Assembly: GCA_011947345.1 (NCBI GenBank)
Contig: JAAVTG010000570.1
Coordinates: forward strand, 1-64,000
Direction: 5' to 3'
From: Phytophthora quininea
Taxonomy: Eukaryota > Oomycota > Peronosporomycetes > Peronosporales > Peronosporaceae
DNA length: 64,000 nucleotides
The notes under the pieces are model-generated. The model worked only from the letters and a program-made list of their open reading frames with translations, was not told the origin of the DNA and searched no databases. The translations under genes were made by a program, and so were the position numbers. Shown in pieces: positions 1-64,000 of the stretch. Positions within the stretch are counted from its first letter, which is position 1. Every line of letters starts with the position of its first letter.

Positions 1-1
1 G

Positions 2-230
2 GTGATCAATTACTTGAAGGCAGCAAACAAGAAGCGCAATCGAAAGTATTCGTTGGCGGATGACGCGCGGACTTGGGCGGCATGTAAAAATCCCCGTCGC
101 TCTTGTCACACGTGAGGACGCCATCTCTTTAAATCGACGAGTGCATCTGAAGACCAGCGACGGCGATGATGGCGAGGGTGTCGAAAGTGATGAAGAGCTC
201 ATCGGTTCGTTGTCGCCGTGGTTGTATTGA
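2..230 (+). CDS. possible 3' end of an unrecognised gene, cut by the window edge
   Basis: From the left edge a basic coding-like stretch (NYLKAANKKRNRKYSLADDA) can be read, and after a frame change near base 77 an acidic tail ending SDEELIGSLSPWLY and a TGA at about 228-230. The two parts look like one C-terminus broken by an indel, as in many genes here. I do not recognise the family. It would be convergent with the anoctamin gene, about 90 bases away. It could also be chance reading frame. Confidence 0.3.
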
Positions 231-319
231 TCAGCAGTTTTTAGCTTGTGTAGTATTATAGAAGGCAGGAAGTGTACAAAAGATCAACCGGAAGCTACTA
301 TTTGATTGCACTGCTGAGC

Positions 320-2752
320 CTAGATGTCCTCATCGAATACTGTGAGATCCATCCGCACCTGGTTGCCCTTTGCCAGCTCGTCGTCGTCGTCATCAGGCAC
401 AGCATTCACGATCTTGTCGTTGATGAAGCTCGCGCGTTGCTTTTGAATCGTGACGTCATGCGGTTCGTCGTCCACCAGCATCATGAGCAGGTACTTTAGC
501 AAAATGAGACCGTGCTCCACGGAAACGAAGAGGACCAATCGCTCGTAGCTCGATAGATGAGCTGTTGTACGACGACTCGTGAAGAACACCAGCCCAACGT
601 TGGTCACCATGGCAATGGAGCCCATGAAATCGATGATGGTCCCCCAAGTCCCAATATCCTGTGCACCTCGCGGATCTGGCCGACGGGTGGCGTTCAGGAG
701 CTTGTGGGCGTCAACACGGATCTCGAAGAAGTTGTTGAAAAGAGCCATCGCTGGAGCAAGTGGGAACGCGACCACAAACAGTGTCACGTAGCCGAACTGG
801 ATGATCATTTCGTTGTAGTCGTCGAACGTGCCTTTTAATGCGTATATGTCAAGACCCAGTTGCTTCTCGATGTCTGTGACTTGACGAGCGTCACTCGAGT
901 TGCTTTTCTTCGGTCTCAGCATGCGCTGGATCCATGGTAGCCCCACCTCAAAGAAATTGCCAGACGTAAGCCGTAAAACGAAAATGATCCCAAGTGCCAG
1001 CATCAGTTCGTCCATGCAGCCGTGCTCCTTTGGCTTGCAGCTGTCTTCGCCCTCCACGGTTGTCTTGATGAACGCCACGTAGAAAAGACTCGCGTACGAG
1101 TTGACGAACTGGAATAAGAAGGTCTTGCCGATCAAATGGTCTTCGTACTCCGTGTCGGTTCGATGATTTTCGTACTGGTTGAGCCTTTCGGCTACTGTGC
1201 TGTAGACATTGTTCATGACCATAATCTGGATGGCGTTGACTGTAGAAGCTGCCGCACCTCCCAACTGCATTCCATTGTACGTGAATTTATCATGCCACTT
1301 CCCAGACGTAGCTGCGTAGCGGAAAATGAAGATACCAGCGACAACTCCAACAACCAGCAGAATCAGCGCGGAAATAAAGAGCTGTCGGCATTACAGGACA
1401 AAAATCTTTCAGTGGGCACATCGGTCTTCGTGAAACTGCAATACTTACCAGCGACTGCATCACGCGGCGGAAGCGCTGGTGGGGATTGAAATATTTGATG
1501 TCGGACCGTCGATCGGGGAAGACGTCTTTTTGCCCTGAAATTCAGGTCGCTCTTCCTCCTCCTCCTCGAAATTGGACATACCCCACTCAAGCGCCAGAGT
1601 GGAGTTGAAACGCTTCCAGTACTCGTAGTAGAAGCTGTCATTCATAATCAGGGTCGACGTTAGGAAAACCCTTCGTAATACACAAAGCAAAGCAGTTCCT
1701 ACATTGACCATAGGGCCATGAAGAGGCCGAAATATGGCACCAAAAGTGAGTCAGCGGTTCCTTCAACTACGACGTTGGCGCATAGTGCGCCGCCAACTAA
1801 GGCCGGAGCAATCAGCCAAGTCGTAATGACCTGCCCTTGGCAGTACTGATTAGGAACTCGTTGGTTTCGGAGAGTACTGCAAGACTTACCGAGCCAGGCA
1901 AAGTAGAGCCCCACTTTCTCTCCGAAGTAGTCTTTGATTTCCCACAGTGGCTGTGCCCACGGAGCAAACTTCCAGCTGAACCACTTTTCCTTGAGCCGTT
2001 TTAGTTCGTTGTTGTCGTGAAGCGGAAAAGCAGCCACCAGGCATTTTTTTTCAGCAGCTTGGTCAGGTTCAAGTCGCAGCCTCCTTCACCTTGAGTTCGC
2101 ATAATGTTGAGCAACAGTTTGACTCTGCCAAAACGTAAAAGCGGTTCGTTAGTCCTTGCCTGTGGATTTAATATACTGTGAGCAGCATGCGAACCGATCA
2201 ACACCGCGGAACGGGATTTGCTTGTGTCCATATTTGCGGTAGGCTGACTGCAAACGTTGATCGACGTCATATTTGGCGAAAAAGTTCTGGTACGGGTCGC
2301 GAGGCGTGATGCTGTACTCGTCCTTGATGAGGGATCGTCATCTTCTTGTCTTCGTAGCCAGCCTCCGCGATTCTGCGCAGTTCGGCCTTGTCGAACTCGA
2401 CCCTGTAGTCGATCCGATCCGCCTCCTTGGCCAGTCGCTCGAGCTTCGCGCGCAGTTTGCAGAACACCAGACTGCGGTCGGCCGAGTAGAACATCTTGGT
2501 CTCGATGCCTCCTTTTCCCAGCCTTTCCAGGATGGTTCGCATACTATGCTTCTTCTGCGCCTTCGTCAGCGTTGCGTCTTCGTCGTGCACTTGGAACACC
2601 AGCACGTAGTCGTACGAGTACCCGTTCTTGCGTTCAAAGTCTTCGTCCATCTGCAGTCGAACGTCTTTAGCGCCGACGGACGCGTTGAGCATCGATCCTC
2701 GTCGAGAGATGCCCGTCTTGAGCGCTTTCAGTTGACTCTTGACGTCGGACAT
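320..2752 (-). CDS. anoctamin (TMEM16) family calcium-activated channel or lipid scramblase
   Basis: Anoctamins are multi-pass membrane proteins that conduct anions or scramble phospholipids when bound by calcium. The N-terminal cytosolic part runs from the ATG at 2752; it is followed by family-typical text such as CLVAAFPLHD (about 2040), FAWLG, ALWSIFYYEYWKR across a splice, and many hydrophobic helices down to 320. GT-AG introns can be placed at 2125-2194, 1831-1889, 1635-1702 and 1382-1448. Within exons the frame shifts near 2332, 2048 (an A run), the 1830/1889 junction and 1527 (an A run); these balance so that the spliced length is divisible by three. The family is known for calcium-binding acidic residues in late helices; I did not map them individually. 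Sure of the family, not of channel versus scramblase. Confidence 0.88.
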
Positions 2753-2967
2753 GTCTCCTGTTTTCTTTGAGTGAAGAGCTGTCTTAATGGGGGATATCCA
2801 GGCAAGTTCTGGGCGGTGAGAGGCCCCGAAAGGTGCGTTCTGTCAGAAGTGGAGCTGCGCAGCGAGTCGGCGAGAAGAGAACTGCAACGGTCGCGTGCAG
2901 GCAAGACCGCCCCTGGACGGTTATTGCAACGGGTGCAAAGCATGTACCCAGGTGATATCCGTTGGCC

Positions 2968-3901
2968 ATGAAGCGGTCTTGCCTTCTCGTGTCCAGCGAC
3001 GACGCCCGGCACAACGACCCCAAGAAGCCCAAGGTGGCGGAGGCGCTTCCGTTAGATGACGACGCCCTCGAGACGTTCGTCCGCGACGGGTTCGTGTTGC
3101 TCCCGGGAGCTTTCGCAGAGTCGACGGCGCGAAAGTGTCGCGAGTTGATTTGGAGGAGATTGGAGAACGACGGCATCACCAAAGAGAAGGAGACGTGGGT
3201 GGAGCGACACAGCATCCCAGGTGGGGCTAAGTCAATGACTTGCTATTGCAGAAGACGATGAACTAAATTGTATTGCTGGTTGTAGAGCTGTACTCGAAGG
3301 AGGACGATGCGGTGTGGGGCCAAGTGATGACTCCACGACTGAGGAAAGCAATGGACCAGATCTGTGGTGAAAACCGGTGGGAGGAGTTTGGATTGGGGTG
3401 GTGGATGATCACGTTCCCACAGCAGGCGGAACCGCCTTGGGGTGCTGCTGGTAAGTGGCATGTGGACGGCGCGTCCTACCAACACCACTTAGACAGCAAA
3501 GAGTCTGGACTGCTGCTCATCTTCTTGTTCTCCGATATTGGACCTGGGGAAGGCGGCACTGCAGTGTCGGTGGGCTCCCATAAATGGATCGCCAGGCTAC
3601 TGGAGAAGAACGAGCCGAGAGGGATGAAAGGCGGCGCTGTGAGCTACCACGCTCGCCAATTTCATCGCACCAGAGTCGTCGAGGTGAACGGCAAAGCTGG
3701 GGATGTGGTGCTGGTGCACCCGTTCTTGCTGCATGCTCGAAGCAAAACCTCGGACAAAAGGGAGTCGAGTCGGTGCGCATTATGTGCAACCCGAATGTGA
3801 GACTGCATCGAAGGATGAACTTGGACCGAGCGGATGGAAACTACAGCCCGGTAGAGCAAGCCATTGTCGACGCGTTGAATGAAGCGGAAGCAAAGCAGTG
3901 A
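2968..3901 (+). CDS. phytanoyl-CoA dioxygenase (PhyH) family oxygenase
   Basis: Fe(II)/2-oxoglutarate-dependent oxygenase of the PhyH superfamily, which hydroxylates varied small substrates. The N-terminal helix reads FVRDGFVLLPGAF, typical of the family; the iron-binding H-x-D is in GKWHVDGASY (near 3459) and the distal His/Arg region in HPFLLHARS (near 3720). A 65-base GT-AG intron lies at 3221-3285 and joins HSIP to ELYSKED. One A is missing from an A run at about 3750; counting it, the protein is about 289 residues with its TGA at 3899-3901. No secretion signal is evident. The substrate cannot be inferred. The start at 2968 is the first in-frame ATG. A degenerate copy of the 3' end of this gene lies 1.2 kb downstream. 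Confidence 0.85.
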
Positions 3902-5408
3902 CCGAACTTTTCACAAGTTTTTGATTTGGTTCTTTTCGTCGTCCGAGAAATTCAGCAAGTTCGCATCACGCAGTTTCACCGGTACAGACAGCGTTCTTCT
4001 GTCCAGGATCGTAGAGTATTTTTGTCAAGCCCTCGTCGTGCAGTGGTAAATGCTTTAAACCAACCGACATCGATACTCGAGTACAATTATCCCGTCCGAA
4101 GGACGTAGAATAACTGGCAAACGAAATAAGCCGAAGACGCCACGCAGGAATCAGAGACAACACTCGCTTTTTCACTGAATCCTGCAATTCCGTCCAGGAG
4201 AAATACGCAGCGTTTTATGCTGCTTTTCCTACTCCTTGAATGCCTTCGTGACAACTACAGCGTCTTGTGGTTCCTGAAACGTCTTGCTTCCGGAAAATCA
4301 AAGACCAAATGAAGCCACGTCTCCGCCGCAAACTCATTATAATCGAATGACTCGATCTCGTCGATGCTGTTCATGTTTGCCACGAGAGAGATACCCCTCT
4401 CGAGAATGTTGCCGACCGAGTGACAAATGTCAAGTGTACAGGGTTATCACTCTTCAAACCCAAGCAGTTTCTACAATCGACGTAGAACACATCGATATCC
4501 TCATGAGTCATCAAGTTGAATACCGTTTGAGTCGCCATGACGGAATCATTTTCAAGAAAGATAAAGAATAGTTGCCGCTTCGAACATGATCAAGTTGTGT
4601 GATCAGTTGTTTGACTTCCACTGACTTCAGGCGTGGTCACCGGCAAAATCTCGTTGCTTGTGGTTTTCGCTGCATGCAACTCCAATCTACCCACCTTTGT
4701 AAGAGATTCTTCTTTTCTTCGCCGTCAGGTTTGAAACATTGTCACTGGCTAGACCAATACCAAGAATTGGTATTTATCATTCAAACAAACAACTCGTAGA
4801 TCACGCACTTTCACCATGATGTTGAATTTTCCCCTTTCCAGACAAGCTACGTCATCGAAAGGGTGCAGCGCCTCTTGACATAGCAAGTTTACTGCATCCT
4901 CTTCACCATATACTCCTCCGTCTCCACTTTGCTCTCACACACGCATTCCGAGAATGCAAACCTCGGATATTTTCACCACCACGTGGATATTGTATTTTCC
5001 TAAGCGCTAAAGTACCCTCCATGGTTAGTTTTGCTTCATCTCCAGAACCTTAGGTGGACAGGACTTAATGCGCTGGTCGGAGTCTTGAGTTTTAAAGAAA
5101 CTACAGTCCGTGGAGCAAGCCATCGTTCACGCGTTGGATAAGCGAGAACAGAGCAGCGGCCGAACTTTTCGTGTGATTCTTCACGCAACTTTTGCTTGTT
5201 CCAGTATAAGACTTGTCACTAAGCATCTCTGCTTGCCGAAGTAGATCCTCATCTCTCCTGCCGAAGGAATAATGCTGACAGGCTACCGAAACAATTTGAA
5301 GACATCGCGGAGGTAGCGGACCCGAGAGCTTTTTGTCGAGTCATCCACGCAGAAACTTCACATTCGTTCCTAAATACCACTCCGCCCATTCGTGAAAATT
5401 CGGCAAAG
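3902..5408. other. intergenic stretch without a recognisable gene
   Basis: About 1.5 kb between the PhyH gene and CDC26. Only short, composition-driven reading frames occur and none resembles a known protein. The one recognisable element is the PhyH 3' relic at 5098-5170. Confidence 0.6.
5098..5170 (+). pseudogene. relic copy of the 3' end of the PhyH gene
   Basis: Bases 5098-5170 match 3838-3910 (last codons, stop region and first 3'-flanking bases of the PhyH gene). Shared blocks include AAACTACAG, GGAGCAAGCCAT versus AGAGCAAGCCAT, ACGCGTTG and CCGAACTTTTC. The stop is mutated and nothing upstream continues the match, so this is what remains of a tandem duplication, or a fragment left by rearrangement. 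No function is expected. Confidence 0.6.
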
Positions 5409-5639
5409 ATGCTGCGGCGACCCCCAACGCGCGTGGAAGAGCGCGCCGATGTGGCGGAGGAGTACGAGAGGTATCTGCAGGAGAAGGAGCTGCAGAGCAG
5501 CAGCAAGAGCCCCAGCGATCAACTGCCAGCTCCTTCCACCACTCTTCAAACCCAAAGAGAAGCCCGTCGCCAGAACGTTCGCTCTCGCATCGGCCTGGAC
5601 GCCCAAGGACTCGGCCCTCAACCTTCAGGTGGCAGCTGA
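5409..5639 (+). CDS. CDC26: anaphase-promoting complex subunit CDC26
   Basis: A 76-residue protein beginning MLRRPPTRVEERADVAEEYE and ending in a short helix with RSRIGL. Known CDC26 proteins start [20 protein letters not shown], contain an acidic and polar middle, and carry a second conserved patch with RIGY near the end; length about 85. The match at both ends with the right spacing makes the call good despite the small size. CDC26 threads through the TPR groove of CDC16/APC6 and stabilises it in the nuclear ubiquitin ligase that drives mitotic exit. The gene is intronless and stands alone between PhyH and the membrane-protein gene. Its ATG at 5409 is the only plausible start. Confidence 0.82.
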   Translation: MLRRPPTRVEERADVAEEYERYLQEKELQSSSKSPSDQLPAPSTTLQTQREARRQNVRSRIGLDAQGLGPQPSGGS

Positions 5640-5719
5640 GGATACACTTGCGTGGTCTCTCCACCTTCCAGCCCTGTCCAAACACAAGATCCCCACCACC
5701 ACCAACGCAACAGAGCTGT

Positions 5720-5727
5720 CCATTTTC
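5720..5727 (+). promoter_or_regulatory. possible oomycete initiator (Inr) element
   Basis: CCATTTTC fits the oomycete initiator core YCAYTYY, about 93 bases before the ATG at 5820. The motif is degenerate and expected by chance about once per kilobase, so position is the main support. Confidence 0.3.
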
Positions 5728-5819
5728 TCAAACGCCTTACCGCCTTATCGTCAAATTGTCAACTACCCATAAACCTCCATCTTATTATTATAGTAACTCT
5801 GCGCAACTGCCTCTTGGCG

Positions 5820-6896
5820 ATGGTCTGGGAGGGCACGTCGCCGCTGCTGCCGACGGCGCACCGCCGCAGCCGCAACGCCAGCACCGGCAGCTTCCCGGAG
5901 ACGCACTCGGAGACGCCGTCGCCGCCGTCGCAGTCGCCGCGTAGCCGCTTCAAGGAGAAGGAGAAGCCCCGCACGCGACTGCTATCCAGTCGCCAGCGCG
6001 CTTTGCGACGCGTGCCGGCGCTGCTGGCTCTGCTGGCGCTGGGCTTCGCGCTGGGCTACTACGCGCAGCTGCTGCTCTTCTTCTGCCGCGTGCGCTTGGG
6101 CTTCACGGCCGAAGTGCTGCCCACGGTCGAGGTGACGCTCGTGGAGACGGCCTCGCTGGTCGAGCACACGCAGCGCGTCATTTTCGTGTGCAAAAAGACC
6201 AACTGGGACTTTGTGGGCTTCATCTCCAGCCCGCACACGATCCTGTTCGCCCACGAAGAGGTGGACGTGCCCTCTGCACTGGAAGATACACTGCGTGTAG
6301 TGCGCCACTCGGGCGTGGACAGCTACATGAATCTGCACAACAAGACGGTGACCATCATGAGCCACGTACACGCAGCGGACGCGAGGAACCACCTGCTCAA
6401 GCAGGACGACGAGGCTGTGATCTACTGGCCCCACTATTACCAGTGTCTGAAGAAGTGCACAGACCTGGACTCATGCTACGCCGGAGACATGCACGTGAAC
6501 ATCGGAGACCTCAAGAACACCAACTCGTACGTGTTCGCCACTGGCGGCAGCTATTTTGTGGGCAGTGCGCTGCTCAAGTGTATGCTGGAGAAGCCCATCT
6601 TCGTCGAGTTGGACGGCTTGGACTACGGCGAGGACAAGACGGTGGGCAAGATGATCCACTACAACAAGTGCAAGGTGCAGTACGTGAGCTGCAAGTGGTT
6701 CAACAACGAAGAAGTGTACTCGCCCAACATGCAGATCAAAATGAAGAAGGGCTTCTCGGCCGAGATCCGCGAAGACACGATCTTATTAGGCAAGGACGAG
6801 CAACCGCCGCTGATGGACGACAGGGACTTGGTCCGTCGTCTGCAGCTGACGGACGAAGCAAAAGCCGCACAGCAGGACAGGAAGCCAGACGAGTAA
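5820..6896 (+). CDS. type II membrane protein, possible GT31-like glycosyltransferase
   Basis: A 358-residue protein with a Ser/Pro-rich cytoplasmic tail, a basic patch (about residues 45-62) and one strong hydrophobic helix (PALLALLALGFALGYYAQLLLFF, about 62-85), then a globular lumenal part: the classic shape of a Golgi type II enzyme. In the lumenal part FATGGSYFVGSALLKCML followed by LDGLDYGEDKTVG resembles the glycine-rich acceptor segment and E-D-V-x-x-G patch of beta-1,3-galactosyltransferase-like (GT31) families, but no clear D-x-D motif was found. So the membrane topology is seen and the enzymatic role is inferred. The frame is open upstream to 5652, yet the ATG at 5820 is preferred because the upstream text is UTR-like. 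No frameshift. Confidence 0.65.
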   Translation: MVWEGTSPLLPTAHRRSRNASTGSFPETHSETPSPPSQSPRSRFKEKEKPRTRLLSSRQRALRRVPALLALLALGFALGYYAQLLLFFCRVRLGFTAEVLPTVEVTLVETASLVEHTQRVIFVCKKTNWDFVGFISSPHTILFAHEEVDVPSALEDTLRVVRHSGVDSYMNLHNKTVTIMSHVHAADARNHLLKQDDEAVIYWPHYYQCLKKCTDLDSCYAGDMHVNIGDLKNTNSYVFATGGSYFVGSALLKCMLEKPIFVELDGLDYGEDKTVGKMIHYNKCKVQYVSCKWFNNEEVYSPNMQIKMKKGFSAEIREDTILLGKDEQPPLMDDRDLVRRLQLTDEAKAAQQDRKPDE

Positions 6897-7308
6897 AATG
6901 TCCTCGCATGGCCGGAAATATAGTACATGGCAGCATTTTAGAAGCACAGACGGGAGGACATTGGCAGACGCTTGCAGAAGCGACGCGAGCCGGGATGATT
7001 GTGGTGATGCTTGTTTGTTTGTGTTAGGTCTGGGATGGCCAGTAGAGCTTCAAGTGGATATTAATGGCGGACAAACAAACCACGGTGCGTTATCGTGTCG
7101 ATCTCAGGAGGCATCTGAAAATACTCGATCAGGACGAAGGTCTGGGGTCATGCGATGCCGCGCCGCTAAATCTGGGCGACCTGAAGGCGTTGTTGCTGCA
7201 TGGTCTGTGTGCTGGGGTTATTTTGAAAGCTTGACGGAGTCTGCGCGTTGGTTCAGTGAAGAAGAGGGCGACTACGGTGTCGTCACTCGGCGTGAATCTG
7301 GACTCGAA
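6897..7308. other. intergenic, nothing recognised
   Basis: About 410 bases between the membrane protein and the PP2C fusion gene; open frames here have no recognisable content. It probably holds the 3' UTR of one and the promoter of the other. Confidence 0.5.
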
Positions 7309-10300
7309 ATGGGCTGCGGAGCCTCCATCTTGCAGCGCTCAGATGGGGACTCGAAGATCATGCCACAGCCGGGGGCTCCTGGAGCTGGAGCCAAACCCGT
7401 GCGGTCCCCGCTCACCAAGGAGCAAATTAACTCTCGCATCGTGTGTTCGCCGAAAACGATGAAGACCAAAGTGACGTCCAAGCTCAACACGCAGTATGCC
7501 TTTGTTTCGCAGCGTGGATACTACCCGGATGGTACGATCGAATTCAGGAGTTGTTGGTCGTGTTCATTGCTAACGCTTTGGTTTTGTGCTGGTGTCTCTA
7601 GCCCTCGACAAGCCGAACCAGGACAGCTGCACGATTCTTCCGGCCTTCATGGGAGATTCGTCCAAAATGTACTTTGGTGTGTTTGACGGCCACGGTACAA
7701 CCGGAGACTTGTGTGCGTCGTTTGTGCGGAAGGAGTGCCCTGAGCGACTGGTTCGTATCTTGGACCGCAAGAACAGTTCCTTCCTGGAGGCTTACTCCAA
7801 GTCTTTTGAGGAGACAAACGCGAGACTTCACGCTTCGCGTATCGACGACAGTCTAAGTGGAACTACAGCAATCTGCATGTTCCTGGACGGAGAGACGATT
7901 CACGTGGCCAACGTGGGTGACTCGCGAGCTGTGATCGCTACCATGAGCGAAGGGAAACTCGTTGCCCAGCCGCTTTCTGTCGACCAAACTCCGTATCGAT
8001 CGGTACGTTCATTGTATTAAGTTGTCGTGAGTTCCGCCAGATATTAAACATGCTGTGTTGGTCCGAACAGGATGAACGAGAGCGCGTCAAAGGTCTGGAG
8101 CTCGAGTGCTTACCATGGATCAGCTAGAAGGCATTGCACCCGTCCACGACAATTGGGCCGCCAATCTGAACGACCAAGTAGATGAGGATGGTGATCCGCC
8201 TCGTATATGGTCACCCTATGGAGCTTTTCCAGGCACAGCGTTCACTCGCAGTTTGGGTGATGAGATCGCCGAGACGTTAGGAGTGATTGGTGTTCCCGAG
8301 ATCACCTCGTTACAGCTAACCGAAGACGATCGCTTTGTGGTCATTGCGAGTGACGGCGTCTTTGAGTTCCTCACCAGTCAAGCGGTTGTCGACATGGTGG
8401 CTCAGTACGAAGACCCTCTTGAGGCTTGCCACAAGGTTGTTGCCGAATCCTATCGCCTCTGGCTGACGTATGAGCTGCGCACGGACGATATCACGATCAT
8501 TTGCATTTACTTCAATTTCAGTGACGGCGGAGTTACCGCAAGTGGTATGTCTATGGGCGGGACACCACGCAGCAATTCGGTCACAAGACGGCTGCCTCAC
8601 CAGTCGAGCGAGAAGGATATGGTGCAGCAGCTACGTCCTGTGCGTCGCGGTATGTCTAAGGAGAAGCGACGTGCGCAGATGCGCAAGGACATGGCACAAC
8701 TGGTGAAGGAGGAGGACTTGGCCTACCGTGTGAGCGACCACGCCATTCCAAAATCGTCGTCGGAGCTTCGGCTGCTTGAGGCGCTCACGAAGAACAACTG
8801 GCTGTTCCGACAGCTTACGTTGGCGCAAAAGGAAGATATCTTTGCGGTCATGGAGCGCATCACTGTGCGGGAAGGCGACATGGTGATCCGTCAGGGCGAT
8901 CCAGGTGACAAGTTCTACATCGTGGAGTGCGGCGATTACCAAGTCAGTGTACGCGGCGCTGACGGCGGACCGGAGAGCATCGTGCACACATACACGCAGC
9001 CTCCGTTGCCCCTGGTGCCGAGTCGAACACAGATCTGCAGCCGGCATCATTTGGCGAGCTGGCGCTCATGCACAACAGCCCGCGGTCTTCTTCAGTGAAA
9101 GCATTGTCCGCTGGTGTGCTTTGGGGTATTGATTGCCGGGCATTCCGGCGAGTATTTATTAAAGCGCCGACTTCAGTATTGGTGCAGACATTGAAGAAGG
9201 TGGACGTGCTCAAGACGCTAACCAAGGCGCAGCTGGAGCGTTTGGCCAACAACCTCACGGAGGTTGTCTACCACGATGGCGACTACATCATCAACCAAGG
9301 AGATGTCGGCCACACCTTCTATGTGATCCAGGAAGGAGCCGTCATCTGTACGATTTGGGAGGACGATCCCTCGGCTGGAGCTGGGAAGAAGAGGACGTCT
9401 CGTGAAGTGTTGCGGCTGAAGAAGAACCAGTACTTTGGTGAGCGCGCTCTGCTGAATGATGCACCTCGCGCTGCCAACGTCATCTCTGTGGGGCGTACGA
9501 AGCTGCTTCAAGTGGGTCGACGAGAGTTCGAGGAAGTTTTAGGTTCTCTGCAAGACATGATCGAGGCAGACCGCCAACAGCGAGAAGCTCGACACAGTTT
9601 CGAGACGGCTGTCAAGAACCTCATCTACAGCCCAGCGGCTAAGGCGCAACTCGATGGCCATGGGGCCTCTACGCCCGCAGGATATGCGTTCCGCTACGTC
9701 CTGCAATCCACAGACTTTGGATTCCTAGCCGTGTACCAGGGGTCAGCGATACCAAGCGCTACTTCACAGTTAACGTCTTCTCATTGCAGCAAGTGGCATC
9801 TGATCGCCGTGGCGATGAGGCTGCTCGGTACGTGACGACCCACAAGACGATCCGCTTGGACACGCCACTGGTGCCGGAAATGGTGGCTTCATGGCGAGAC
9901 GACCGCGCCTTGTACCTGTCTTTGATACCGTGATGGTGACCGATCTCGCCGCCATGCTGGCCGACGAACCTCATGGCCGGTTCGCGAAAGAGGAAACCGT
10001 ACGTGGGTTTGCAGCGCAGGCTCTGCTCATGCTCGAATACATCCACGGAACGGGCTACGCGTATCGCAACCTCTGCAGCGAGAACGTCATGGTCGACACT
10101 CGCGGATACTTGCAGCTCCACGACTTCCGCCACATGAAGCGACTGCCTGATGAGACGCGAACCTACACGATCTGTGGCACTCCCGAGTACATGGCTCCGG
10201 AAATGGTCTCTGCTCGTGGTCATACATCAAGTGCCGACATTTGGTCTCTGGGTATTCTCATCTACGAGATGCTCTGTGGTCGAACTCCGTTTGCATTAAG

Positions 10301-10757
10301 CCAGACGAGTGGGGAGGCTAAAGAAGAAGACGATACCGCTAGTCGCGTTTCCAGTGCTGATGGGACGTCTCGACTCACGAACGAGAAGGACGTGGCGATG
10401 GCTGTCTACTCGAAGATTTCTCGGCACAACAAGGGAGCTCTCAGATTTACACGCGACGATTTGTCTCGGGAGGCGATGGACCTCGTGCAGCAGCTTCTCG
10501 ACCCGTTCCCTGATGACCGACTGGGTGGTCAAGGCATCGTCGACATCGCCAAGGGAGGCTCGGTTATCCGTGCACACCCGTGGTTCGACGGTGTCGACTG
10601 GGTCGTGCTGGCCTCGAAAACGGTCGACCAAGAACACGCTGGCGCTTTGGCGAAGCTTCTGGATGAACAACTTTCGTCGTCATCAGGAGCCGAAATGCCT
10701 TCGCTCGAGTCGATGCCGCGCGGTAGTCCCGACCTCGATTGGCTCGAGAACTTCTGA
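7309..10757 (+). CDS. PP2C phosphatase / two cyclic-nucleotide-binding domains / AGC pseudokinase fusion
   Basis: Begins MGCGAS, a consensus for N-myristoylation with adjacent Cys palmitoylation, so it probably sits on membranes. Order: complete PP2C domain (about 80-420; KPNQDS, VFDGHG, VGDSRAV, SRSLGD-type TRSLGD, ASDG, TDDITI); cNMP-binding domain 1 (about 440-575, cassette FGELALMHNSPR); domain 2 (about 585-705, FGERALLNDAPRAAN); then an AGC kinase-like domain (about 750-1080) with CGTPEYMAPE and a C-terminal DWLENF resembling the PKG tail. The kinase part looks inactive: catalytic YRDLKPEN is YRNLCSEN, DFG is DFR, and no glycine loop or VAIK lysine is evident. Introns: 7532-7601 and 8003-8070. 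Frame changes near 8090, 8995, 9745 and 9935; counting four lost bases gives about 1104 residues. Related phosphatase-kinase fusions are known from oomycete kinome work. Confidence 0.88.
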
Positions 10758-10861
10758 CGAGTTGATATTCAGAGTATTGAGACGCAATCGTCGCTTTGGC
10801 ACTTTCCAATCATGTTGAGGAAGCTACGCGGGGTTAGCAACTTAGTCGGTGCTCGCTCGTC

Positions 10862-12337
10862 CTAATTGAAATGCGAATCTGCAAGATTACATTTCGCGAC
10901 ATACAACGGGATGTTCGCCATCTCCTCAGCCTTCAATAAGACCTTGGAAAGTTTCTTCTCATCAGCACCTAGCAGAACGGCAACGCAGCACACCGGCAAT
11001 TGTTTGTCCAAAAATGGCTGCGCGAGTTGCAACAGCGTTTCTTGATCGCACGTGTGTAGCTGTCGCTTTGCTAGCTGCAAGAAGCAGAACAGCTCCGTAG
11101 TGGTCCTGTCTTCACCGCATAATGCCTGGCATTTGGCACCAGTTGTTCAGTGAACTGGATCCAAATGGAGTGAGCAACAGCTCTACATCCCTGGTGGTGA
11201 GTTTCAGGGCCAACTGCAGATTCAATCGTGAATTCACTAGCAATCACAGAGGTTTCCGCCTGATGCGTAATAGCGACTCGCGATCTCGTTCTTCTGGCTT
11301 GCCGATTTGGCCAGATCTTCGAAGTCGTTCTGCTTCCAATATGGCACCAGACACGATCTCTGCTTGAAAGCAACTTCATCACTAGCACGATAGAAATCAC
11401 CAGACGCTGCTAGTAGCATGTATCGGTTCGCCCAGCTTCTGCGGTTGATCTCGTTCTGGCTCAAACCGTCGAGACAAAACCAGCACATACGTAAATTGCT
11501 TCCAACCGGCCAGCGCAGTGATTCAAAGAGCTTACCATCGACGTCAGTCCACACGAAATATCCGCCTTGGCAAACGCGTCACGCCCCCACCGTGCCAGGC
11601 AACCCGACGCCTCTTGTGGACCGCAAGCCAGCAGCAGATCAAGGCCAATATGCAGCTCTTCCCCATGCCTGGACTGCCTGTCAAGATGAACTGCTTGCCG
11701 TTTTCATCACCGGTGTCGATCTCATCTTGCATAAAGCTCTTGAAGTGCTCCAACACACATAGGTTCTCTCATCGGACGTAATACCTGGCGCTTGTCAACG
11801 CCATCATGTTCCTGACTGCTTCGATGTTCTTCACTTGCCCGCAGTCGTCGTCAGTCCAATCCATCAGCTTCAAAACTCTCCATCTTTCGGCAAGTTGCCA
11901 TAATTCCTGGAGCTCCTCAGCAATTTCAGCAGACTCGTCAGTTTGGAAGGTGGTTGCAATGCAGATTCCTTTTCCTCGCCCTTTTCAAGTCCACCGGAGG
12001 CAGAACCAGCCACACGTGAACTTGGTCTTTTCCCAGCTCTGGGCTCTCATGAAGCCGCATGGCCTCTGACTGTCTGCGAGGAGTCCTGCATCTGACTCGT
12101 CGAGCACTGCAGAGTCGGCATCGAAGCACTTCATCCACTGGTTGTTGGTTTCTTGGCCACGAACAGTTGCAGCTCTTGGGCATCTTGGTGGACAGTCATT
12201 GGGATATTGGCCTTGATTGCGACCTTCAAGTCTCGAACCTGCCGCTCCAAGTCGATGTCCACTGGAAAAGCATTTCTGCCTCTCACCCCAACCATCGCAC
12301 AGAACAGCATCAACTGTTCGCCTTCTCTGTAGCTCAT
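10862..12337 (-). pseudogene. Crinkler (CRN) family effector gene, frame broken
   Basis: CRN proteins are modular host-targeted effectors of oomycetes. The N-terminus around 12310 has the ubiquitin-like start (LFCAMVGV, FPVDID) and at 12152-12166 LFVAK, a variant of the LFLAK translocation motif. Then comes a DWL-like region (KDQVHVWLVLPPV). Near 11655-11678 a Walker A motif GSPGMGKS begins the P-loop C-terminal domain common in CRNs. Coding-like text continues in several frames to the stop at 10862. I count at least four frame changes; because similar single-base losses affect housekeeping genes here, it may be intact in reality. Its start lies only about 60 bases from the divergent dynein gene. 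Not reconstructed here. Confidence 0.75.
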
Positions 12338-12397
12338 CAAATTCTTTCCTGAGCACCAGGTTGGTTTGAAAGGTCGGAACGATATCCGAAAGTCGCA

Positions 12398-15379
12398 ATG
12401 GTCAAGGAGGCGGAGCCAGCACCCGAGGGCACAAGGCCCATGATGATCTCGATGCGAGAGATGGAGACGCTGGGGCTCAAAACCGGCAGCGGCCTGCGCG
12501 AGACGGTGGCGTTCAAGGTCTTCACGAGGCAGGAGGTGCTGGACCAGATCGCGCAGGTCGGCTTCATGTGCCCCTTCCACGAGTTCCGTGCGGAGATCGC
12601 CAAGATGGCGGCGGGGACGACATTCTGATCGTCGCGGACCCGACCGAGACGTACGGGGAGAACTGGCTGCTCTGTTTGACCAGGAAGGCGTTCGACTCGC
12701 AGATGGAGCAGATCAAGCAGCGCGAGCAGGAGCGACTGACGCGCTGGCAGCTCAGGAGAAGGAGGCCAACGCCGCGGCAGACGCCAACGACATGTCCAAG
12801 ATCGTGTACGAAGACAAACCGGTAATGTCAAGAGCGTGGACTTCAGCTACGGCAAGAGAGACCCACGAGGATGTCGAAGCACTTACGGTGAAGCCCTCTC
12901 GGCCGTTGGTAAGGGAATGGTTTTGCTTAAAAGCTTTACGTGGTGACAAACTAATTGTTGTTTCGGTTCTTTGTGGTGAAGATCACGATCTCCGTGACCA
13001 AAATGTCGGACGAACTGAACGCCGACTACAAATTCAGCGACCGTGACGCTGATCAGTGTGCGTTGGGCATCCAGCGTGCTAGGGCAACAGTGTTCTGACG
13101 AGTTATTTGACTTCTTTAGGCTTTGTGGAGTGGAGGCAGCACAAGGACCCGAACTATGAGCTGACGCGAATGGAGCAAGACGTCGGGCTGCAGGGAACGC
13201 CTCTACTGGTGGACGGAGCGACGCAGACGAGTTGGTTCCGCTCGGTGAACAGCGCTTTGCAGTACGCGCCTATCGTGATGGAACCAGATAAACGTCAATT
13301 CGAAATGGATAGTGACAAGATGCAAGCTTTTCTGGCTCGCGTGCTGCCACGGGTGGAGCGCGCATTACAGCAGAATGAAACACTGGATGTGTTCCTGGAC
13401 CCGTTCTCGCATTTGCTCGAGGAAGAAGACGCGTCGCTGGGCAACAAGAACAACGAGAACGCGATGCGAGAATTGCGCAGCTTTACAGATCTTGTGTACA
13501 GCAAGAACAAAACGCTGCCGTCAATCGACTGGCACCCACGTAGGCATGGCGTCGTTGCGGTGGCAGCAGCAGCCAACGCATCTTTCGCTCGACGTCTCGA
13601 TCTACTGGACACTGTGGACAGCTCATTCATTCTCATTTGGAACTTTGTGGACCTCATTCATCCTCAGATCATGCTCGAGGCTCCGCAAGACGTACTGAGG
13701 ATGCGATTCAATCCAGCAGCACCCCACATCGTTGCGGAGGACTCTACAACGGACAAGTGCTTGTGTGGGATTTCTCAAAGGCTGAACATTTACTCTCCAA
13801 GATAAAGACTACGAAGACATCTTCTGGTTCCGGCGGTGCTGGATCGACTGCTGGGTCAAGTGCTTCAGCCGCGTCCAAAGGTCGAGGGGACGAGGATGCT
13901 CACAAACAAGTCCCTCCGGTCAAACCTCTGTACGTGTCATACATTGACGTGAGTCACCGACGACCTGTGGCGGATCTGCAGTGGCTACCAGCAGGTGTGG
14001 AAGTTAACAGTCGAGGCCACGTCGTGGCTTCCACCGGCGCAGACGCGAATTCTGTCAACCAGTTTGTGACGATCGCAGCCGATGGACAAGTTTCGTTTTG
14101 GGACTTGCGCTTCAAAGATCCGAGATACCGTGGAGTAACGCGTACCAAGGTGGATAAGACTGGAGCAGCCAAGGATGGATCAGCACCTGACGTGCATTTC
14201 GTTCCCATTTATTCGATCTCATTGTCTAAAGTCGACAATCCAGGCGAGTTGACGTTGGAAACGCTGTGGCTGGAGAAAATCGCGAGGACTCTGGAGGTGA
14301 CGGAGGTGTTCTGTCACTAACGAGTCGATTCTACTGCGGCACCGAGGAGGGGAATTTTTGTATGCCGACTGGCGCCCACATGCTCCAGCGAAAGGTGGCG
14401 GAAACAAGGGCGAAGAAGGTGGTCGGGGTGGCGAAGAAGGCGTCGAGTACGTCCAGTGGCTGGTTCGAGACCATTCACGACCGATTCTAGGACTTTGTGC
14501 GTCGCCATTCTTCCCCAGCATCTTTCTAACAGCGAGCGAGTCACATTTCCACCTCTGGAACGTTGCGCATCAACACGAAGCGGGTGGGGTAGAAGATCCC
14601 AGCAGTCCCAGCAGTGCTTACAACGGACCGATCTTCGTGTCTCCGTTAACTCCGTCAGTTATCACATGCGTAGCATTTTCGCCGTCTCGTCCTGGTGTGA
14701 TTTTCTTGGGTAAAGCTGACGGGATGCTGGAGGTTTGGGACTTCTTGGACCAATCGCACCGTTCTAGCCTGTCAATTGGTGTGACGGCTTGTGCGCTAAC
14801 GTCGATCGAATTCCGATCGCAGCTTGTTACGGCCAACAATTCCAGTGGAAGTGCTGCAAACACTGCTGCGTCTGGTGCAGGAGGTGCTGGTATGCCAAGT
14901 CGTGCTAAGGCTCCTGACGGTGCCGCTGGTGCTAGAGGTCGCAACAATCCTGGCCCTGGTGGCCCTACTGGAGGTAATACTACAACGACAACCAACATCA
15001 AGCAGCAACTCGTAGCTGTTGGCGACCAGATTGGGAATTTGCACATTTGGAAGTGCCTCGAACGCTTTCACGACCTACTGGTGGAGAACGCTCAGCCATG
15101 GAGGCCTACTTCAAACGAGAGAGCGAGCGCATGAAAGCTGCCCGTGCAACATCGAAAGCCAGTGAAGTTGGAAATGACGGTGGGGCTCCCAGTCTACGAC
15201 AAAACCGTGGGGAGGACTCCAACGCTCCTGGAACAGCTGCAGGGAACAATCTCGGGTCCATGCCAACTAAGGAGGCTGATTCTACCAAGGCTGCTCTAAA
15301 CCCCGACGACGAGATTTTCAAGCAAATGGAGAACGAATTCTGTCGTGATATGAGCATTGAAAATGCCCGAAGCGCATGA
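12398..15379 (+). CDS. axonemal inner-arm dynein intermediate chain, WDR63/DNAI3 (IC140) type
   Basis: Intermediate chain of the two-headed inner-arm dynein (I1/f) that powers flagellar bending; consistent with zoospores. The N-terminal part holds EVLDQIAQVGF, ETYGENWLLC, and KFSDRDADQ; FVEWRQHKDPNYEL and the preceding segments match WDR63 rather than cytoplasmic dynein chains. WD-type repeats follow (SIDWHP, GGLYNGQVLVWDFSK, SFWDLRF, FHLWNV, LEVWDF, LHIWKCLERF), with low-complexity inserts rich in Gly and Ser. C-terminal region: ERSAMEAYFKRE. Introns: about 12909-12981 (exact phase uncertain) and 13058-13119. Frame changes near 12614, 12745, 12825, 13733, 14272, 14355 and 15085, mostly G or A runs one base short. 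Roughly 950 residues. Distinguishing IC140 from its paralogues rests on memory of the family. Confidence 0.82.
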
Positions 15380-15966
15380 AGGGATGGCAATGCGGGCCTG
15401 AGTGCGTAATTGCTCATGCAGGATGCGATTCCAGCCACAGACGGTATCTATTCGCTGTGCTTTGTTGTCGTTCGGCAATTCACACCGACCGGTGCAATAT
15501 TTTCCCCAGCCTTCGGGATTCGGGATGCATATTGACAAATTCATAGTTACCCACCGTTCAGAGTTCTTTTCAAAGCTCTTTGGTCGAGAAAAATCATAAG
15601 AAGAACTGGCTGGAAGACGACGTCAATATTGGAGCTGGACGTCTCCATACGTTATTGCACATGAAGGAAACGCTGGTGAAAGAAAAGTCCTGGACGAATA
15701 ATGAGGCATACGAATGTCGCGACGTTAGATCATCGCTCGTTCGACAAATGTTGGCCATGCTGATGATCATTAGTTATGCTGTTCAATTCGCAATTATGTT
15801 ATCTCGTCCCCATCCGAGGATCTCTTTCAGTGGTAGAACAAGCATGTTTACTCATTCGTCCTATGCAATAAGCCTTCCCAAATGCGTGGCTTCCGTTGTC
15901 TTCATAGTTCATTTGGAAGCCTCAACAACAACAGCACTACCTCGTTTTCAAATCCTTACTGCGAGA
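15380..15966. other. intergenic, upstream of the RXLR cluster
   Basis: An open frame runs from 15580 in phase with the first effector gene but has no recognisable domain; the effector's own ATG with a signal peptide at 15967 is the better start, so this is probably promoter and 5' UTR. Confidence 0.5.
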
Positions 15967-16944
15967 ATGAACTTCAACCAAGTTGTACTCGTGGTGTTGA
16001 TCATCCTCTTCGCCACAGCCGAGACTTTTGCGATGTCTCCCAGTCAAGTCAAGGCATCGACGGCAACCTCGACTACGCATCGCTTCATCTACGCCAACCA
16101 ACACAGAATGCTACGCGTCGACGGATCTGACGAAGAGAGAGGGGCGATCCCTGGATTATCGACGATCAAGGCAGCTGTATCGAACGCTGCGTCCAAGACG
16201 GCGTCCAAAGTCTCTGCTGCGAAAATACGCTGGAACGTTGGTAACTGGGCTATCGAAGGCAAATCGGAAGCGTATGTCAAGTCCAAGCTGGGGCTGAGTA
16301 ACTTGGAAGGCTCGGCGCTCACGTCCAACAAGAACTACAAGGCCTTCGAGAGATTCGTGCGCTTGACCAAAGAATATCGAGCCAACAATTGGCTAACGAA
16401 TAATGTCAACACAGAAGTGGTCTGGTACATGTTGCATCTGGACACGATTGCTGTGGCCCAACGCAAGTCGTCCGACGAGTACGCCACCTTCGTTGCCTAC
16501 GTGAACAAGTTCGACAGGAAGATGATGAAGTACGACCAGGTGTCCATGCCCACCACGCTCAAGATTGGAAGCACACCCGATGAATTGATGGCCAAAGTGG
16601 AGATTTGGGCTACGGAAGGTCGCTCCGAGACATTCGTGGCAGGTATGCTGGGACTCAACCACAAGTTCCTTCTTAAGAGCGAACCGAAATCGGCCGTACC
16701 ATACCTCAAAGCATTTTTGAACTCAGAAACAACGCGGGTAAGAGAAACTAACAAGATCCCCCAGACTACTTTCACTTGTGTGCTAACAGCACAAACAAAA
16801 CAAAAAATCAACACAAGTCACGCAGCTCTGTTCGTTTTTTCCTTCATCATTGCCTTTTCCAGAACTGATCCCCACCAACTCAAGATGATCCAATTTATCG
16901 CGTTCGGGTTCGAACAAATTCATGAATCTGTTGCTACCCCATAA
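15967..16944 (+). CDS. RXLR-dEER effector, copy 1 of a tandem trio
   Basis: A secreted protein of 325 residues. Residues 1-22 form a signal peptide with a hydrophobic core (VVLVVLIILFATAETFA). RMLR at 47-50 and DEER at 55-58 form the RXLR-dEER host-translocation signature of Phytophthora effectors. The remainder is helical, with repeated units containing W, Y and L at regular spacing (GKSEAYVKSKLGLS and later GRSETFVAGMLGLN), like WY-domain folds. The frame is open throughout, but the last 65 residues from about 16740 are unlike the rest and contain a hydrophobic stretch; the ancestral stop may have been lost, since copies 2 and 3 end at the equivalent point. Host target unknown. Confidence 0.85.
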   Translation: MNFNQVVLVVLIILFATAETFAMSPSQVKASTATSTTHRFIYANQHRMLRVDGSDEERGAIPGLSTIKAAVSNAASKTASKVSAAKIRWNVGNWAIEGKSEAYVKSKLGLSNLEGSALTSNKNYKAFERFVRLTKEYRANNWLTNNVNTEVVWYMLHLDTIAVAQRKSSDEYATFVAYVNKFDRKMMKYDQVSMPTTLKIGSTPDELMAKVEIWATEGRSETFVAGMLGLNHKFLLKSEPKSAVPYLKAFLNSETTRVRETNKIPQTTFTCVLTAQTKQKINTSHAALFVFSFIIAFSRTDPHQLKMIQFIAFGFEQIHESVATP

Positions 16945-16952
16945 TCGTCTGC

Positions 16953-17737
16953 ATGTTCGGTTCGTCGTGCTCCACTCACGATTTGGTCACCTTCTCTACG
17001 TCGTCCTCTCCATCCACGAGTGTGGGGCTCTACCACGTTCTACTAGTGACGATGCTTGTTTTGCTCAGCAACTCTGGGGCTCTCCCGACCTCGCCGACGG
17101 AGGTGGTTGGGCATCATCACGCGAACAGGTTTCTCCGCACTGTCGATTCCAACGAGGAGAGGGCAGAGACCCCCGGCTTCGTGGCGATCAAGAACGCTGT
17201 CGTGAAGACCGCCGGAAACCTAAAAACTCGCTGGAAAGTCGTTGGGTGGGCCATCAACGGGAAGTCTGAGGCGTATGTGAGACAGAAGTTGAGGTTGGGC
17301 GACCTGAGAGGTAAAGCGATGAGATCGAGCCCCAACTACAAAGATGTTCGTGGAGATAGTGCAAGATACTCAGTGTAAGAAGTGGCGGAGATACAACACC
17401 CCCACGGAGACTGTCTGGCACACGTTGGGGCTGGACAAAGCTGACATGGCCACGATCAAAAGCGCTGCTGAGTACCCTAACTATGCTGCCTACGTGAACA
17501 TCTTTGACGGCAAAATGTTGCTATACAAGGACTGGGCGATGCCCCACATCAATTTTGGACACTCTACTAACGAGTTGAAGACGAAAGTCAGCGTTTGTCG
17601 AAGGCATGCTGGGGCTAAACGCGAGGTTTCGCGTCTCCTCTGATCCCAAGGTTGCCGAGCCATACTTCGAGTTGTTCAAGAGTTTGCAGAAAATAGAGAA
17701 AGCTAAAAGCAACAACGCTAGCTTTCCAACACTGTGA
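16953..17737 (+). pseudogene. RXLR-dEER effector, copy 2, probably broken
   Basis: Related to copies 1 and 3. It carries RFLR followed by NEER with the same spacing, then GKSEAYVRQKLRLGDL. Two defects are visible. The codon at the position where copy 3 has its ATG is GTG, so the signal peptide would have to be reached from an ATG about 70 bases upstream at 16953, which adds a polar N-terminus in front of the hydrophobic core. Further on the frame changes near 17340 and near 17590 before the shared C-terminal end at 17737. Only 8 bases separate it from copy 1's stop. The indels could be sequence errors; the start-codon change is a substitution and more likely real. Confidence 0.7.
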
Positions 17738-17905
17738 TGCGGGAACGTTTCCCCACAGCAATCTGGAATTGTCGACGTAAAATCACAAGCTTCGCGGATC
17801 ACAACATAAACGTCCGCCGCCGCATAATCGTCAGTGTTTAGTTCGTCGAGCTCCAGGCACACATTCAGTTTGCCGAAGCAAAGCACCTACCTCTAGTTCA
17901 CAAGA

Positions 17906-18675
17906 ATGGGGATCTACTACGTTCTGTTGGCGGGGATACTTGGTTTTCTCAGCAACCCGGGCTCTCGCCGAGTCTTTTCAAGCGAAGAGCTCAACCACAG
18001 CCACGATCGGAAATCATCGTACTGAAAGCGACGCTGACAGGCTTCTCGGCGTGAATGAGTACAATTCTGACGAGGAGAGAGCGGGGGTTCCCGGTTTCAG
18101 TGCAGTGAAGAATGCAGTCGTGAAGGTCGGTGCAGACGTAAAAGCTCGCTGGGACGTCTCGGGGTGGATCGAACACGGCAAATCTGAAGCGTATGTCAGG
18201 CAGGCGCTGGGTTTGGGCGACCTGAAAGGTAAAGAGCTGAGAGCGAGCCCCAAGTACAAATATTTCAAGTTGTTCGTGAAGTTGCGAGAGAAAAACAACG
18301 GAAAGCGTGGCTGAAAGCGAACACCCCCACGAAAGTTGTCTGGGACGAGGTGGGGCTGAACAAAGTTGACTTGGCCAAGATTAAGGAGACTGCTGCGTAC
18401 TACAACTATGCTGCCTACGTGAGAAGTTTTGACAAAAAGCATGGTGGTACAACTCGGCGCTGAGCCCCATCAGTTTTGAGCGCTCCGCTGAAAACGAGCT
18501 GAAGGCGAAGATCGGGGTTTGGGCGGAAGCACGAAGACATGACGAGTTCGTGAAAGCCATGCTGGGTGTCAACGGTAATTATGGTGTCATATTATCTGAC
18601 CTCGCAGATGCCATGCCATACTTCGAGTCATTCCAAACATTGAAGGCAGCGCAAAGGCTTAGAATCAACGGCTAA
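17906..18675 (+). pseudogene. RXLR-like effector, copy 3, degenerate motif and shifted frames
   Basis: Starts with an ATG at 17906 and a hydrophobic signal-peptide core, with a frame change near 17935. The translocation motif is degenerate: RLLG in place of RXLR, with DEER retained further on. GKSEAYVRQALGLGDL matches copies 1 and 2, and the C-terminal unit (AKIGVWAEARR, KAMLGVNG) is readable again at 18480-18675 after further frame changes near 18310 and 18440. Adjacent to a minus-strand START-FYVE-GAF gene whose stop is about 95 bases beyond. It may be a decayed member of the trio, or a divergent one seen through sequence errors. Confidence 0.65.
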
Positions 18676-18768
18676 CGAAATGAACCGACAGACATCTTCG
18701 TTTCTGGGTGAACCCGTGCATGTTTGTTTGAATAGGAAATGTTGATAACGAATACTTACGGAAGCTAC

Positions 18769-20840
18769 CTAAGACGTCTTGGACGCGGCGCCTGACGAAC
18801 GGGTAGCCTGCTTTCCTTTGAGCCGCACCACCTTGGACGCTGTCTCGGCCAACTTCTTCATGGCCGAGTACTGCGACTGCGACACCTCGCGGGATGTATT
18901 ATCGATGCAGCACACTGAGCCCACCACTTGGTTGTCCTCGCCCATGAGTGGGAAGCCGAGGTAGAACCGCAGGTCGTACGCCTTGAGCGCAGGAAGGTTG
19001 TGGAAACGAATGTCCGACTCGGGGTGCGGCACCAGCAGCGGCTTGTCGTTCATGATCGTGTGCTGGCAGAAGGACTGCTCGCGGGGCATGTGTAGCTGCC
19101 GGAAGGGCTCAACATTGGACGCCAACACGTGCTGCTCGTTGTCGTTGATCAGTGTGACTAATCCCGTGGAGCATTTCATCTCGCGTGCCACCAACTCGCA
19201 GATGAGGTCGAGCTCTTCCGTGTCAGTGATGTTAGAGTACCCTCCGTTCTTGATGGCGCTCAGTCGCTGCTCTTCGCCGCTTGGCATCGGCGGTTTACTG
19301 AGCGTAGCAGTGTCTGGGGCCATGTTCAACGGGTAGTTGCGTCCGTCCGCATTGGCAAGAACGCAGTCCTCGACAGGGACCTTATCCACCTTGATCATGC
19401 CCTTGTCAAGGGCATCCGCGTACTTCTTGACGTCGTCGTCGGTGAGACGCACCGAGACGCCGGACACGGACGAGCACTCGGAGCGAACGTCTGAGTCTTC
19501 CTTGTCCTGACTGAGCAAGTGGCGAATGACCGACACGACCGACTTGCGTTTGTTGCCGGTCGAAGTGTGAAGAGCTTCGTGCAAGAAGTTGGTCAGCGCC
19601 TTTCCTGCAGGTTCAGGTGCTCCGGGAAGTCCGGCCACGCCCGAAAGAGCAGCGTCGGGGAGGATCTCGAGGCGTCCGCGGTTGCGCTGGTCGACTCGGG
19701 AATAGTCGGCATCGCTGACGAATTCGACGCAGCGGGTGCATGCGCGAACCGACGAGACCTCGCCCTGACGGTTCTCGATCGAGTGGATGCTCCAGCACTG
19801 GTGGCAGACCATGTGACCGCAGAGGTGGCAGCGCTTCTTGCGCGCGAGCATTCGCAACGACTTGGCGCAGCATGTGCAGCGGGAGTTGGTGGCCTCGAAT
19901 GTTGCCACGTTGGCCAGCGACTGAGCGCCAAAGCGGCGACGACTCACAACGCCCGGGAGTTGACTCGCGCCGGCAGCAAGACGCATCAATCGTTTCTTGC
20001 GCTTCTTGAGCGAAGCTTGAGCGCCGCGGTTACTGTCGCTGCCGAAGCTGTAGTTGGATGTGGTCGGATTGAACTGAGGCTCGTCGTCCTTCAGCGACGA
20101 CTGGCCAAAGAACATGACCCGCACCAAGTTGCTGGACGGGATCTTCTCGATGAGGTAGGATGCCGTCAGGTCCGGCAGTTCGTCCACCCGCCCCGACTTC
20201 ATCTTGCCCGCCAGCAGCTCCTTCTCGTCCAACGACGTCATGGTGACAGTGAAGGAGTCGGCGCTGCGCTCCTTTCAAAGTGCTCGACGTAGCACCACTG
20301 CTCGTGGTTCTTGAACATCCGGGATCGCTCAAAGGCGCCGGTCTTGACCGTTAGCGTGGCATTAGTGTCGGCTGTGTCGAGCGGTGCGGCGTGCACCACG
20401 GCGCCGTAAATGTAGTCCTTGTACAGACCGTGCATGACGGAGTCGTGAGCAGTGTCGGTGGTGGTGCTCAAGATGGTCTGCAGCTCTTGCAGACTCGCCT
20501 TCATCTCGCCAGTGGTCAGCACTTCCTGAGCCGCCTCGACCCCGTCACCGTGCGAGAAGACCGTGAAGCCGTTGGCCACCGACTTCCACTTCCAGTTCTT
20601 CAGTGATGCCTCGCGGTTCGTGAGGCGCACAAAGTCGACCTTGTCGGCGGCTTCACGCGCGACGCGAAGAAGTTTCTCGTCGCCAAGTCGAACTCGCGAT
20701 TGGATCGAGTGCGGGTCTTGGTCGATGTCCGGGGAGTCACCACCCGAGTCTTTGGTGCTGCGGTCCCACGACCGCTCCACCACAAGTCGTTTGAAGCTGC
20801 CGATGTTGGTGCGGAGACGTTCCTTACGTGTTCTCACCAT
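18769..20840 (-). CDS. START-like / FYVE / GAF protein, gene 1
   Basis: A family abundant in oomycetes. N-terminal part (about 1-260) resembles START-type lipid-binding domains, including EQWCYVEHFE and AGYLVEQV-like text (ASYLIEKIPSSNLVRVMFFGQ). FYVE-type zinc finger at about 318-380 with CTCCAKSL, RCHLCGHMVCHQCW and ACTRC, expected to bind phosphatidylinositol 3-phosphate on endosomes. GAF domain at about 540-680 (ELDLICELVAREMKCSTGLV, QSFCQHTIM, FYLGFPLMGEDNQVVGSVCCID), a small-molecule sensor fold. The start codon at 20840 is clear. One A is missing in an A run near 20272; the 2072-base span plus one gives 690 residues. Ligand of the GAF domain and partners unknown. Confidence 0.88.
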
Positions 20841-22381
20841 GGCGGATCGAAGAGTGAGCGGATCGTAAAGCAGCCAGCGGTGATTGCGGATCGAGACGTC
20901 GCCGAGACTCTCCCCAGGTGCAGCCGGGCGAAGAAAGCGTTTGGGATAGTGAGCCCCACGGTGTCGGCCGAGCTTGCTCGCTCAATGTCAATGCCGGGCC
21001 AAGCGGTTGACGACTGCCAGCCAACGAGATAACGCCCACCTGCTTTTCGACAGCGAGGGGATCATGTGTAATTGGCCATGTGAAGTTGCAGGGCCGTATC
21101 GGCTTGAGGCAGGCGGCGGGGAAAATGCGGCAGCCAAGGCAGCAACAAAAGTAGCGAGTCTTGTCCAGCGGAGGTAGCGATCTTATCGTCGAGGTATACA
21201 GCTCTAGAATTTGTGGCCGAGCTTAGCAGCTGCACGTGTGTGCACACCAAGAGCGCTAACAGCGTAGAAGAAGGAGCGTCGATTTGATCTCGAGCTCATC
21301 CACGGCCCGATCGGATACGCACTGACTTGCCTCGCAGCCGAGATTGTGTCCACCTTCACCAAGTCTTTGACACCGCACTAACGTTCGCTTAGCGATATTA
21401 GGCGGCAGCTGGACGAGAACTGCGCGCTCGGCACCAAGAGCAGCAAGGTGCAAGTGCATGGGGTCTCTAGTCCGTGGTCTTACCAGCAGAACTGCATGTT
21501 GGAAGTAAGCTCCTCGAGTCCCCGGTGGAGAAAGTTTACTCCGCCTGCAAGGTGCCAATGATTGGGATCGGAGAAAACTTGTACGACCCGCTTCTCTGCT
21601 GCCTGCCCTCCAGCTGCATGCGTCTCGGCGACCAAGTAAAGATGTCCACGATCGAGCAGTGCATGTCGGAAAGAGCTCATGGCAACGGGGCGCCGCAACC
21701 TACCGGAATGACAAGTCGCACACGACAAGATCGATTTCGGCTTTGCAGGAGCGCTCTATGGCTGGAGCGGGCTTCGCGACTGAAAAATGGACTGCGGTGC
21801 CAGCTTCGTTCTGTGCACGAACATCGCGTGGACTTGTCCACCGACACGAGTGCTGTTAATAACACATCGCGGTGATAGCGCGCTTCTTCCCGACACTTCG
21901 TTACTGCTCGGGGACTTTACCGACCCAGTCGTTGAGTCCACACGTTGTTGGTCCAGTTCGATTTGCATTTGACAGGGCAACATGCAGCAAGTCGCTGGGC
22001 TGTGGTAGCTGCGTTGTGGACTCAACGGTGTTGAGCGACGTCTTCACTGTACAATCAACTTGCGGTGGCCGCGTTGCCGAGCAGTGCTCAAGCAGAAGCG
22101 TTTGGCTGATTGATCGATCAGCTATTCTGGCGGCAGAACACGCCCAGCGGAGATCAACAGTCATCTAAAACGCACTGTCAGATGCGGTAGAGCTTACAAT
22201 ATAAAAACAATGCAGTATATTCAAGTATGAAGTTGGGCTGACCTTCACTACGAAGTCGCCAAGGAATTTGCCATGGTGGTGCCTCGACAAACGAAATCGA
22301 CATTTCGCTGCCGCAGAAGCGCATGCTGGACGGCGGTCGCGAGCTCTGGGGCCCCAAGAACCAAAAGTCAGTATGGCCCCT
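20841..22381. other. intergenic stretch with no assignable gene
   Basis: About 1.5 kb upstream of START-FYVE-GAF gene 1. A plus-strand open frame at 21474-21875 holds a Cys-containing segment (VPMIGIGENLYDPLLCCLP) that looks protein-like, and a second coherent stretch (KIDFGFAGALYGWSGLRD) in another frame near 21730, so a decayed gene may lie here, but I do not recognise it. Confidence 0.4.
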
Positions 22382-22790
22382 TCATCTTCGTTCGAAATAA
22401 CTAGTTGCGACGGTCACTTTCGTCAGATTCGCTATTGGAAAACCTTTAGCGTCATCTGCTTCGGACGGCGAGCTTTCGGCTTGTTCGGTGTCGTCATCGA
22501 AGAACTCTCGAACCAGGTAGGACCGACCTTCATCATCCAATCCGCAAAACATGGTGGCAATTTCTGTCCTGGTGGCTAGCATCCGACAGTACCGAACCCG
22601 GTCAGGGGTGTCGAGCGACCTGGCTCATGAACTCCCTGATTGCGGAGCAGCGGGATCCCAGCCGAACCCACTGTTTGTCTTTGGAAGGATAAATGTCTTG
22701 CACTTCCTTTTCAGCTCTGTGAGCTTATTTTGGAGCTGCTTTTTGGTGACGGTTCTGGGCTGGTTTCTGTTGAAAATGTTTGTGGCGAGA
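22382..22790 (-). pseudogene. fragment of a Myb/SANT-like domain protein, possible transposon remnant
   Basis: Read on the minus strand from about 22775, KKQLQNKLTELKRKCKTF followed by NSGFGWDP matches the Myb/SANT-like domain (PF12776 type) in which a helix of the form QLxNKxxxLKxxYK precedes GFGWD. A frame change near 22620 leads into the second half (EFMSQVARHP then RVRYCRMLATRTEIATMFCG) and an acidic tail ending at 22382. Such domains occur in PIF/Harbinger-associated proteins and in many oomycete repeat-derived genes. No start codon or upstream exon was identified. No terminal repeats were found nearby. Confidence 0.5.
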
Positions 22791-23478
22791 CTACTTGATG
22801 CTGCAAGCTGAACGCCACGGAGAGGTAGTTATCTAGTTCTGGTAATCCCCGAGGAATAAATGTGCTTTAAAAGGTGTCGACCGACAATCAGTCTGATGGA
22901 TCAGCTACCAGCCCGAATACAAGAGCAATTTTCAGCAGTTTGGTGCACACAGAACACAACAGATTATGATCGATCAGCTAAAGCTTTAATATCATCTGAA
23001 AGAAGCCCGATCAGCCATAATACGTGTCTGCAGAATAGGCCCATTGTTTTCTGGCGGATCAAAGCCAAGCTTTTGCCAGTAGCGCGGTTGCAATGAAGTT
23101 CACGTGCGTGTTGGAAGAGGAATTGGTAGTGCGCAACCAAATAAACCGTTGCCGAGTCGATGGTGGCGCTACAGCAGCAAGACTGGCCGATGACTGGCAC
23201 TACTGCAGCGTCATCAGCTCGTAAGTGGTTCAGCGACTCAGTTGGCCATCGGAGTGAGTGAGGCTGCAATATTAAGTACCAGGTAAACTGAGGCCGAAAT
23301 GCGTATATAAGTGCAGATAGAATGAACAGCATTGTAATAAATACACTCGAAGAGACTATAAAGAAGAATAAAGTTAAAATATCCCGCACATTTGCTGTTA
23401 CAGCGTACAGGTCATGCGGTAATTTCTCAGTTCTCTCCTCCACCAACAACGTCGACCATTGCAATACCAGCCTGCAAC
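22791..23478. other. intergenic, promoter side of UTP12
   Basis: A minus-strand open frame of 166 codons (22964-23464) with one hydrophobic run exists but lacks any recognisable feature and overlaps the UTP12 5' region; I treat it as chance. Confidence 0.45.
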
Positions 23479-26385
23479 ATGGTCAAGTCATACCTGCGCT
23501 ACGAGCGGGCGTGCTCGTTTGGCGTCATCTCGTCCCTCGAGGGCAACGCCCTGTACGACTCCACAGGCCGCTTCGCCATCACCCCAGCGCTGCAGGACGT
23601 CGCCGTATGGAACGTCCGCCAAGGCAACAAAGTGCGCGACCTGCTGGCGCCCGAGAGCGGCGGCCAAGTGACTGCGTTGGCGCTCAGTCCTGATGGCGAG
23701 GACGTGGCCGTCGGCTACTCCACCGGAGCCGTTCGTGTCTTTAAACTCTCCACCGGCGCGCTGCTGGTGACGCTGGACGGCCACAAGGGGGCGGTGGAGG
23801 CGCTGGCCTATCGCTCGGACGGCGCAGAGCTCGCGTCGGGCTCGAGAGACACCGACATCATCGTGTGGGACCTGGTGAGCCAGTCCGGACTGTTCAGGCT
23901 GAAGGGACACAAGGACGCGGTCACTGCGCTGGCCTTTGTGGCGGCGACGACGCTCGCGTCCAGCTCCAAGGACACGCTGGTGAAGGTCTGGGACCTTGAG
24001 ACTCAGCACTGTGTGCAGACCTGTGTGGGCCACCGAAACGAAGTGTGGAGCTTGGCAGTGAGTCCCAACGGAGAGAGACTGCTGACAGGAGCGTCGGACA
24101 ACCAGCTGCGAGTGTGGAGCGTCGACAAGCAGGAGGAAGAGACAGTGAAGCTGTTGGGCTCCATCTACAGACAGAGCAATGACCGAGCGGCGAGAGTCAT
24201 GTACAACCCCAAGGGAGACTTGGTGGGCGTGCAGAGTGCTGGCAAGACGGTGGAGGTGTACCGTGTGCGGTCGGCTGAGGAGATTAAGAAGAAGCGCCAA
24301 CGGCGCGAGAAGCGCCAGCGTGAGAAGGCGAAAAAGAAACAGCAGCAGTTGGAGGACGTAGGGAAGAGCAAGAAGTTAGTGATCCCCAAGCAGGAAGCGG
24401 AGGACGAGGACGCCAGCGACAACTCGGCCACAGACGAGCTGGAGCTGCTGTGTGTAGTACGCTCATCACACCGGATCAAGTCGTTTGCATTTTCCCCAGA
24501 TTTCGCCAAGGATGGCACCACGTCCATGATGCTTGGACTGCAGAATAACAGCATCGAGACGTACACACTGTCGCCCAGCGCAGCGACGCTCGATGACAGA
24601 TACGCCAGGGCGCATGCACTCACTCTAGGCGGCCACCGTTCGGATGTGCGTCAGGTTGCGATCAGCTCGGATGATCAGCTCATTCTGTCGCTGTCTGGTG
24701 CGTCGGTGAAGATTTGGAACTCTCGCTCGCTGCAGTGCATCCGGACCTTGAGTGACGGACTCTCGCTGGCGCTGTCGGCGGTGTTTGCGCCAGGAAACAT
24801 GCACGTCGTGGTTGGAACGAAGCTTGGTGCGCTGTTGCTCTTTGATCTAAACTCCGGCGAGTGCATTTGGAAGGATGAGGAGGCTCACAATGGCAGCGCC
24901 GTCTGGTCGATCGATGTGCGTCCTGACGGCCGTGGCATTGTTACCGGTGGTGCTGATCAACGCGTGAACTTCTGGGATTTTGAAATGTACCGCCCGGATG
25001 ACGCAGAGCCTACTAGTGCTCTGAGACTGGGTCTCACACACGCTCGTATGCTCAAGATGTCTGATGATGTTCTGTGCGTCCGCTTCAGCAACACGAAGGA
25101 CGCCAAGAAGCTCGTTGTGGCAGTGGCCTTACTAGACTGCACTGTGAAGGTGTTCCACGACGACTCGCTCAAATTCTTCGTGAGTCTGTACGGACACAAG
25201 CTGCCAGTCATGTCGATGGACATCTCGTCGGACGACTCAATGCTGGTAACTGCCTCGGCTGACAAGAATGTGAAACTCTGGGGACTGGACTTTGGTGACT
25301 GCCACAAGTCGATCTTCGCTCATCAGGACAGCATCATGTGCGTCCGCTTCGTGCGCAAGACGCACTACTTCTTCACAGCCTCCAAGGACAAGTCGATCTG
25401 TTACTGGGATGGCGACCACTTTGAGCGTATCTTGAAGATCGACCGCCAACATTTCGGTGAGGTGTGGGGACTGGCAGTCAGCGGTGATGGCAGCTTTGTC
25501 GTGAGTTGCTCGCAGGACCGTTCGGTAGTCAAGTATGTGCGTACGGAAGACCAGGTCTTCATCGAGGAAGAGAAGGAGAAGGAGATGGAGCAGCTTTTCG
25601 AGGACGAACTGACCAACATCAGCAACGGCAAGGCGCCTGCACTGGGGAAGGAGAAGAGCGACGAGGACCAGGATGACCAGGACAACTCGGCGTCTGCTGC
25701 AAAGCGCACCATCGAGTCGGTGCGAGCTGGTGAGAGTTTGATGGAGGCCATCGACTTGGCCGAGAACGAGCTGCAGGCTATCGCGGATTTCGAGCGTGTG
25801 CAGAAGAAAAAGCGGAAGAGGCTGCAGCGCTGGCCAAGAAGCGTAAACAGGACAAGAAGAAGGCAAAGGAAGAGGCCGAGACGGATGCTTTGCCTGGCAG
25901 CAAGGAAGGGGAGGACGAGGAGGGAGAATCTGCCAAGCCGGACAAGGCGACTCGTCCGCCCAACATGCTACTGCTCGGGTACTCGCCGCTTAAGTATGTG
26001 CTGCACACACTGCGTCGCATCCGGCCGAACGATATGGAGGAGGCTCTGATCGTGCTGCCCTTCGACTACGTGGAGCGGCTGATCCGCCTGCTGCTGCAAC
26101 TCATCTCGGCCCACTTGGAGGTGGAGTTCTGCTGCCACGTGCTGCTGTTCCTGCTGAAGCTGCACAACTCGGCCATCTGCGCGCGTGAGTCTGTTCAACG
26201 AGCTGGAGCTGCTGTGGCAGCGTCTGCGCTCGCAGCTCGTGAACAATAAGAACCGCATCGGCTTCAACCTGGCCGGGCTCAAGTATTTAAAGCGCACTAT
26301 CGACGAGGAGCGGACGGGCTTCGTGCAGGAGATCGCTGCCGGTCGCAACAAGAAGAAGCGCAAGACCGCCGCCGTGGAGGCCTAG
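23479..26385 (+). CDS. UTP12: U3 snoRNP / SSU processome protein UTP12 (WDR3)
   Basis: A nucleolar WD40 protein of the UTP-B module needed for 18S rRNA maturation. Begins MVKSYLRYERACSFGVISS, the family start. Two beta-propellers of WD repeats follow (for example GHKGAVEALAYRSDG, IIVWDL, VKVWDLE, LRVWSV, then VKIWNS, VNFWDFE, VKLWGLD, ICYWDGD), with a Lys-rich charged insert (KKKRQRREKRQREKAKKKQ) between them. The C-terminus has the Utp12 domain (GYSPLKYVLHTLRRIRPND, IRLLLQLISAHLEVEFCC) and a basic tail. One A is missing from an A run near 25810, and a second frame change lies near 26185 in a GC dinucleotide run. About 969 residues. Housekeeping gene, so the breaks are very probably errors. 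Confidence 0.92.
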
Positions 26386-26725
26386 ACATAGATACACCAA
26401 ACTGCGTATTTCGATAGACGAACAAGCACATTGCGAACCACCAAGTGCTGAAATCCTTGCTGTACAGTTTACAGGTTCCTCAGCTTCTTGACGGTGGTCT
26501 GGAGTTCCCTTTGTTGACCCACGAATCGATCGAGTTTTCAGCTTAGAAGTGATCCTCTCGATAGTTGAGCACATGCACCAGCTGAATCCCCACTCCTATC
26601 CGATACAGCCTCGAGCAGATCTTCACCACGCCTCATTTCTGCTGCTACTGCTGCTGCTCCAAGGACATTTTCACGCTGGACCCGACCCGGCAGCTAGACG
26701 GAGCGCAAGATCGCCGTGTTGGTCT

Positions 26726-27233
26726 TCAAGGGCGTGGTTGCGTCTTGCGCGCTTGCATTTTAATTCGCGTGGGTTGGCACCGCAAAAACGGTTTGCTCGA
26801 CCGAATTGATCCTGTGGCGAAGGCAGCCTTCCGTCTCAAGCGCCGACTACTGCCAGTCGAGTCGAGCTTGGCACCAAGCGAGTCCGCCGTGACGCCTCTG
26901 AGCCTTTCGAGTTCCAGAGTCCATGGCGCTCTCCGCTTCCAGGCACTCGATCCCGAACACCTTGAACTGGGGCGGCTCCCCTTGTGTTTCCTCGGATTGC
27001 AGCGCCGTTAAACGCTCGCGGCGAGCGTTGCTGTGCTTGAAGTTGCCACCTCGTTTGATACGGATGATGACGGCACCGGAACCTCGACCAGCAACGTGTT
27101 GGCGGTGCAGGCAGGAACGCCGCGTTGGGCGGCGGTGGCAATTAGGACACTGGCATCTCGTGCCGGTCCCAAAGTGTCGTCTCCGGTCGCCGACTAAAGC
27201 ATTGAGTCGGGCGCGGGGGTTGAACGCGGCCAT
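26726..27233 (-). CDS. hypothetical small basic protein
   Basis: Reads MAAFNPRARLNALVGDRRR, then a Cys pair motif (CQCPNC), then very basic text, and after a frame change near 26860 a strongly basic C-terminus ending at 26726 (RRLRRKAAFATG, IKMQARKTQPRP). Divergent from the aquaporin at 27692, with about 460 bases between. I do not recognise it, and reading frames in GC-rich intergenic DNA can look like this by chance. Confidence 0.28.
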
Positions 27234-27604
27234 CTCACTCCAGAGCATCGAAAATGGCCGCCGGCTACTTCGACAGTCGTAATTGGATCGATCATGGCCG
27301 CTTGCGATTCAAACGATAACTCGCTTCAACATGCCACGGTGCAACTAGCACCCGCTCGCGCCGCGCACTCGCCGCCGGATTGCCGCGTCGTCTCCCAAAA
27401 GCAGTAGTGATCTCTCAATGCCTGCTTGCTCGGACGAGCTTAGCCGCAGCCCAGCTACTGCTTCTGCTGCTACTGGTATTGAGATTTCGTGAATCCGGTC
27501 GCCGACTAGAGCTCGCCCTCGCGTTGAACTTTCGATGACTGTCCTCCTTGCTGGTGTCGGATATCGATCAGAGGGCTCGTGCCAGCCCCCGCCGCAGTCC
27601 TCAC

Positions 27605-27611
27605 TCACTCT
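27605..27611 (+). promoter_or_regulatory. probable initiator of the aquaglyceroporin at 27692
   Basis: TCACTCT fits the oomycete initiator YCAYTYY and continues CCAATTCTC. The same 16-base block, with one difference, lies before the diverged aquaglyceroporin at 57300 (see 57249). The ATG is 87 bases downstream. Confidence 0.45.
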
Positions 27612-27691
27612 CCAATTCTCCGTCGAGGCCCCAAGCCGGCCCTACTTCACCGCTGCTCGACTGTCCACCACCACCACCCGCACCGCCAACC

Positions 27692-28591
27692 ATGAACAGA
27701 AACTCCAACACGGAGAAGAACGACCACGCCGGCTACGCGGACCTCGAGTCGCCCGGAGCGGCCAACCACCTCCAACACCTGACGCCCGTCCAGAACGTCC
27801 CGTACATCGTCAAGAGCCAATTCGCCAAGGAGATGATGGCTGAGTTTGTCGCCACGCTCGTCACCATGCTCTTCGGACTCTCGTGCATGACGCAGGTGGT
27901 GCTGAGCTCCGAGGCCAGCGGCAGCTTCGTCACCATCGCGCTCTGCTGGGGACTCGCCTTCTTCTTCGGCATCACCATCGGCGGCGGCGTCTCCGGCGCG
28001 CACCTCAACCCGGCCATCACCACCACGCTGGCGCTGCTCAAGCTGCTGCCGTGGTGGAAAGTGCCCTTCTACATCCTCAACCAGGTCGTCGCCGCCTACA
28101 TGGCCGCGCTCGTCGTGTATATCCTGTACCGCCCCATGTTTAACGAGGTGGACCCGGACCGCATGACGACACACACCATCTTCGCCACATATCCGCACGA
28201 AGGCGTGGGCAACTTCACGTGCTTCCTAACCGAGTTCGTGGGGACGGCGCTGCTGGTGTTGGGCATCCTGGCACTGCTGGACCAGCACAACCGCCCGATC
28301 GGCAAGAAGGCGGTGCCGCCGGCTGTCGGTGCGCTCGTGAGCACGATCGCCATGGGGTTCGCCATGAACACGGGGCTGGCCATCAACCCGGCGCGCGACC
28401 TCGGGCCGCGGTTGTTCATCCTGTGCGCTGGCTGGGGCTCGCGCGTCTTCAGCTTGAACCACTACTACTTCTGGATCCCGATCGTGGCACCGATCACGGG
28501 CGGTGCGTTCGGTGCGCTGGTGTACGAGGGCATGATCGGCTACCACCACCCGGAGAAGAACCGCGGTCCACACCCGGAGTACCGATTCTAA
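27692..28591 (+). CDS. aquaglyceroporin (MIP family), divergent copy A
   Basis: A 299-residue membrane channel for water and small polyols such as glycerol. Six hydrophobic helices and both pore half-helices are visible: first NPA box in SGAHLNPAITTT, second in AINPARDLGPRL; Asp after NPAR marks the glycerol-conducting GlpF-like branch. The N-terminal tail of about 45 residues is polar. Compared with the seven copies at 45-64 kb it is the outlier: it has a longer loop (LLDQHNRPIGKKAVPPAV) and a different tail (HHPEKNRGPHPEYRF). The frame is unbroken. The ATG at 27692 is preferred; the upstream in-frame region from 27548 is UTR-like. Stands alone between UTP12 and the glycosyltransferase. Confidence 0.93.
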   Translation: MNRNSNTEKNDHAGYADLESPGAANHLQHLTPVQNVPYIVKSQFAKEMMAEFVATLVTMLFGLSCMTQVVLSSEASGSFVTIALCWGLAFFFGITIGGGVSGAHLNPAITTTLALLKLLPWWKVPFYILNQVVAAYMAALVVYILYRPMFNEVDPDRMTTHTIFATYPHEGVGNFTCFLTEFVGTALLVLGILALLDQHNRPIGKKAVPPAVGALVSTIAMGFAMNTGLAINPARDLGPRLFILCAGWGSRVFSLNHYYFWIPIVAPITGGAFGALVYEGMIGYHHPEKNRGPHPEYRF

Positions 28592-29082
28592 GATGGTGCT
28601 TCGTGCACGGTCGATCCCAACCGCCTGCGTAGTAGTTCGAGTTGCAACCAGCCATTTGGTGATCGTGTTCAATACATGTATGCGTCTTGATCCAAACATT
28701 GCAGTCTCGTTGACGCTCAGGGCACAGCTTCGTGACATTGAGGTAAAGCGCAGTACTGGACAGCCCACATGGGTGCGAAATTCCATTGTCGTCGACGGGC
28801 AATCACACGCCCCGTTTTGATTAGCACTGCTGCCAACAGGATTTGTTGGTCATTCGCGAATTCTCTCCCTGGACCACACCAGCAATGCGACGCAGCAGCA
28901 ACAGCTCAACCCCGTGCACAAGTGCAACAAGTGCAGAGACCGGATGCAATTTCAAACGCCACGCTTCCGAAGACCGATTGGAATTTGCACCAGGAGACCC
29001 CATTGACCTACGACAACCGTCAACCAGCCACGGCCAACGACGACAAGAAGCCCAAAACCGCGTCCTGTTGAGACTGCCGGCC
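28592..29082. other. intergenic, possible upstream exon of the glycosyltransferase
   Basis: The frame of the next gene stays open upstream to 28843 but the text is low-information. In another frame near 28920-28990 a stretch with CNKCRDRMQFQTPRFRRPIG looks coding-like and could be an upstream exon or an N-terminus seen through an indel. I cannot decide. Confidence 0.35.
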
Positions 29083-32000
29083 ATGCGCATCTGCATCATC
29101 ATCGTCGGCACCAGAGGAGATGTCCAGCCGTTTCTCGCCATCGCACAGAGACTGCAGCAGGATGGACATCGGGTGAGACTCGCCACGCATTCCGTCTACC
29201 GAGACTTTGTCATGAGTCACGGCGTCGAGTTCTATCCACTCGGTGGTGACCCCAAAGAGCTGGCAGCCTATATGGTGAAAACCGGAGGACACCTCATCCC
29301 CACCAAGATCGAGACGCTCACCAAGGACGTCCCACGCAACAAAGAGATGATCAAGGAGATCGTGCGCTCTACATGGCCGGCGGTGTCGGCTGCCGACCCC
29401 GATGGAGGCGGCCCCGGTGTGTCAGGTGCTCCATTCCAGGCCCAAGCAATCATCGCCAATCCTGTCTCCTACGGCCACATCCACGTCGCCGAACGTCTCG
29501 GTGTGCCGCTGCATATTATGTTTCCTCAGCCATGGGTGCCTACCATGGAGTTCCCTCACCCGCTGTCCAATATGCCGTACACGGACGAGCTCAAGAAGAG
29601 CAACTACATGTCGTACAAAATGGTGGACCTCTTGATGTGGCAGGGCACCGAGGGGATCATCAACGAGTTCCGCACGAAGGTGCTCAAGCTGCGCAAAATC
29701 CGCAACGGCGACGGAGGACGAAATATTCTGCTTGACTTGAAAATTCCTCATGCCTTTATGTGGAGTCCTCAGCTCGTGCCGAAACCCGAGGACTGGGGAG
29801 TTCTCTACGACGTCATCGGCACGGTCACACTCAACGATGGTTCCAGCAGTTCGTACTCACCATCGCTCGAACTGGAAGCTTTCCTGGGCAGTGATGGAGG
29901 CCCAATTTTCGTCGGCTTCGGGTCCATGGTAATTGCTGACCCACTGGCCACCACCACGATGATCATCGACGCGGCGAAACTTGCAGGTGTCCGTGTACTA
30001 ATCCAGTCAAGTTGGAGCGATATGGCTGGGGATCTCGTTATCCCAGACAACATTTTCTTCTTGGGAAATTGTCCGCACGACTGGCTGATGCCCCGAGTGA
30101 GTGCTGTTGTGCACCACGGTGGAGCTGGTACGACAGCTGCGGGTCTGCTCGCTGGTAAACCAACGTTCATCGTGCCATTTTTCGGGGACCAACCTTTCTG
30201 GGGCTGGGCTGTCGTGAAAGCTGGCGTCGGTGTGGATCCGTGTCCCATTGCGGAGCTGACGACGGAGAAACTCTGCGCGGCATTTAAACGTTTGCAAAGT
30301 GACGAACTTCGCAGTCGCGCTATGGACTTACAACACAAGCTGCGGCAAGAAGACGGCGCTGGTGAAGCCGTACGCTGTTTCTATCGCCACCTGCCGTCGC
30401 AAGAAATGTGGTGCGATCTGGACCATGAGCGAATTGCCACTCGTTGGAGCGTTCGAGACCGACTGAAACTATGCGAGCGCTGTGCATTCGTTGTTGGCGA
30501 ACGTCCCAATAGCGGTGGCAAGAAGATGATCAACTATCATTGCGTGGACTACACGGCTCGGGGACCAGATTCCACACTGTCTGGCGCGTCTTCAGGGTCT
30601 GGTTTGTTCTTTCATGAATTAGCTGGAGCATACACGAGTTTGGTTCGTGATCCGGTTAAGGGCTTTTCTGAAGGTGGGATAGCTGGTGGGGCTTTGGGAA
30701 CGCTGAAAGGTGTAGGGAATTTCCTCGTACGGCCCTCGGTTGGGTTAGCATTGTTCACTGACCGCATGATCACGGGGCATATCAACGCGAGCCGCGAGGA
30801 GGGCCACCATAAGCAGGCCAGTTTATTTGATCGGCGAGTGATGGCAGCTCTTGGCGCACAAAAGGTTTAGCTCACAGCTACTCTTCAAGCGTAGACCCGA
30901 ACAGCGCTGACATTGTGGTATTCCATCGCAAACACGACCGCAGGAAAATGCTCCATGGACTGAGCAGTGTCATGGTAGACAGCTATCGAACCAAATACGA
31001 CGCTGTCCTTCAACGACGACAAGACCAGACCATTCGGTTAACGACGAGCGAAGCGTTCTTCACTGGTTTCACAAAGAACAAGCACGAGAAGCTGCTGCCT
31101 GGGACGAATTCACTGGAACTCCGCAGCATGCGACTCACGCCAACAGGGTCCGTTGAGATAACCATCGACATTCCAAGCGACAGCGCTGACACTGTTGACG
31201 ACGACGACATCGCGAAATGGAGATTGTTCACTGCTTACCAAAACCGCAAGTCGTCCCGCCTGCTGCGGACAAAACTTGACGCCAACGCACACGTACCTCC
31301 TTTGAACGTCTGTCTTGCGGCCATCGGCACTTGGGACAACGGTGTCAAACAATTCGTAGTGATCGGCAAGAAACTCGCAGCACATGGACATCGTGTGCGT
31401 TTGGCTGCAAATGAGTGTTTCCGTTCAAAGATCGTTCATCACGGACTCGAGTTCTACCCCTCGCAGGCGCTCCTGATGGTATCCAGAGCTTTGCCAAGCT
31501 AGTTCACGACGTGCAGGCAACGATCGTCGACGCTGAGCCTGGTCGGATTGGCGTTGGAGCACTCCAGACATTCCGAGAGCTCATTTACTCGCTTTGGCCT
31601 GCGGCTTTCGGCTCCGATCCGCACGGGGTGGCCCCAACGTGCCAGGGAAACATTTCCGAGCCGACGCGCTGCTGTGGCATCCGATGTTACTCGGTCACGT
31701 GCACGTGGCGCAGCGTCTCGGGATTCCTCTGCAGTGCGCCAGCCTAGATCCATTATCCCCGACGTTCGAGTTTTCGCACGTGTTGAGCTCAATTTTGGGT
31801 TGCAAACGCTCGACGATGTCGGCTCGACTGAGCAACTTACTATCACATGGTGTGGTCGATGCGACGCTGTATCGTGGCGTAGTTGCAGACGTGTTGACGC
31901 AGTTTCGAGCCTTTATCGGACTCACGAGCCCATCCGATCAAGTTGATCCGCTGGTCGAATGGGAAATCCCGCAGTTGTACTTGTACAGTCCTGCGTTGCT

Positions 32001-33119
32001 GCCCAAACCTTTGGACTGGAGCGCCGAACTTACAGTTTCAGGCCATTTGACGCTGCGAGATGGCGTCGTGAATGGGCTCCCTCGGATACTTACCGAATTC
32101 GCGTCGTCAAAGTCTGGAGTTCCGGTGATTTACTTTGGTGTTTCCGGGAGTTTCGATGCGTTGGAGGGATTGCTGCGGAAAATTGATACCGCTGCCGAGG
32201 AGCTGCAAGTGCGGGTCGTTGCGCAAATTTGGGATGGCCAAGGCTCGAAGCACGGCTCGTACCGATCTAACTGGGTTCACGTGGTGGAGAACGACATCCC
32301 ATACGCGAAAATCTTCGCTCTTGTGTCCGCAACGATCCACTGGGGCGAGGCCGACATCCTGGCGGAAGGACTCATGGCTGGCAAACCCGTCGGTGTGTTT
32401 GGTTCGCACCCGTCTCAACTGTTTGCGGGCGATAGGTGTGTGCGGTCTGGTGTGGGGATCCCGACAATCGACCCGGCCAATGCAACGGTCGAGAAGCTGG
32501 CTTGGAGCTTCCAGCAGTTGCTGCAGCCCGCGATTCGGCAGAGTGCAGAACGATTGGCACGGGCGTTTGACCCGGAGCTAACGCTTAACACCGCAGTGCA
32601 GACCTTTACGATAACCTCCCGCTAGCAGCGATGCGGTGCGACGTCGACCCGGCCAGGATCGCCCGCGTTTTCGATTCACGCCACAATCTCAAGCTGTCGT
32701 TGGAGGTGTACTTGGCCGTGCAACCCGTTCGAGACGACGCTAAGGGGTTTGTGCCGTACAAGCCGCTGCAATATGACGGGGCTCATCCGCCGACGTTTTC
32801 AATCAGAGGCAACTCGGAAGAGATTCCACGCGATCCTAAACCTTCACGGGAGCTGGATGGCGTCCGCATGGCTCTGGGAATACTAAAGGCTCAAGACGAA
32901 CTCCGATCGAGCGAGTCGAGTCAAGTGTCCACCCGGTCGTCGTTGGAGAGTGTGGTGAACTCGGAGGTTTTCTGGACGTCGCCTGACGAGGAAGCAGCAG
33001 TGCGGCTGGCAACAAACGCCGCCTACGAGAGACTTGTCAAGCCGCAGAGTCCACGCAAACGCGACAAGCTGGCGCACTTATTTAGTAGCAAGCGGAATGT
33101 CGGCGTTCCAGCAGTGTAA
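29083..33119 (+). CDS. sterol/UDP-glycosyltransferase with two tandem GT domains
   Basis: The first domain is a complete GT-B enzyme of the sterol 3-beta-glucosyltransferase (GT28/GT1, UGT80/ATG26) type: it opens ICIIIVGTRGDVQPFLAIA and carries VHHGGAGTTAAGLLAGKP near residue 345, the UDP-sugar site. A glycine-rich segment (DPVKGFSEGGIAGGALGTLK) follows, resembling the C-terminal motif of VPS13/ATG2-like and plant UGT80 proteins. Coding then continues in one gene into a second GT-B-like domain (about 31290-32600) with GTWDNGVKQF and HWGEADILAEGLMAGKP, i.e. lacking the catalytic signatures. C-terminus rich in Ser and charge. Frame changes near 30864 (G), 31456 (C), 31627 (G) and 32607 (T); with four lost bases the length is 1346 residues. 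Start possibly further upstream. Confidence 0.82.
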
Positions 33120-33850
33120 GTGTGGCGGGTAGTATATCCCGACGCCAAATTCTTGTGTCCTCACGTCGAAAACAATGACAGCGAAATGTTTTCCGATCGC
33201 AGGAATTCAGTAGCCTGGCTTGCATCCACCACGTTGACACATTTTCATCCGATCGTTAAACTCACTTTGATGACCACTTTCTAGTGCTTCTCATCAATGC
33301 CCACATGAAACATACCGCTCCCGAACAGAGACTGCTCCGTCGTCATCGTACTGCGTGCCTTCCTTTGGGCGTCCCATACATTTGAACGACCTCTGGGCCA
33401 TCAACTGTTGTCGCGTTGACCGCTAGCTGATCCCGCCACAAGCCACGGCCTTGACACGGCCTTGCTCTTCTACTGGACGACCGCTGTCGATCGACAACAT
33501 GTTGAACCCGAGTGCAAGTCGAGGAAGCGCACGCCACGAGGTCAAGCGCTTCTCGTCCATACGAACGCGAGTCTCTTGTAGTCCGCTGCACCGCCCGAAC
33601 GACGGAGGGGCAACGCCGCAGCTGCCCATGTGGTCCCTGCTCGTCCACGCTCGAGATGTTTAAGTAGTAATTTGGCCGTTGGTCAGCTCTGAGTTGCTGG
33701 ATGCGACTCAAGTGACTGGGCCACAACCTCTACGCGTCCTTCGCCTCGCAACCGCGACCAGCTTTTGGATCCCGTCCGTCGCAGGTGCAGGAGCTCACAT
33801 CTGAAAGCTCCAGTCGCAGCGCAGGTCTCAACGCCAAACAGGAAATCGCC
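33120..33850. other. intergenic, upstream of START-FYVE-GAF gene 2
   Basis: The frame of gene 2 is open for some 65 bases before its first ATG at 33851; otherwise nothing recognisable. Confidence 0.45.
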
Positions 33851-36010
33851 ATGCTGGACCATCGATCGAGTCGTCTGGACAAGCACAGCACCAAGATGAT
33901 GGAGGCGACAGACGAATCGGTGGACACAACCCGCCGCTCAATTGCGCTGCTGGAAGAGACTAACGAGCCTCGGCGCAACGTCCGGTTATCAGACCGTCGC
34001 CTGGTGGAAATCGTGGCTCGGGAGACCAAGAGTATCGATTGGCACCTGCTGCGCTGCAACGTGGCTAACTGGGAGAAAACTCCTTCCGGCTTGGGCTTCG
34101 CGGTCTACACGACCCGCACCCAAGCGTTGAGGCGTGTCATGGCCTCGGGCACAATCCCGTGCTCGGTTGCAGAGCTCCGCCAAGTGCTTCGACCCGCAAC
34201 TGGGGACACGTACGCCGCCATGATGCACGAGCTTTTCGGGGACGATTTCGTGCACGGTTCACTTATTCACCGGATCCCTGAGGGCCCAAGTTCTGGTAGG
34301 AGTGACGATCGCAACCCGGCGAATGATTGGGATGCCTACCGCCACCGAGAATGCCACGACCGCCGGAAAGTGAGCGACGTGACGGTCAAGACGGCCTTGT
34401 TTTCAAAGCGCCACGCGCTGACTCGCAACGAGCAGTGGTGCTTTGTGGACTGCGTGCAGGACTTGGATGGCGGTCACGGTGACGGGTTTTCGTTGACAAT
34501 GTCGTCGCTCGATCCCGAAGACGTCTTTGCCGGGAAAACTCGCGCGCGTGACTGCGATGTGAGTCAAATGCACGATATCCGGGCCGGGTACGCGGTGGTG
34601 CCATCCAGTACGAACAAGGAGGTGCGTGTGAGCTTCTACGCGCACTTCCGCTCCGACGGTGTGAAAACTAGCTCCGAGACCGGTAGAAGTAGTCCGGAGA
34701 CCTCCCACCCGTCGTTCTTGCTGTCGCCAAGCCTCACCTCCGCCCGGATCAGGCACGGAGTTTCGTCTCGAGCGCAAACAAAGCGTCTGACGATGCTGGC
34801 TCATGCCACTGCTCGGTTGGCGGTGCTCGTCCGGCGTCGACGCCTTGGCGCTCAGAAGATGGTCACCCGAACCTACGTACCGCGCAACACTCGTTGCGTG
34901 TGCTGCGCTTCGACTTTGCGTTCATCGACACACCTGGGGCTAACCAGCAAAAAGCGCGTGCGGAGACTCTGTCGACTCTGTGGCTACTACGTGTGTGACG
35001 GTTGCTCGTCCCAGCAAGAAGTGCAGCGCAATGACGACAAAGTGTTTGATTTGGTGCGGATCTGTGAGAACTGCATGGACCGTGTGGACGAAGCCTTGTA
35101 CGACTCGATCCCTGCAGACAACCACGACACTCTGGAGCCGAAGATCCACCCGAACGCGGCGGGCGCCCAAACCGCAACTGCTGTGCTCGCGCGACTGCTA
35201 CGTGATACGCTCGTGAACGCCTCGGAACCCGAGCTGCCTGCTGTGAAGAACGTCATTATGAATCTGGTCGATGACGACAAGGATTTATTGTCATCAACAA
35301 CAACCAAGTCATCTGCAGATTCGGGTATATCTCATCGACTTCGGAGACTCACGGTGGAGAGTTCGCAGGAGGAATATCTGCTGGCATTGCAGTCTCGACT
35401 GCAGGTCCCCGAACGACCTCTCTCGGATTGCGTACTAGCTGGTGCTAGTGGTAGAGCTTATCCGTTGGCATACAGTGACTCGAACGCGGGTGTCCCATTG
35501 TTCCCACTACCAGACAACGAGCTCAAGCGGTTGGGCGCCGTGAGTCAAACTCGGCTAACTGAAGTGCGAAACCTGCCGGAGTTGGAGCTCATCTGCACGT
35601 TGGCCAGCAAGGAGCTCCGATGCTCCACCGGAATGGTCACGCTCATTACCCACGATACACAGTTCATCTTAGCCAGCAGCAATTCTGTTTTCCGCAATGG
35701 AGCGGGGCCACGCGATCAAGCACTCTGCGCACACACAATTATGGGGACGTTGCCGATGCTAGTTCCGCACGCAGCGGCAGATGTGCGATTCAGTCGCAGC
35801 CAACTCGTACTGCGCGGAGGACTGCGCTTTTATTTCGGCTTCCCGTTATACGCCCTGGACGGTGTTACGGCGATCGGAGCCGTGTGCTGCGTTGACAGCG
35901 AGCCTCGTCGTGTGTGTCAGGCCCAGTACGAAACTTTGCAAAAGCTTTCCCTTAGCGCCACACGCATCATTGCCAGCCGTATTGCGAGCCCCGATGAGTT
36001 GACGAACTAA
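33851..36010 (+). CDS. START-like / FYVE-like / GAF protein, gene 2
   Basis: About 719 residues, the only member here with an unbroken frame. The N-terminal START-like region includes LSDRRLVEIVARETKSIDWH and NEQWCFVDCVQDL. The zinc finger (about 340-416) starts RCVCCASTL and has RLCRLCGYYVCDGC and RICENC, eight Cys in FYVE order, but the basic R-x-H-H-C-R signature that binds PI3P is replaced by RVRRLCRLCG, so membrane lipid binding is doubtful. GAF domain at about 573-713 (LELICTLASKELRCSTGMV, GLRFYFGFPLYALDG, AVCCVDSEPRRV). A Thr/Ser-rich linker separates START and finger. The first in-frame ATG is used as start; earlier non-ATG codons are in frame. Confidence 0.85.
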   Translation: MLDHRSSRLDKHSTKMMEATDESVDTTRRSIALLEETNEPRRNVRLSDRRLVEIVARETKSIDWHLLRCNVANWEKTPSGLGFAVYTTRTQALRRVMASGTIPCSVAELRQVLRPATGDTYAAMMHELFGDDFVHGSLIHRIPEGPSSGRSDDRNPANDWDAYRHRECHDRRKVSDVTVKTALFSKRHALTRNEQWCFVDCVQDLDGGHGDGFSLTMSSLDPEDVFAGKTRARDCDVSQMHDIRAGYAVVPSSTNKEVRVSFYAHFRSDGVKTSSETGRSSPETSHPSFLLSPSLTSARIRHGVSSRAQTKRLTMLAHATARLAVLVRRRRLGAQKMVTRTYVPRNTRCVCCASTLRSSTHLGLTSKKRVRRLCRLCGYYVCDGCSSQQEVQRNDDKVFDLVRICENCMDRVDEALYDSIPADNHDTLEPKIHPNAAGAQTATAVLARLLRDTLVNASEPELPAVKNVIMNLVDDDKDLLSSTTTKSSADSGISHRLRRLTVESSQEEYLLALQSRLQVPERPLSDCVLAGASGRAYPLAYSDSNAGVPLFPLPDNELKRLGAVSQTRLTEVRNLPELELICTLASKELRCSTGMVTLITHDTQFILASSNSVFRNGAGPRDQALCAHTIMGTLPMLVPHAAADVRFSRSQLVLRGGLRFYFGFPLYALDGVTAIGAVCCVDSEPRRVCQAQYETLQKLSLSATRIIASRIASPDELTN

Positions 36011-36061
36011 AACATAGCATTGCAACTCATGGATTTCACATGGGTTTCTCTGTTGACAACT

Positions 36062-36200
36062 CCAGCATGACGGTGACCCTGGGCTGTGCCGTTGCTGGAG
36101 TGGATCAGGTCGATGAGATTTCGATCGCATCGACGAGAAGCAACTGGTGGAACAACTGGCCATGGAGACTCAAGCAAAAGTATCGAGCAAAACCAAGTGT
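36062..36200 (+). pseudogene. possible Crinkler N-terminal fragment
   Basis: MTVTLGCAVAGV followed by EISI and, one base out of frame, IDEKQLVEQL resembles the ubiquitin-like N-terminus of CRN effectors (hydrophobic strand, CAVVG, then IDE). No LFLAK motif follows; downstream text to 36560 is open in pieces but unrecognised. The rest of the interval to 36986 shows no gene. Confidence 0.35.
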
Positions 36201-36986
36201 GACGGCCACTACGTATCCGGTGGAAACCTTCGTGAGGTTTTGTCGGCGAATGCCAAGGAGAAGTTGAATTCGCATTTGGAAGTCTTCGCAGAACTGCTGC
36301 TGACAACATCCCCAATGGGGTTTTCACGAACAGGTCGATCAAATTCGTACGTGGTGTGTGCAGCATGTAAACGTTGCGAAGAAATATTGGCATTCAGATT
36401 GGCAATGCTGTGATACTTCGATGCACGCGCTGCAGTTCTTGGCAACAATGATGCTGCCCAATTACTTTAAAAGGCTAGTGGGTCTCGCACAAAAGCTGGA
36501 TGACTCGCATCTCGAAGATGCTGCACTGAAAGCGTATATCCACACATTAAATGCGTAAAGTCATTATGACCTGCGTGAGGATTCGTATTCGAGTTGAGCC
36601 TACAAAGTGATCACTTTCATCTTTGCGTTGTTTGTTGTCAAGGTAAGGACAATATATTTCCTCGGAATAGTGGTAATTCTTCAAATACGCTGGTTCGCGA
36701 TTCTTCTTCTTTCCGGGCGTGTCGGCTTCAAATATCTTAGTTTCTTCTTGTCGAGCTCGAAGTCATCGAATGCTCTCTAGGTTAAGCTTCGTTCTTGATC
36801 ACTCCAGACGTTGACTCGAGCAGCTATGCGCCATTTTATCGACTTCGGGCCAGCCACTTCCTTGGCCAGCCAGCAGCATTGTTGCGGGAATATGTACATC
36901 GGCCCCGCCGGTTAACCTCATGTTTGCGGACAAGTCATTCGGAAATGGCCAGCAGAGTTTTCGCAAAAGGGATTCTACCTGGCCGT

Positions 36987-39083
36987 TCACTTTTGCTCCA
37001 GCAGAGCTGCGTGCGACTCCATCACTCGCATAGCTCCTTCAGCGAGTGTCGTCATCAATGAGTATTGCCTCTCAGAAACGGTGCGGGATTCGCCAGCGTG
37101 GACGCAGCAGAATGTCCCGACAGCAGTGATGCCCCCTTTCGGGTACGAGATCAGCATCGGGAATCCCAAGTAAAACCTCACGCCGTCGCGACGTACTAGG
37201 TTCATCGCGCTAAATCGTACGTCCGCTTCGGGGTGGGGAACCAGCAGCGGAGCTCTGCTCATGAGCGTGTGAGCACAAATGGAATGATCACGCGGGATGG
37301 AAGCTCCTCGCCAACCAGGGTCGGTCGATGCCACCACGTACGAGGCGTCAGGTCCAATGATCGTCACCAGCACAGCGTCACACTTTAATTCGCCTCGGGC
37401 GACGTTGCACAGCAGCTCCAGCTCTGGGAGGTTCATGATGTTGCACACAATGTTCGGGTGCGAGTTGATCCACCCCAAACGCTGACTTTCGTCCAGCGGG
37501 ACGGGATGACCCGGTAGGTCAGCAGGTTCTTCATCGTCGCTTTCCACGTCTTGGTATTTCAGCGGGTAAAGTCGTCCAGTAGCGCCAGCCAGAGACGGAG
37601 TTTTCTCGTTTTCAGGAGTGCCAGATCCTTCCGAGCGAAGCTCTACGTCTTGATCCACTTCGCCTTCTGACCCGAACAGCTCCTCCCCAGCACTAAGCGC
37701 TCCAAACCCTTTGCCATATCAACTTGGTCAGCTCGGAAATTGGTTTCAATTCGCTTCTTAGGACTCAGCAGGTGTTTAATAACGCGAATGACCACGGGCT
37801 TCTCCTCCGCCGTCGCATTGCCCAGTACATCGCTTAAAGCGCGAGCAATCACTGCGCTAGCTGGTTCACTGTTTGGGTCATCTGCACGGATAGGAGTCGT
37901 CGCTTGACTAAGACACGACACGGACTCGCCAGTGCTAAAGTTGTCGTAGTCTGCATCGTCCACACGCTGCATGCAGTGCTCGCACAAGAAAACCTTCCGC
38001 AAAGAGGTGGAGCTCTTGTTAGACGCATCAGCCAGTTGCCACGAAAGCGACTGCCTGTCGACGGTGCAAACGCAACGAGAACACACCAAAAGCTGCAGAT
38101 CTCGCATCTCCTTGATCCGCCCGATGCAGTCGTCTCATCCTCAGGATGCCTTGCATCGTTTTTCGAGGAGCTGCTGAATAAATTCCTCCCAGAGCTCACA
38201 CGGCGCGTGCACGACACACATCGCGCGTTTTGAGGCTGTACTTGCTGGACATTTGCTAACACTTGAGCTTCAATGCGCCGTCGACGAATGACTGTTCCTA
38301 GCAGTTCAAGCATCTGAGCTTGTTGAGTCGCCCTTGCCAGCACTGCAGCTTTTGAAGCATCGTCTACTCCATCACGCCCTCTGATCGACGCCAGAATCCA
38401 CCGCAGGCGAGATGGTTTGTTGGCTCCGGAGCACTTTGCCACGTGAGCGCAGTACGTCACTCGAACGGCTCGCTTTGATCGCTTCTTCTTGATCTTGTCT
38501 TCTATCGTGGGCTTCTCGGGGTGACGTAGTAGACTGCCGATACTCCCTGCAGATGGATCACGCTGGAGGCTTGAGCTTTGCCGATGAACACGTCGTCCGG
38601 ATGAAGTGAAGCGACCGTGACCGAGTACCCTTGGTTCACATTGCCCGACGGCTCCAGCGGCCTGGTGGCGCTCACGTAGCACCACTGCTCGCTCCTTGCC
38701 AGGAGATGCCGCTTCATGAGCGTTACCGTCTTGACCGTCACGTCTTGTGTGGTGATCTCCGTCGCGTGGTGCACAATGGCACCGTAGATAAAGTCTTTGC
38801 CCAGGAGCTCCCGCATGGCGCGCGCGTATTGGTCGCTCGTCGCCGGGATCAGCAGCGAGTTGAGCTCCGTCATGGAGCACTCGATCACGCTCGTAGCGGA
38901 GACCACGGTGCCGTCTAAAGTCTGCTCTGTTGTCACCCCAACGGGTTGGAGATGCCGGCGCTGGACAGTCTCCCAATCGATGCGTCTCGAGGCTTGGGCC
39001 ACCACCTCCGCTAGCCGTCGATCGCTGGCGCGCACGTAGCGACGCTGCGAGGTGTCGGCCGAGTTGGTTCGTCGGTGCAGCAT
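36987..39083 (-). CDS. START-like / FYVE-like / GAF protein, gene 3
   Basis: Same architecture as genes 1, 2 and 4. Start at 39083 with VRASDRRLAEVVAQASRRIDW, then a START-like region (DFIYGAIVHHATE, SEQWCYVSATRPL). The zinc-finger region near 38240-37970 has RCVSCTRRV, RRCEICSFW, CSRCVC and LCEHCMQRV, again a non-canonical FYVE. GAF domain at 37430-36990 (LELLCNVARGELKCDAVLV, SICAHTLM, VRFYLGFPM, TFCCVHAGE). Frame changes near 38521 (C run), 38090 (G run) and 37675 (G run), each one base short; the 2097-base span plus three gives 699 residues. Tail-to-tail with gene 2, about 980 bases apart, suggesting an inverted duplication. Confidence 0.83.
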
Positions 39084-39679
39084 CTCGAGTCCCTCGCCGG
39101 GATTGAGTCAGTTGTTCTCCTTGCGGCGAGTATCAGAGACTGACAAGTTGACTCAGGCAGCACTTTGGACTTGAGTGGCGCCGGGAAGCTGACGGTGGGA
39201 CGTCAAGAGCGGGCGGCGACGATGGGGACGGCGCAAGGGCGGGTGCCTCGACAATGCTCTGGTCGACAACAGCGTCGTCGCGCCGCAATTGAACTGCCGA
39301 GACCGACTTGTGAAACGATCCAGCACGTTTGACAAGTCGAGACTTTCTGTCGGCCTGCTGCTTGGCGACGAACAGAACGCGCGGATTGCAGTGACCTCAG
39401 CGCTCGGACAGTCAACGGCGCAGACCGGCACCAAAGCGCCGTCGTCGGTGCTAGCGGCGAAGCGAGCTGGGGAGCTGGCCGAGGTTGCGCCATCGATAGG
39501 CGCGGCTTTGGTTTCCTGCACAGCTCTGTTCGCGATCTGTCGATTGGTGCCGCGGTTCACTTCAAGCGCGGCCCCGCGAACGAAGACTTTACTAGCGAGG
39601 TTGTCAAGAAGAAGGGAATGGCAGTGTGTACATATTCGTCGTCACAAACTATGGTCAAGCGTTGGGATCCGATCATCAT
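39084..39679. other. intergenic, nothing firmly recognised
   Basis: Open frames exist on both strands (for example 39289-39714 plus, 39153-39560 minus), both low-complexity in Ala, Ser and Arg without known motifs. The plus frame runs into the GH31 3' end. Confidence 0.45.
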
Positions 39680-42164
39680 TTACGCTGACAGGACCGTCGC
39701 GTTCTCGGCGATGACGAACTCCCAGAGCTGCTGAAGCTGCAGTCCCTCGTGATCGGTCACGGGCCAGCGCATGAACACGCCCGGCTGTCCCCAAGGAGCA
39801 TCCACCGTGACGGTCTGGCCCGGAGCGTACTCGTCGCCGCTCCAAAGGTGCTTGTAGGTGAAATCGGACTCGTTCACAGCAACTCCCTTGCTGTCGACTT
39901 GGACGGCAGGCAGATACACGTCCACCGACGAAGCTGAGAGGTCGTACACGGGGGCCACGTACAGCGCCTCGCCCAGCCAGAAGGTTTCGTCGATCACGGC
40001 GCAAGCAACCGAGTCGTTTGGGGAGTAGACCATCGGGTGTCGGACGATCGGCCAACCGCTCGTCTGGTATTCGTCCAACAAGGCCAGTCGATATGGCTTG
40101 AGGCTCCGGAACATCCTGGCGTTGTAGGCGTGGTACCTCCGAGTGTTTTCGTCCGTGTACGCCTGGACGTTCACCTGCGGGATGTTGCCCTCGTGCGTGC
40201 GGAAGGCCGTGCCGCTAAACGCGCCGAGCTCGCCCCAACGGCCAAGCAGAGGAGCGCTGCGAGTGATGTTGCCGACGGTTGCCAGTGTGTTGGTGTATCC
40301 GCCAATATCGGAGTGGGTCTGCGCGAAACCCGAGGCCCCAACGTGCAACGCACTGCTGATAACAGCGCGCATGCCGTCTTCACGGGACTCGTCAATGTTC
40401 TGGTCGCCGACCCAGAAGAGATTGGTGTGCTTGGCAGAGAAAGTGCCAGCACTGCGGTGGAAGCCGATGGTGTCGTTCTCAAGCCCCAGCTCGGTCACCA
40501 CATCGCGCAGCAGTGTCGCCCAGACAGTCGGATAGTCGTTGTGGAAGACACGCGGGCTGATAGTGCCGCTCGAGAGACTCACTGAAGCGTCCACGGACAG
40601 ATATTCGCCAAAATCCTGCATCATGCCGGAGATCGGCACCGAGTAGTACTGCTTCTTCACCAGAGCTTTGAACCAGTCGATGGTGGACTGGTTGGACAAG
40701 TCCAGCAAACCAGCGTCGATGCCAGGCCCGCTGGTGATGGTCCAAGCGCTGCCGTCACCGGCCGTAGCGTTGGCCACGAATCTCCCTTCAGCGGCTGCGA
40801 TGGCGTAGTAACTCGTGTTGTATCCAGTGCTCTTGGAGCTGACGTTGGCCAGGAACGTGTTGATGTAGCTCATGGTGCGCACCCCGTACGTCGACTGCAA
40901 GTGAGGCACCCACTCCGCCCACGTCGGATACAGCGTCGTGTCGGGTTCCCAGTCCCACCACAATCTGTGAAGTGAAATGCCGTAAGCCCCAGTCTGAAGT
41001 CGGGTGCCCGACCAGTCCTGCAGCCACACGCTCACGAGAGGCATGTTCGCGTTGAGTGCATTTTGAATGACGCCCTCCACAAACTCCTGGCCGCCTTGGA
41101 TGCCCAAAATCGCGCCGTCGTGAGCCCAGTCAGGAAGCTCTGGTTGGCGACCAGTGATTTTGGTCAATGCGCCGGTCGCCTCAAGCAGCGGATTGCCCTG
41201 GGCGGCACGGCCGATCCAGCCACTCACACTTGTGCTTTCGTACATGATCTCTACGGTCGTTGTGGATCCGCTGGCGTGGTCTCCCTCGGTGATGTTGCCG
41301 GCAAGAAATCCGGCAGCCGTGTCTTCAAACGGCGATGTGGCATTGCTCGCGAGGTCGAACAGTGCGTATTTGGTACCATCGAGGACAACCCAGCGGCCAA
41401 GTGACGACGTGAGAGAGCCAACACCAGTGTACGTCGTGAGCAACGAGCCGCCAGCGAACGCACCCGAGATGGACGCGTTCTTGTTGAGATAGGTGGTCAC
41501 GGGTTCCTCGCCACGACCGACGCCCCCTTCGCGCGACCAGACAGGAATGCGCCACCCGCGGAGATTGCCGATTCCAGTCTGTTCGCCCAACCCGAAGAAA
41601 GCTTCGTCATGCGGCGACTCGAAAGCAAGGTAGACGTTGTCGACGCCCGCTCCTGCCACACTGGCGTTGAAGACCAGCGGCTGAGAGTCGTCGCCGTTAT
41701 CCGAATCTAATGCGAACGACAGCGTCCAGGTCCAGTCCGAGTCGGCGAAAGCGCCCGTAATCTCGACACCAGAACCGGAGGAAGTTGCGCTGGAGATCGT
41801 GGCAGTTTGGGAAGGTGTCCCCACGTCTTCGCTGCTGAGCTGGAAGTTCCCCGATGCCTGCGTGATGGTCGTGAGTCCCGTCGACGCCGAAATGAAGGCA
41901 CGGTCGGATGCGGCTGCAAGTAAGACACAACCTCACGGCTGGTTAGTCCTTTAAAATATCAGCATTGTCATAACACACTTGATGGAACCCACACTTCCAG
42001 ACTTGGTCTCCGGCGCTGTTGACAATGCCGACGGACGATTCCTCGGCGTCGACGGTCACCGTGAACGGGCCGAGCGCGAAGTCAGACGAACCAGCATTAA
42101 CGCGCGTGATAGCAGCAATAAGCAGAGCTGTGACAGCGATGGAAGGCGACAGCCGCGGCAGCAT
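39680..42164 (-). CDS. secreted glycoside hydrolase family 31 enzyme, sulfoquinovosidase-like
   Basis: Starts MLPRLSPSIAVTALLIAAIT, a signal peptide of about 22 residues. A 79-base intron (41914-41992) joins GDQVWK to SASDRAFIS; total about 801 residues, frame intact. GH31 catalytic sites are clear: nucleophile Asp about 491 in MMQDFGEYLS and acid/base Asp about 561 in FWVGDQNIDES. The wording is that of the YihQ-type sulfoquinovosidase branch rather than ordinary alpha-glucosidases: VWLQDWSGTR, RLWWDWE, DFGEYLS, GDQNID and THSDIGGYT. In YihQ an Arg and Trp in the second of these segments bind the sulfonate; here R and W occur in RLWWDWE. The natural substrate would be sulfoquinovosyl glycerol from plant sulfolipid. 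Several N-x-S/T sites fit secretion. Family certain, specificity inferred. Confidence 0.85.
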
Positions 42165-43300
42165 CGCGACACTCTTGGAGTTGGATCTCGATGGACTGCT
42201 GCAAATTGGAGAATGGCACACACCCGCCGTCGGTCAAGGACCGGACGAGAGGCTGTCGCTGAAGCGCTCAGTCAACTTGATGCAACCCAGCTTGAACTTC
42301 CCCGACAGGACCTTCCCCAGGCGAAAAAGCGGGCGTTGATTATGAAAGCAGGACTTGTATAAGCATCGAGCGCCTCCGGGGCAAAGGCACGACGCCCAGA
42401 CTGCTTGTCATGTGCCGGCAAGGCAGGGGGATCGCTGCGAAGGCTAACGGCAGCAATTACTTGGAGTAGTTTGTTAGCGAACAGCCTGCAGGAAAACTTC
42501 AACGGGATTTGTGACGGGACACCGATCCATCCGATTCCGCTGCGCTGGTGTCGATCCTTGACAGCATGTTCACACACTGAATAAGCACGTGAAGGACTCG
42601 GACGCTCCACTACAGTAGATCCCAGTGGTGAACACGAGTGAGTCCAAGCTGGAGGGCGTCGCTGACAGCAGGTGCAGTCTACTTCAGCAACTTGCGCATC
42701 ATCGTATGCTGGTCTTTCCCGGCGATTCCCTTCCAAGCCTTGGACTCCATCAGGTCTGCAGGTCTGCAGCGGCATTCGTGACGTCGGTCTGAGCGCGTGC
42801 CGCGCCGTTCTCCCATTGTTGCGCTGCTTGGCTCCCCGGGTGCGGCCGAAAGATCTTCGCCGCCTCTTCACCGGACGAGCATGGAGAACGGGAGCTTGGG
42901 TGTCACAAGCTCTCTCATTCGCTTAACAGCTTCTCCAGCGAGTTTTCCCCACTCCCAACGGACGAGGTAGCCCGACGATCAAGACGTGCTGCATCTTCCA
43001 CGGATACGACGTGGCGGAGCTCGTAGGCGTGGACATGACGTCTTTGCTTGTGGTGATGGATGCGAATGGGCGTTTGGAGCCGGCAAGATTCGCACAGCCT
43101 GGGGCGCAAGATCATCCAAGACGCGTAGGAGACATTGGTCTTTGGGCTCATTTCGGTGCGGTTGTGTCCAGCGATCATTTTTAAGCGTTCTAGCCCGAAA
43201 TACAAAGTTTTGCAGCCGCCGTGGAAGCCCTCAGCCTGGAAGCTTACTGTCTTGCGCCTCACAACCAAACTGTCGCCGTGGGGTGCAGACCCAAACTAGC
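42165..43300. other. unassigned stretch left of the Fanzor gene
   Basis: About 1.1 kb without a recognisable gene. If the Fanzor is carried by a transposon its left end could be here, but I found no terminal inverted repeat or target-site duplication by eye. Open frames on both strands (42272-42871 minus, 42915-43268 minus) show no known domain. Confidence 0.45.
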
Positions 43301-45233
43301 ATGGCGCGGAAAAGGAAGAGGCAAGAGGACACGTCGGGGTCGGGGTCGTGCAGAAGACAGCGAACGTCACAGCAAACCTTTACAGCCAGAAGTCTCGCGC
43401 TTCCACAGCCACCCCGAGCAGCCCGCCAAAGGGCAGAGCGTGCTCATCGCACCCACCGTCGTCAATCTAGCCCCAGTTCTGCGCCATCATCCCAGGCCGA
43501 CTTCGTGCGTGTCACGGTGAAGACCACCATGAACTCTTTCATGACAAGCACAGCCAGGCAGCTCCATCTTCCATGGGACGCAGTGCTACACGACATGAAC
43601 AAAGCTGTTCTTGAGGCTTATTTGTTGGCGAACATACATGTCCTACGACTTACAAGAACGAACCGTCCGCTTGAAGAGCTTGGACAAACATTCTTCTCAA
43701 GTGCCTCACGGCTGTGATGGCAGGGCATCCGACGCTTGCTTCCAGCGCCGATTTAGTGGAATCGGTTGAGATTTACAATGCCTGGCGAGACGCACGAACA
43801 GGACGGAGCAACAACCACTTCATATCGACGGGCTGGCAGCAGTGTGCAGCCAGGCAGATGGCGACCAGCGCTGGCAACGCTGTATGTGGGAACTTCTATA
43901 GACGATTTCACAAGCATCTCAAACGGACATACGAGATCGACGGGCGCAGGGCGTACACCATGCTGAATAAGATTCTTTCGCCCCACTACAATGGCAACGA
44001 CACCAGGATCCTGCTGTGGCGGGCTCGAATTCCTCGAAACGCTGGTGGGCACTTGGATGAACGAACCCACATGCTAATTCCGCTGACTGTTACCTTTTTG
44101 TCGAGTGTGGAGAGACTCAACGCAGAGATTGAAGCAGCACGAGAGGCCGACCCAGACAACAATGATGGAGTTGAGAACGTCAAAATATTCTCGGTTCTTC
44201 CATTTAAAAGAGGCTTTCGGTGCAGTTACTTCAAGATGTGCACTAATGGATTGTGGTCTTGCTCAAGAGAGCTGGAGCTGACGTTCCGCCCTTAGCACGG
44301 GGACCTGGACAAACTGGCACAGTGTGGAGAGACGTCGCCGACGCATTCTGGCGGGAGCTGTTCCATATCGACAAGTTTGAGACGAGTACGAGACGATTCG
44401 CCGATGAAATCTCCACTGACGGGAAAGGTGTTAGTATCACGCTCAAAAAACCAAAACAGGACAATGCTCACCTGGCTCCGCAGCTCTCCGACTTCGATGA
44501 GCTGTGGGGCTTGATCCCGGCCGTCGAGATCTCTTCGTCGCGACAAACACGCAAGGGGAAGATGTCATGTTCTGGTCGTGAGTTCTACGAAGACGCCCGT
44601 TATACAGCAAGCAATAAAACCATGAAAGGCTGGATTGACAGCAATTCTGAGGTGGCAAGGTCATTTGCAGCCATGCCAACACGGAAGACTGCGTCCCTCG
44701 AATCTCTCAAGACGTACGTGGAATATGTCACTCCTAAGCTGGATCTGCTGCTCGGCTTTGAACAACGCAAACCGTTCCGCAAACTACGCTTTCGACGATA
44801 CATCTTTGCCAAGAAGAAACTCCGGACGCTTTGTTTGCAGCTGACTGCACGTGCTGGTGCAAGGACTCTGGTTGGCTTTGGCGATTGGAGCAACACCGAC
44901 CTCGGCGGCCGCATCAAGCGCCACCCCAAGGGCCCAGTCAAGACCTTCGAGGCGGAGCTGAAGCGCTACTGCAGGGTCGAATCCATCGACGAGTTCAGAA
45001 CCAGCAAACTCCATGCTGACTGCCATACCGAGCTCAACAAGCAGTTCTCTCTGCAACGCTGCCGTGACGGTAGGACGCGGACTCGCAAGGCTTACAGTGT
45101 ACTCCATTGTCCGAACAATGGCTGTTTTGGTACTACTGTGAACCGCGACGACAATGCGTCTCGAAACATGCTACTTCTCCTGCAGTATAAGCTGCAGGGT
45201 CTCCGACCGATCGCGTTCTGCCGCGGGACGTAG
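43301..45233 (+). CDS. Fanzor, eukaryotic TnpB-like RNA-guided endonuclease, frame broken
   Basis: Eukaryotic relative of transposon TnpB and Cas12; cuts DNA guided by an RNA from the element's right end. It opens MARKRKRQED, a nuclear-localisation-like basic tail, followed by LEELGQTFF. Middle: LLPFKRGF-type VLPFKRGFRCSYFK. RuvC-I is LDPGRRDLFVATN (44511-44548, out of frame with its flanks). RuvC-II Glu lies in GFGDWSNTD...IDEFRTSK (44876-45007). Zinc ligands follow in HADCH and CPNNGC, with RuvC-III in NRDDNASRNM (about 45138). Frame changes near 43697, 44258, 44512 and 44576; counting three lost bases and one gained, the length is 644 residues, normal for Fanzor1. Similar breaks affect housekeeping genes here, so death of the gene is not proven. 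Neighbours: GH31 upstream, aquaglyceroporin downstream. Confidence 0.88.
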
Positions 45234-45400
45234 CCAAACCTCAAGTGTCCTGTGTGTGCCCGCGGGTGGCATCAGGATAGCCGGTGGTCTCCGGCATTAA
45301 CCTGCTGATGCTGTAGGAAGGTAGTAGCTACTAGCACGTCCCGGATAGCGGGGATAAAGGGGTTAAGCGTGGACGCGAGAATGAAGCTGCTGCCAAAGAA
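45234..45400 (+). ncRNA. candidate Fanzor guide RNA (omega/fRNA) region
   Basis: Immediately after the Fanzor stop lies a non-coding stretch dense in short inverted repeats: GCCGG-tggtct-CCGGC at 45280-45295; TGCTGTAG pairing with CTAC-t-AGCA at 45309-45336, which encloses and competes with the perfect 12-base palindrome TAGTAGCTACTA at 45322-45333; and CCCG-gatag-CGGG at 45340-45352. Fanzor guide RNAs are known to come from the region overlapping or just following the 3' end of the gene, with the guide beyond the element's right end. The boundary and guide cannot be set from one copy. Confidence 0.42.
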
Positions 45401-45651
45401 TTAACATCGGTGTGGATCATTTCGGCATGGATATCGCTGTCATTTCACTCACCGCCGCTGGCCAGTTGGGCTCAGATTGCTTGCCAGACATATCGCTGTG
45501 GTGTGGCCGGACTGACACTTGTGACCGCGGTGTCACGAACGAAATGTGTGGGCCGCATAGAGGCTCCGCAACGTGTGTAGATGGAGTGGGTCTGCGCACT
45601 GAGGGACCCCAACACCCACACGCGATGAATTTCTCGCGGCGAGCTAGCAGT

Positions 45652-45658
45652 TCACTTT
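45652..45658 (+). promoter_or_regulatory. possible initiator of the aquaglyceroporin at 45719
   Basis: TCACTTT fits YCAYTYY and continues CACATTTGTC, 67 bases before the ATG. A similar TCACTTT core precedes the copy at 57300. Confidence 0.4.
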
Positions 45659-45718
45659 CACATTTGTCGCGCAAAATCACGAGCAGCACTCCACCACAAC
45701 GTCGCGGCAAGTTAAGAC

Positions 45719-46657
45719 ATGGGTCGACACTCGTCCAGCGGCGAGAAGTACGAGAGCAGCTACGTCCAAGTGCAAACGCCACGGGCACAAGTTTGCGAGC
45801 CGGAGCCACCAAAATCGTACCAAATCAAGTCGCCGCTATTACGAGAATGCCTCGCCGAATTCCTCGGCACTATGATCCTCGTGCTCTTTGGAGACGGCGT
45901 CGTCGCACAAGTCACGCTCAGTCAAGGCACGAAGGGGAACTACACCACACTCAGTCTCGGGTGGGGAGTCGGCATTCTCTTCGGCATCCACGTCTCCGGC
46001 GGCGTCTCCGGAGCTCACATCAACCCGGCCATCACCACCACGCTCGCACTCTTCCGACGGTTTGAATGGCGTAAAGTGCCGTACTACGTACTGGCGCAGA
46101 CGATCGGCGCCTTCGTGGCCGCGTTCCTCATCTGGGCCGTCTACCACCCCATGTTCGACGTCATTGACCCGCACAAGGCCACCACACAGGGGATCTTCGC
46201 CACCTACCCGTACAGCAACGACGTGTCGGTGGGGACGTGCTTCTTGACGGAGGTGTTGGGCACGGCTCTGCTGCTGTGCGGACTGTTCGCCATCGGTGAC
46301 GAGCTCAACAAGCCTGCCAACCCGTACTCCCAGCCCGGTGCGGTGGCGTTGCTGGTGGTGGGGATCGCCATGGCGTTCGGTATGAACACTGGGTTTGCGT
46401 TAAATCCCGCTCGCGACTTTGGTCCTCGGTTGTTCACGTTGATTGCTGGCTGGGGCTCGCAGGTGTTCACTCTCCGCGACGGATACTTCTGGGTCCCGAT
46501 CGTGGCTCCATTGCTTGGGGGTGCCATTGGTGCCGGCACATACGTGGCGTTGATCGAGCACCACCACCCGCGCGAATGCTTGCAACAAAATCAGCAGCCG
46601 TTCCCCGATGTGACCGAGCGCGTGGACTTGCTGAGTACTTCTTCATACAAACAGTAG
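45719..46657 (+). CDS. aquaglyceroporin, copy B
   Basis: A 312-residue MIP channel, frame unbroken. Order: polar N-tail, first helix LLRECLAEFLGTMILVLFGD, first pore box SGAHINPAITTT, second ALNPARDFGPRL (Asp after NPAR, glycerol type), tail with HHHPRECLQQNQ. From 45956 to 46575 it is almost identical to the copies at 57576-58193 and (inverted) 55098-55710, whereas the 5' third and the last 25 codons differ; this serves as the intact reference for those copies. Lies between the Fanzor and MON2. Confidence 0.94.
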   Translation: MGRHSSSGEKYESSYVQVQTPRAQVCEPEPPKSYQIKSPLLRECLAEFLGTMILVLFGDGVVAQVTLSQGTKGNYTTLSLGWGVGILFGIHVSGGVSGAHINPAITTTLALFRRFEWRKVPYYVLAQTIGAFVAAFLIWAVYHPMFDVIDPHKATTQGIFATYPYSNDVSVGTCFLTEVLGTALLLCGLFAIGDELNKPANPYSQPGAVALLVVGIAMAFGMNTGFALNPARDFGPRLFTLIAGWGSQVFTLRDGYFWVPIVAPLLGGAIGAGTYVALIEHHHPRECLQQNQQPFPDVTERVDLLSTSSYKQ

Positions 46658-46735
46658 ACGAGCTACGGGTAGCCGAAGTTGAAGTTGACCACTCTACTTT
46701 CTTCGCGCAATAGATTCCGTACTGTATTGACCCCA

Positions 46736-46742
46736 TCATTTC
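46736..46742 (+). promoter_or_regulatory. possible initiator of MON2
   Basis: TCATTTC fits YCAYTYY, 57 bases before the MON2 ATG and 79 bases after the preceding aquaglyceroporin stop, so the whole promoter must fit in about 135 bases. Confidence 0.33.
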
Positions 46743-46792
46743 CATACACGTGCTCCAGTTCAACTCCCGATAGCGAGCGAGCCTCCTCTCGG

Positions 46793-49700
46793 ATGGATTT
46801 CCTGCGGCAACTGGCCGCAGACCTCCACGCTCTGCGTGCGGAGGCCAAGCGCAAGTACCCCGTCGTGAAGGAGGCCGTGGACCGCGCGCTGGAAACGCTG
46901 CCTGCTCTGCAGCAGCAGTACGCGGCACTGCTCCGAGTCGAGGGCCGCGCGCCGGGCCCCGGCCACGTCCTGTTCCAGAGCGAGAGCGTCCTGCGGCCGT
47001 TCCTGCTGGCCTGCAACCACACCAGCGCGTCCCACAAGATATTGGGCTTGGCGCTGGCCAGCATCCAGCGCCTGGTGAGCTGGGACGCCATCGAACCCAA
47101 CAGTGTTGGCTCCATCCTGCGCGTCCTGCAGATCCAGGCCGAGAAGAATGCCCACGCAGACGTGCAGGTCAAGCTGCTGCAGACGCTGCTGCAGCTCATG
47201 ACGCTGGCCTATGAGGACAAGAAGACGCAGCAGGAGACGCAGCTCGTGGGCAACGAGGACATGGTCATGCAGGCCGTCTGGGTCTGCGTTCACCTCCACG
47301 CGACTAGCAGCAGCGCTAGCTCCATGGTGGGCAACACTGCGGCCATGACGATCCGCCAGTTAGTATCTCTGGCCTTTGGGAAGGTAGACACGAGTCCCCA
47401 GGCCAAACATGTAGGTGTGTTACTGTTCCAGGAGCTGTGCTTCATGAGCAGAGAGGAGAACGGCGTGTGGCTCAAACGCACAGCAGTGTCGCCCATGAGT
47501 GCGGCGCTGGGGGTGGAGTTACTGGAGACTATCTTGGCGGCGCACTTTGCGTTGTTTCGGGACGACGAGGAGTTCCGAGCCGTGTTGAAGCAGCAGATGA
47601 CGCCGCTAGTACAGAGCGCGCTTGAAATGGGCTGCAACGACAAGAACGGGGGACAGCCAACTCGGGCATTACAGGACCGGCCAACTCGTCGATTACGAGC
47701 AGCAATACCAATGGAGCAGGAGGACCGTTCTTCCCGCTGTTGGTTCGAGGGATGAGGCTGGCCAGCACGCTCCTGTGTCATTTTGCAGACTATCTTCCGG
47801 GGAGTGCGCGTTGATTTTGCATGCTCTGCTGGAGGTTATTGCCACTGGGACCTACACTAGCCCTGACACAGCGAAATCACCGACAGCGCCAGCGAAGTCG
47901 CCTGAAAAGTTCAATCCGGCGAACGCGATTGCAAATTTGAACATTGCCAAAGAGGCCAAGAACTTTCTCAGTCATTCGGGGTCTTCTGGTGCTGTCAGTA
48001 CTTCTAGTGCTGCTGGGGGCACTGGGAGTGGCGTCAATTTCGTTACGTGGCCCGTCTTACTGTCGTTGGAAGTACTAAACCGCGTGTGTCTGGAGCCAGA
48101 CATGATCGCTGCAATGGTGAATTACCCAGACGGAGTGCTCGTTGCAATTACGCGAACCACATCTTCGGTAATCATGACGTCTCCTCCCTCCGACTTTAAG
48201 CTCCAGGGCTCCGAGGCGTCCACCGCTCTGCGGTCAGGTCTTGAATTGTTGAATGAGCAGGATACACCAGTGCTGCAGCAGTTTTTCGTGGCGGTCCGGG
48301 TGGCTGCTTCTTGCCAATGCAACATGGCCGCCTCCATCTTTGAGCTGTCGAGAGCCACAGACGAAGAGGAAGTCAACGAGAGGCTTGCCAAGGCCTGCGT
48401 TGCTGTTGTCGCCCCGGCAGTGATTCAATCCATGAACTGCGTGATGCGGCACTGCCGCGAAGTGGATTTGATCACCATGTCGCTCAAGTCGTACCATGTT
48501 CTGGCCACGATCGCTTCGCGACTACGAGCCAACATGAAAAGCCAAAGCGCTCGAGACACATGGTACAAGCAAATGGGCGAGGTGATTCTAACGTGCTTGC
48601 GAGCGCTGTGCGGGTTCTCGTTCCCGTTACCCGAAGGCATTCGAGGCAATTCAAAGGGGTCTATCTCGACCAACGGCCCGGGAAGTAGCGGAACTGGTGA
48701 CTATTCGGACGAATCTGTCGCCGATGACGGCGAAAGCTGCCTGGTGGTGATCAGCTGGCGCGAGGTGCATGCGATGAAGGCGCTGTTTGGAGCTGCCCAT
48801 GTGATGGAAGAAGAACTACAGCAGGTGGAGTGGTGCATTCTCCTGGAAGGCTTCGAGATCATCGTGGGGCTGACTGATCCAAAGCTGAAAAACGGCCAGC
48901 AAAAGCTCCCAACTAAAAACTATCGAATTAGTGCGTTCCGAGTCGAAGATGAGGACGTGGAGCAGCAATTAGTGATGCTGAGCAGCTCCATCATTGACTT
49001 TTTCCGTGATGCACTCAAGTTGAGCAGTACAGCGCTGCGAAAGCTTCTGGGTGCGGTTCGCAGAGTGTCGTGGGATCAACTCGGTCTTCCGTATCCCAAT
49101 AGAGACACTGAAGGCGCTCCTGACTCGACTGATTCCGTCTCTTCAAGCGATGAATCGATCATAATCGATAACGGTGACGCCTCTAGTCCTGCAAGTAACC
49201 ATCACATGCGGATTTACCAGAGCTACTTGGGCGTTGGACTTACAGGATCAAGCTCTTTCGTGCCATGCTTTTCGTTGCGTATGCTCACGCAACTAGCCAC
49301 GAGCAGCAAGCGCTGCTTCGAAGAGGTCATGAGGGAGCTGGTGCTGATGAGCACTTTTGCCCCTCAAGCCCCTATGACATCAGCACAGTTCCCCCAGCTT
49401 GGCCAGTTCCAACTCTTTACAACCGAAAACATCCTGCAGCTCATGCAGAACGCGCTGCAGAATGCTGTCAACAGTGTGTCTCCAATGGCGAGTCTGAAGC
49501 CGGCAACAATTGACGACCTCAACGCTGCCGATCAAGACCCTGCAGCGCCTCACGAATTTGATCAGCAAGAGCTGTTTGTGCCGTTGCTGAAGCTCGTGCG
49601 TTCCGACATGAAAGACCGCACCTTGTCTGGTATTCTCGAACTGCTCAACGCTTGCGGCCACTTGATAAACACAGGATGGCCATTAATATTGGCTGCTATT

Positions 49701-51950
49701 CAAGAAGCTTGTGACGTTGGAGACGGAAAGACACAGGTACTGGCGTTCAAGTGCTTGCGCCTCATTGTTGACGATCTGGTAGTGTCCATACCAAACAGCT
49801 ACCTTCCCGACTGCATCAAGTGCATCGGGCGATTCGGCAGCTCAGCGAAGGACGTGAATATTAGTCTAACTGCAGTCAACGGGCTTTGGAGTGTAGCCGA
49901 CGTCATCGGCAAGCAGAGAGCACGACAGGAAAACGACCCTAACAAGCGCAAGCGAGGGCAGTGGAACTGCTTATTTGCCGAGTTTAGTTCGGTAGCGCTC
50001 AATGATCGGGCAGAGGTGCGGAACTGTGCGATCAACACTCTTTTCGGGACAGCCGTGACGTACGGCGCCCAGTTTGAGCTGGTTGAGTGGCAGTTGTTCA
50101 TGAATTCCACGGTCCTACCACTGGCAGCCAAACTAAGTGAAGGTCAGAAGAAAAGATTGCACGTCCATCAACTAAGAAGGACGATCCGAAGGCTGCTGCT
50201 GGTTACATGGTCCATCACTCGAGAGATAACGCCGAGAAGCAATGGAACGAGTCCCGTGTGTTGATGCTGACGGGAGTCAGTCGAGTCTTGGAGACCAATT
50301 GGCACTACCTGCTTCAACACGCGCCGTGGTTCTCGTCCATTTGGCACGAACTGCTGAAGAACGTCGCAGTCAACTCTGCGTTTGGGATGCCCAAGGAAGT
50401 CGTCCTGGCAGCGGTCAAGACACTGCAGACCTTGCTGCAAGTCTCTTCGGCTGGGGATTTCGACCACATCGCTCAGTCGCAACCAGTTCGAGCGGGAGTC
50501 GGCATGCGCGTTGTCGGTGGTGCGCTTGTGTCGTCCTCAACACCAACGTCCACTGCTCAAAGTCTAAAGCGTGCGTCAACTGCTCCACTGCATCGTGATC
50601 CCGTCCTTTGGGAAGAAGCCTTCAACCAGCTATTGCATCTATGCGACCAAAGACAATTAGCAGCTGAAAAGACAAAGACCCCTCACTACCTTGGAAGGAA
50701 GACGAGGAGCAGGAAGTCGCGAGCGCAGTAGTGTCAGTGCTGGTGACGCTGTACATCCAGGCGAAAGAGTTTGAGTTTAAGGATGTGCGCAACGTGGAGA
50801 AGATGCTGGATCTGTTCCAAGCGCTAATCTCCCGACATGTTCTTGGCTCGCCCGCCATCGGTCCCGGTGTGGTCACCAAGGCCATCACCAACATCACGAC
50901 GAATAGCTTGCAGTCACGTGTGCTCAACGCGTTCGAAGAGTGCGACTCGTTCTCATCGCATCCACAAGTGCACACCAAACTGCTCGACCAACTCGTTGGG
51001 TATGTGGCCCAGTCGACCACGAAGGACCTCGTTTTCTTTACCAGGCATTCGCTAACGTCACTGGCGAAGCTGTACGCAAGTGTGTCTTCGGACGCCCGAG
51101 AGCAGCGCTTTCTGTCCGTGCTCTTTGCATCCAGCCCTTCCTAAAGTTCAGCGACGAGAGCTCGACCACTTCGAGCTCGTCTGAGGCGACTTTGACTGCA
51201 GCGCAGAAAGCTGCAACGCAGTTGTGGAAGCACGCGCTGCGGGTGCTTCTGGTTGTGATCTCGAGTGGTCTGGCTGCAGTTCGCCTCGCTGAAGCCTGTT
51301 GGCGGCCACTGCTGGAGACGATCGCGGGTTTTGTTCAGCCCAACGGCGGCAAGTTCCCGTCGTGTGTGCAGTCCGAAGAGGACGAAGCGCTGGTGCTGAG
51401 TGTGCTCGAGTGTGTGGTGGACAGCACCATCGCACTGCTGGGCAACAGCAGCGAGCTCAAGAATCGAATCGGACAGCAGTATAACGCCTTCATAGGAGAT
51501 CTAGTGGCGCTGCTCTGCTCGGGAGTGGACGCAGTTGAGCACAACAAGCAGATTATTCGCTGCTGTGTGCGTCAGCTGACGACCATGTGCATCCAAGAGG
51601 CAGACCCAGAGTTGGCTGGCTTCGCACGGGCGCGGCTTGTAGCATGTTGCAACACCGCGTTGGTTCGGTTCGCAGACCTGGACAGCGATGCACGCACCAA
51701 GTCTCAGGAGAACGCAACAAGGGCCGACTCGCAGCTCCTTGCAAGCCACGAACGAGTGGTCATCTTGTTGAACAGCGCCTTGGAGGTGGAGATGCAGCCG
51801 CGCAGTCTAATGGCCATGTTCCCGGCGCTGTGTGGCTGCATCTCGTCGTCCGACTTGGAGGTGCGTCAACTTGTTCAGCGATTGCTGCTCAGTGGTCGGC
51901 TCTCGAAGTACTGTCTGGAGCTCATGGACGCACAGCGTAACTCGCGTTAG
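46793..51950 (+). CDS. MON2: MON2 homologue, Golgi/endosome trafficking scaffold
   Basis: A large HEAT-repeat protein related to the Sec7 Arf-GEFs but without a Sec7 domain; it works with flippase (Neo1/DOP1) complexes at the trans-Golgi and endosomes. N-terminal DCB region: FLRQLAADLHALRAEAKRKY, SHKILGLALASIQRLVSWDA, VLQIQAEKNAHADVQVKLLQ, then the HUS-like part. Helical repeats continue to KYCLELMDAQRNSR at the end. Poly-Ser and Gly inserts are scattered. Frame changes near 47648 (G run), 47803 (G run), 50148 (A run), 50683 (G) and 51137 (C run), each one base short: 5158 bases plus five equals 1721 codons, the usual MON2 length. An essential-type gene, so the breaks are almost surely sequence errors. 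No introns needed. Confidence 0.9.
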
Positions 51951-52661
51951 AATGAATATAGGGCCGAGATAGCTCTGCCAAGCTCTGCGGCGGATGAAGT
52001 GACTCACTTATTGTTGATCGTTGTTGAAGACAGCAGCACTGTGACGACCTCGTTGGGCGCGAACGAAAGCTTTGAGCGTGAGAAGGAGGCGGCTGCAGCT
52101 ACAGACCTCACGGTCACGCCCCCAGTCGGCAGCGCTGCAACATACAACATGTATCTTGGTCGCTCTTGCTTCATCAAGGGAGTTGGAGCTTGAGGCAGCT
52201 TGATGGGCAGCACCTCGCCGATTCGACGGCCATGTGGCCTGTTGGCGCTTCCCGTGATCGATGTACACATCCGGAGGGGTTTCCAACGCTCTTGACCAGG
52301 TTGACCAGGATATGAAACACTCAGCGGTGACGGCTCACCTGTCTTGCCCCCGCGACCGATCTGCCTCGCGAGGTGGCGCTGAAATGGCCGCGCCAGATGG
52401 AGTTCAGTCAGCGATCACGAGATCACACCATGTGGGACTCGGTAGTCGCCACCTGCGGATCCCCGTCTCTATCGACTTCGGTGGAGCCGAGACCGCAGCA
52501 TTTCGTCAGGCGCCGGTCGTCTGTGGCGGCCCAGTATCACCAGCTCTTCCTCAGTCTATACGCCTGCCGTCGCTGTCCGCGGCACCCCGACCCGATGCGA
52601 CTCACAACCAGACTAACCCAGTCGAGGGCAAGCGCACAAGCCAATTGACAAGAAGCGAGCG
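51951..52661. other. intergenic; possible small minus-strand gene at 52004-52270
   Basis: An 88-codon minus-strand frame (starting MCTSITGSANRPHGRR, with PRYMLYVAALPTGGVTV) has plausible alternating hydrophobic text and would be convergent with MON2, but no family is recognised and its upstream side is not coding-like. Otherwise the interval holds the promoter of START-FYVE-GAF gene 4. Confidence 0.3.
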
Positions 52662-54793
52662 ATGCAGTCTCCGGCCGAGCCGCCCTTCATGCGACGCGTG
52701 ACAAACTCCGGAGCGCCCGGCTCGAGGTTCTCCACCCCGCGAGCGGTTCGCTTTCGCAGCAAGATCCGAACCGCCACCGCGTCGTCGTCGGCGTCTTCGT
52801 CGCTGCCGTCCTCCAACTCGTCGTCGACCCAAATGCCGCGCGTCCACGTTAAAGACGACGAGCTATGCGCTCGAGCCGAAGCTGTGGCCAGTGCCATGGA
52901 CTTCCGAGGGCTCGCAGGGTCGAGTGGGCCTGGCAGTAAGTGGTCCCTCAAGAAGACGCGCGGGCCGTTCACAACTTACGCGCGGCGACCGGATGCCAAG
53001 ACTGTGCTGGAGCAAACGTCAGCGAGCGGGGGCACTAAGCCCGGCAAGGCTCATGTCATGCAGCAAGTCCTGACGGCTGGAGAAATCCACTGCCACTTGA
53101 AAGAGGTGGCGCGAGTGCTGCACACGACCAACGACTTCGACCACAACGCCGTCATGAGCGGCTTGTACCGCAAGGATTTCATCTACGGCTCGGTAGTGCA
53201 CGTTGTCCCGTCGGAAGCGGACAATGAGCTGCTGCTCGCTAACCTGCTCAAGCAGGACGACAGCGCTAGTTCGACGCAAGTGGCAGTGAAGACGGGCACG
53301 TTCGTGCACAGCAAGATCTTCTCCCCAAACGAGCAGTGGTGCTTCCTCGAGCGCACCAGATACACGCAGGCTGAGCGTGAGGACCCGGAGCTTAAAGAGA
53401 CCGCCGCTCCTAAAGTCAACTCGTTCACGATGACCTTGAGCTCTTTGGATGACAAGGAGCTCGGAGTGGGTAAGGTCAATGACAGGGGTCGGGTGAACAC
53501 GTTGCACGACATGAAGGCCGGCTATCTGGTGGAACAAGTGCCTGGAAGTCGTTACGTGCGCGTGATTTTCTTTGGCCAGTTTGATGCGGACGACTTCGAC
53601 TCGCCAGGACGTGCCGGTGCCTCTCAAATGCGAGCTCGTCTCATGCGACTTGCTGAAGGTGCCGGTCGTTTACCTGAAGTTATTCGTCGCCGTCGATTCG
53701 GGGCGCAAACGATGGCAGATCGGGCGGCTTTCCCAGCGAAAAACTCGCATTGTATCTGCTGCACCAAGTCACTGCATCTACTGACGCGTAAGCACCGCTG
53801 CCATCTCTGCGGCCACTACGTGTGCGACCGCTGCTGGTCTCTCGAGGAAATGGAGACCCAAGCAGCTCGCCGTGTCACGCCAGTGCGCATTTGCACGCGG
53901 TGCCTTGAGTTCGTGGACAATGGAGACTACTCGGCTGTCGAACTCAGTTCCTTGGGGAATCTCGAGGTGAAGCGAGACCCCGTTGATCGACCGTCAGCCA
54001 ACAAAATTCTTGCTCGCCTTCTCCAAAAGGAACTGCGTGCATCAGACGGCCATCGGAAGGAGTCTGTGCGTGCGGTCATCCAGTACCTTGTCAACCAGGA
54101 GGAAGAAGTGAAACATGCGCATGCTCGTGCAGACGCCGAAGCGATCCGATTGACGTCGGACAGTAGTGAGCAAGAGTACTTGGATGCTCTGGAGGGAGGA
54201 CTTCGAATCCCGCAAGTGCCGTTGTACCAGTGTGAATTGGCCAATGCATCCAAGCGCAACTACCCCATCAAAATGCCCAAGAGCGCGGAGAAGGGCAACG
54301 TGCCTGACTTCCCAGTCCCACAGAACGAGAAGGTCCGACTTGCTGCAATTTCTCGCAGTCGCATCATGGAGCTCGAAGATGCTTCGGAACTCGACATGTT
54401 GTGCTCGCTGGCTGCCAGTCAATTGGACTGCCAGTTCAGCATCGTGACCGCTGTGACCGACAAGCACATGACGGTGGTGGCCTCCAACAAAGCGGATCTC
54501 CGACGAGTCCAACTCCCCGTGAACAATCTTTCTGCCAGCACACCATCATGACGAACAAGCCGCTGCTGGTCCTTCACCCGGAGGCCGATGTTCGCTTCCA
54601 GAATATCGATGGACGTGTTGCCTTTGACGTGCGCTTCTACTGCGGATTCCCGATCCTGGACGATGACAAGCGCACGGTGATCGGCTCCTTCTGCTGCATG
54701 GACCAGAGGACGCACGACCTGACGCAAACGCAGTATTCGGCGATGAAGAAGTTGGCAGCCGCGGCAGCTCACGTAGTGAAAACCAAGGCTTAG
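52662..54793 (+). CDS. START-like / FYVE / GAF protein, gene 4
   Basis: About 710 residues, closest to gene 1. A Ser-rich N-tail (about 1-65) precedes the START-like region (KDFIYGSVVHVVPS, NEQWCFLERTRYT, AGYLVEQVPGSRYVRVIFFGQ). The FYVE finger at about 356-422 is near canonical: CICCTKSL, RKHRCHLCGHYVCDRCW, RICTRC; it should bind PI3P. GAF domain at about 566-706 (ELDMLCSLAASQLDCQFSIV, SFCQHTIM, RFYCGFPILDDD, SFCCMDQRTHDL). One C is missing from a C run near 54522, so the GAF half is in another frame; 2132 bases plus one equals 711 codons. The ATG at 52662 is clear. Between MON2 and the inverted aquaglyceroporin. Confidence 0.87.
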
Positions 54794-55029
54794 GCTTAAG
54801 CCTGTTGTAGCATTGGATCTTCACCAACAGGATCGCGACCAAGCTTTGATGAAGAGCCTGCAATTCGAGTGTAGGGGTTTTCATCAGCGAGTTGGCCTCA
54901 CAGTGATTCAACGTGAAGGTTACTTGGTGCAGGGCCAACGATGTTCTTGTTTTTGTTGCTACAACTAACTATCTGTGCTCGAAATGAAGAAACACTCAAG
55001 ACGTCCACAGTTCCGTGGCTTTGGGGAAC

Positions 55030-55956
55030 TCAAGCCTCCACTTTCTGCGACGAAGCACTCAGCAAGTCCACATTCTTCGTTTGTTGGAAGCATTCCCGCG
55101 GGTGGTGGTGCTCGATCAACGCCACGTATGTGCCGGCACCAATGGCACCCCCAAGCAATGGAGCCACGATCGGGACCCAGAAGTATCCGTCGCGGAGAGT
55201 GAACACCTTCGAGCCCCAGCCAGCAATCAACGTGAACAACCGAGGACCAAAGTCGCGAGCGGGATTTAACGCAAACCCAGTGTTCATACCGAACGCCATG
55301 GCGATCCCCACCACCAGCAACGCCACCGCACCGGGCTGGGAGTACGGGTTGGCAGGCTTGTTGAGCTCGTCACCGATGGCGAACAGTCCGCACAGCAGCA
55401 GAGCCGTGCCCAGCACCTCCGTCAAGAAGCACGTCCCCACCGACACGTCGTTGCTGTACGGGTAGGTGGCGAAGATCCCCTGTGTGGTGGCCTTGTGCGG
55501 GTCAATGACGTCGAACATGGGGTGGTAGACGGCCCAGATGAGGAACGCGGCCACGAAGGCGCCGATCGTCTGCGCCAGTACGTAGTACGGCACTTTACGC
55601 CATTCAAACCGTCGGAAGAGTGCGAGCGTGGTGGTGATGGCCGGGTTGATGTGAGCTCCGGAGACGCCGGAGACGTGGATGCCGAAGAGAATGCCGACTC
55701 CCCACCCGAGGCAGAGTGTGGTGTAGTTCCCCTTCGTGCCTTGACTGAGCATGACTTGTGCGATGACTCCATTTCCGAAGAGTACGAGGATCATAGTGCC
55801 GAGGAATTCGGCGAGGCATTCTCGCAGTAGTGGAGATCTCAGTTGGTACGGTCGAGTGGTTGGAGCAGTGACGAGTGAATGGCTTGAGACTTTAGGGGAT
55901 TGGAGACCCGCGAAACCATTTTCAGGCTGCGTGCTTGTTGAAAGGCGGTAGTCCAT
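55030..55956 (-). CDS. aquaglyceroporin, copy C, inverted, one residue short next to the first NPA box
   Basis: A MIP channel with an unbroken frame of about 308 residues from the ATG at 55956 (MDYRLSTSTQPENGF); an earlier in-frame ATG at 56076 would add 40 residues of unclear origin. Helix 1 reads LLRECLAEFLGTMILVLFGN; pore boxes GAHINPAITTT and ALNPARDFGPRL. In the loop before the first box it reads HVSGVSGAH where all its relatives read HVSGGVSGAH: one GGC codon is missing, keeping frame. From 55098 to 55710 it matches copies B and D almost base for base. The only member of the array on the minus strand. Confidence 0.9.
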   Translation of the reverse strand: MDYRLSTSTQPENGFAGLQSPKVSSHSLVTAPTTRPYQLRSPLLRECLAEFLGTMILVLFGNGVIAQVMLSQGTKGNYTTLCLGWGVGILFGIHVSGVSGAHINPAITTTLALFRRFEWRKVPYYVLAQTIGAFVAAFLIWAVYHPMFDVIDPHKATTQGIFATYPYSNDVSVGTCFLTEVLGTALLLCGLFAIGDELNKPANPYSQPGAVALLVVGIAMAFGMNTGFALNPARDFGPRLFTLIAGWGSKVFTLRDGYFWVPIVAPLLGGAIGAGTYVALIEHHHPRECFQQTKNVDLLSASSQKVEA

Positions 55957-56076
55957 GGACGCTGAGGACTGCGCGTTGATCGAAGCGGTGGAAGTTTGCA
56001 CACTGGTGCCCTCGCGGAATGGCTCCTGGTCCCAGTGGTTGCCCCGTCCCATTTGGCCTCGTACATGTAGTAACAT

Positions 56077-57299
56077 AGCTGCACCTGCTCAACGGTGTCG
56101 AGATGGACCGGACTAGCGTCGTTGATGTCTCAACTCCCATTGTCAAAGCACCACCGACATGAAGAAAGCCACATACATCGGAGACTTCGCTTCATAAGAA
56201 TGAAAAATAGTGCCAATGCGATACGACTCGCGTCAGCATGAAAACCTCCCGAGTTCTTTCAGGAAAAGCATTGGGTTTATGGCACTACGGCGCAAAGCAT
56301 TCTCCCCGACGAATTCTGCACTCGACCAAAGGTTTCAGAATTATGCTGATTCAATGCTTGCGATCTCTTTCGCGCAGGTGGGCCCGACTCGGGGTCGAAT
56401 GGCAACACCAAGGACGCCGGGTGACATCTGCTGGCGTGTTTCCCGCGCTGGAGCTTCGCAGATAAAATGAGGTGTTGTCGAAGACGAAACTCACGATCTG
56501 GAGCTTGACTTGAGGCTACCAGCAAAAAGGTGTCAGTGCTTCGCATCGGAATCGGTGATCGGCAATGGACAGTCGAACCGAAAGGCAAAGAATGTTTTCT
56601 AGTCAACATAAGGATGCCACGAGTTGAGGCCCGTTCGCTGCTCGAAACGGGGCGAATAACGGATGCCAAAGCTCGTTAAAGCAACCACAACTGCTCTGTT
56701 CAATAGTCATACCCCCGTCTAGTGGGAGAAGGCGGTCACGATATCTTTACAGGTTCTTCAGGTCGACTTACCGTGCTGCAATCGGCATTGGACAGCGCAT
56801 TATGGATAGGCGTGATGTTGTCGGTGGTCTGCGTCGTTCCTTTCACCTGTAAACTCGAAAAGCAGATACCGTGCAGGTAATAGTGCAACATCTTGCACGA
56901 GCGAGAACAAGAGGAATCGTGGGTTTCTTGTCGTCGTTTACAGATTTCGTGGCCGCCAAAACCGCCACAGAAAGCAGCACTTCATCATAATTCTCGAGCT
57001 TTGTTCTCGGTGATCTCACAGGCACACACAACACACCGTCGGCATCGATTGATCCTTGCCCTCCTGCAACTTCGACATCCTCTGCGACAAAGTGGAGCCC
57101 ATTTTCCCCACGGTCAAAATTTGCAGCAAGCCTAGAGTCCGGAATGGTTCAGCTGGATCGCTTTGGGCGTTCCAACCGCTTTAAAGACGAGAGATCCTTT
57201 GCCCTTCGTCGGTGGTGCCGATGGTCCATCCAGCGTCGACTTTCGAGCTCACTTTCCAATTCTCAACCAACCGCAAACATCGATACGCCAACGACCGTC
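56077..57299. other. intergenic between the divergent aquaglyceroporins C and D
   Basis: About 1.2 kb, shared promoter space. No recognisable coding sequence; the frame of copy D is open upstream to 57144 but lacks conserved text. Confidence 0.5.
57249..57255 (+). promoter_or_regulatory. probable initiator of the aquaglyceroporin at 57300
   Basis: TCACTTT fits YCAYTYY and continues CCAATTCTC; the block TCACTYTCCAATTCTC is shared with the diverged copy A (27605), 51 bases before this ATG. Confidence 0.45.
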
Positions 57300-58260
57300 A
57301 TGGACCCAGAGCGCTACTCGGCCAGCTACAAGCTCGACGACAACTACAAAGTCGAGGACGGATTCAAACCCGAAGAGGGCTACACCGTCGTTCAGACCCC
57401 ACGAGGAATTGCTCTTGAAACACCAGAAAACCGGCCGTACCAACTCAAGTCGCCACTATTGCGAGAATGCCTCGCCGAATTCCTCGGCACTTTGATCCTC
57501 GTGCTCTTCGGAAATGGAGTCATCGCACAAGTTACGCTCAGTCAAGGCACGAAGGGGAACTACACCACACTCTGCCTCGGGTGGGGAGTCGGCATTCTCT
57601 TCGGCATCCACGTCTCCGGCGGCGTCTCCGGAGCTCACATCAACCCGGCCATCACCACCACGCTCGCACTCTTCCGACGGTTTGAATGGCGTAAAGTGCC
57701 GTACTACGTACTGGCGCAGACGATCGGCGCCTTCGTGGCCGCGTTCCTCATCTGGGCCGTCTACCACCCCATGTTCGACGTCATTGACCCGCACAAGGCC
57801 ACCACACAGGGATCTTCGCCACCTACCCGTACAGCAACGACGTGTCGGTGGGGACGTGCTTCTTGACGGAGGTGCTGGGCACGGCTCTGCTGCTGTGCGG
57901 ACTGTTCGCCATCGGTGACGAGCTCAACAAGCCTGCCAACCCGTACTCCCAGCCCGGTGCGGTGGCGTTGCTGGTGGTGGGGATCGCCATGGCGTTCGGT
58001 ATGAACACTGGGTTTGCGTTAAATCCCGCTCGCGACTTTGGTCCTCGGTTGTTCACGTTGATTGCTGGCTGGGGCTCGAAGGTGTTCACTCTCCGCGACG
58101 GATACTTCTGGGTCCCGATCGTGGCTCCATTGCTTGGGGTGCCATTGGTGCCGGCACATACGTGGCGTTGATCGAGCACCACCACCCGCGCGACTACAGC
58201 GCGCCGCTGCCGAAGGTCGAGAGTTTTGGCGTCGTCGCGAGCCACTCGTCGTACAAGTAG
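57300..58260 (+). CDS. aquaglyceroporin, copy D, two one-base losses
   Basis: Starts MDPERYSASYKLDDNYK, a long polar N-tail; helix 1 LLRECLAEFLGTLILVLFGN, pore boxes GAHINPAITTT and ALNPARDFGPRL, tail ending HHHPRDYSAPLPKVE and SHSSYK with TAG at 58258. Compared with copy B, the G4 run at the GIFATYP site (near 57811) is G3, and a G5 run near 58139 is G4; counting both, 320 residues. Otherwise the core 57576-58193 is nearly identical to B. First of four collinear plus-strand copies to the window edge. Confidence 0.9.
57576..58193 (+). repeat. near-identical 620-base core shared by three aquaglyceroporin genes
   Basis: Same sequence at 45956-46575 (plus) and 55098-55710 (minus). Only scattered substitutions were noticed, for example GAGGTGCTGGG versus GAGGTGTTGGG and CTCGAAGG versus CTCGCAGG, plus the small indels described for copies C and D. 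Similarity drops sharply on both sides inside the genes. Confidence 0.85.
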
Positions 58261-59327
58261 AGTAGTTGTGGAAGTGTAGCTTTGGTGATCTTCGGAGCCG
58301 CCTGTGTATATAGTTGAAGGCAACACGACAGAATCCCTGGTGGGGACGTAGCCACCTCCCTGCAGTCACATCTTGCTTGCAGACCATCCTCGGCCACGGA
58401 TAACTCGCTGGGGCCTGCTCAGAAAAGCCGAACGCTGAGTCAGCATGCTGGTCAGCGGAGACTCGCTCCGTGTCGGTCGGACAAGGGCGTCCCCCAGAGA
58501 CAAGGCCGCTCGGTGCGACTAAAAACTTCAGCTGTTCGTCTACGACGACTAGCAAGAGCCGTTCGTCTACCGATTTCGATGGAGCTCGCCATTGCTCGCC
58601 CCGACAAGCCCCAGCCAGCGCGATCTCCATGCCTTGGCACTGCAGACCACCGAATCGATCAGCACCACCCGTTCTCTTTGACTACGACAAATTGGGAAGG
58701 CGAGCGGCTCCGTTGTAGCGCATCCCGCTCACCCCCAGCTTCAAGCATCACGCGATCTAATAACGGCTGGCATATCGGCGCACATGGAGCTGCCAGTACG
58801 GTCGCCATTGCGAGCGCCACGACAATGCTCGCGACTGCAACGCAGAGCGCTCTACTACGCTAAGAAAGCAAGCGCCGCTACATGTAGGAGCATGCTTCTA
58901 GCCATTCGTTGCCGTGCAAAGCAACGCGGAGCTTTCCTGGCGGCCACCTTGAAGAAACGGAACGACGACAACCCACACTTCGGTCACTTGATCGCGACTT
59001 GTCGCCCTGCAACGAGCGACTCGCAAGTGACAGCGAATGCCTCGCGTATTGCCCTGCACGACCAACGATGGAGAGTGCACGCACGCACGCTGCTCGACGG
59101 CTGGCGCTGGCGATGAAAAGACTTGCGGCGTCGACCTCTACCTGGCCCGTGTCGACAAGACAAAGCGCTCGCTTGAACTTCTGATCGCCGTCAACAGTCC
59201 ATAGAGCCGCTAAACCAGAAGCTGCCGTGAGGCGGGATCCCACGGTGCATCACCGTCTTCACTTGCAGTCCTTGCACCGCCCGGATCCGCATTTCCCAAT
59301 CTGCCGACACCCCCGCAATTGGCTTTG
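58261..59327. other. intergenic between aquaglyceroporins D and E
   Basis: About 1.07 kb; short frames on both strands, none with recognisable content. Confidence 0.5.
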
Positions 59328-60208
59328 ATGGCGCGCAATTCCGACAGCGGCTACAAGGACAAGTCTGACGGCTACGTGGGGCTTCAAGAAGCCGACGTCG
59401 AGATGGTGCCGGCCCCGGCGCGACCGTATCAAGTCAAGTCTCCGCTGCTCCGCGAGTGCATGGCCGAGTTCGTGGGCACCATGGTGCTCATTCTCTTTGG
59501 CGACGGTGTCGTGGCCCAAGTGGTGCTGGGTGAAGGTAGCAAGGGCGAGTACATCAACATCAACTTGTGCTGGGGGCTTGGCGTGCTCTTCGGCATCCAT
59601 GCCTCAGGAGGGGTCTCGGGCGCCCACCTGAACCCGGCGGTGACCACGACCCTCGCTCTGTTCGGCCGCCTCGAGCCGCGCAAAGTGATTCCATACGCCG
59701 CCTCGCAAGTCCTCGGCGCGTTCGTCGCTGCCTTCATCGTCTGGGCAGTCTACAAGCCAATGTTCAGCGCCATCGACCCCAACAAAGACATCACTCAGGG
59801 GTGTTCGCCACGTACCCGTACAGTGAAGACGTCCCGGTTGCCACCTGCTTCCTCACCGAGGTCGTGGGCACGGCGTTGTTGCTCGGGTTAATCTTTGCCA
59901 TCGGCGACGAGATGAATAAACCCGCCAGTCCGTACAGCCAGCCGAGTGCTGTTGCGCTACTGGTGGTGGCCATTGGTATGGCATTCGGTATGAACTCCGG
60001 CTACGCCATCAACCCCGCGCGTGACTTCGGTCCGAGACTCTTCTCACTGTGCGCTGGATGGGGATCGAGGGTCTTTACTCTACGCCATCACTACTTCTGG
60101 GTGCCGATCGTGGGTCCTCTGCTTGGCGGCGCCATTGGCGCCGGAGTGTACGTCGGGCTGGTGGAGCACCATCACCCACGCGACTACAAGCACCCACTCG
60201 ACGGGTAG
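59328..60208 (+). CDS. aquaglyceroporin, copy E, one one-base loss
   Basis: Starts MARNSDSGYKDKSDGYVGLQ; helix 1 LLRECMAEFVGTMVLILFGD; pore boxes GAHLNPAVTTT and AINPARDFGPRL; tail HHHPRDYKHPLDG. Belongs to a second subgroup (with F, G and H) that has a YVGLQEADV-like N-tail and VVLGEGSKGEYININLCWG. A G run near 59801 is one base short, which moves FATYPYSEDVPVATCF out of frame; with it the protein is 293 residues. Confidence 0.9.
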
Positions 60209-60844
60209 GCGACCAAGAACCACTCGTCGTCGTAAGCGTGCCGATGTTGTAGCGAGTTGGCTGGCCTTGTAGCTGCGATGTAATCCGACTTTATAAACTG
60301 TTTCTTGCTTGCTTGTAGTTCTTGTTGTTGTTGTTGCTCTCGTCGGTTCCTACGTGGTGCTCCCGGCCGCACAGACGAGCACCGATCCAACGTAGCACGT
60401 TGCTGCCCACGCACGATGACAGCGGGGCTTTCGTCTCCACGCCTGCACGTCATTTCTGCCGCTGGTTTAACCGCGTCAATTGACGGCGATTAAAATCACC
60501 ATGTCTGGCAAACCCGGCAGGCATCCGAGGCGCTTGCACAGCCGCACAAAGGTGTATTGCGCGCAACCAGCAGAGATGATTGCGGGTCTGCCTGAGCTAG
60601 TCGAAACTTCAACAACTGTTTTTCCGTTACATTTGCCAAGGAGCGACGACGTCCAGCGAGCTGTCGACGAAGACCGCCAGGCCATTTCTGAAGCGTGACC
60701 GACGAGAGACGCCGCGGCTTGAAGTTGGCCGCAACGCGAGCGTCGACGCCTTCGACTCGTCCTGACCGTCCATGAAGCTTCATTCCCTCCTCGGTCTTCA
60801 CTTCTGAACTTGCAGCGTGCTTCACAAGTAGATCCTCTTCGACG
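60209..60844. other. intergenic with possible initiator of copy F
   Basis: No gene recognised. TCATTCC at 60780-60786, 59 bases before the next ATG, fits the oomycete initiator YCAYTYY, with a second match (TCACTTC) at 60798-60804. Confidence 0.4.
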
Positions 60845-61712
60845 ATGACGGACTCCAGCGACAAGACCGAGAACGGATACGTCCTGCAAGAACCCGACGT
60901 GGTGGCCGTGCCCTCGCCTTCTGACAGAGACTTCCGGGTCAAGTCGGCGCTGCTGCGCGAGTGTATGGCGGAATTTCTCGGCACGATGGTGCTGATCCTG
61001 TTCGGCGACGGCGTCGTGGCTCAAGTGGTGCTGAGTGAGAACACCAAGGGCAACTATCTTAACATCAATCTGTGCTGGGGGCTCGGCGTGCTCTTCGGCA
61101 TTTACGTCTCCGGGGGCGTCTCTGGTGCTCACCTGAACCCGGCCGTAACCACGACGCTCGCCATCTTTGGTCGCCTCGAGTGGCGCAAAGTGCCGGGCTA
61201 CATCCTCGCTCAAGTGCTCGGCGCGTTCGTGGGCGCGTTCATTGTCTGGGCGGTCTATAACCCCATGTTTAACGTCATCGACCCCGACAAGACTTCCACC
61301 CAGGAGTCTTCGCCACCTACCCGTACAGCAACGACGTCCCTGTCGGAACCTGCTTCCTAACGGAGGTGGTCGGCACTGCGTTGTTGATGGGAGGTATCTT
61401 CGCTATCGGGGACGAGTTGAACAAGCCCGCGAGCCCCTACACGCAGCCCGGCGCGGTGGCTTTGCTGGTGGTTGCGATTGGCATGGCGTTTGGCATGAAC
61501 TCGGGCTATGCGATCAACCCTGCTCGTGACTTTGGTCCTCGACTTTTCTCGCTCTGCGCTGGCTGGGGTCTCGTGTCTTCACCATGCGCGACCACTACTT
61601 CTGGGTGCCGATTGTCGGTCCCATTCTCGGCGGTGCGATCGGCGCGGGCGTGTACGTCGGACTCGTTGAGCACCACCACCCGCGTGACTACAAGCACCCG
61701 CTGGAGAACTAA
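60845..61712 (+). CDS. aquaglyceroporin, copy F, two one-base losses
   Basis: Starts MTDSSDKTENGYVLQEPDVV; pore boxes GAHLNPAVTTT and AINPARDFGPRL; tail HHHPRDYKHPLEN, stop at 61710-61712. A G run near 61303 and a T near 61570 are each one base short compared with E and G; counting both, 289 residues. The segment GWG followed by RVFTMRDHYFWVPIVGP is readable only after the second correction. Confidence 0.89.
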
Positions 61713-62430
61713 ATTGCGTCCTAGCGTAGTTGTTAGCGTATGTAAATCGATTCAATCCCAAGGGCTTCTTCACCTCGGAATACGATTCCCCATTTCGTTG
61801 GCGTGGCCACGCTCACGGACCGACACATGCCACGGCGCCGATGTCATGTGCGGCGCTGGATTTGCCACGCCGCGGCTCTATTCGAAGCAGTCACGCCATC
61901 GACAGACAGCTCCGGCACGCGTCTTCCACGAGACCGCCGACTTTCGAGACCGCCGAACCGAAAGGACCACCGACATCGATCGACTGCACGGGCTCAGGTA
62001 ATTGAAACTGAAGCAAGGTCCACCTCTTGGCGACGCATTTGCATTGCGGAGACCGCAACCAAAGGCAACGGCGGCGATGGGAACTCCGCGCCAGGTGATG
62101 CAGCGTCCGGCGTGGAGGATGAATGCACGACACACATCGCGGATTGCGGCGACTTTCTGAAGTGCTGATGGTGGATGAACTGCAGCTGGTGCGCTCCACG
62201 CCTGGCACTGGCACTCGTTTGTTCAGTCGTCTCGCTCGGCAGCCCAGTCTTTATGTCTTGCTGCCATTCCTCGGCGAAAACTTGCTTGAACTTCAAGAGT
62301 TTCCGTCATGTCAACATTGCCGCTGTCAGCGCCGCTGCCTGTCGGAGCGACACTCGGACTGCAGACGAATTGGAGACCACTTTCCGATTCGCAACGTCGG
62401 TCCCCACCACAACTCTGCCCAAGCTCCACC
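61713..62430. other. intergenic between aquaglyceroporins F and G
   Basis: About 720 bases with no recognisable gene; the frame of copy G is open upstream to 62308 but reads as UTR. CCATTCC at 62264-62270 fits the initiator consensus weakly. Confidence 0.45.
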
Positions 62431-63302
62431 ATGTCGGGAAACGACGATAAGATCGAGAGCGGCTACGTCGGCGTGCAAGATCCCGAGATCCCTTTGAGCT
62501 TCGAGCCAACCAAGCCCTACCAAGTCAAGTCCCCGTTGTTCCGTGAATGTCTGGCGGAGTTCCTCGGCACCATGGTCATGATCATGTTCGGCGACGGTGT
62601 TGTGGCTCAAGTGGTGCTCAGCGAGGGCACCAAGGGCGAGTACATTAACATCAACTTGTGCTGGGGTCTCGCGGTGCTCTTCGGCATCCACGTCTCCGGT
62701 GGAGTCTCGGGCGCCCACTTGAACCCGGCCGTGACCACGACGTTGGCCTGGTTCGGACGCATGGAGTGGCGCAAGGTGCCGTACTACGTCGTCTCCCAAA
62801 TCCTCGGAGCCTTCGTGGCGGCGTTCATCGTCTGGGTCGTGTACTACCCCATGTTCAACGTGATCGACCCCGAGAAGACCTCGACGCAAGGCGTATTTGC
62901 TACTTACCCGTACAGCAACGATGTGCCCGTTGGAACCTGCTTCCTTACGGAGGTGGTGGGCACAGCTCTGCTACTCGGATGCATCTTTGCCATCGGTGAC
63001 GAGATGAACAAGCCCGCCAACCCTTACACGCAGCCCGGTGCCGTTGCTCTGTTGGTGGTAGCCATCGGCATGGCCTTCGGCATGAACTCCGGCTACGCTA
63101 TCAACCCCGCCCGTGATTTCGGTCCGCGTCTGCTTTCACTGTGTGCTGGGTGGGGATCGGAAGTTTTACGCTCCGCGACTCGTACTTCTGGGTGCCGATC
63201 GTGGCCCCGCTGCTCGGTGGCCCCATCGGAGCTGGAGTGTACGTGGGTTTGATCGAGTATCACCACCCGCGCGAGTACAAGCACCCGCTTGAGGGTCAAT
63301 AA
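62431..63302 (+). CDS. aquaglyceroporin, copy G, one one-base loss
   Basis: Starts MSGNDDKIESGYVGVQDPEI; helix 1 LFRECLAEFLGTMVMIMFGD; pore boxes GAHLNPAVTTT and AINPARDFGPRL; tail YHHPREYKHPLEGQ, TAA at 63300-63302. A T run near 63168 is one base short, just after GWGSEV; counting it, 290 residues. Closest to copies E and F. Confidence 0.9.
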
Positions 63303-63856
63303 GGCTAGCGCTGTTAGGGATGGCGAAGAGGAATGTATAGTAGTCGCGTGTCCCTAGCAATCGTATAAAGCTAAGCAAATTGTCTTTGTTCATGAATGCG
63401 AGTGAAAGCTGAGCAATTCACACGACAACGATGGCAACGGTGTCCACGGATACCAAGCCGACGTGTTTCTTACCTGCGATCCAGATGTTGCTGCGTTGCT
63501 TCCTATCCATCGATAAGACCTAGAGCCGTCCACATTGATCGCTTTGAAGCGGCCTTCCTGGCTCAAAGCGCCCCCAAATGGCATGTGGCGCTGCCATCTG
63601 AGCGAGCAGTATGGTGCTGTCAACCGCCCGGAAGGTGACAAGACCCCATTTGGCAGCACTTGGTCGGCTCTTTACGGCTGATCAACTGTTATTGCTACGA
63701 AATACAGTCCCTTCGCAAGATGGTTGGAGTCCTTACGCTTGTTACGGCAACGGGAGAGCATTTTGGAGTTGGCTGACAAACTACAGCACTTCTTGTTTTA
63801 CGGCAGCCTCCACAACCCGCCGTACCGTTGCAGGAACAACCGACAAACCGTCCGAG
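63303..63856. other. intergenic between aquaglyceroporins G and H
   Basis: About 550 bases, no gene recognised. Confidence 0.5.
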
Positions 63857-64000
63857 ATGAGTCCTGCGCTTCTGCGCGACAGCACCGGCAAGTTGGAAAG
63901 CAGCGGCTACGTTGGCGAGCCCGACATCGTCATGATGTCGGAATTCACCGGCCAGTACCAAGTCAAGGCGCCGCTGTTTCGTGAAGTCATGGCCGAGTTC
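63857..64000 (+). CDS. aquaglyceroporin, copy H, N-terminal part only
   Basis: Forty-eight codons to the window edge: MSPALLRDSTGKLESSGYVG, then the family entry QYQVKAPLFREVMAEF, aligned with YQVKSPLFRECLAEF of copy G. The array therefore continues beyond this window. Confidence 0.85.
   Translation, partial: MSPALLRDSTGKLESSGYVGEPDIVMMSEFTGQYQVKAPLFREVMAEF

Follow-up and report, generated by a model that had tools for sequence, protein, structure and literature searches.

The window analyzed here, meaning the whole 64,000-nucleotide stretch of Phytophthora quininea contig JAAVTG010000570.1, encodes on its forward strand a protein whose sequence supports assignment to the Fanzor1 type. Neighboring genes encode a GH31 glycosyl hydrolase (minus strand) and an aquaporin, the ATG of which is found 353 bp past the element. 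The motifs from which the gene was recognized (a basic N-terminus, LDPGRRDLFVATN, IDEFRTSK, the zinc pairs, and NRDDNASRNM) were all found where the original prediction had placed them and in the same order. Of the predicted zinc Cys/His pairs, both are present (45012/45021 and 45108/45123), but the second is Cys-Cys. The predicted range, 43301..45400, required revision as the element starts further upstream, and an alignment of copies sets its ends at 43181-45366 (Table 1).

Table 1. Coordinates of the Fanzor1-bearing element and its parts in the window
Feature	Position	Strand	Basis
Fanzor1-bearing element including flanking TTAA (~2.18 kb between)	43181..45366	+	comparison of fetched copies, genome-wide end patterns
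Left TTAA, target-site repeat and predicted part of the TAM	43181..43184	.	copy comparison, end patterns
Left terminal repeat, family pattern TTCTAGCCCCGAACTATACAG, degenerate here	43185..43210	+	copy comparison, end patterns
Open piece A: ATG, basic N-terminus, first part of recognition half	43301..43717	+	
Open piece B, other frame: remainder of recognition half	43675..44295	+	
Open piece C/E, third frame: pre-RuvC region, RuvC-II, zinc ribbon, RuvC-III, stop codon	44247..45233	+	
RuvC-I with DPG, off-frame relative to the surrounding piece	44507..44560	+	motif LDPGRRDLFVATN at 44510-44548
Catalytic Glu (IDEFRTSK), alternative Fanzor position, 6 residues before zinc ribbon	44991..44993	+	
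Zinc ribbon, His-x2-Cys and Cys-x4-Cys ligands	45012..45125	+	
Catalytic Asp of RuvC-III (NRD in NRDDNASRNM)	45147..45149	+	
3' module common to and exchanged between two Fanzor1 subfamilies (start approximate)	44745..45366	+	
131-bp right end, also on ghosts: predicted guide-RNA scaffold and right terminal repeat	45236..45366	+	
Right TTAA	45363..45366	.	
Predicted guide segment of the window copy (flanking DNA)	45367..45386	+	inferred from SpuFz1 and SfAV guide RNAs (PMC10432273, PMC10711439)

Searching the host genome (87 Mb, 993 contigs) with the C-terminal part of the gene gave at least 125 matches, from close copies to distant families, and 20 loci of about 9.3-9.5 kb were fetched. In the aligned copies, the right end is sharp, with GTCCCGGATAGCGGGGGTAAAGGGG-TTAA followed by divergence unless the loci share flanks. 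Right ends were read in 21 cases, two of which are interrupted (L034 and L043); the other 19 end in TTAA (17/19) or CTAA (2/19). The two interruptions occur at the same motif with inserts that start with the same bases, and look like a nested insertion. At the left end, TTAA is followed by one to three variable bases and then by TTCTAGCCCCGAACTATACAG. When the end patterns were searched genome wide with up to three mismatches, 68 right and 37 left ends were recovered and reversed control patterns gave none; an exact TTAA stood in register at 61/68 right and 31/37 left ends, counts to be read with search patterns that favored TTAA. The two ends match weakly as an inverted repeat, with a score that 19 of 2000 shuffles also reach.

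The window element has TTAA on both sides and shares four further bases beyond it (TTAAGCGT on both sides), and L052 shares two further bases (TTAACA). A target-site duplication longer than TTAA was nevertheless rejected because the other copies differ, with L031, L033, L049, and C333 sharing at most one base past TTAA. No empty site for the window copy was found in the window and the fetched loci. At the position of a ghost (an element with the same two ends that is too short for a Fanzor gene) in L046, L035 shows just one TTAA and thus resembles an empty site, but this TTAA is the left edge of a Fanzor copy. No clean empty site was found.

With its TTAA and terminal repeats, rather than an IS607-type organization, and with the Fanzor gene and right end filling its 2.18 kb, we predict the element to be a non-autonomous transposon of the TTAA type (piggyBac-like). 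Non-autonomous elements of the piggyBac type are bounded by TTAA, have short, imperfect terminal repeats that begin C-rich, and occur as short derivatives too. All of these features are seen here, and the differences are that the cargo is a Fanzor1 and that no autonomous element with both ends was found among the paired ends and the 100 piggyBac matches compared. TTAA with terminal repeats would suit piggyBac but also other TTAA families, and the transposases of Kolobok and Sola3 likewise prefer TTAA. Among the 100 piggyBac transposase matches compared, two lie within 5 kb of an end (C386 and C514); a reading as two independent arrangements was rejected, since their right flanks match each other and they count as one. 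In this arrangement (L051, on C386), the right end is present and the left end is absent. A mobilizer of the Kolobok or Sola3 type would be favored by the fact that piggyBac is tied to these ends only through this duplicated arrangement, which has no left end. On the other side, the genome is rich in piggyBac transposases (at least 125 matches, in a search that covered piggyBac only), and we regard a non-piggyBac mobilizer as a possible but secondary candidate, with piggyBac as the one that we propose.

The same two ends also delimit much shorter elements. Pairing of 71 right and 49 left positions yielded 37 pairs, one of which measures 3.75 kb. The 20 pairs of 560-595 bp are ghosts, 8 pairs of other sizes fall below 1 kb, and the 8 of 2.0-2.6 kb all lie in fetched Fanzor loci. 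Two ghosts were read from end to end (L052 and one in L046), the others being known by their size and ends. The right-end sequence that ghosts and Fanzor copies have in common starts directly after the Fanzor stop codon, and the best 39 other genomic copies of the 131-bp right end, counting ghosts as well as Fanzor copies, show 94-98% identity to the window. In four loci of other Fanzor families (L022, L024, L025, and L030), the right-end module gave matches of chance length only. The ghost in L046 (about 8347-8937) is flanked by an 11-bp insertion repeat (TTAACACCGCA) rather than by TTAA and has a damaged left end, and is therefore not a clean TTAA case.

The gene itself is broken. In place of the single 1.93 kb coding region originally described, the motifs are split over three reading frames (Table 1), with RuvC-I off-frame relative to the piece around it. 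Eighteen fetched loci and the window were compared piece by piece, two loci being dropped (L047, partial at 76%, and L050, of another family). None of these 19 copies (0/19) has all of its pieces in one frame without a stop; many have in-frame stops as well, and several are truncated. A reading of the locus as an intact nuclease is accordingly not supported. Alternatively, the living organism may have an intact locus, with the frame breaks introduced as errors of the assembly. Over 2.16 kb, L031 and the window show 97.6% identity, yet L031 breaks in a different pattern, which taken by itself would suit such errors, and two nearby aquaporin frames (57144 and 62308) also shift frame near their ends relative to the one at 45719, so that assembly error may still account for some of the breaks. 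As a general explanation it is unlikely, since in-frame stops together with differing break patterns argue for decay, none of the 19 copies is intact, and frames of 629-856 residues stay open in the same window. Prior to decay, the protein was likely under selection, as judged from the excess of synonymous over non-synonymous change in its C-terminal part (pS 0.11 and pN 0.017 against L037 beyond the junction described below; pS 0.20 and pN 0.037 against L034).

TldR proteins are bacterial, nuclease-dead, RNA-guided binders, and a Fanzor might be retained in a similar role. L031 has a 519-residue open frame (L031:3510-5066) in which RuvC-I is read in the wrong frame, giving a protein without the first catalytic Asp. 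That a nuclease-dead binder is being retained here is nonetheless very improbable, since the L031 frame is without the N-terminal piece, RuvC-I is in frame with its neighbors in other copies (e.g., L037 and L038), and the relatives keep the catalytic triad.

Several lines of evidence support placing the protein within Fanzor1: (i) among solved chains, a profile of 20 relatives matched SpuFz1 (E 1.1e-15) and PpFz1 (E 2.3e-12) and no others at E up to 0.01, and the last open piece of the window by itself matched PpFz1 (E 1.5e-5) and SpuFz1 (E 3.6e-4); (ii) the D-E-D RuvC triad is present in order in the window, RuvC-I being out of frame in this copy; and (iii) the window has LDPG in RuvC-I and an alternative Glu followed by six residues and the HxxC start of the zinc ribbon, as in the published Fanzor fingerprint, which combines DPG in RuvC-I with a Glu that precedes the zinc ribbon by six residues (PMC10711439). 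The relatives were obtained with an open frame of the sister copy L038 as query, which returned 102 proteins, among them some from Phytophthora, Nothophytophthora, and Globisporangium as well as from green algae; those named include proteins of P. nicotianae, P. capsici, P. citrophthora, P. palmivora, and Nothophytophthora. Many are 600-660 residues long, in agreement with the corrected length of about 644 residues predicted at the outset. In the ungapped rows of their alignment, the first D is conserved in 96/97, the alternative E in 91/92, and the last D in 85/89, so the three acidic residues are conserved, and the assignment to Fanzor1 is supported. Together with the copies in the genome and the 102 relatives, this conservation lifts the observation far above chance. 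The only Pfam domain is the Cas12f1-like_TNB zinc domain, found in 18/20 profile members and weakly, below the curated cut-off, in the window piece (E 3.5e-4; 21.1 against 26.3 bits). Another RuvC-fold family (TnpB, Cas12, or resolvase), toward which a weak NCBIfam guided_TnpB match might point (E 0.0059; 15.9 bits against a cut-off of 100), is the least probable of the alternatives, given the DPG, the alternative Glu, and structure matches to Fanzor1 only.

The zinc ribbon of this Fanzor1 lies between RuvC-II and RuvC-III and has four ligands in the order His-Cys-Cys-Cys. It is thus not a strict C4, as the Fanzor zinc ribbon has been described (PMC3627910). His occupies the first ligand position in the window and in 63/91 ungapped relatives, and Cys does so in 28/91. 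One of the relatives, the Fanzor1-like protein P0025, lies on a 3.3-kb contig, is attributed to a Thermoplasmata archaeon, and may be eukaryotic contamination.

Judging from the copies within this genome, the 3' module appears to have been exchanged repeatedly between two Fanzor1 subfamilies. The last ~620 bp of the element are closely similar in both, and just upstream the two are saturated at synonymous sites. Compared with L037, L038, L040, and L041, the window differs at synonymous sites by 0.76-0.83 within 44568-44741 and by 0.10-0.19 between about 44770 and the stop codon, and this drop marks a recombination junction and not a difference in constraint. Within 45236-45330, the eight members of the second subfamily (L037-L042, L044, and L045) show 90-97% identity to the window; further upstream, the subfamilies are about 42-63% identical as proteins where pieces match. 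In a tree of the 5' parts of the 19 copies, the subfamily label changes once, with support of 100/100, as expected because the labels were drawn from the 5' part. The 3'-part tree takes six label changes, equal to shuffled labels (mean 6.3-6.4). Its well-supported branches force at least three, consistent with an initial exchange followed by two or more later ones, and constraining the second subfamily to group together on it is rejected (AU p 2e-50). The well-supported pairs that cross the subfamilies are L035 with L040 and L036 with L042; most other branches lack resolution.

The second of these pairs also indicates how the module may have moved. L041 and L042 have both flanks in common at 92-99% identity per 100 bp and look like duplicates of one insertion. 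Within the element, their 5' bins of 100 bp are 87-98% identical, and of the last six bins, five are at 87-90% and the last is at 95%. L042 and L036 are 94-97% identical in the last 100-bp bins, and their flanks are unrelated. This pattern suggests that gene conversion or a similar process replaced the module in place. The picture is patchier for L035 and L048, which also have a flank in common. Another Fanzor1 family is present in three copies (L022, L023, and L024; C551:92284-103816) that are 99.5-99.7% identical, lie within 12 kb in mixed orientation, and have a left flank common to two of them.

One could go further and suppose, though we hold this only as a tentative and somewhat doubtful extension, that Fanzor1 elements consist of two cassettes with separate evolutionary histories. 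RuvC-II/III, the zinc ribbon, the guide-RNA scaffold, and the right end would make up the 3' cassette, passed as a unit between families and with its RNA end also on ghosts, and the 5' cassette, which would read the TAM and the guide-target duplex, would diverge freely. If true, the guide RNAs of the whole genome would form a single interchangeable pool that serves several Fanzor proteins in trans. The recurrent swap of the nuclease-plus-RNA half between families itself amounts to a natural domain-swap experiment, predicting that protein halves and guide-RNA scaffolds are interchangeable across Fanzor1 families. Recurrent exchange of a 3' module is not mentioned in the available text of the Fanzor papers cited here, the literature search having been aimed at Fanzor with piggyBac and with TTAA.

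It is likely that the window holds a broken Fanzor1 in a 2.2-kb, TTAA-ended, non-autonomous transposon that was moved in trans, and that the Fanzor1 of intact relatives would cut matching DNA beside TTAA, guided by an RNA probably made from the right end. Of this, the family, the triad, the ends, the multiple copies, the ghosts, the frame breaks, and the mixing of 3' modules between subfamilies are shown by the sequences. On the model of SpuFz1, GtFz1, and SfAV (PMC10432273, PMC11423790, PMC10711439), the steps would be as follows: (i) a TTAA-specific transposase, proposed to be piggyBac, would move the element in trans; (ii) the 131-nt right end would be transcribed as scaffold, with the downstream flank after TTAA as guide; (iii) the TTAA left at the excised site would serve as TAM; and (iv) Fanzor1 of intact relatives would cut the excised site, and repair would copy the element back. 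A Fanzor protein produced at any other locus of the genome would receive additional guide RNAs from the ghosts. In the predicted fold of the 131 nt, the start pairs with the terminal GGGGTT, which would place part of the TTAA inside the scaffold, as described for Fanzor1; the fold energy does not differ significantly from that of shuffles (z -1.53 and -1.15). Two-sided changes were seen in 0/30 pairs of this fold across 21 sequences, and Rfam gave no match up to E 1 in 43000-45700.

One of the closest parallels is SpuFz1 with its Spu-1 element from Spizellomyces punctatus, a Fanzor1 in an element of ~2.1 kb, accompanied by ghosts of ~550 nt, in which the region from stop codon to terminal repeat is likewise common to ghosts and Fanzor elements (PMC10432273). 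Ghost RNAs are reported there to be active with SpuFz1 (PMC10432273), and the ghost arrangement of a chytrid is thus repeated in a distant lineage, an oomycete. There are also differences: the SpuFz1 TAM is CATA, in contrast to the TTAA flanks here; the right-end scaffold of Spu-1 is 75 nt, compared with a 131-bp right end; the first zinc ligand of SpuFz1 is Cys rather than His; and 19 full-length genes are reported for Spizellomyces, compared with 0/19 intact copies here (PMC10432273). GtFz1 of Guillardia theta, to which the window protein is likened by description only, is a Fanzor1 whose measured TAM, TTAAN (PMC10432273), matches the TTAA flanks here, and its third catalytic residue is Asn, whereas here it is Asp (PMC10432273, PMC11423790). 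One sentence of PMC11423790 swaps the two TAMs; the mutant test in that paper uses TTAA for GtFz1.

Fanzors were stated at the outset to have been reported from oomycetes, and this is correct: families were listed in 2013 for three Phytophthora species, Pythium, and Albugo (PMC3627910), and a P. cactorum Fanzor model was shown in 2023 (PMC10711439). The protein here belongs to the same family, in the same group of organisms, and with such families in print since 2013 the view that it is unusual for an oomycete is not supported. Fanzor1 in Phytophthora (2013) and both ghosts and a TTAA motif (2023) are already published. For these oomycete families, the available text of PMC3627910 and PMC10711439 is without mention of TTAA ends, ghosts, or an exchanged 3' module. 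A search of the literature on Fanzor with piggyBac and Fanzor with TTAA, covering titles and abstract openings mostly outside subscription journals, returned no TTAA-type oomycete Fanzor element among the papers listed. The anatomy described here provides an oomycete Fanzor1 element with its ends, its ghosts, and a testable TAM (TTAA).

The surroundings were originally described as effector-rich, which overstates the case, as two RXLR-EER-like frames (15796 and 16953, both on the plus strand; reversed-sequence control 0) lie about 26 kb away. The aquaporin at 45719 is 81-83% identical to proteins from Phytophthora nicotianae, Nothophytophthora, and metagenomes. It belongs to a cluster of aquaporin-like frames (27692-28591, 45719-46657, 55030-56076, 57144-57866, 61387-62001, and 62308-63252), recognized by eye, with that at 45719 also searched; the frame shifts near the ends of those at 57144 and 62308 may reflect either decay or assembly error. 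FYVE-domain proteins are encoded at 18769-20241 (minus strand), 33851-36010 (plus strand, with a match below the curated cut-off), and 52662-54551 (plus strand), one of them with a GAF domain as well.
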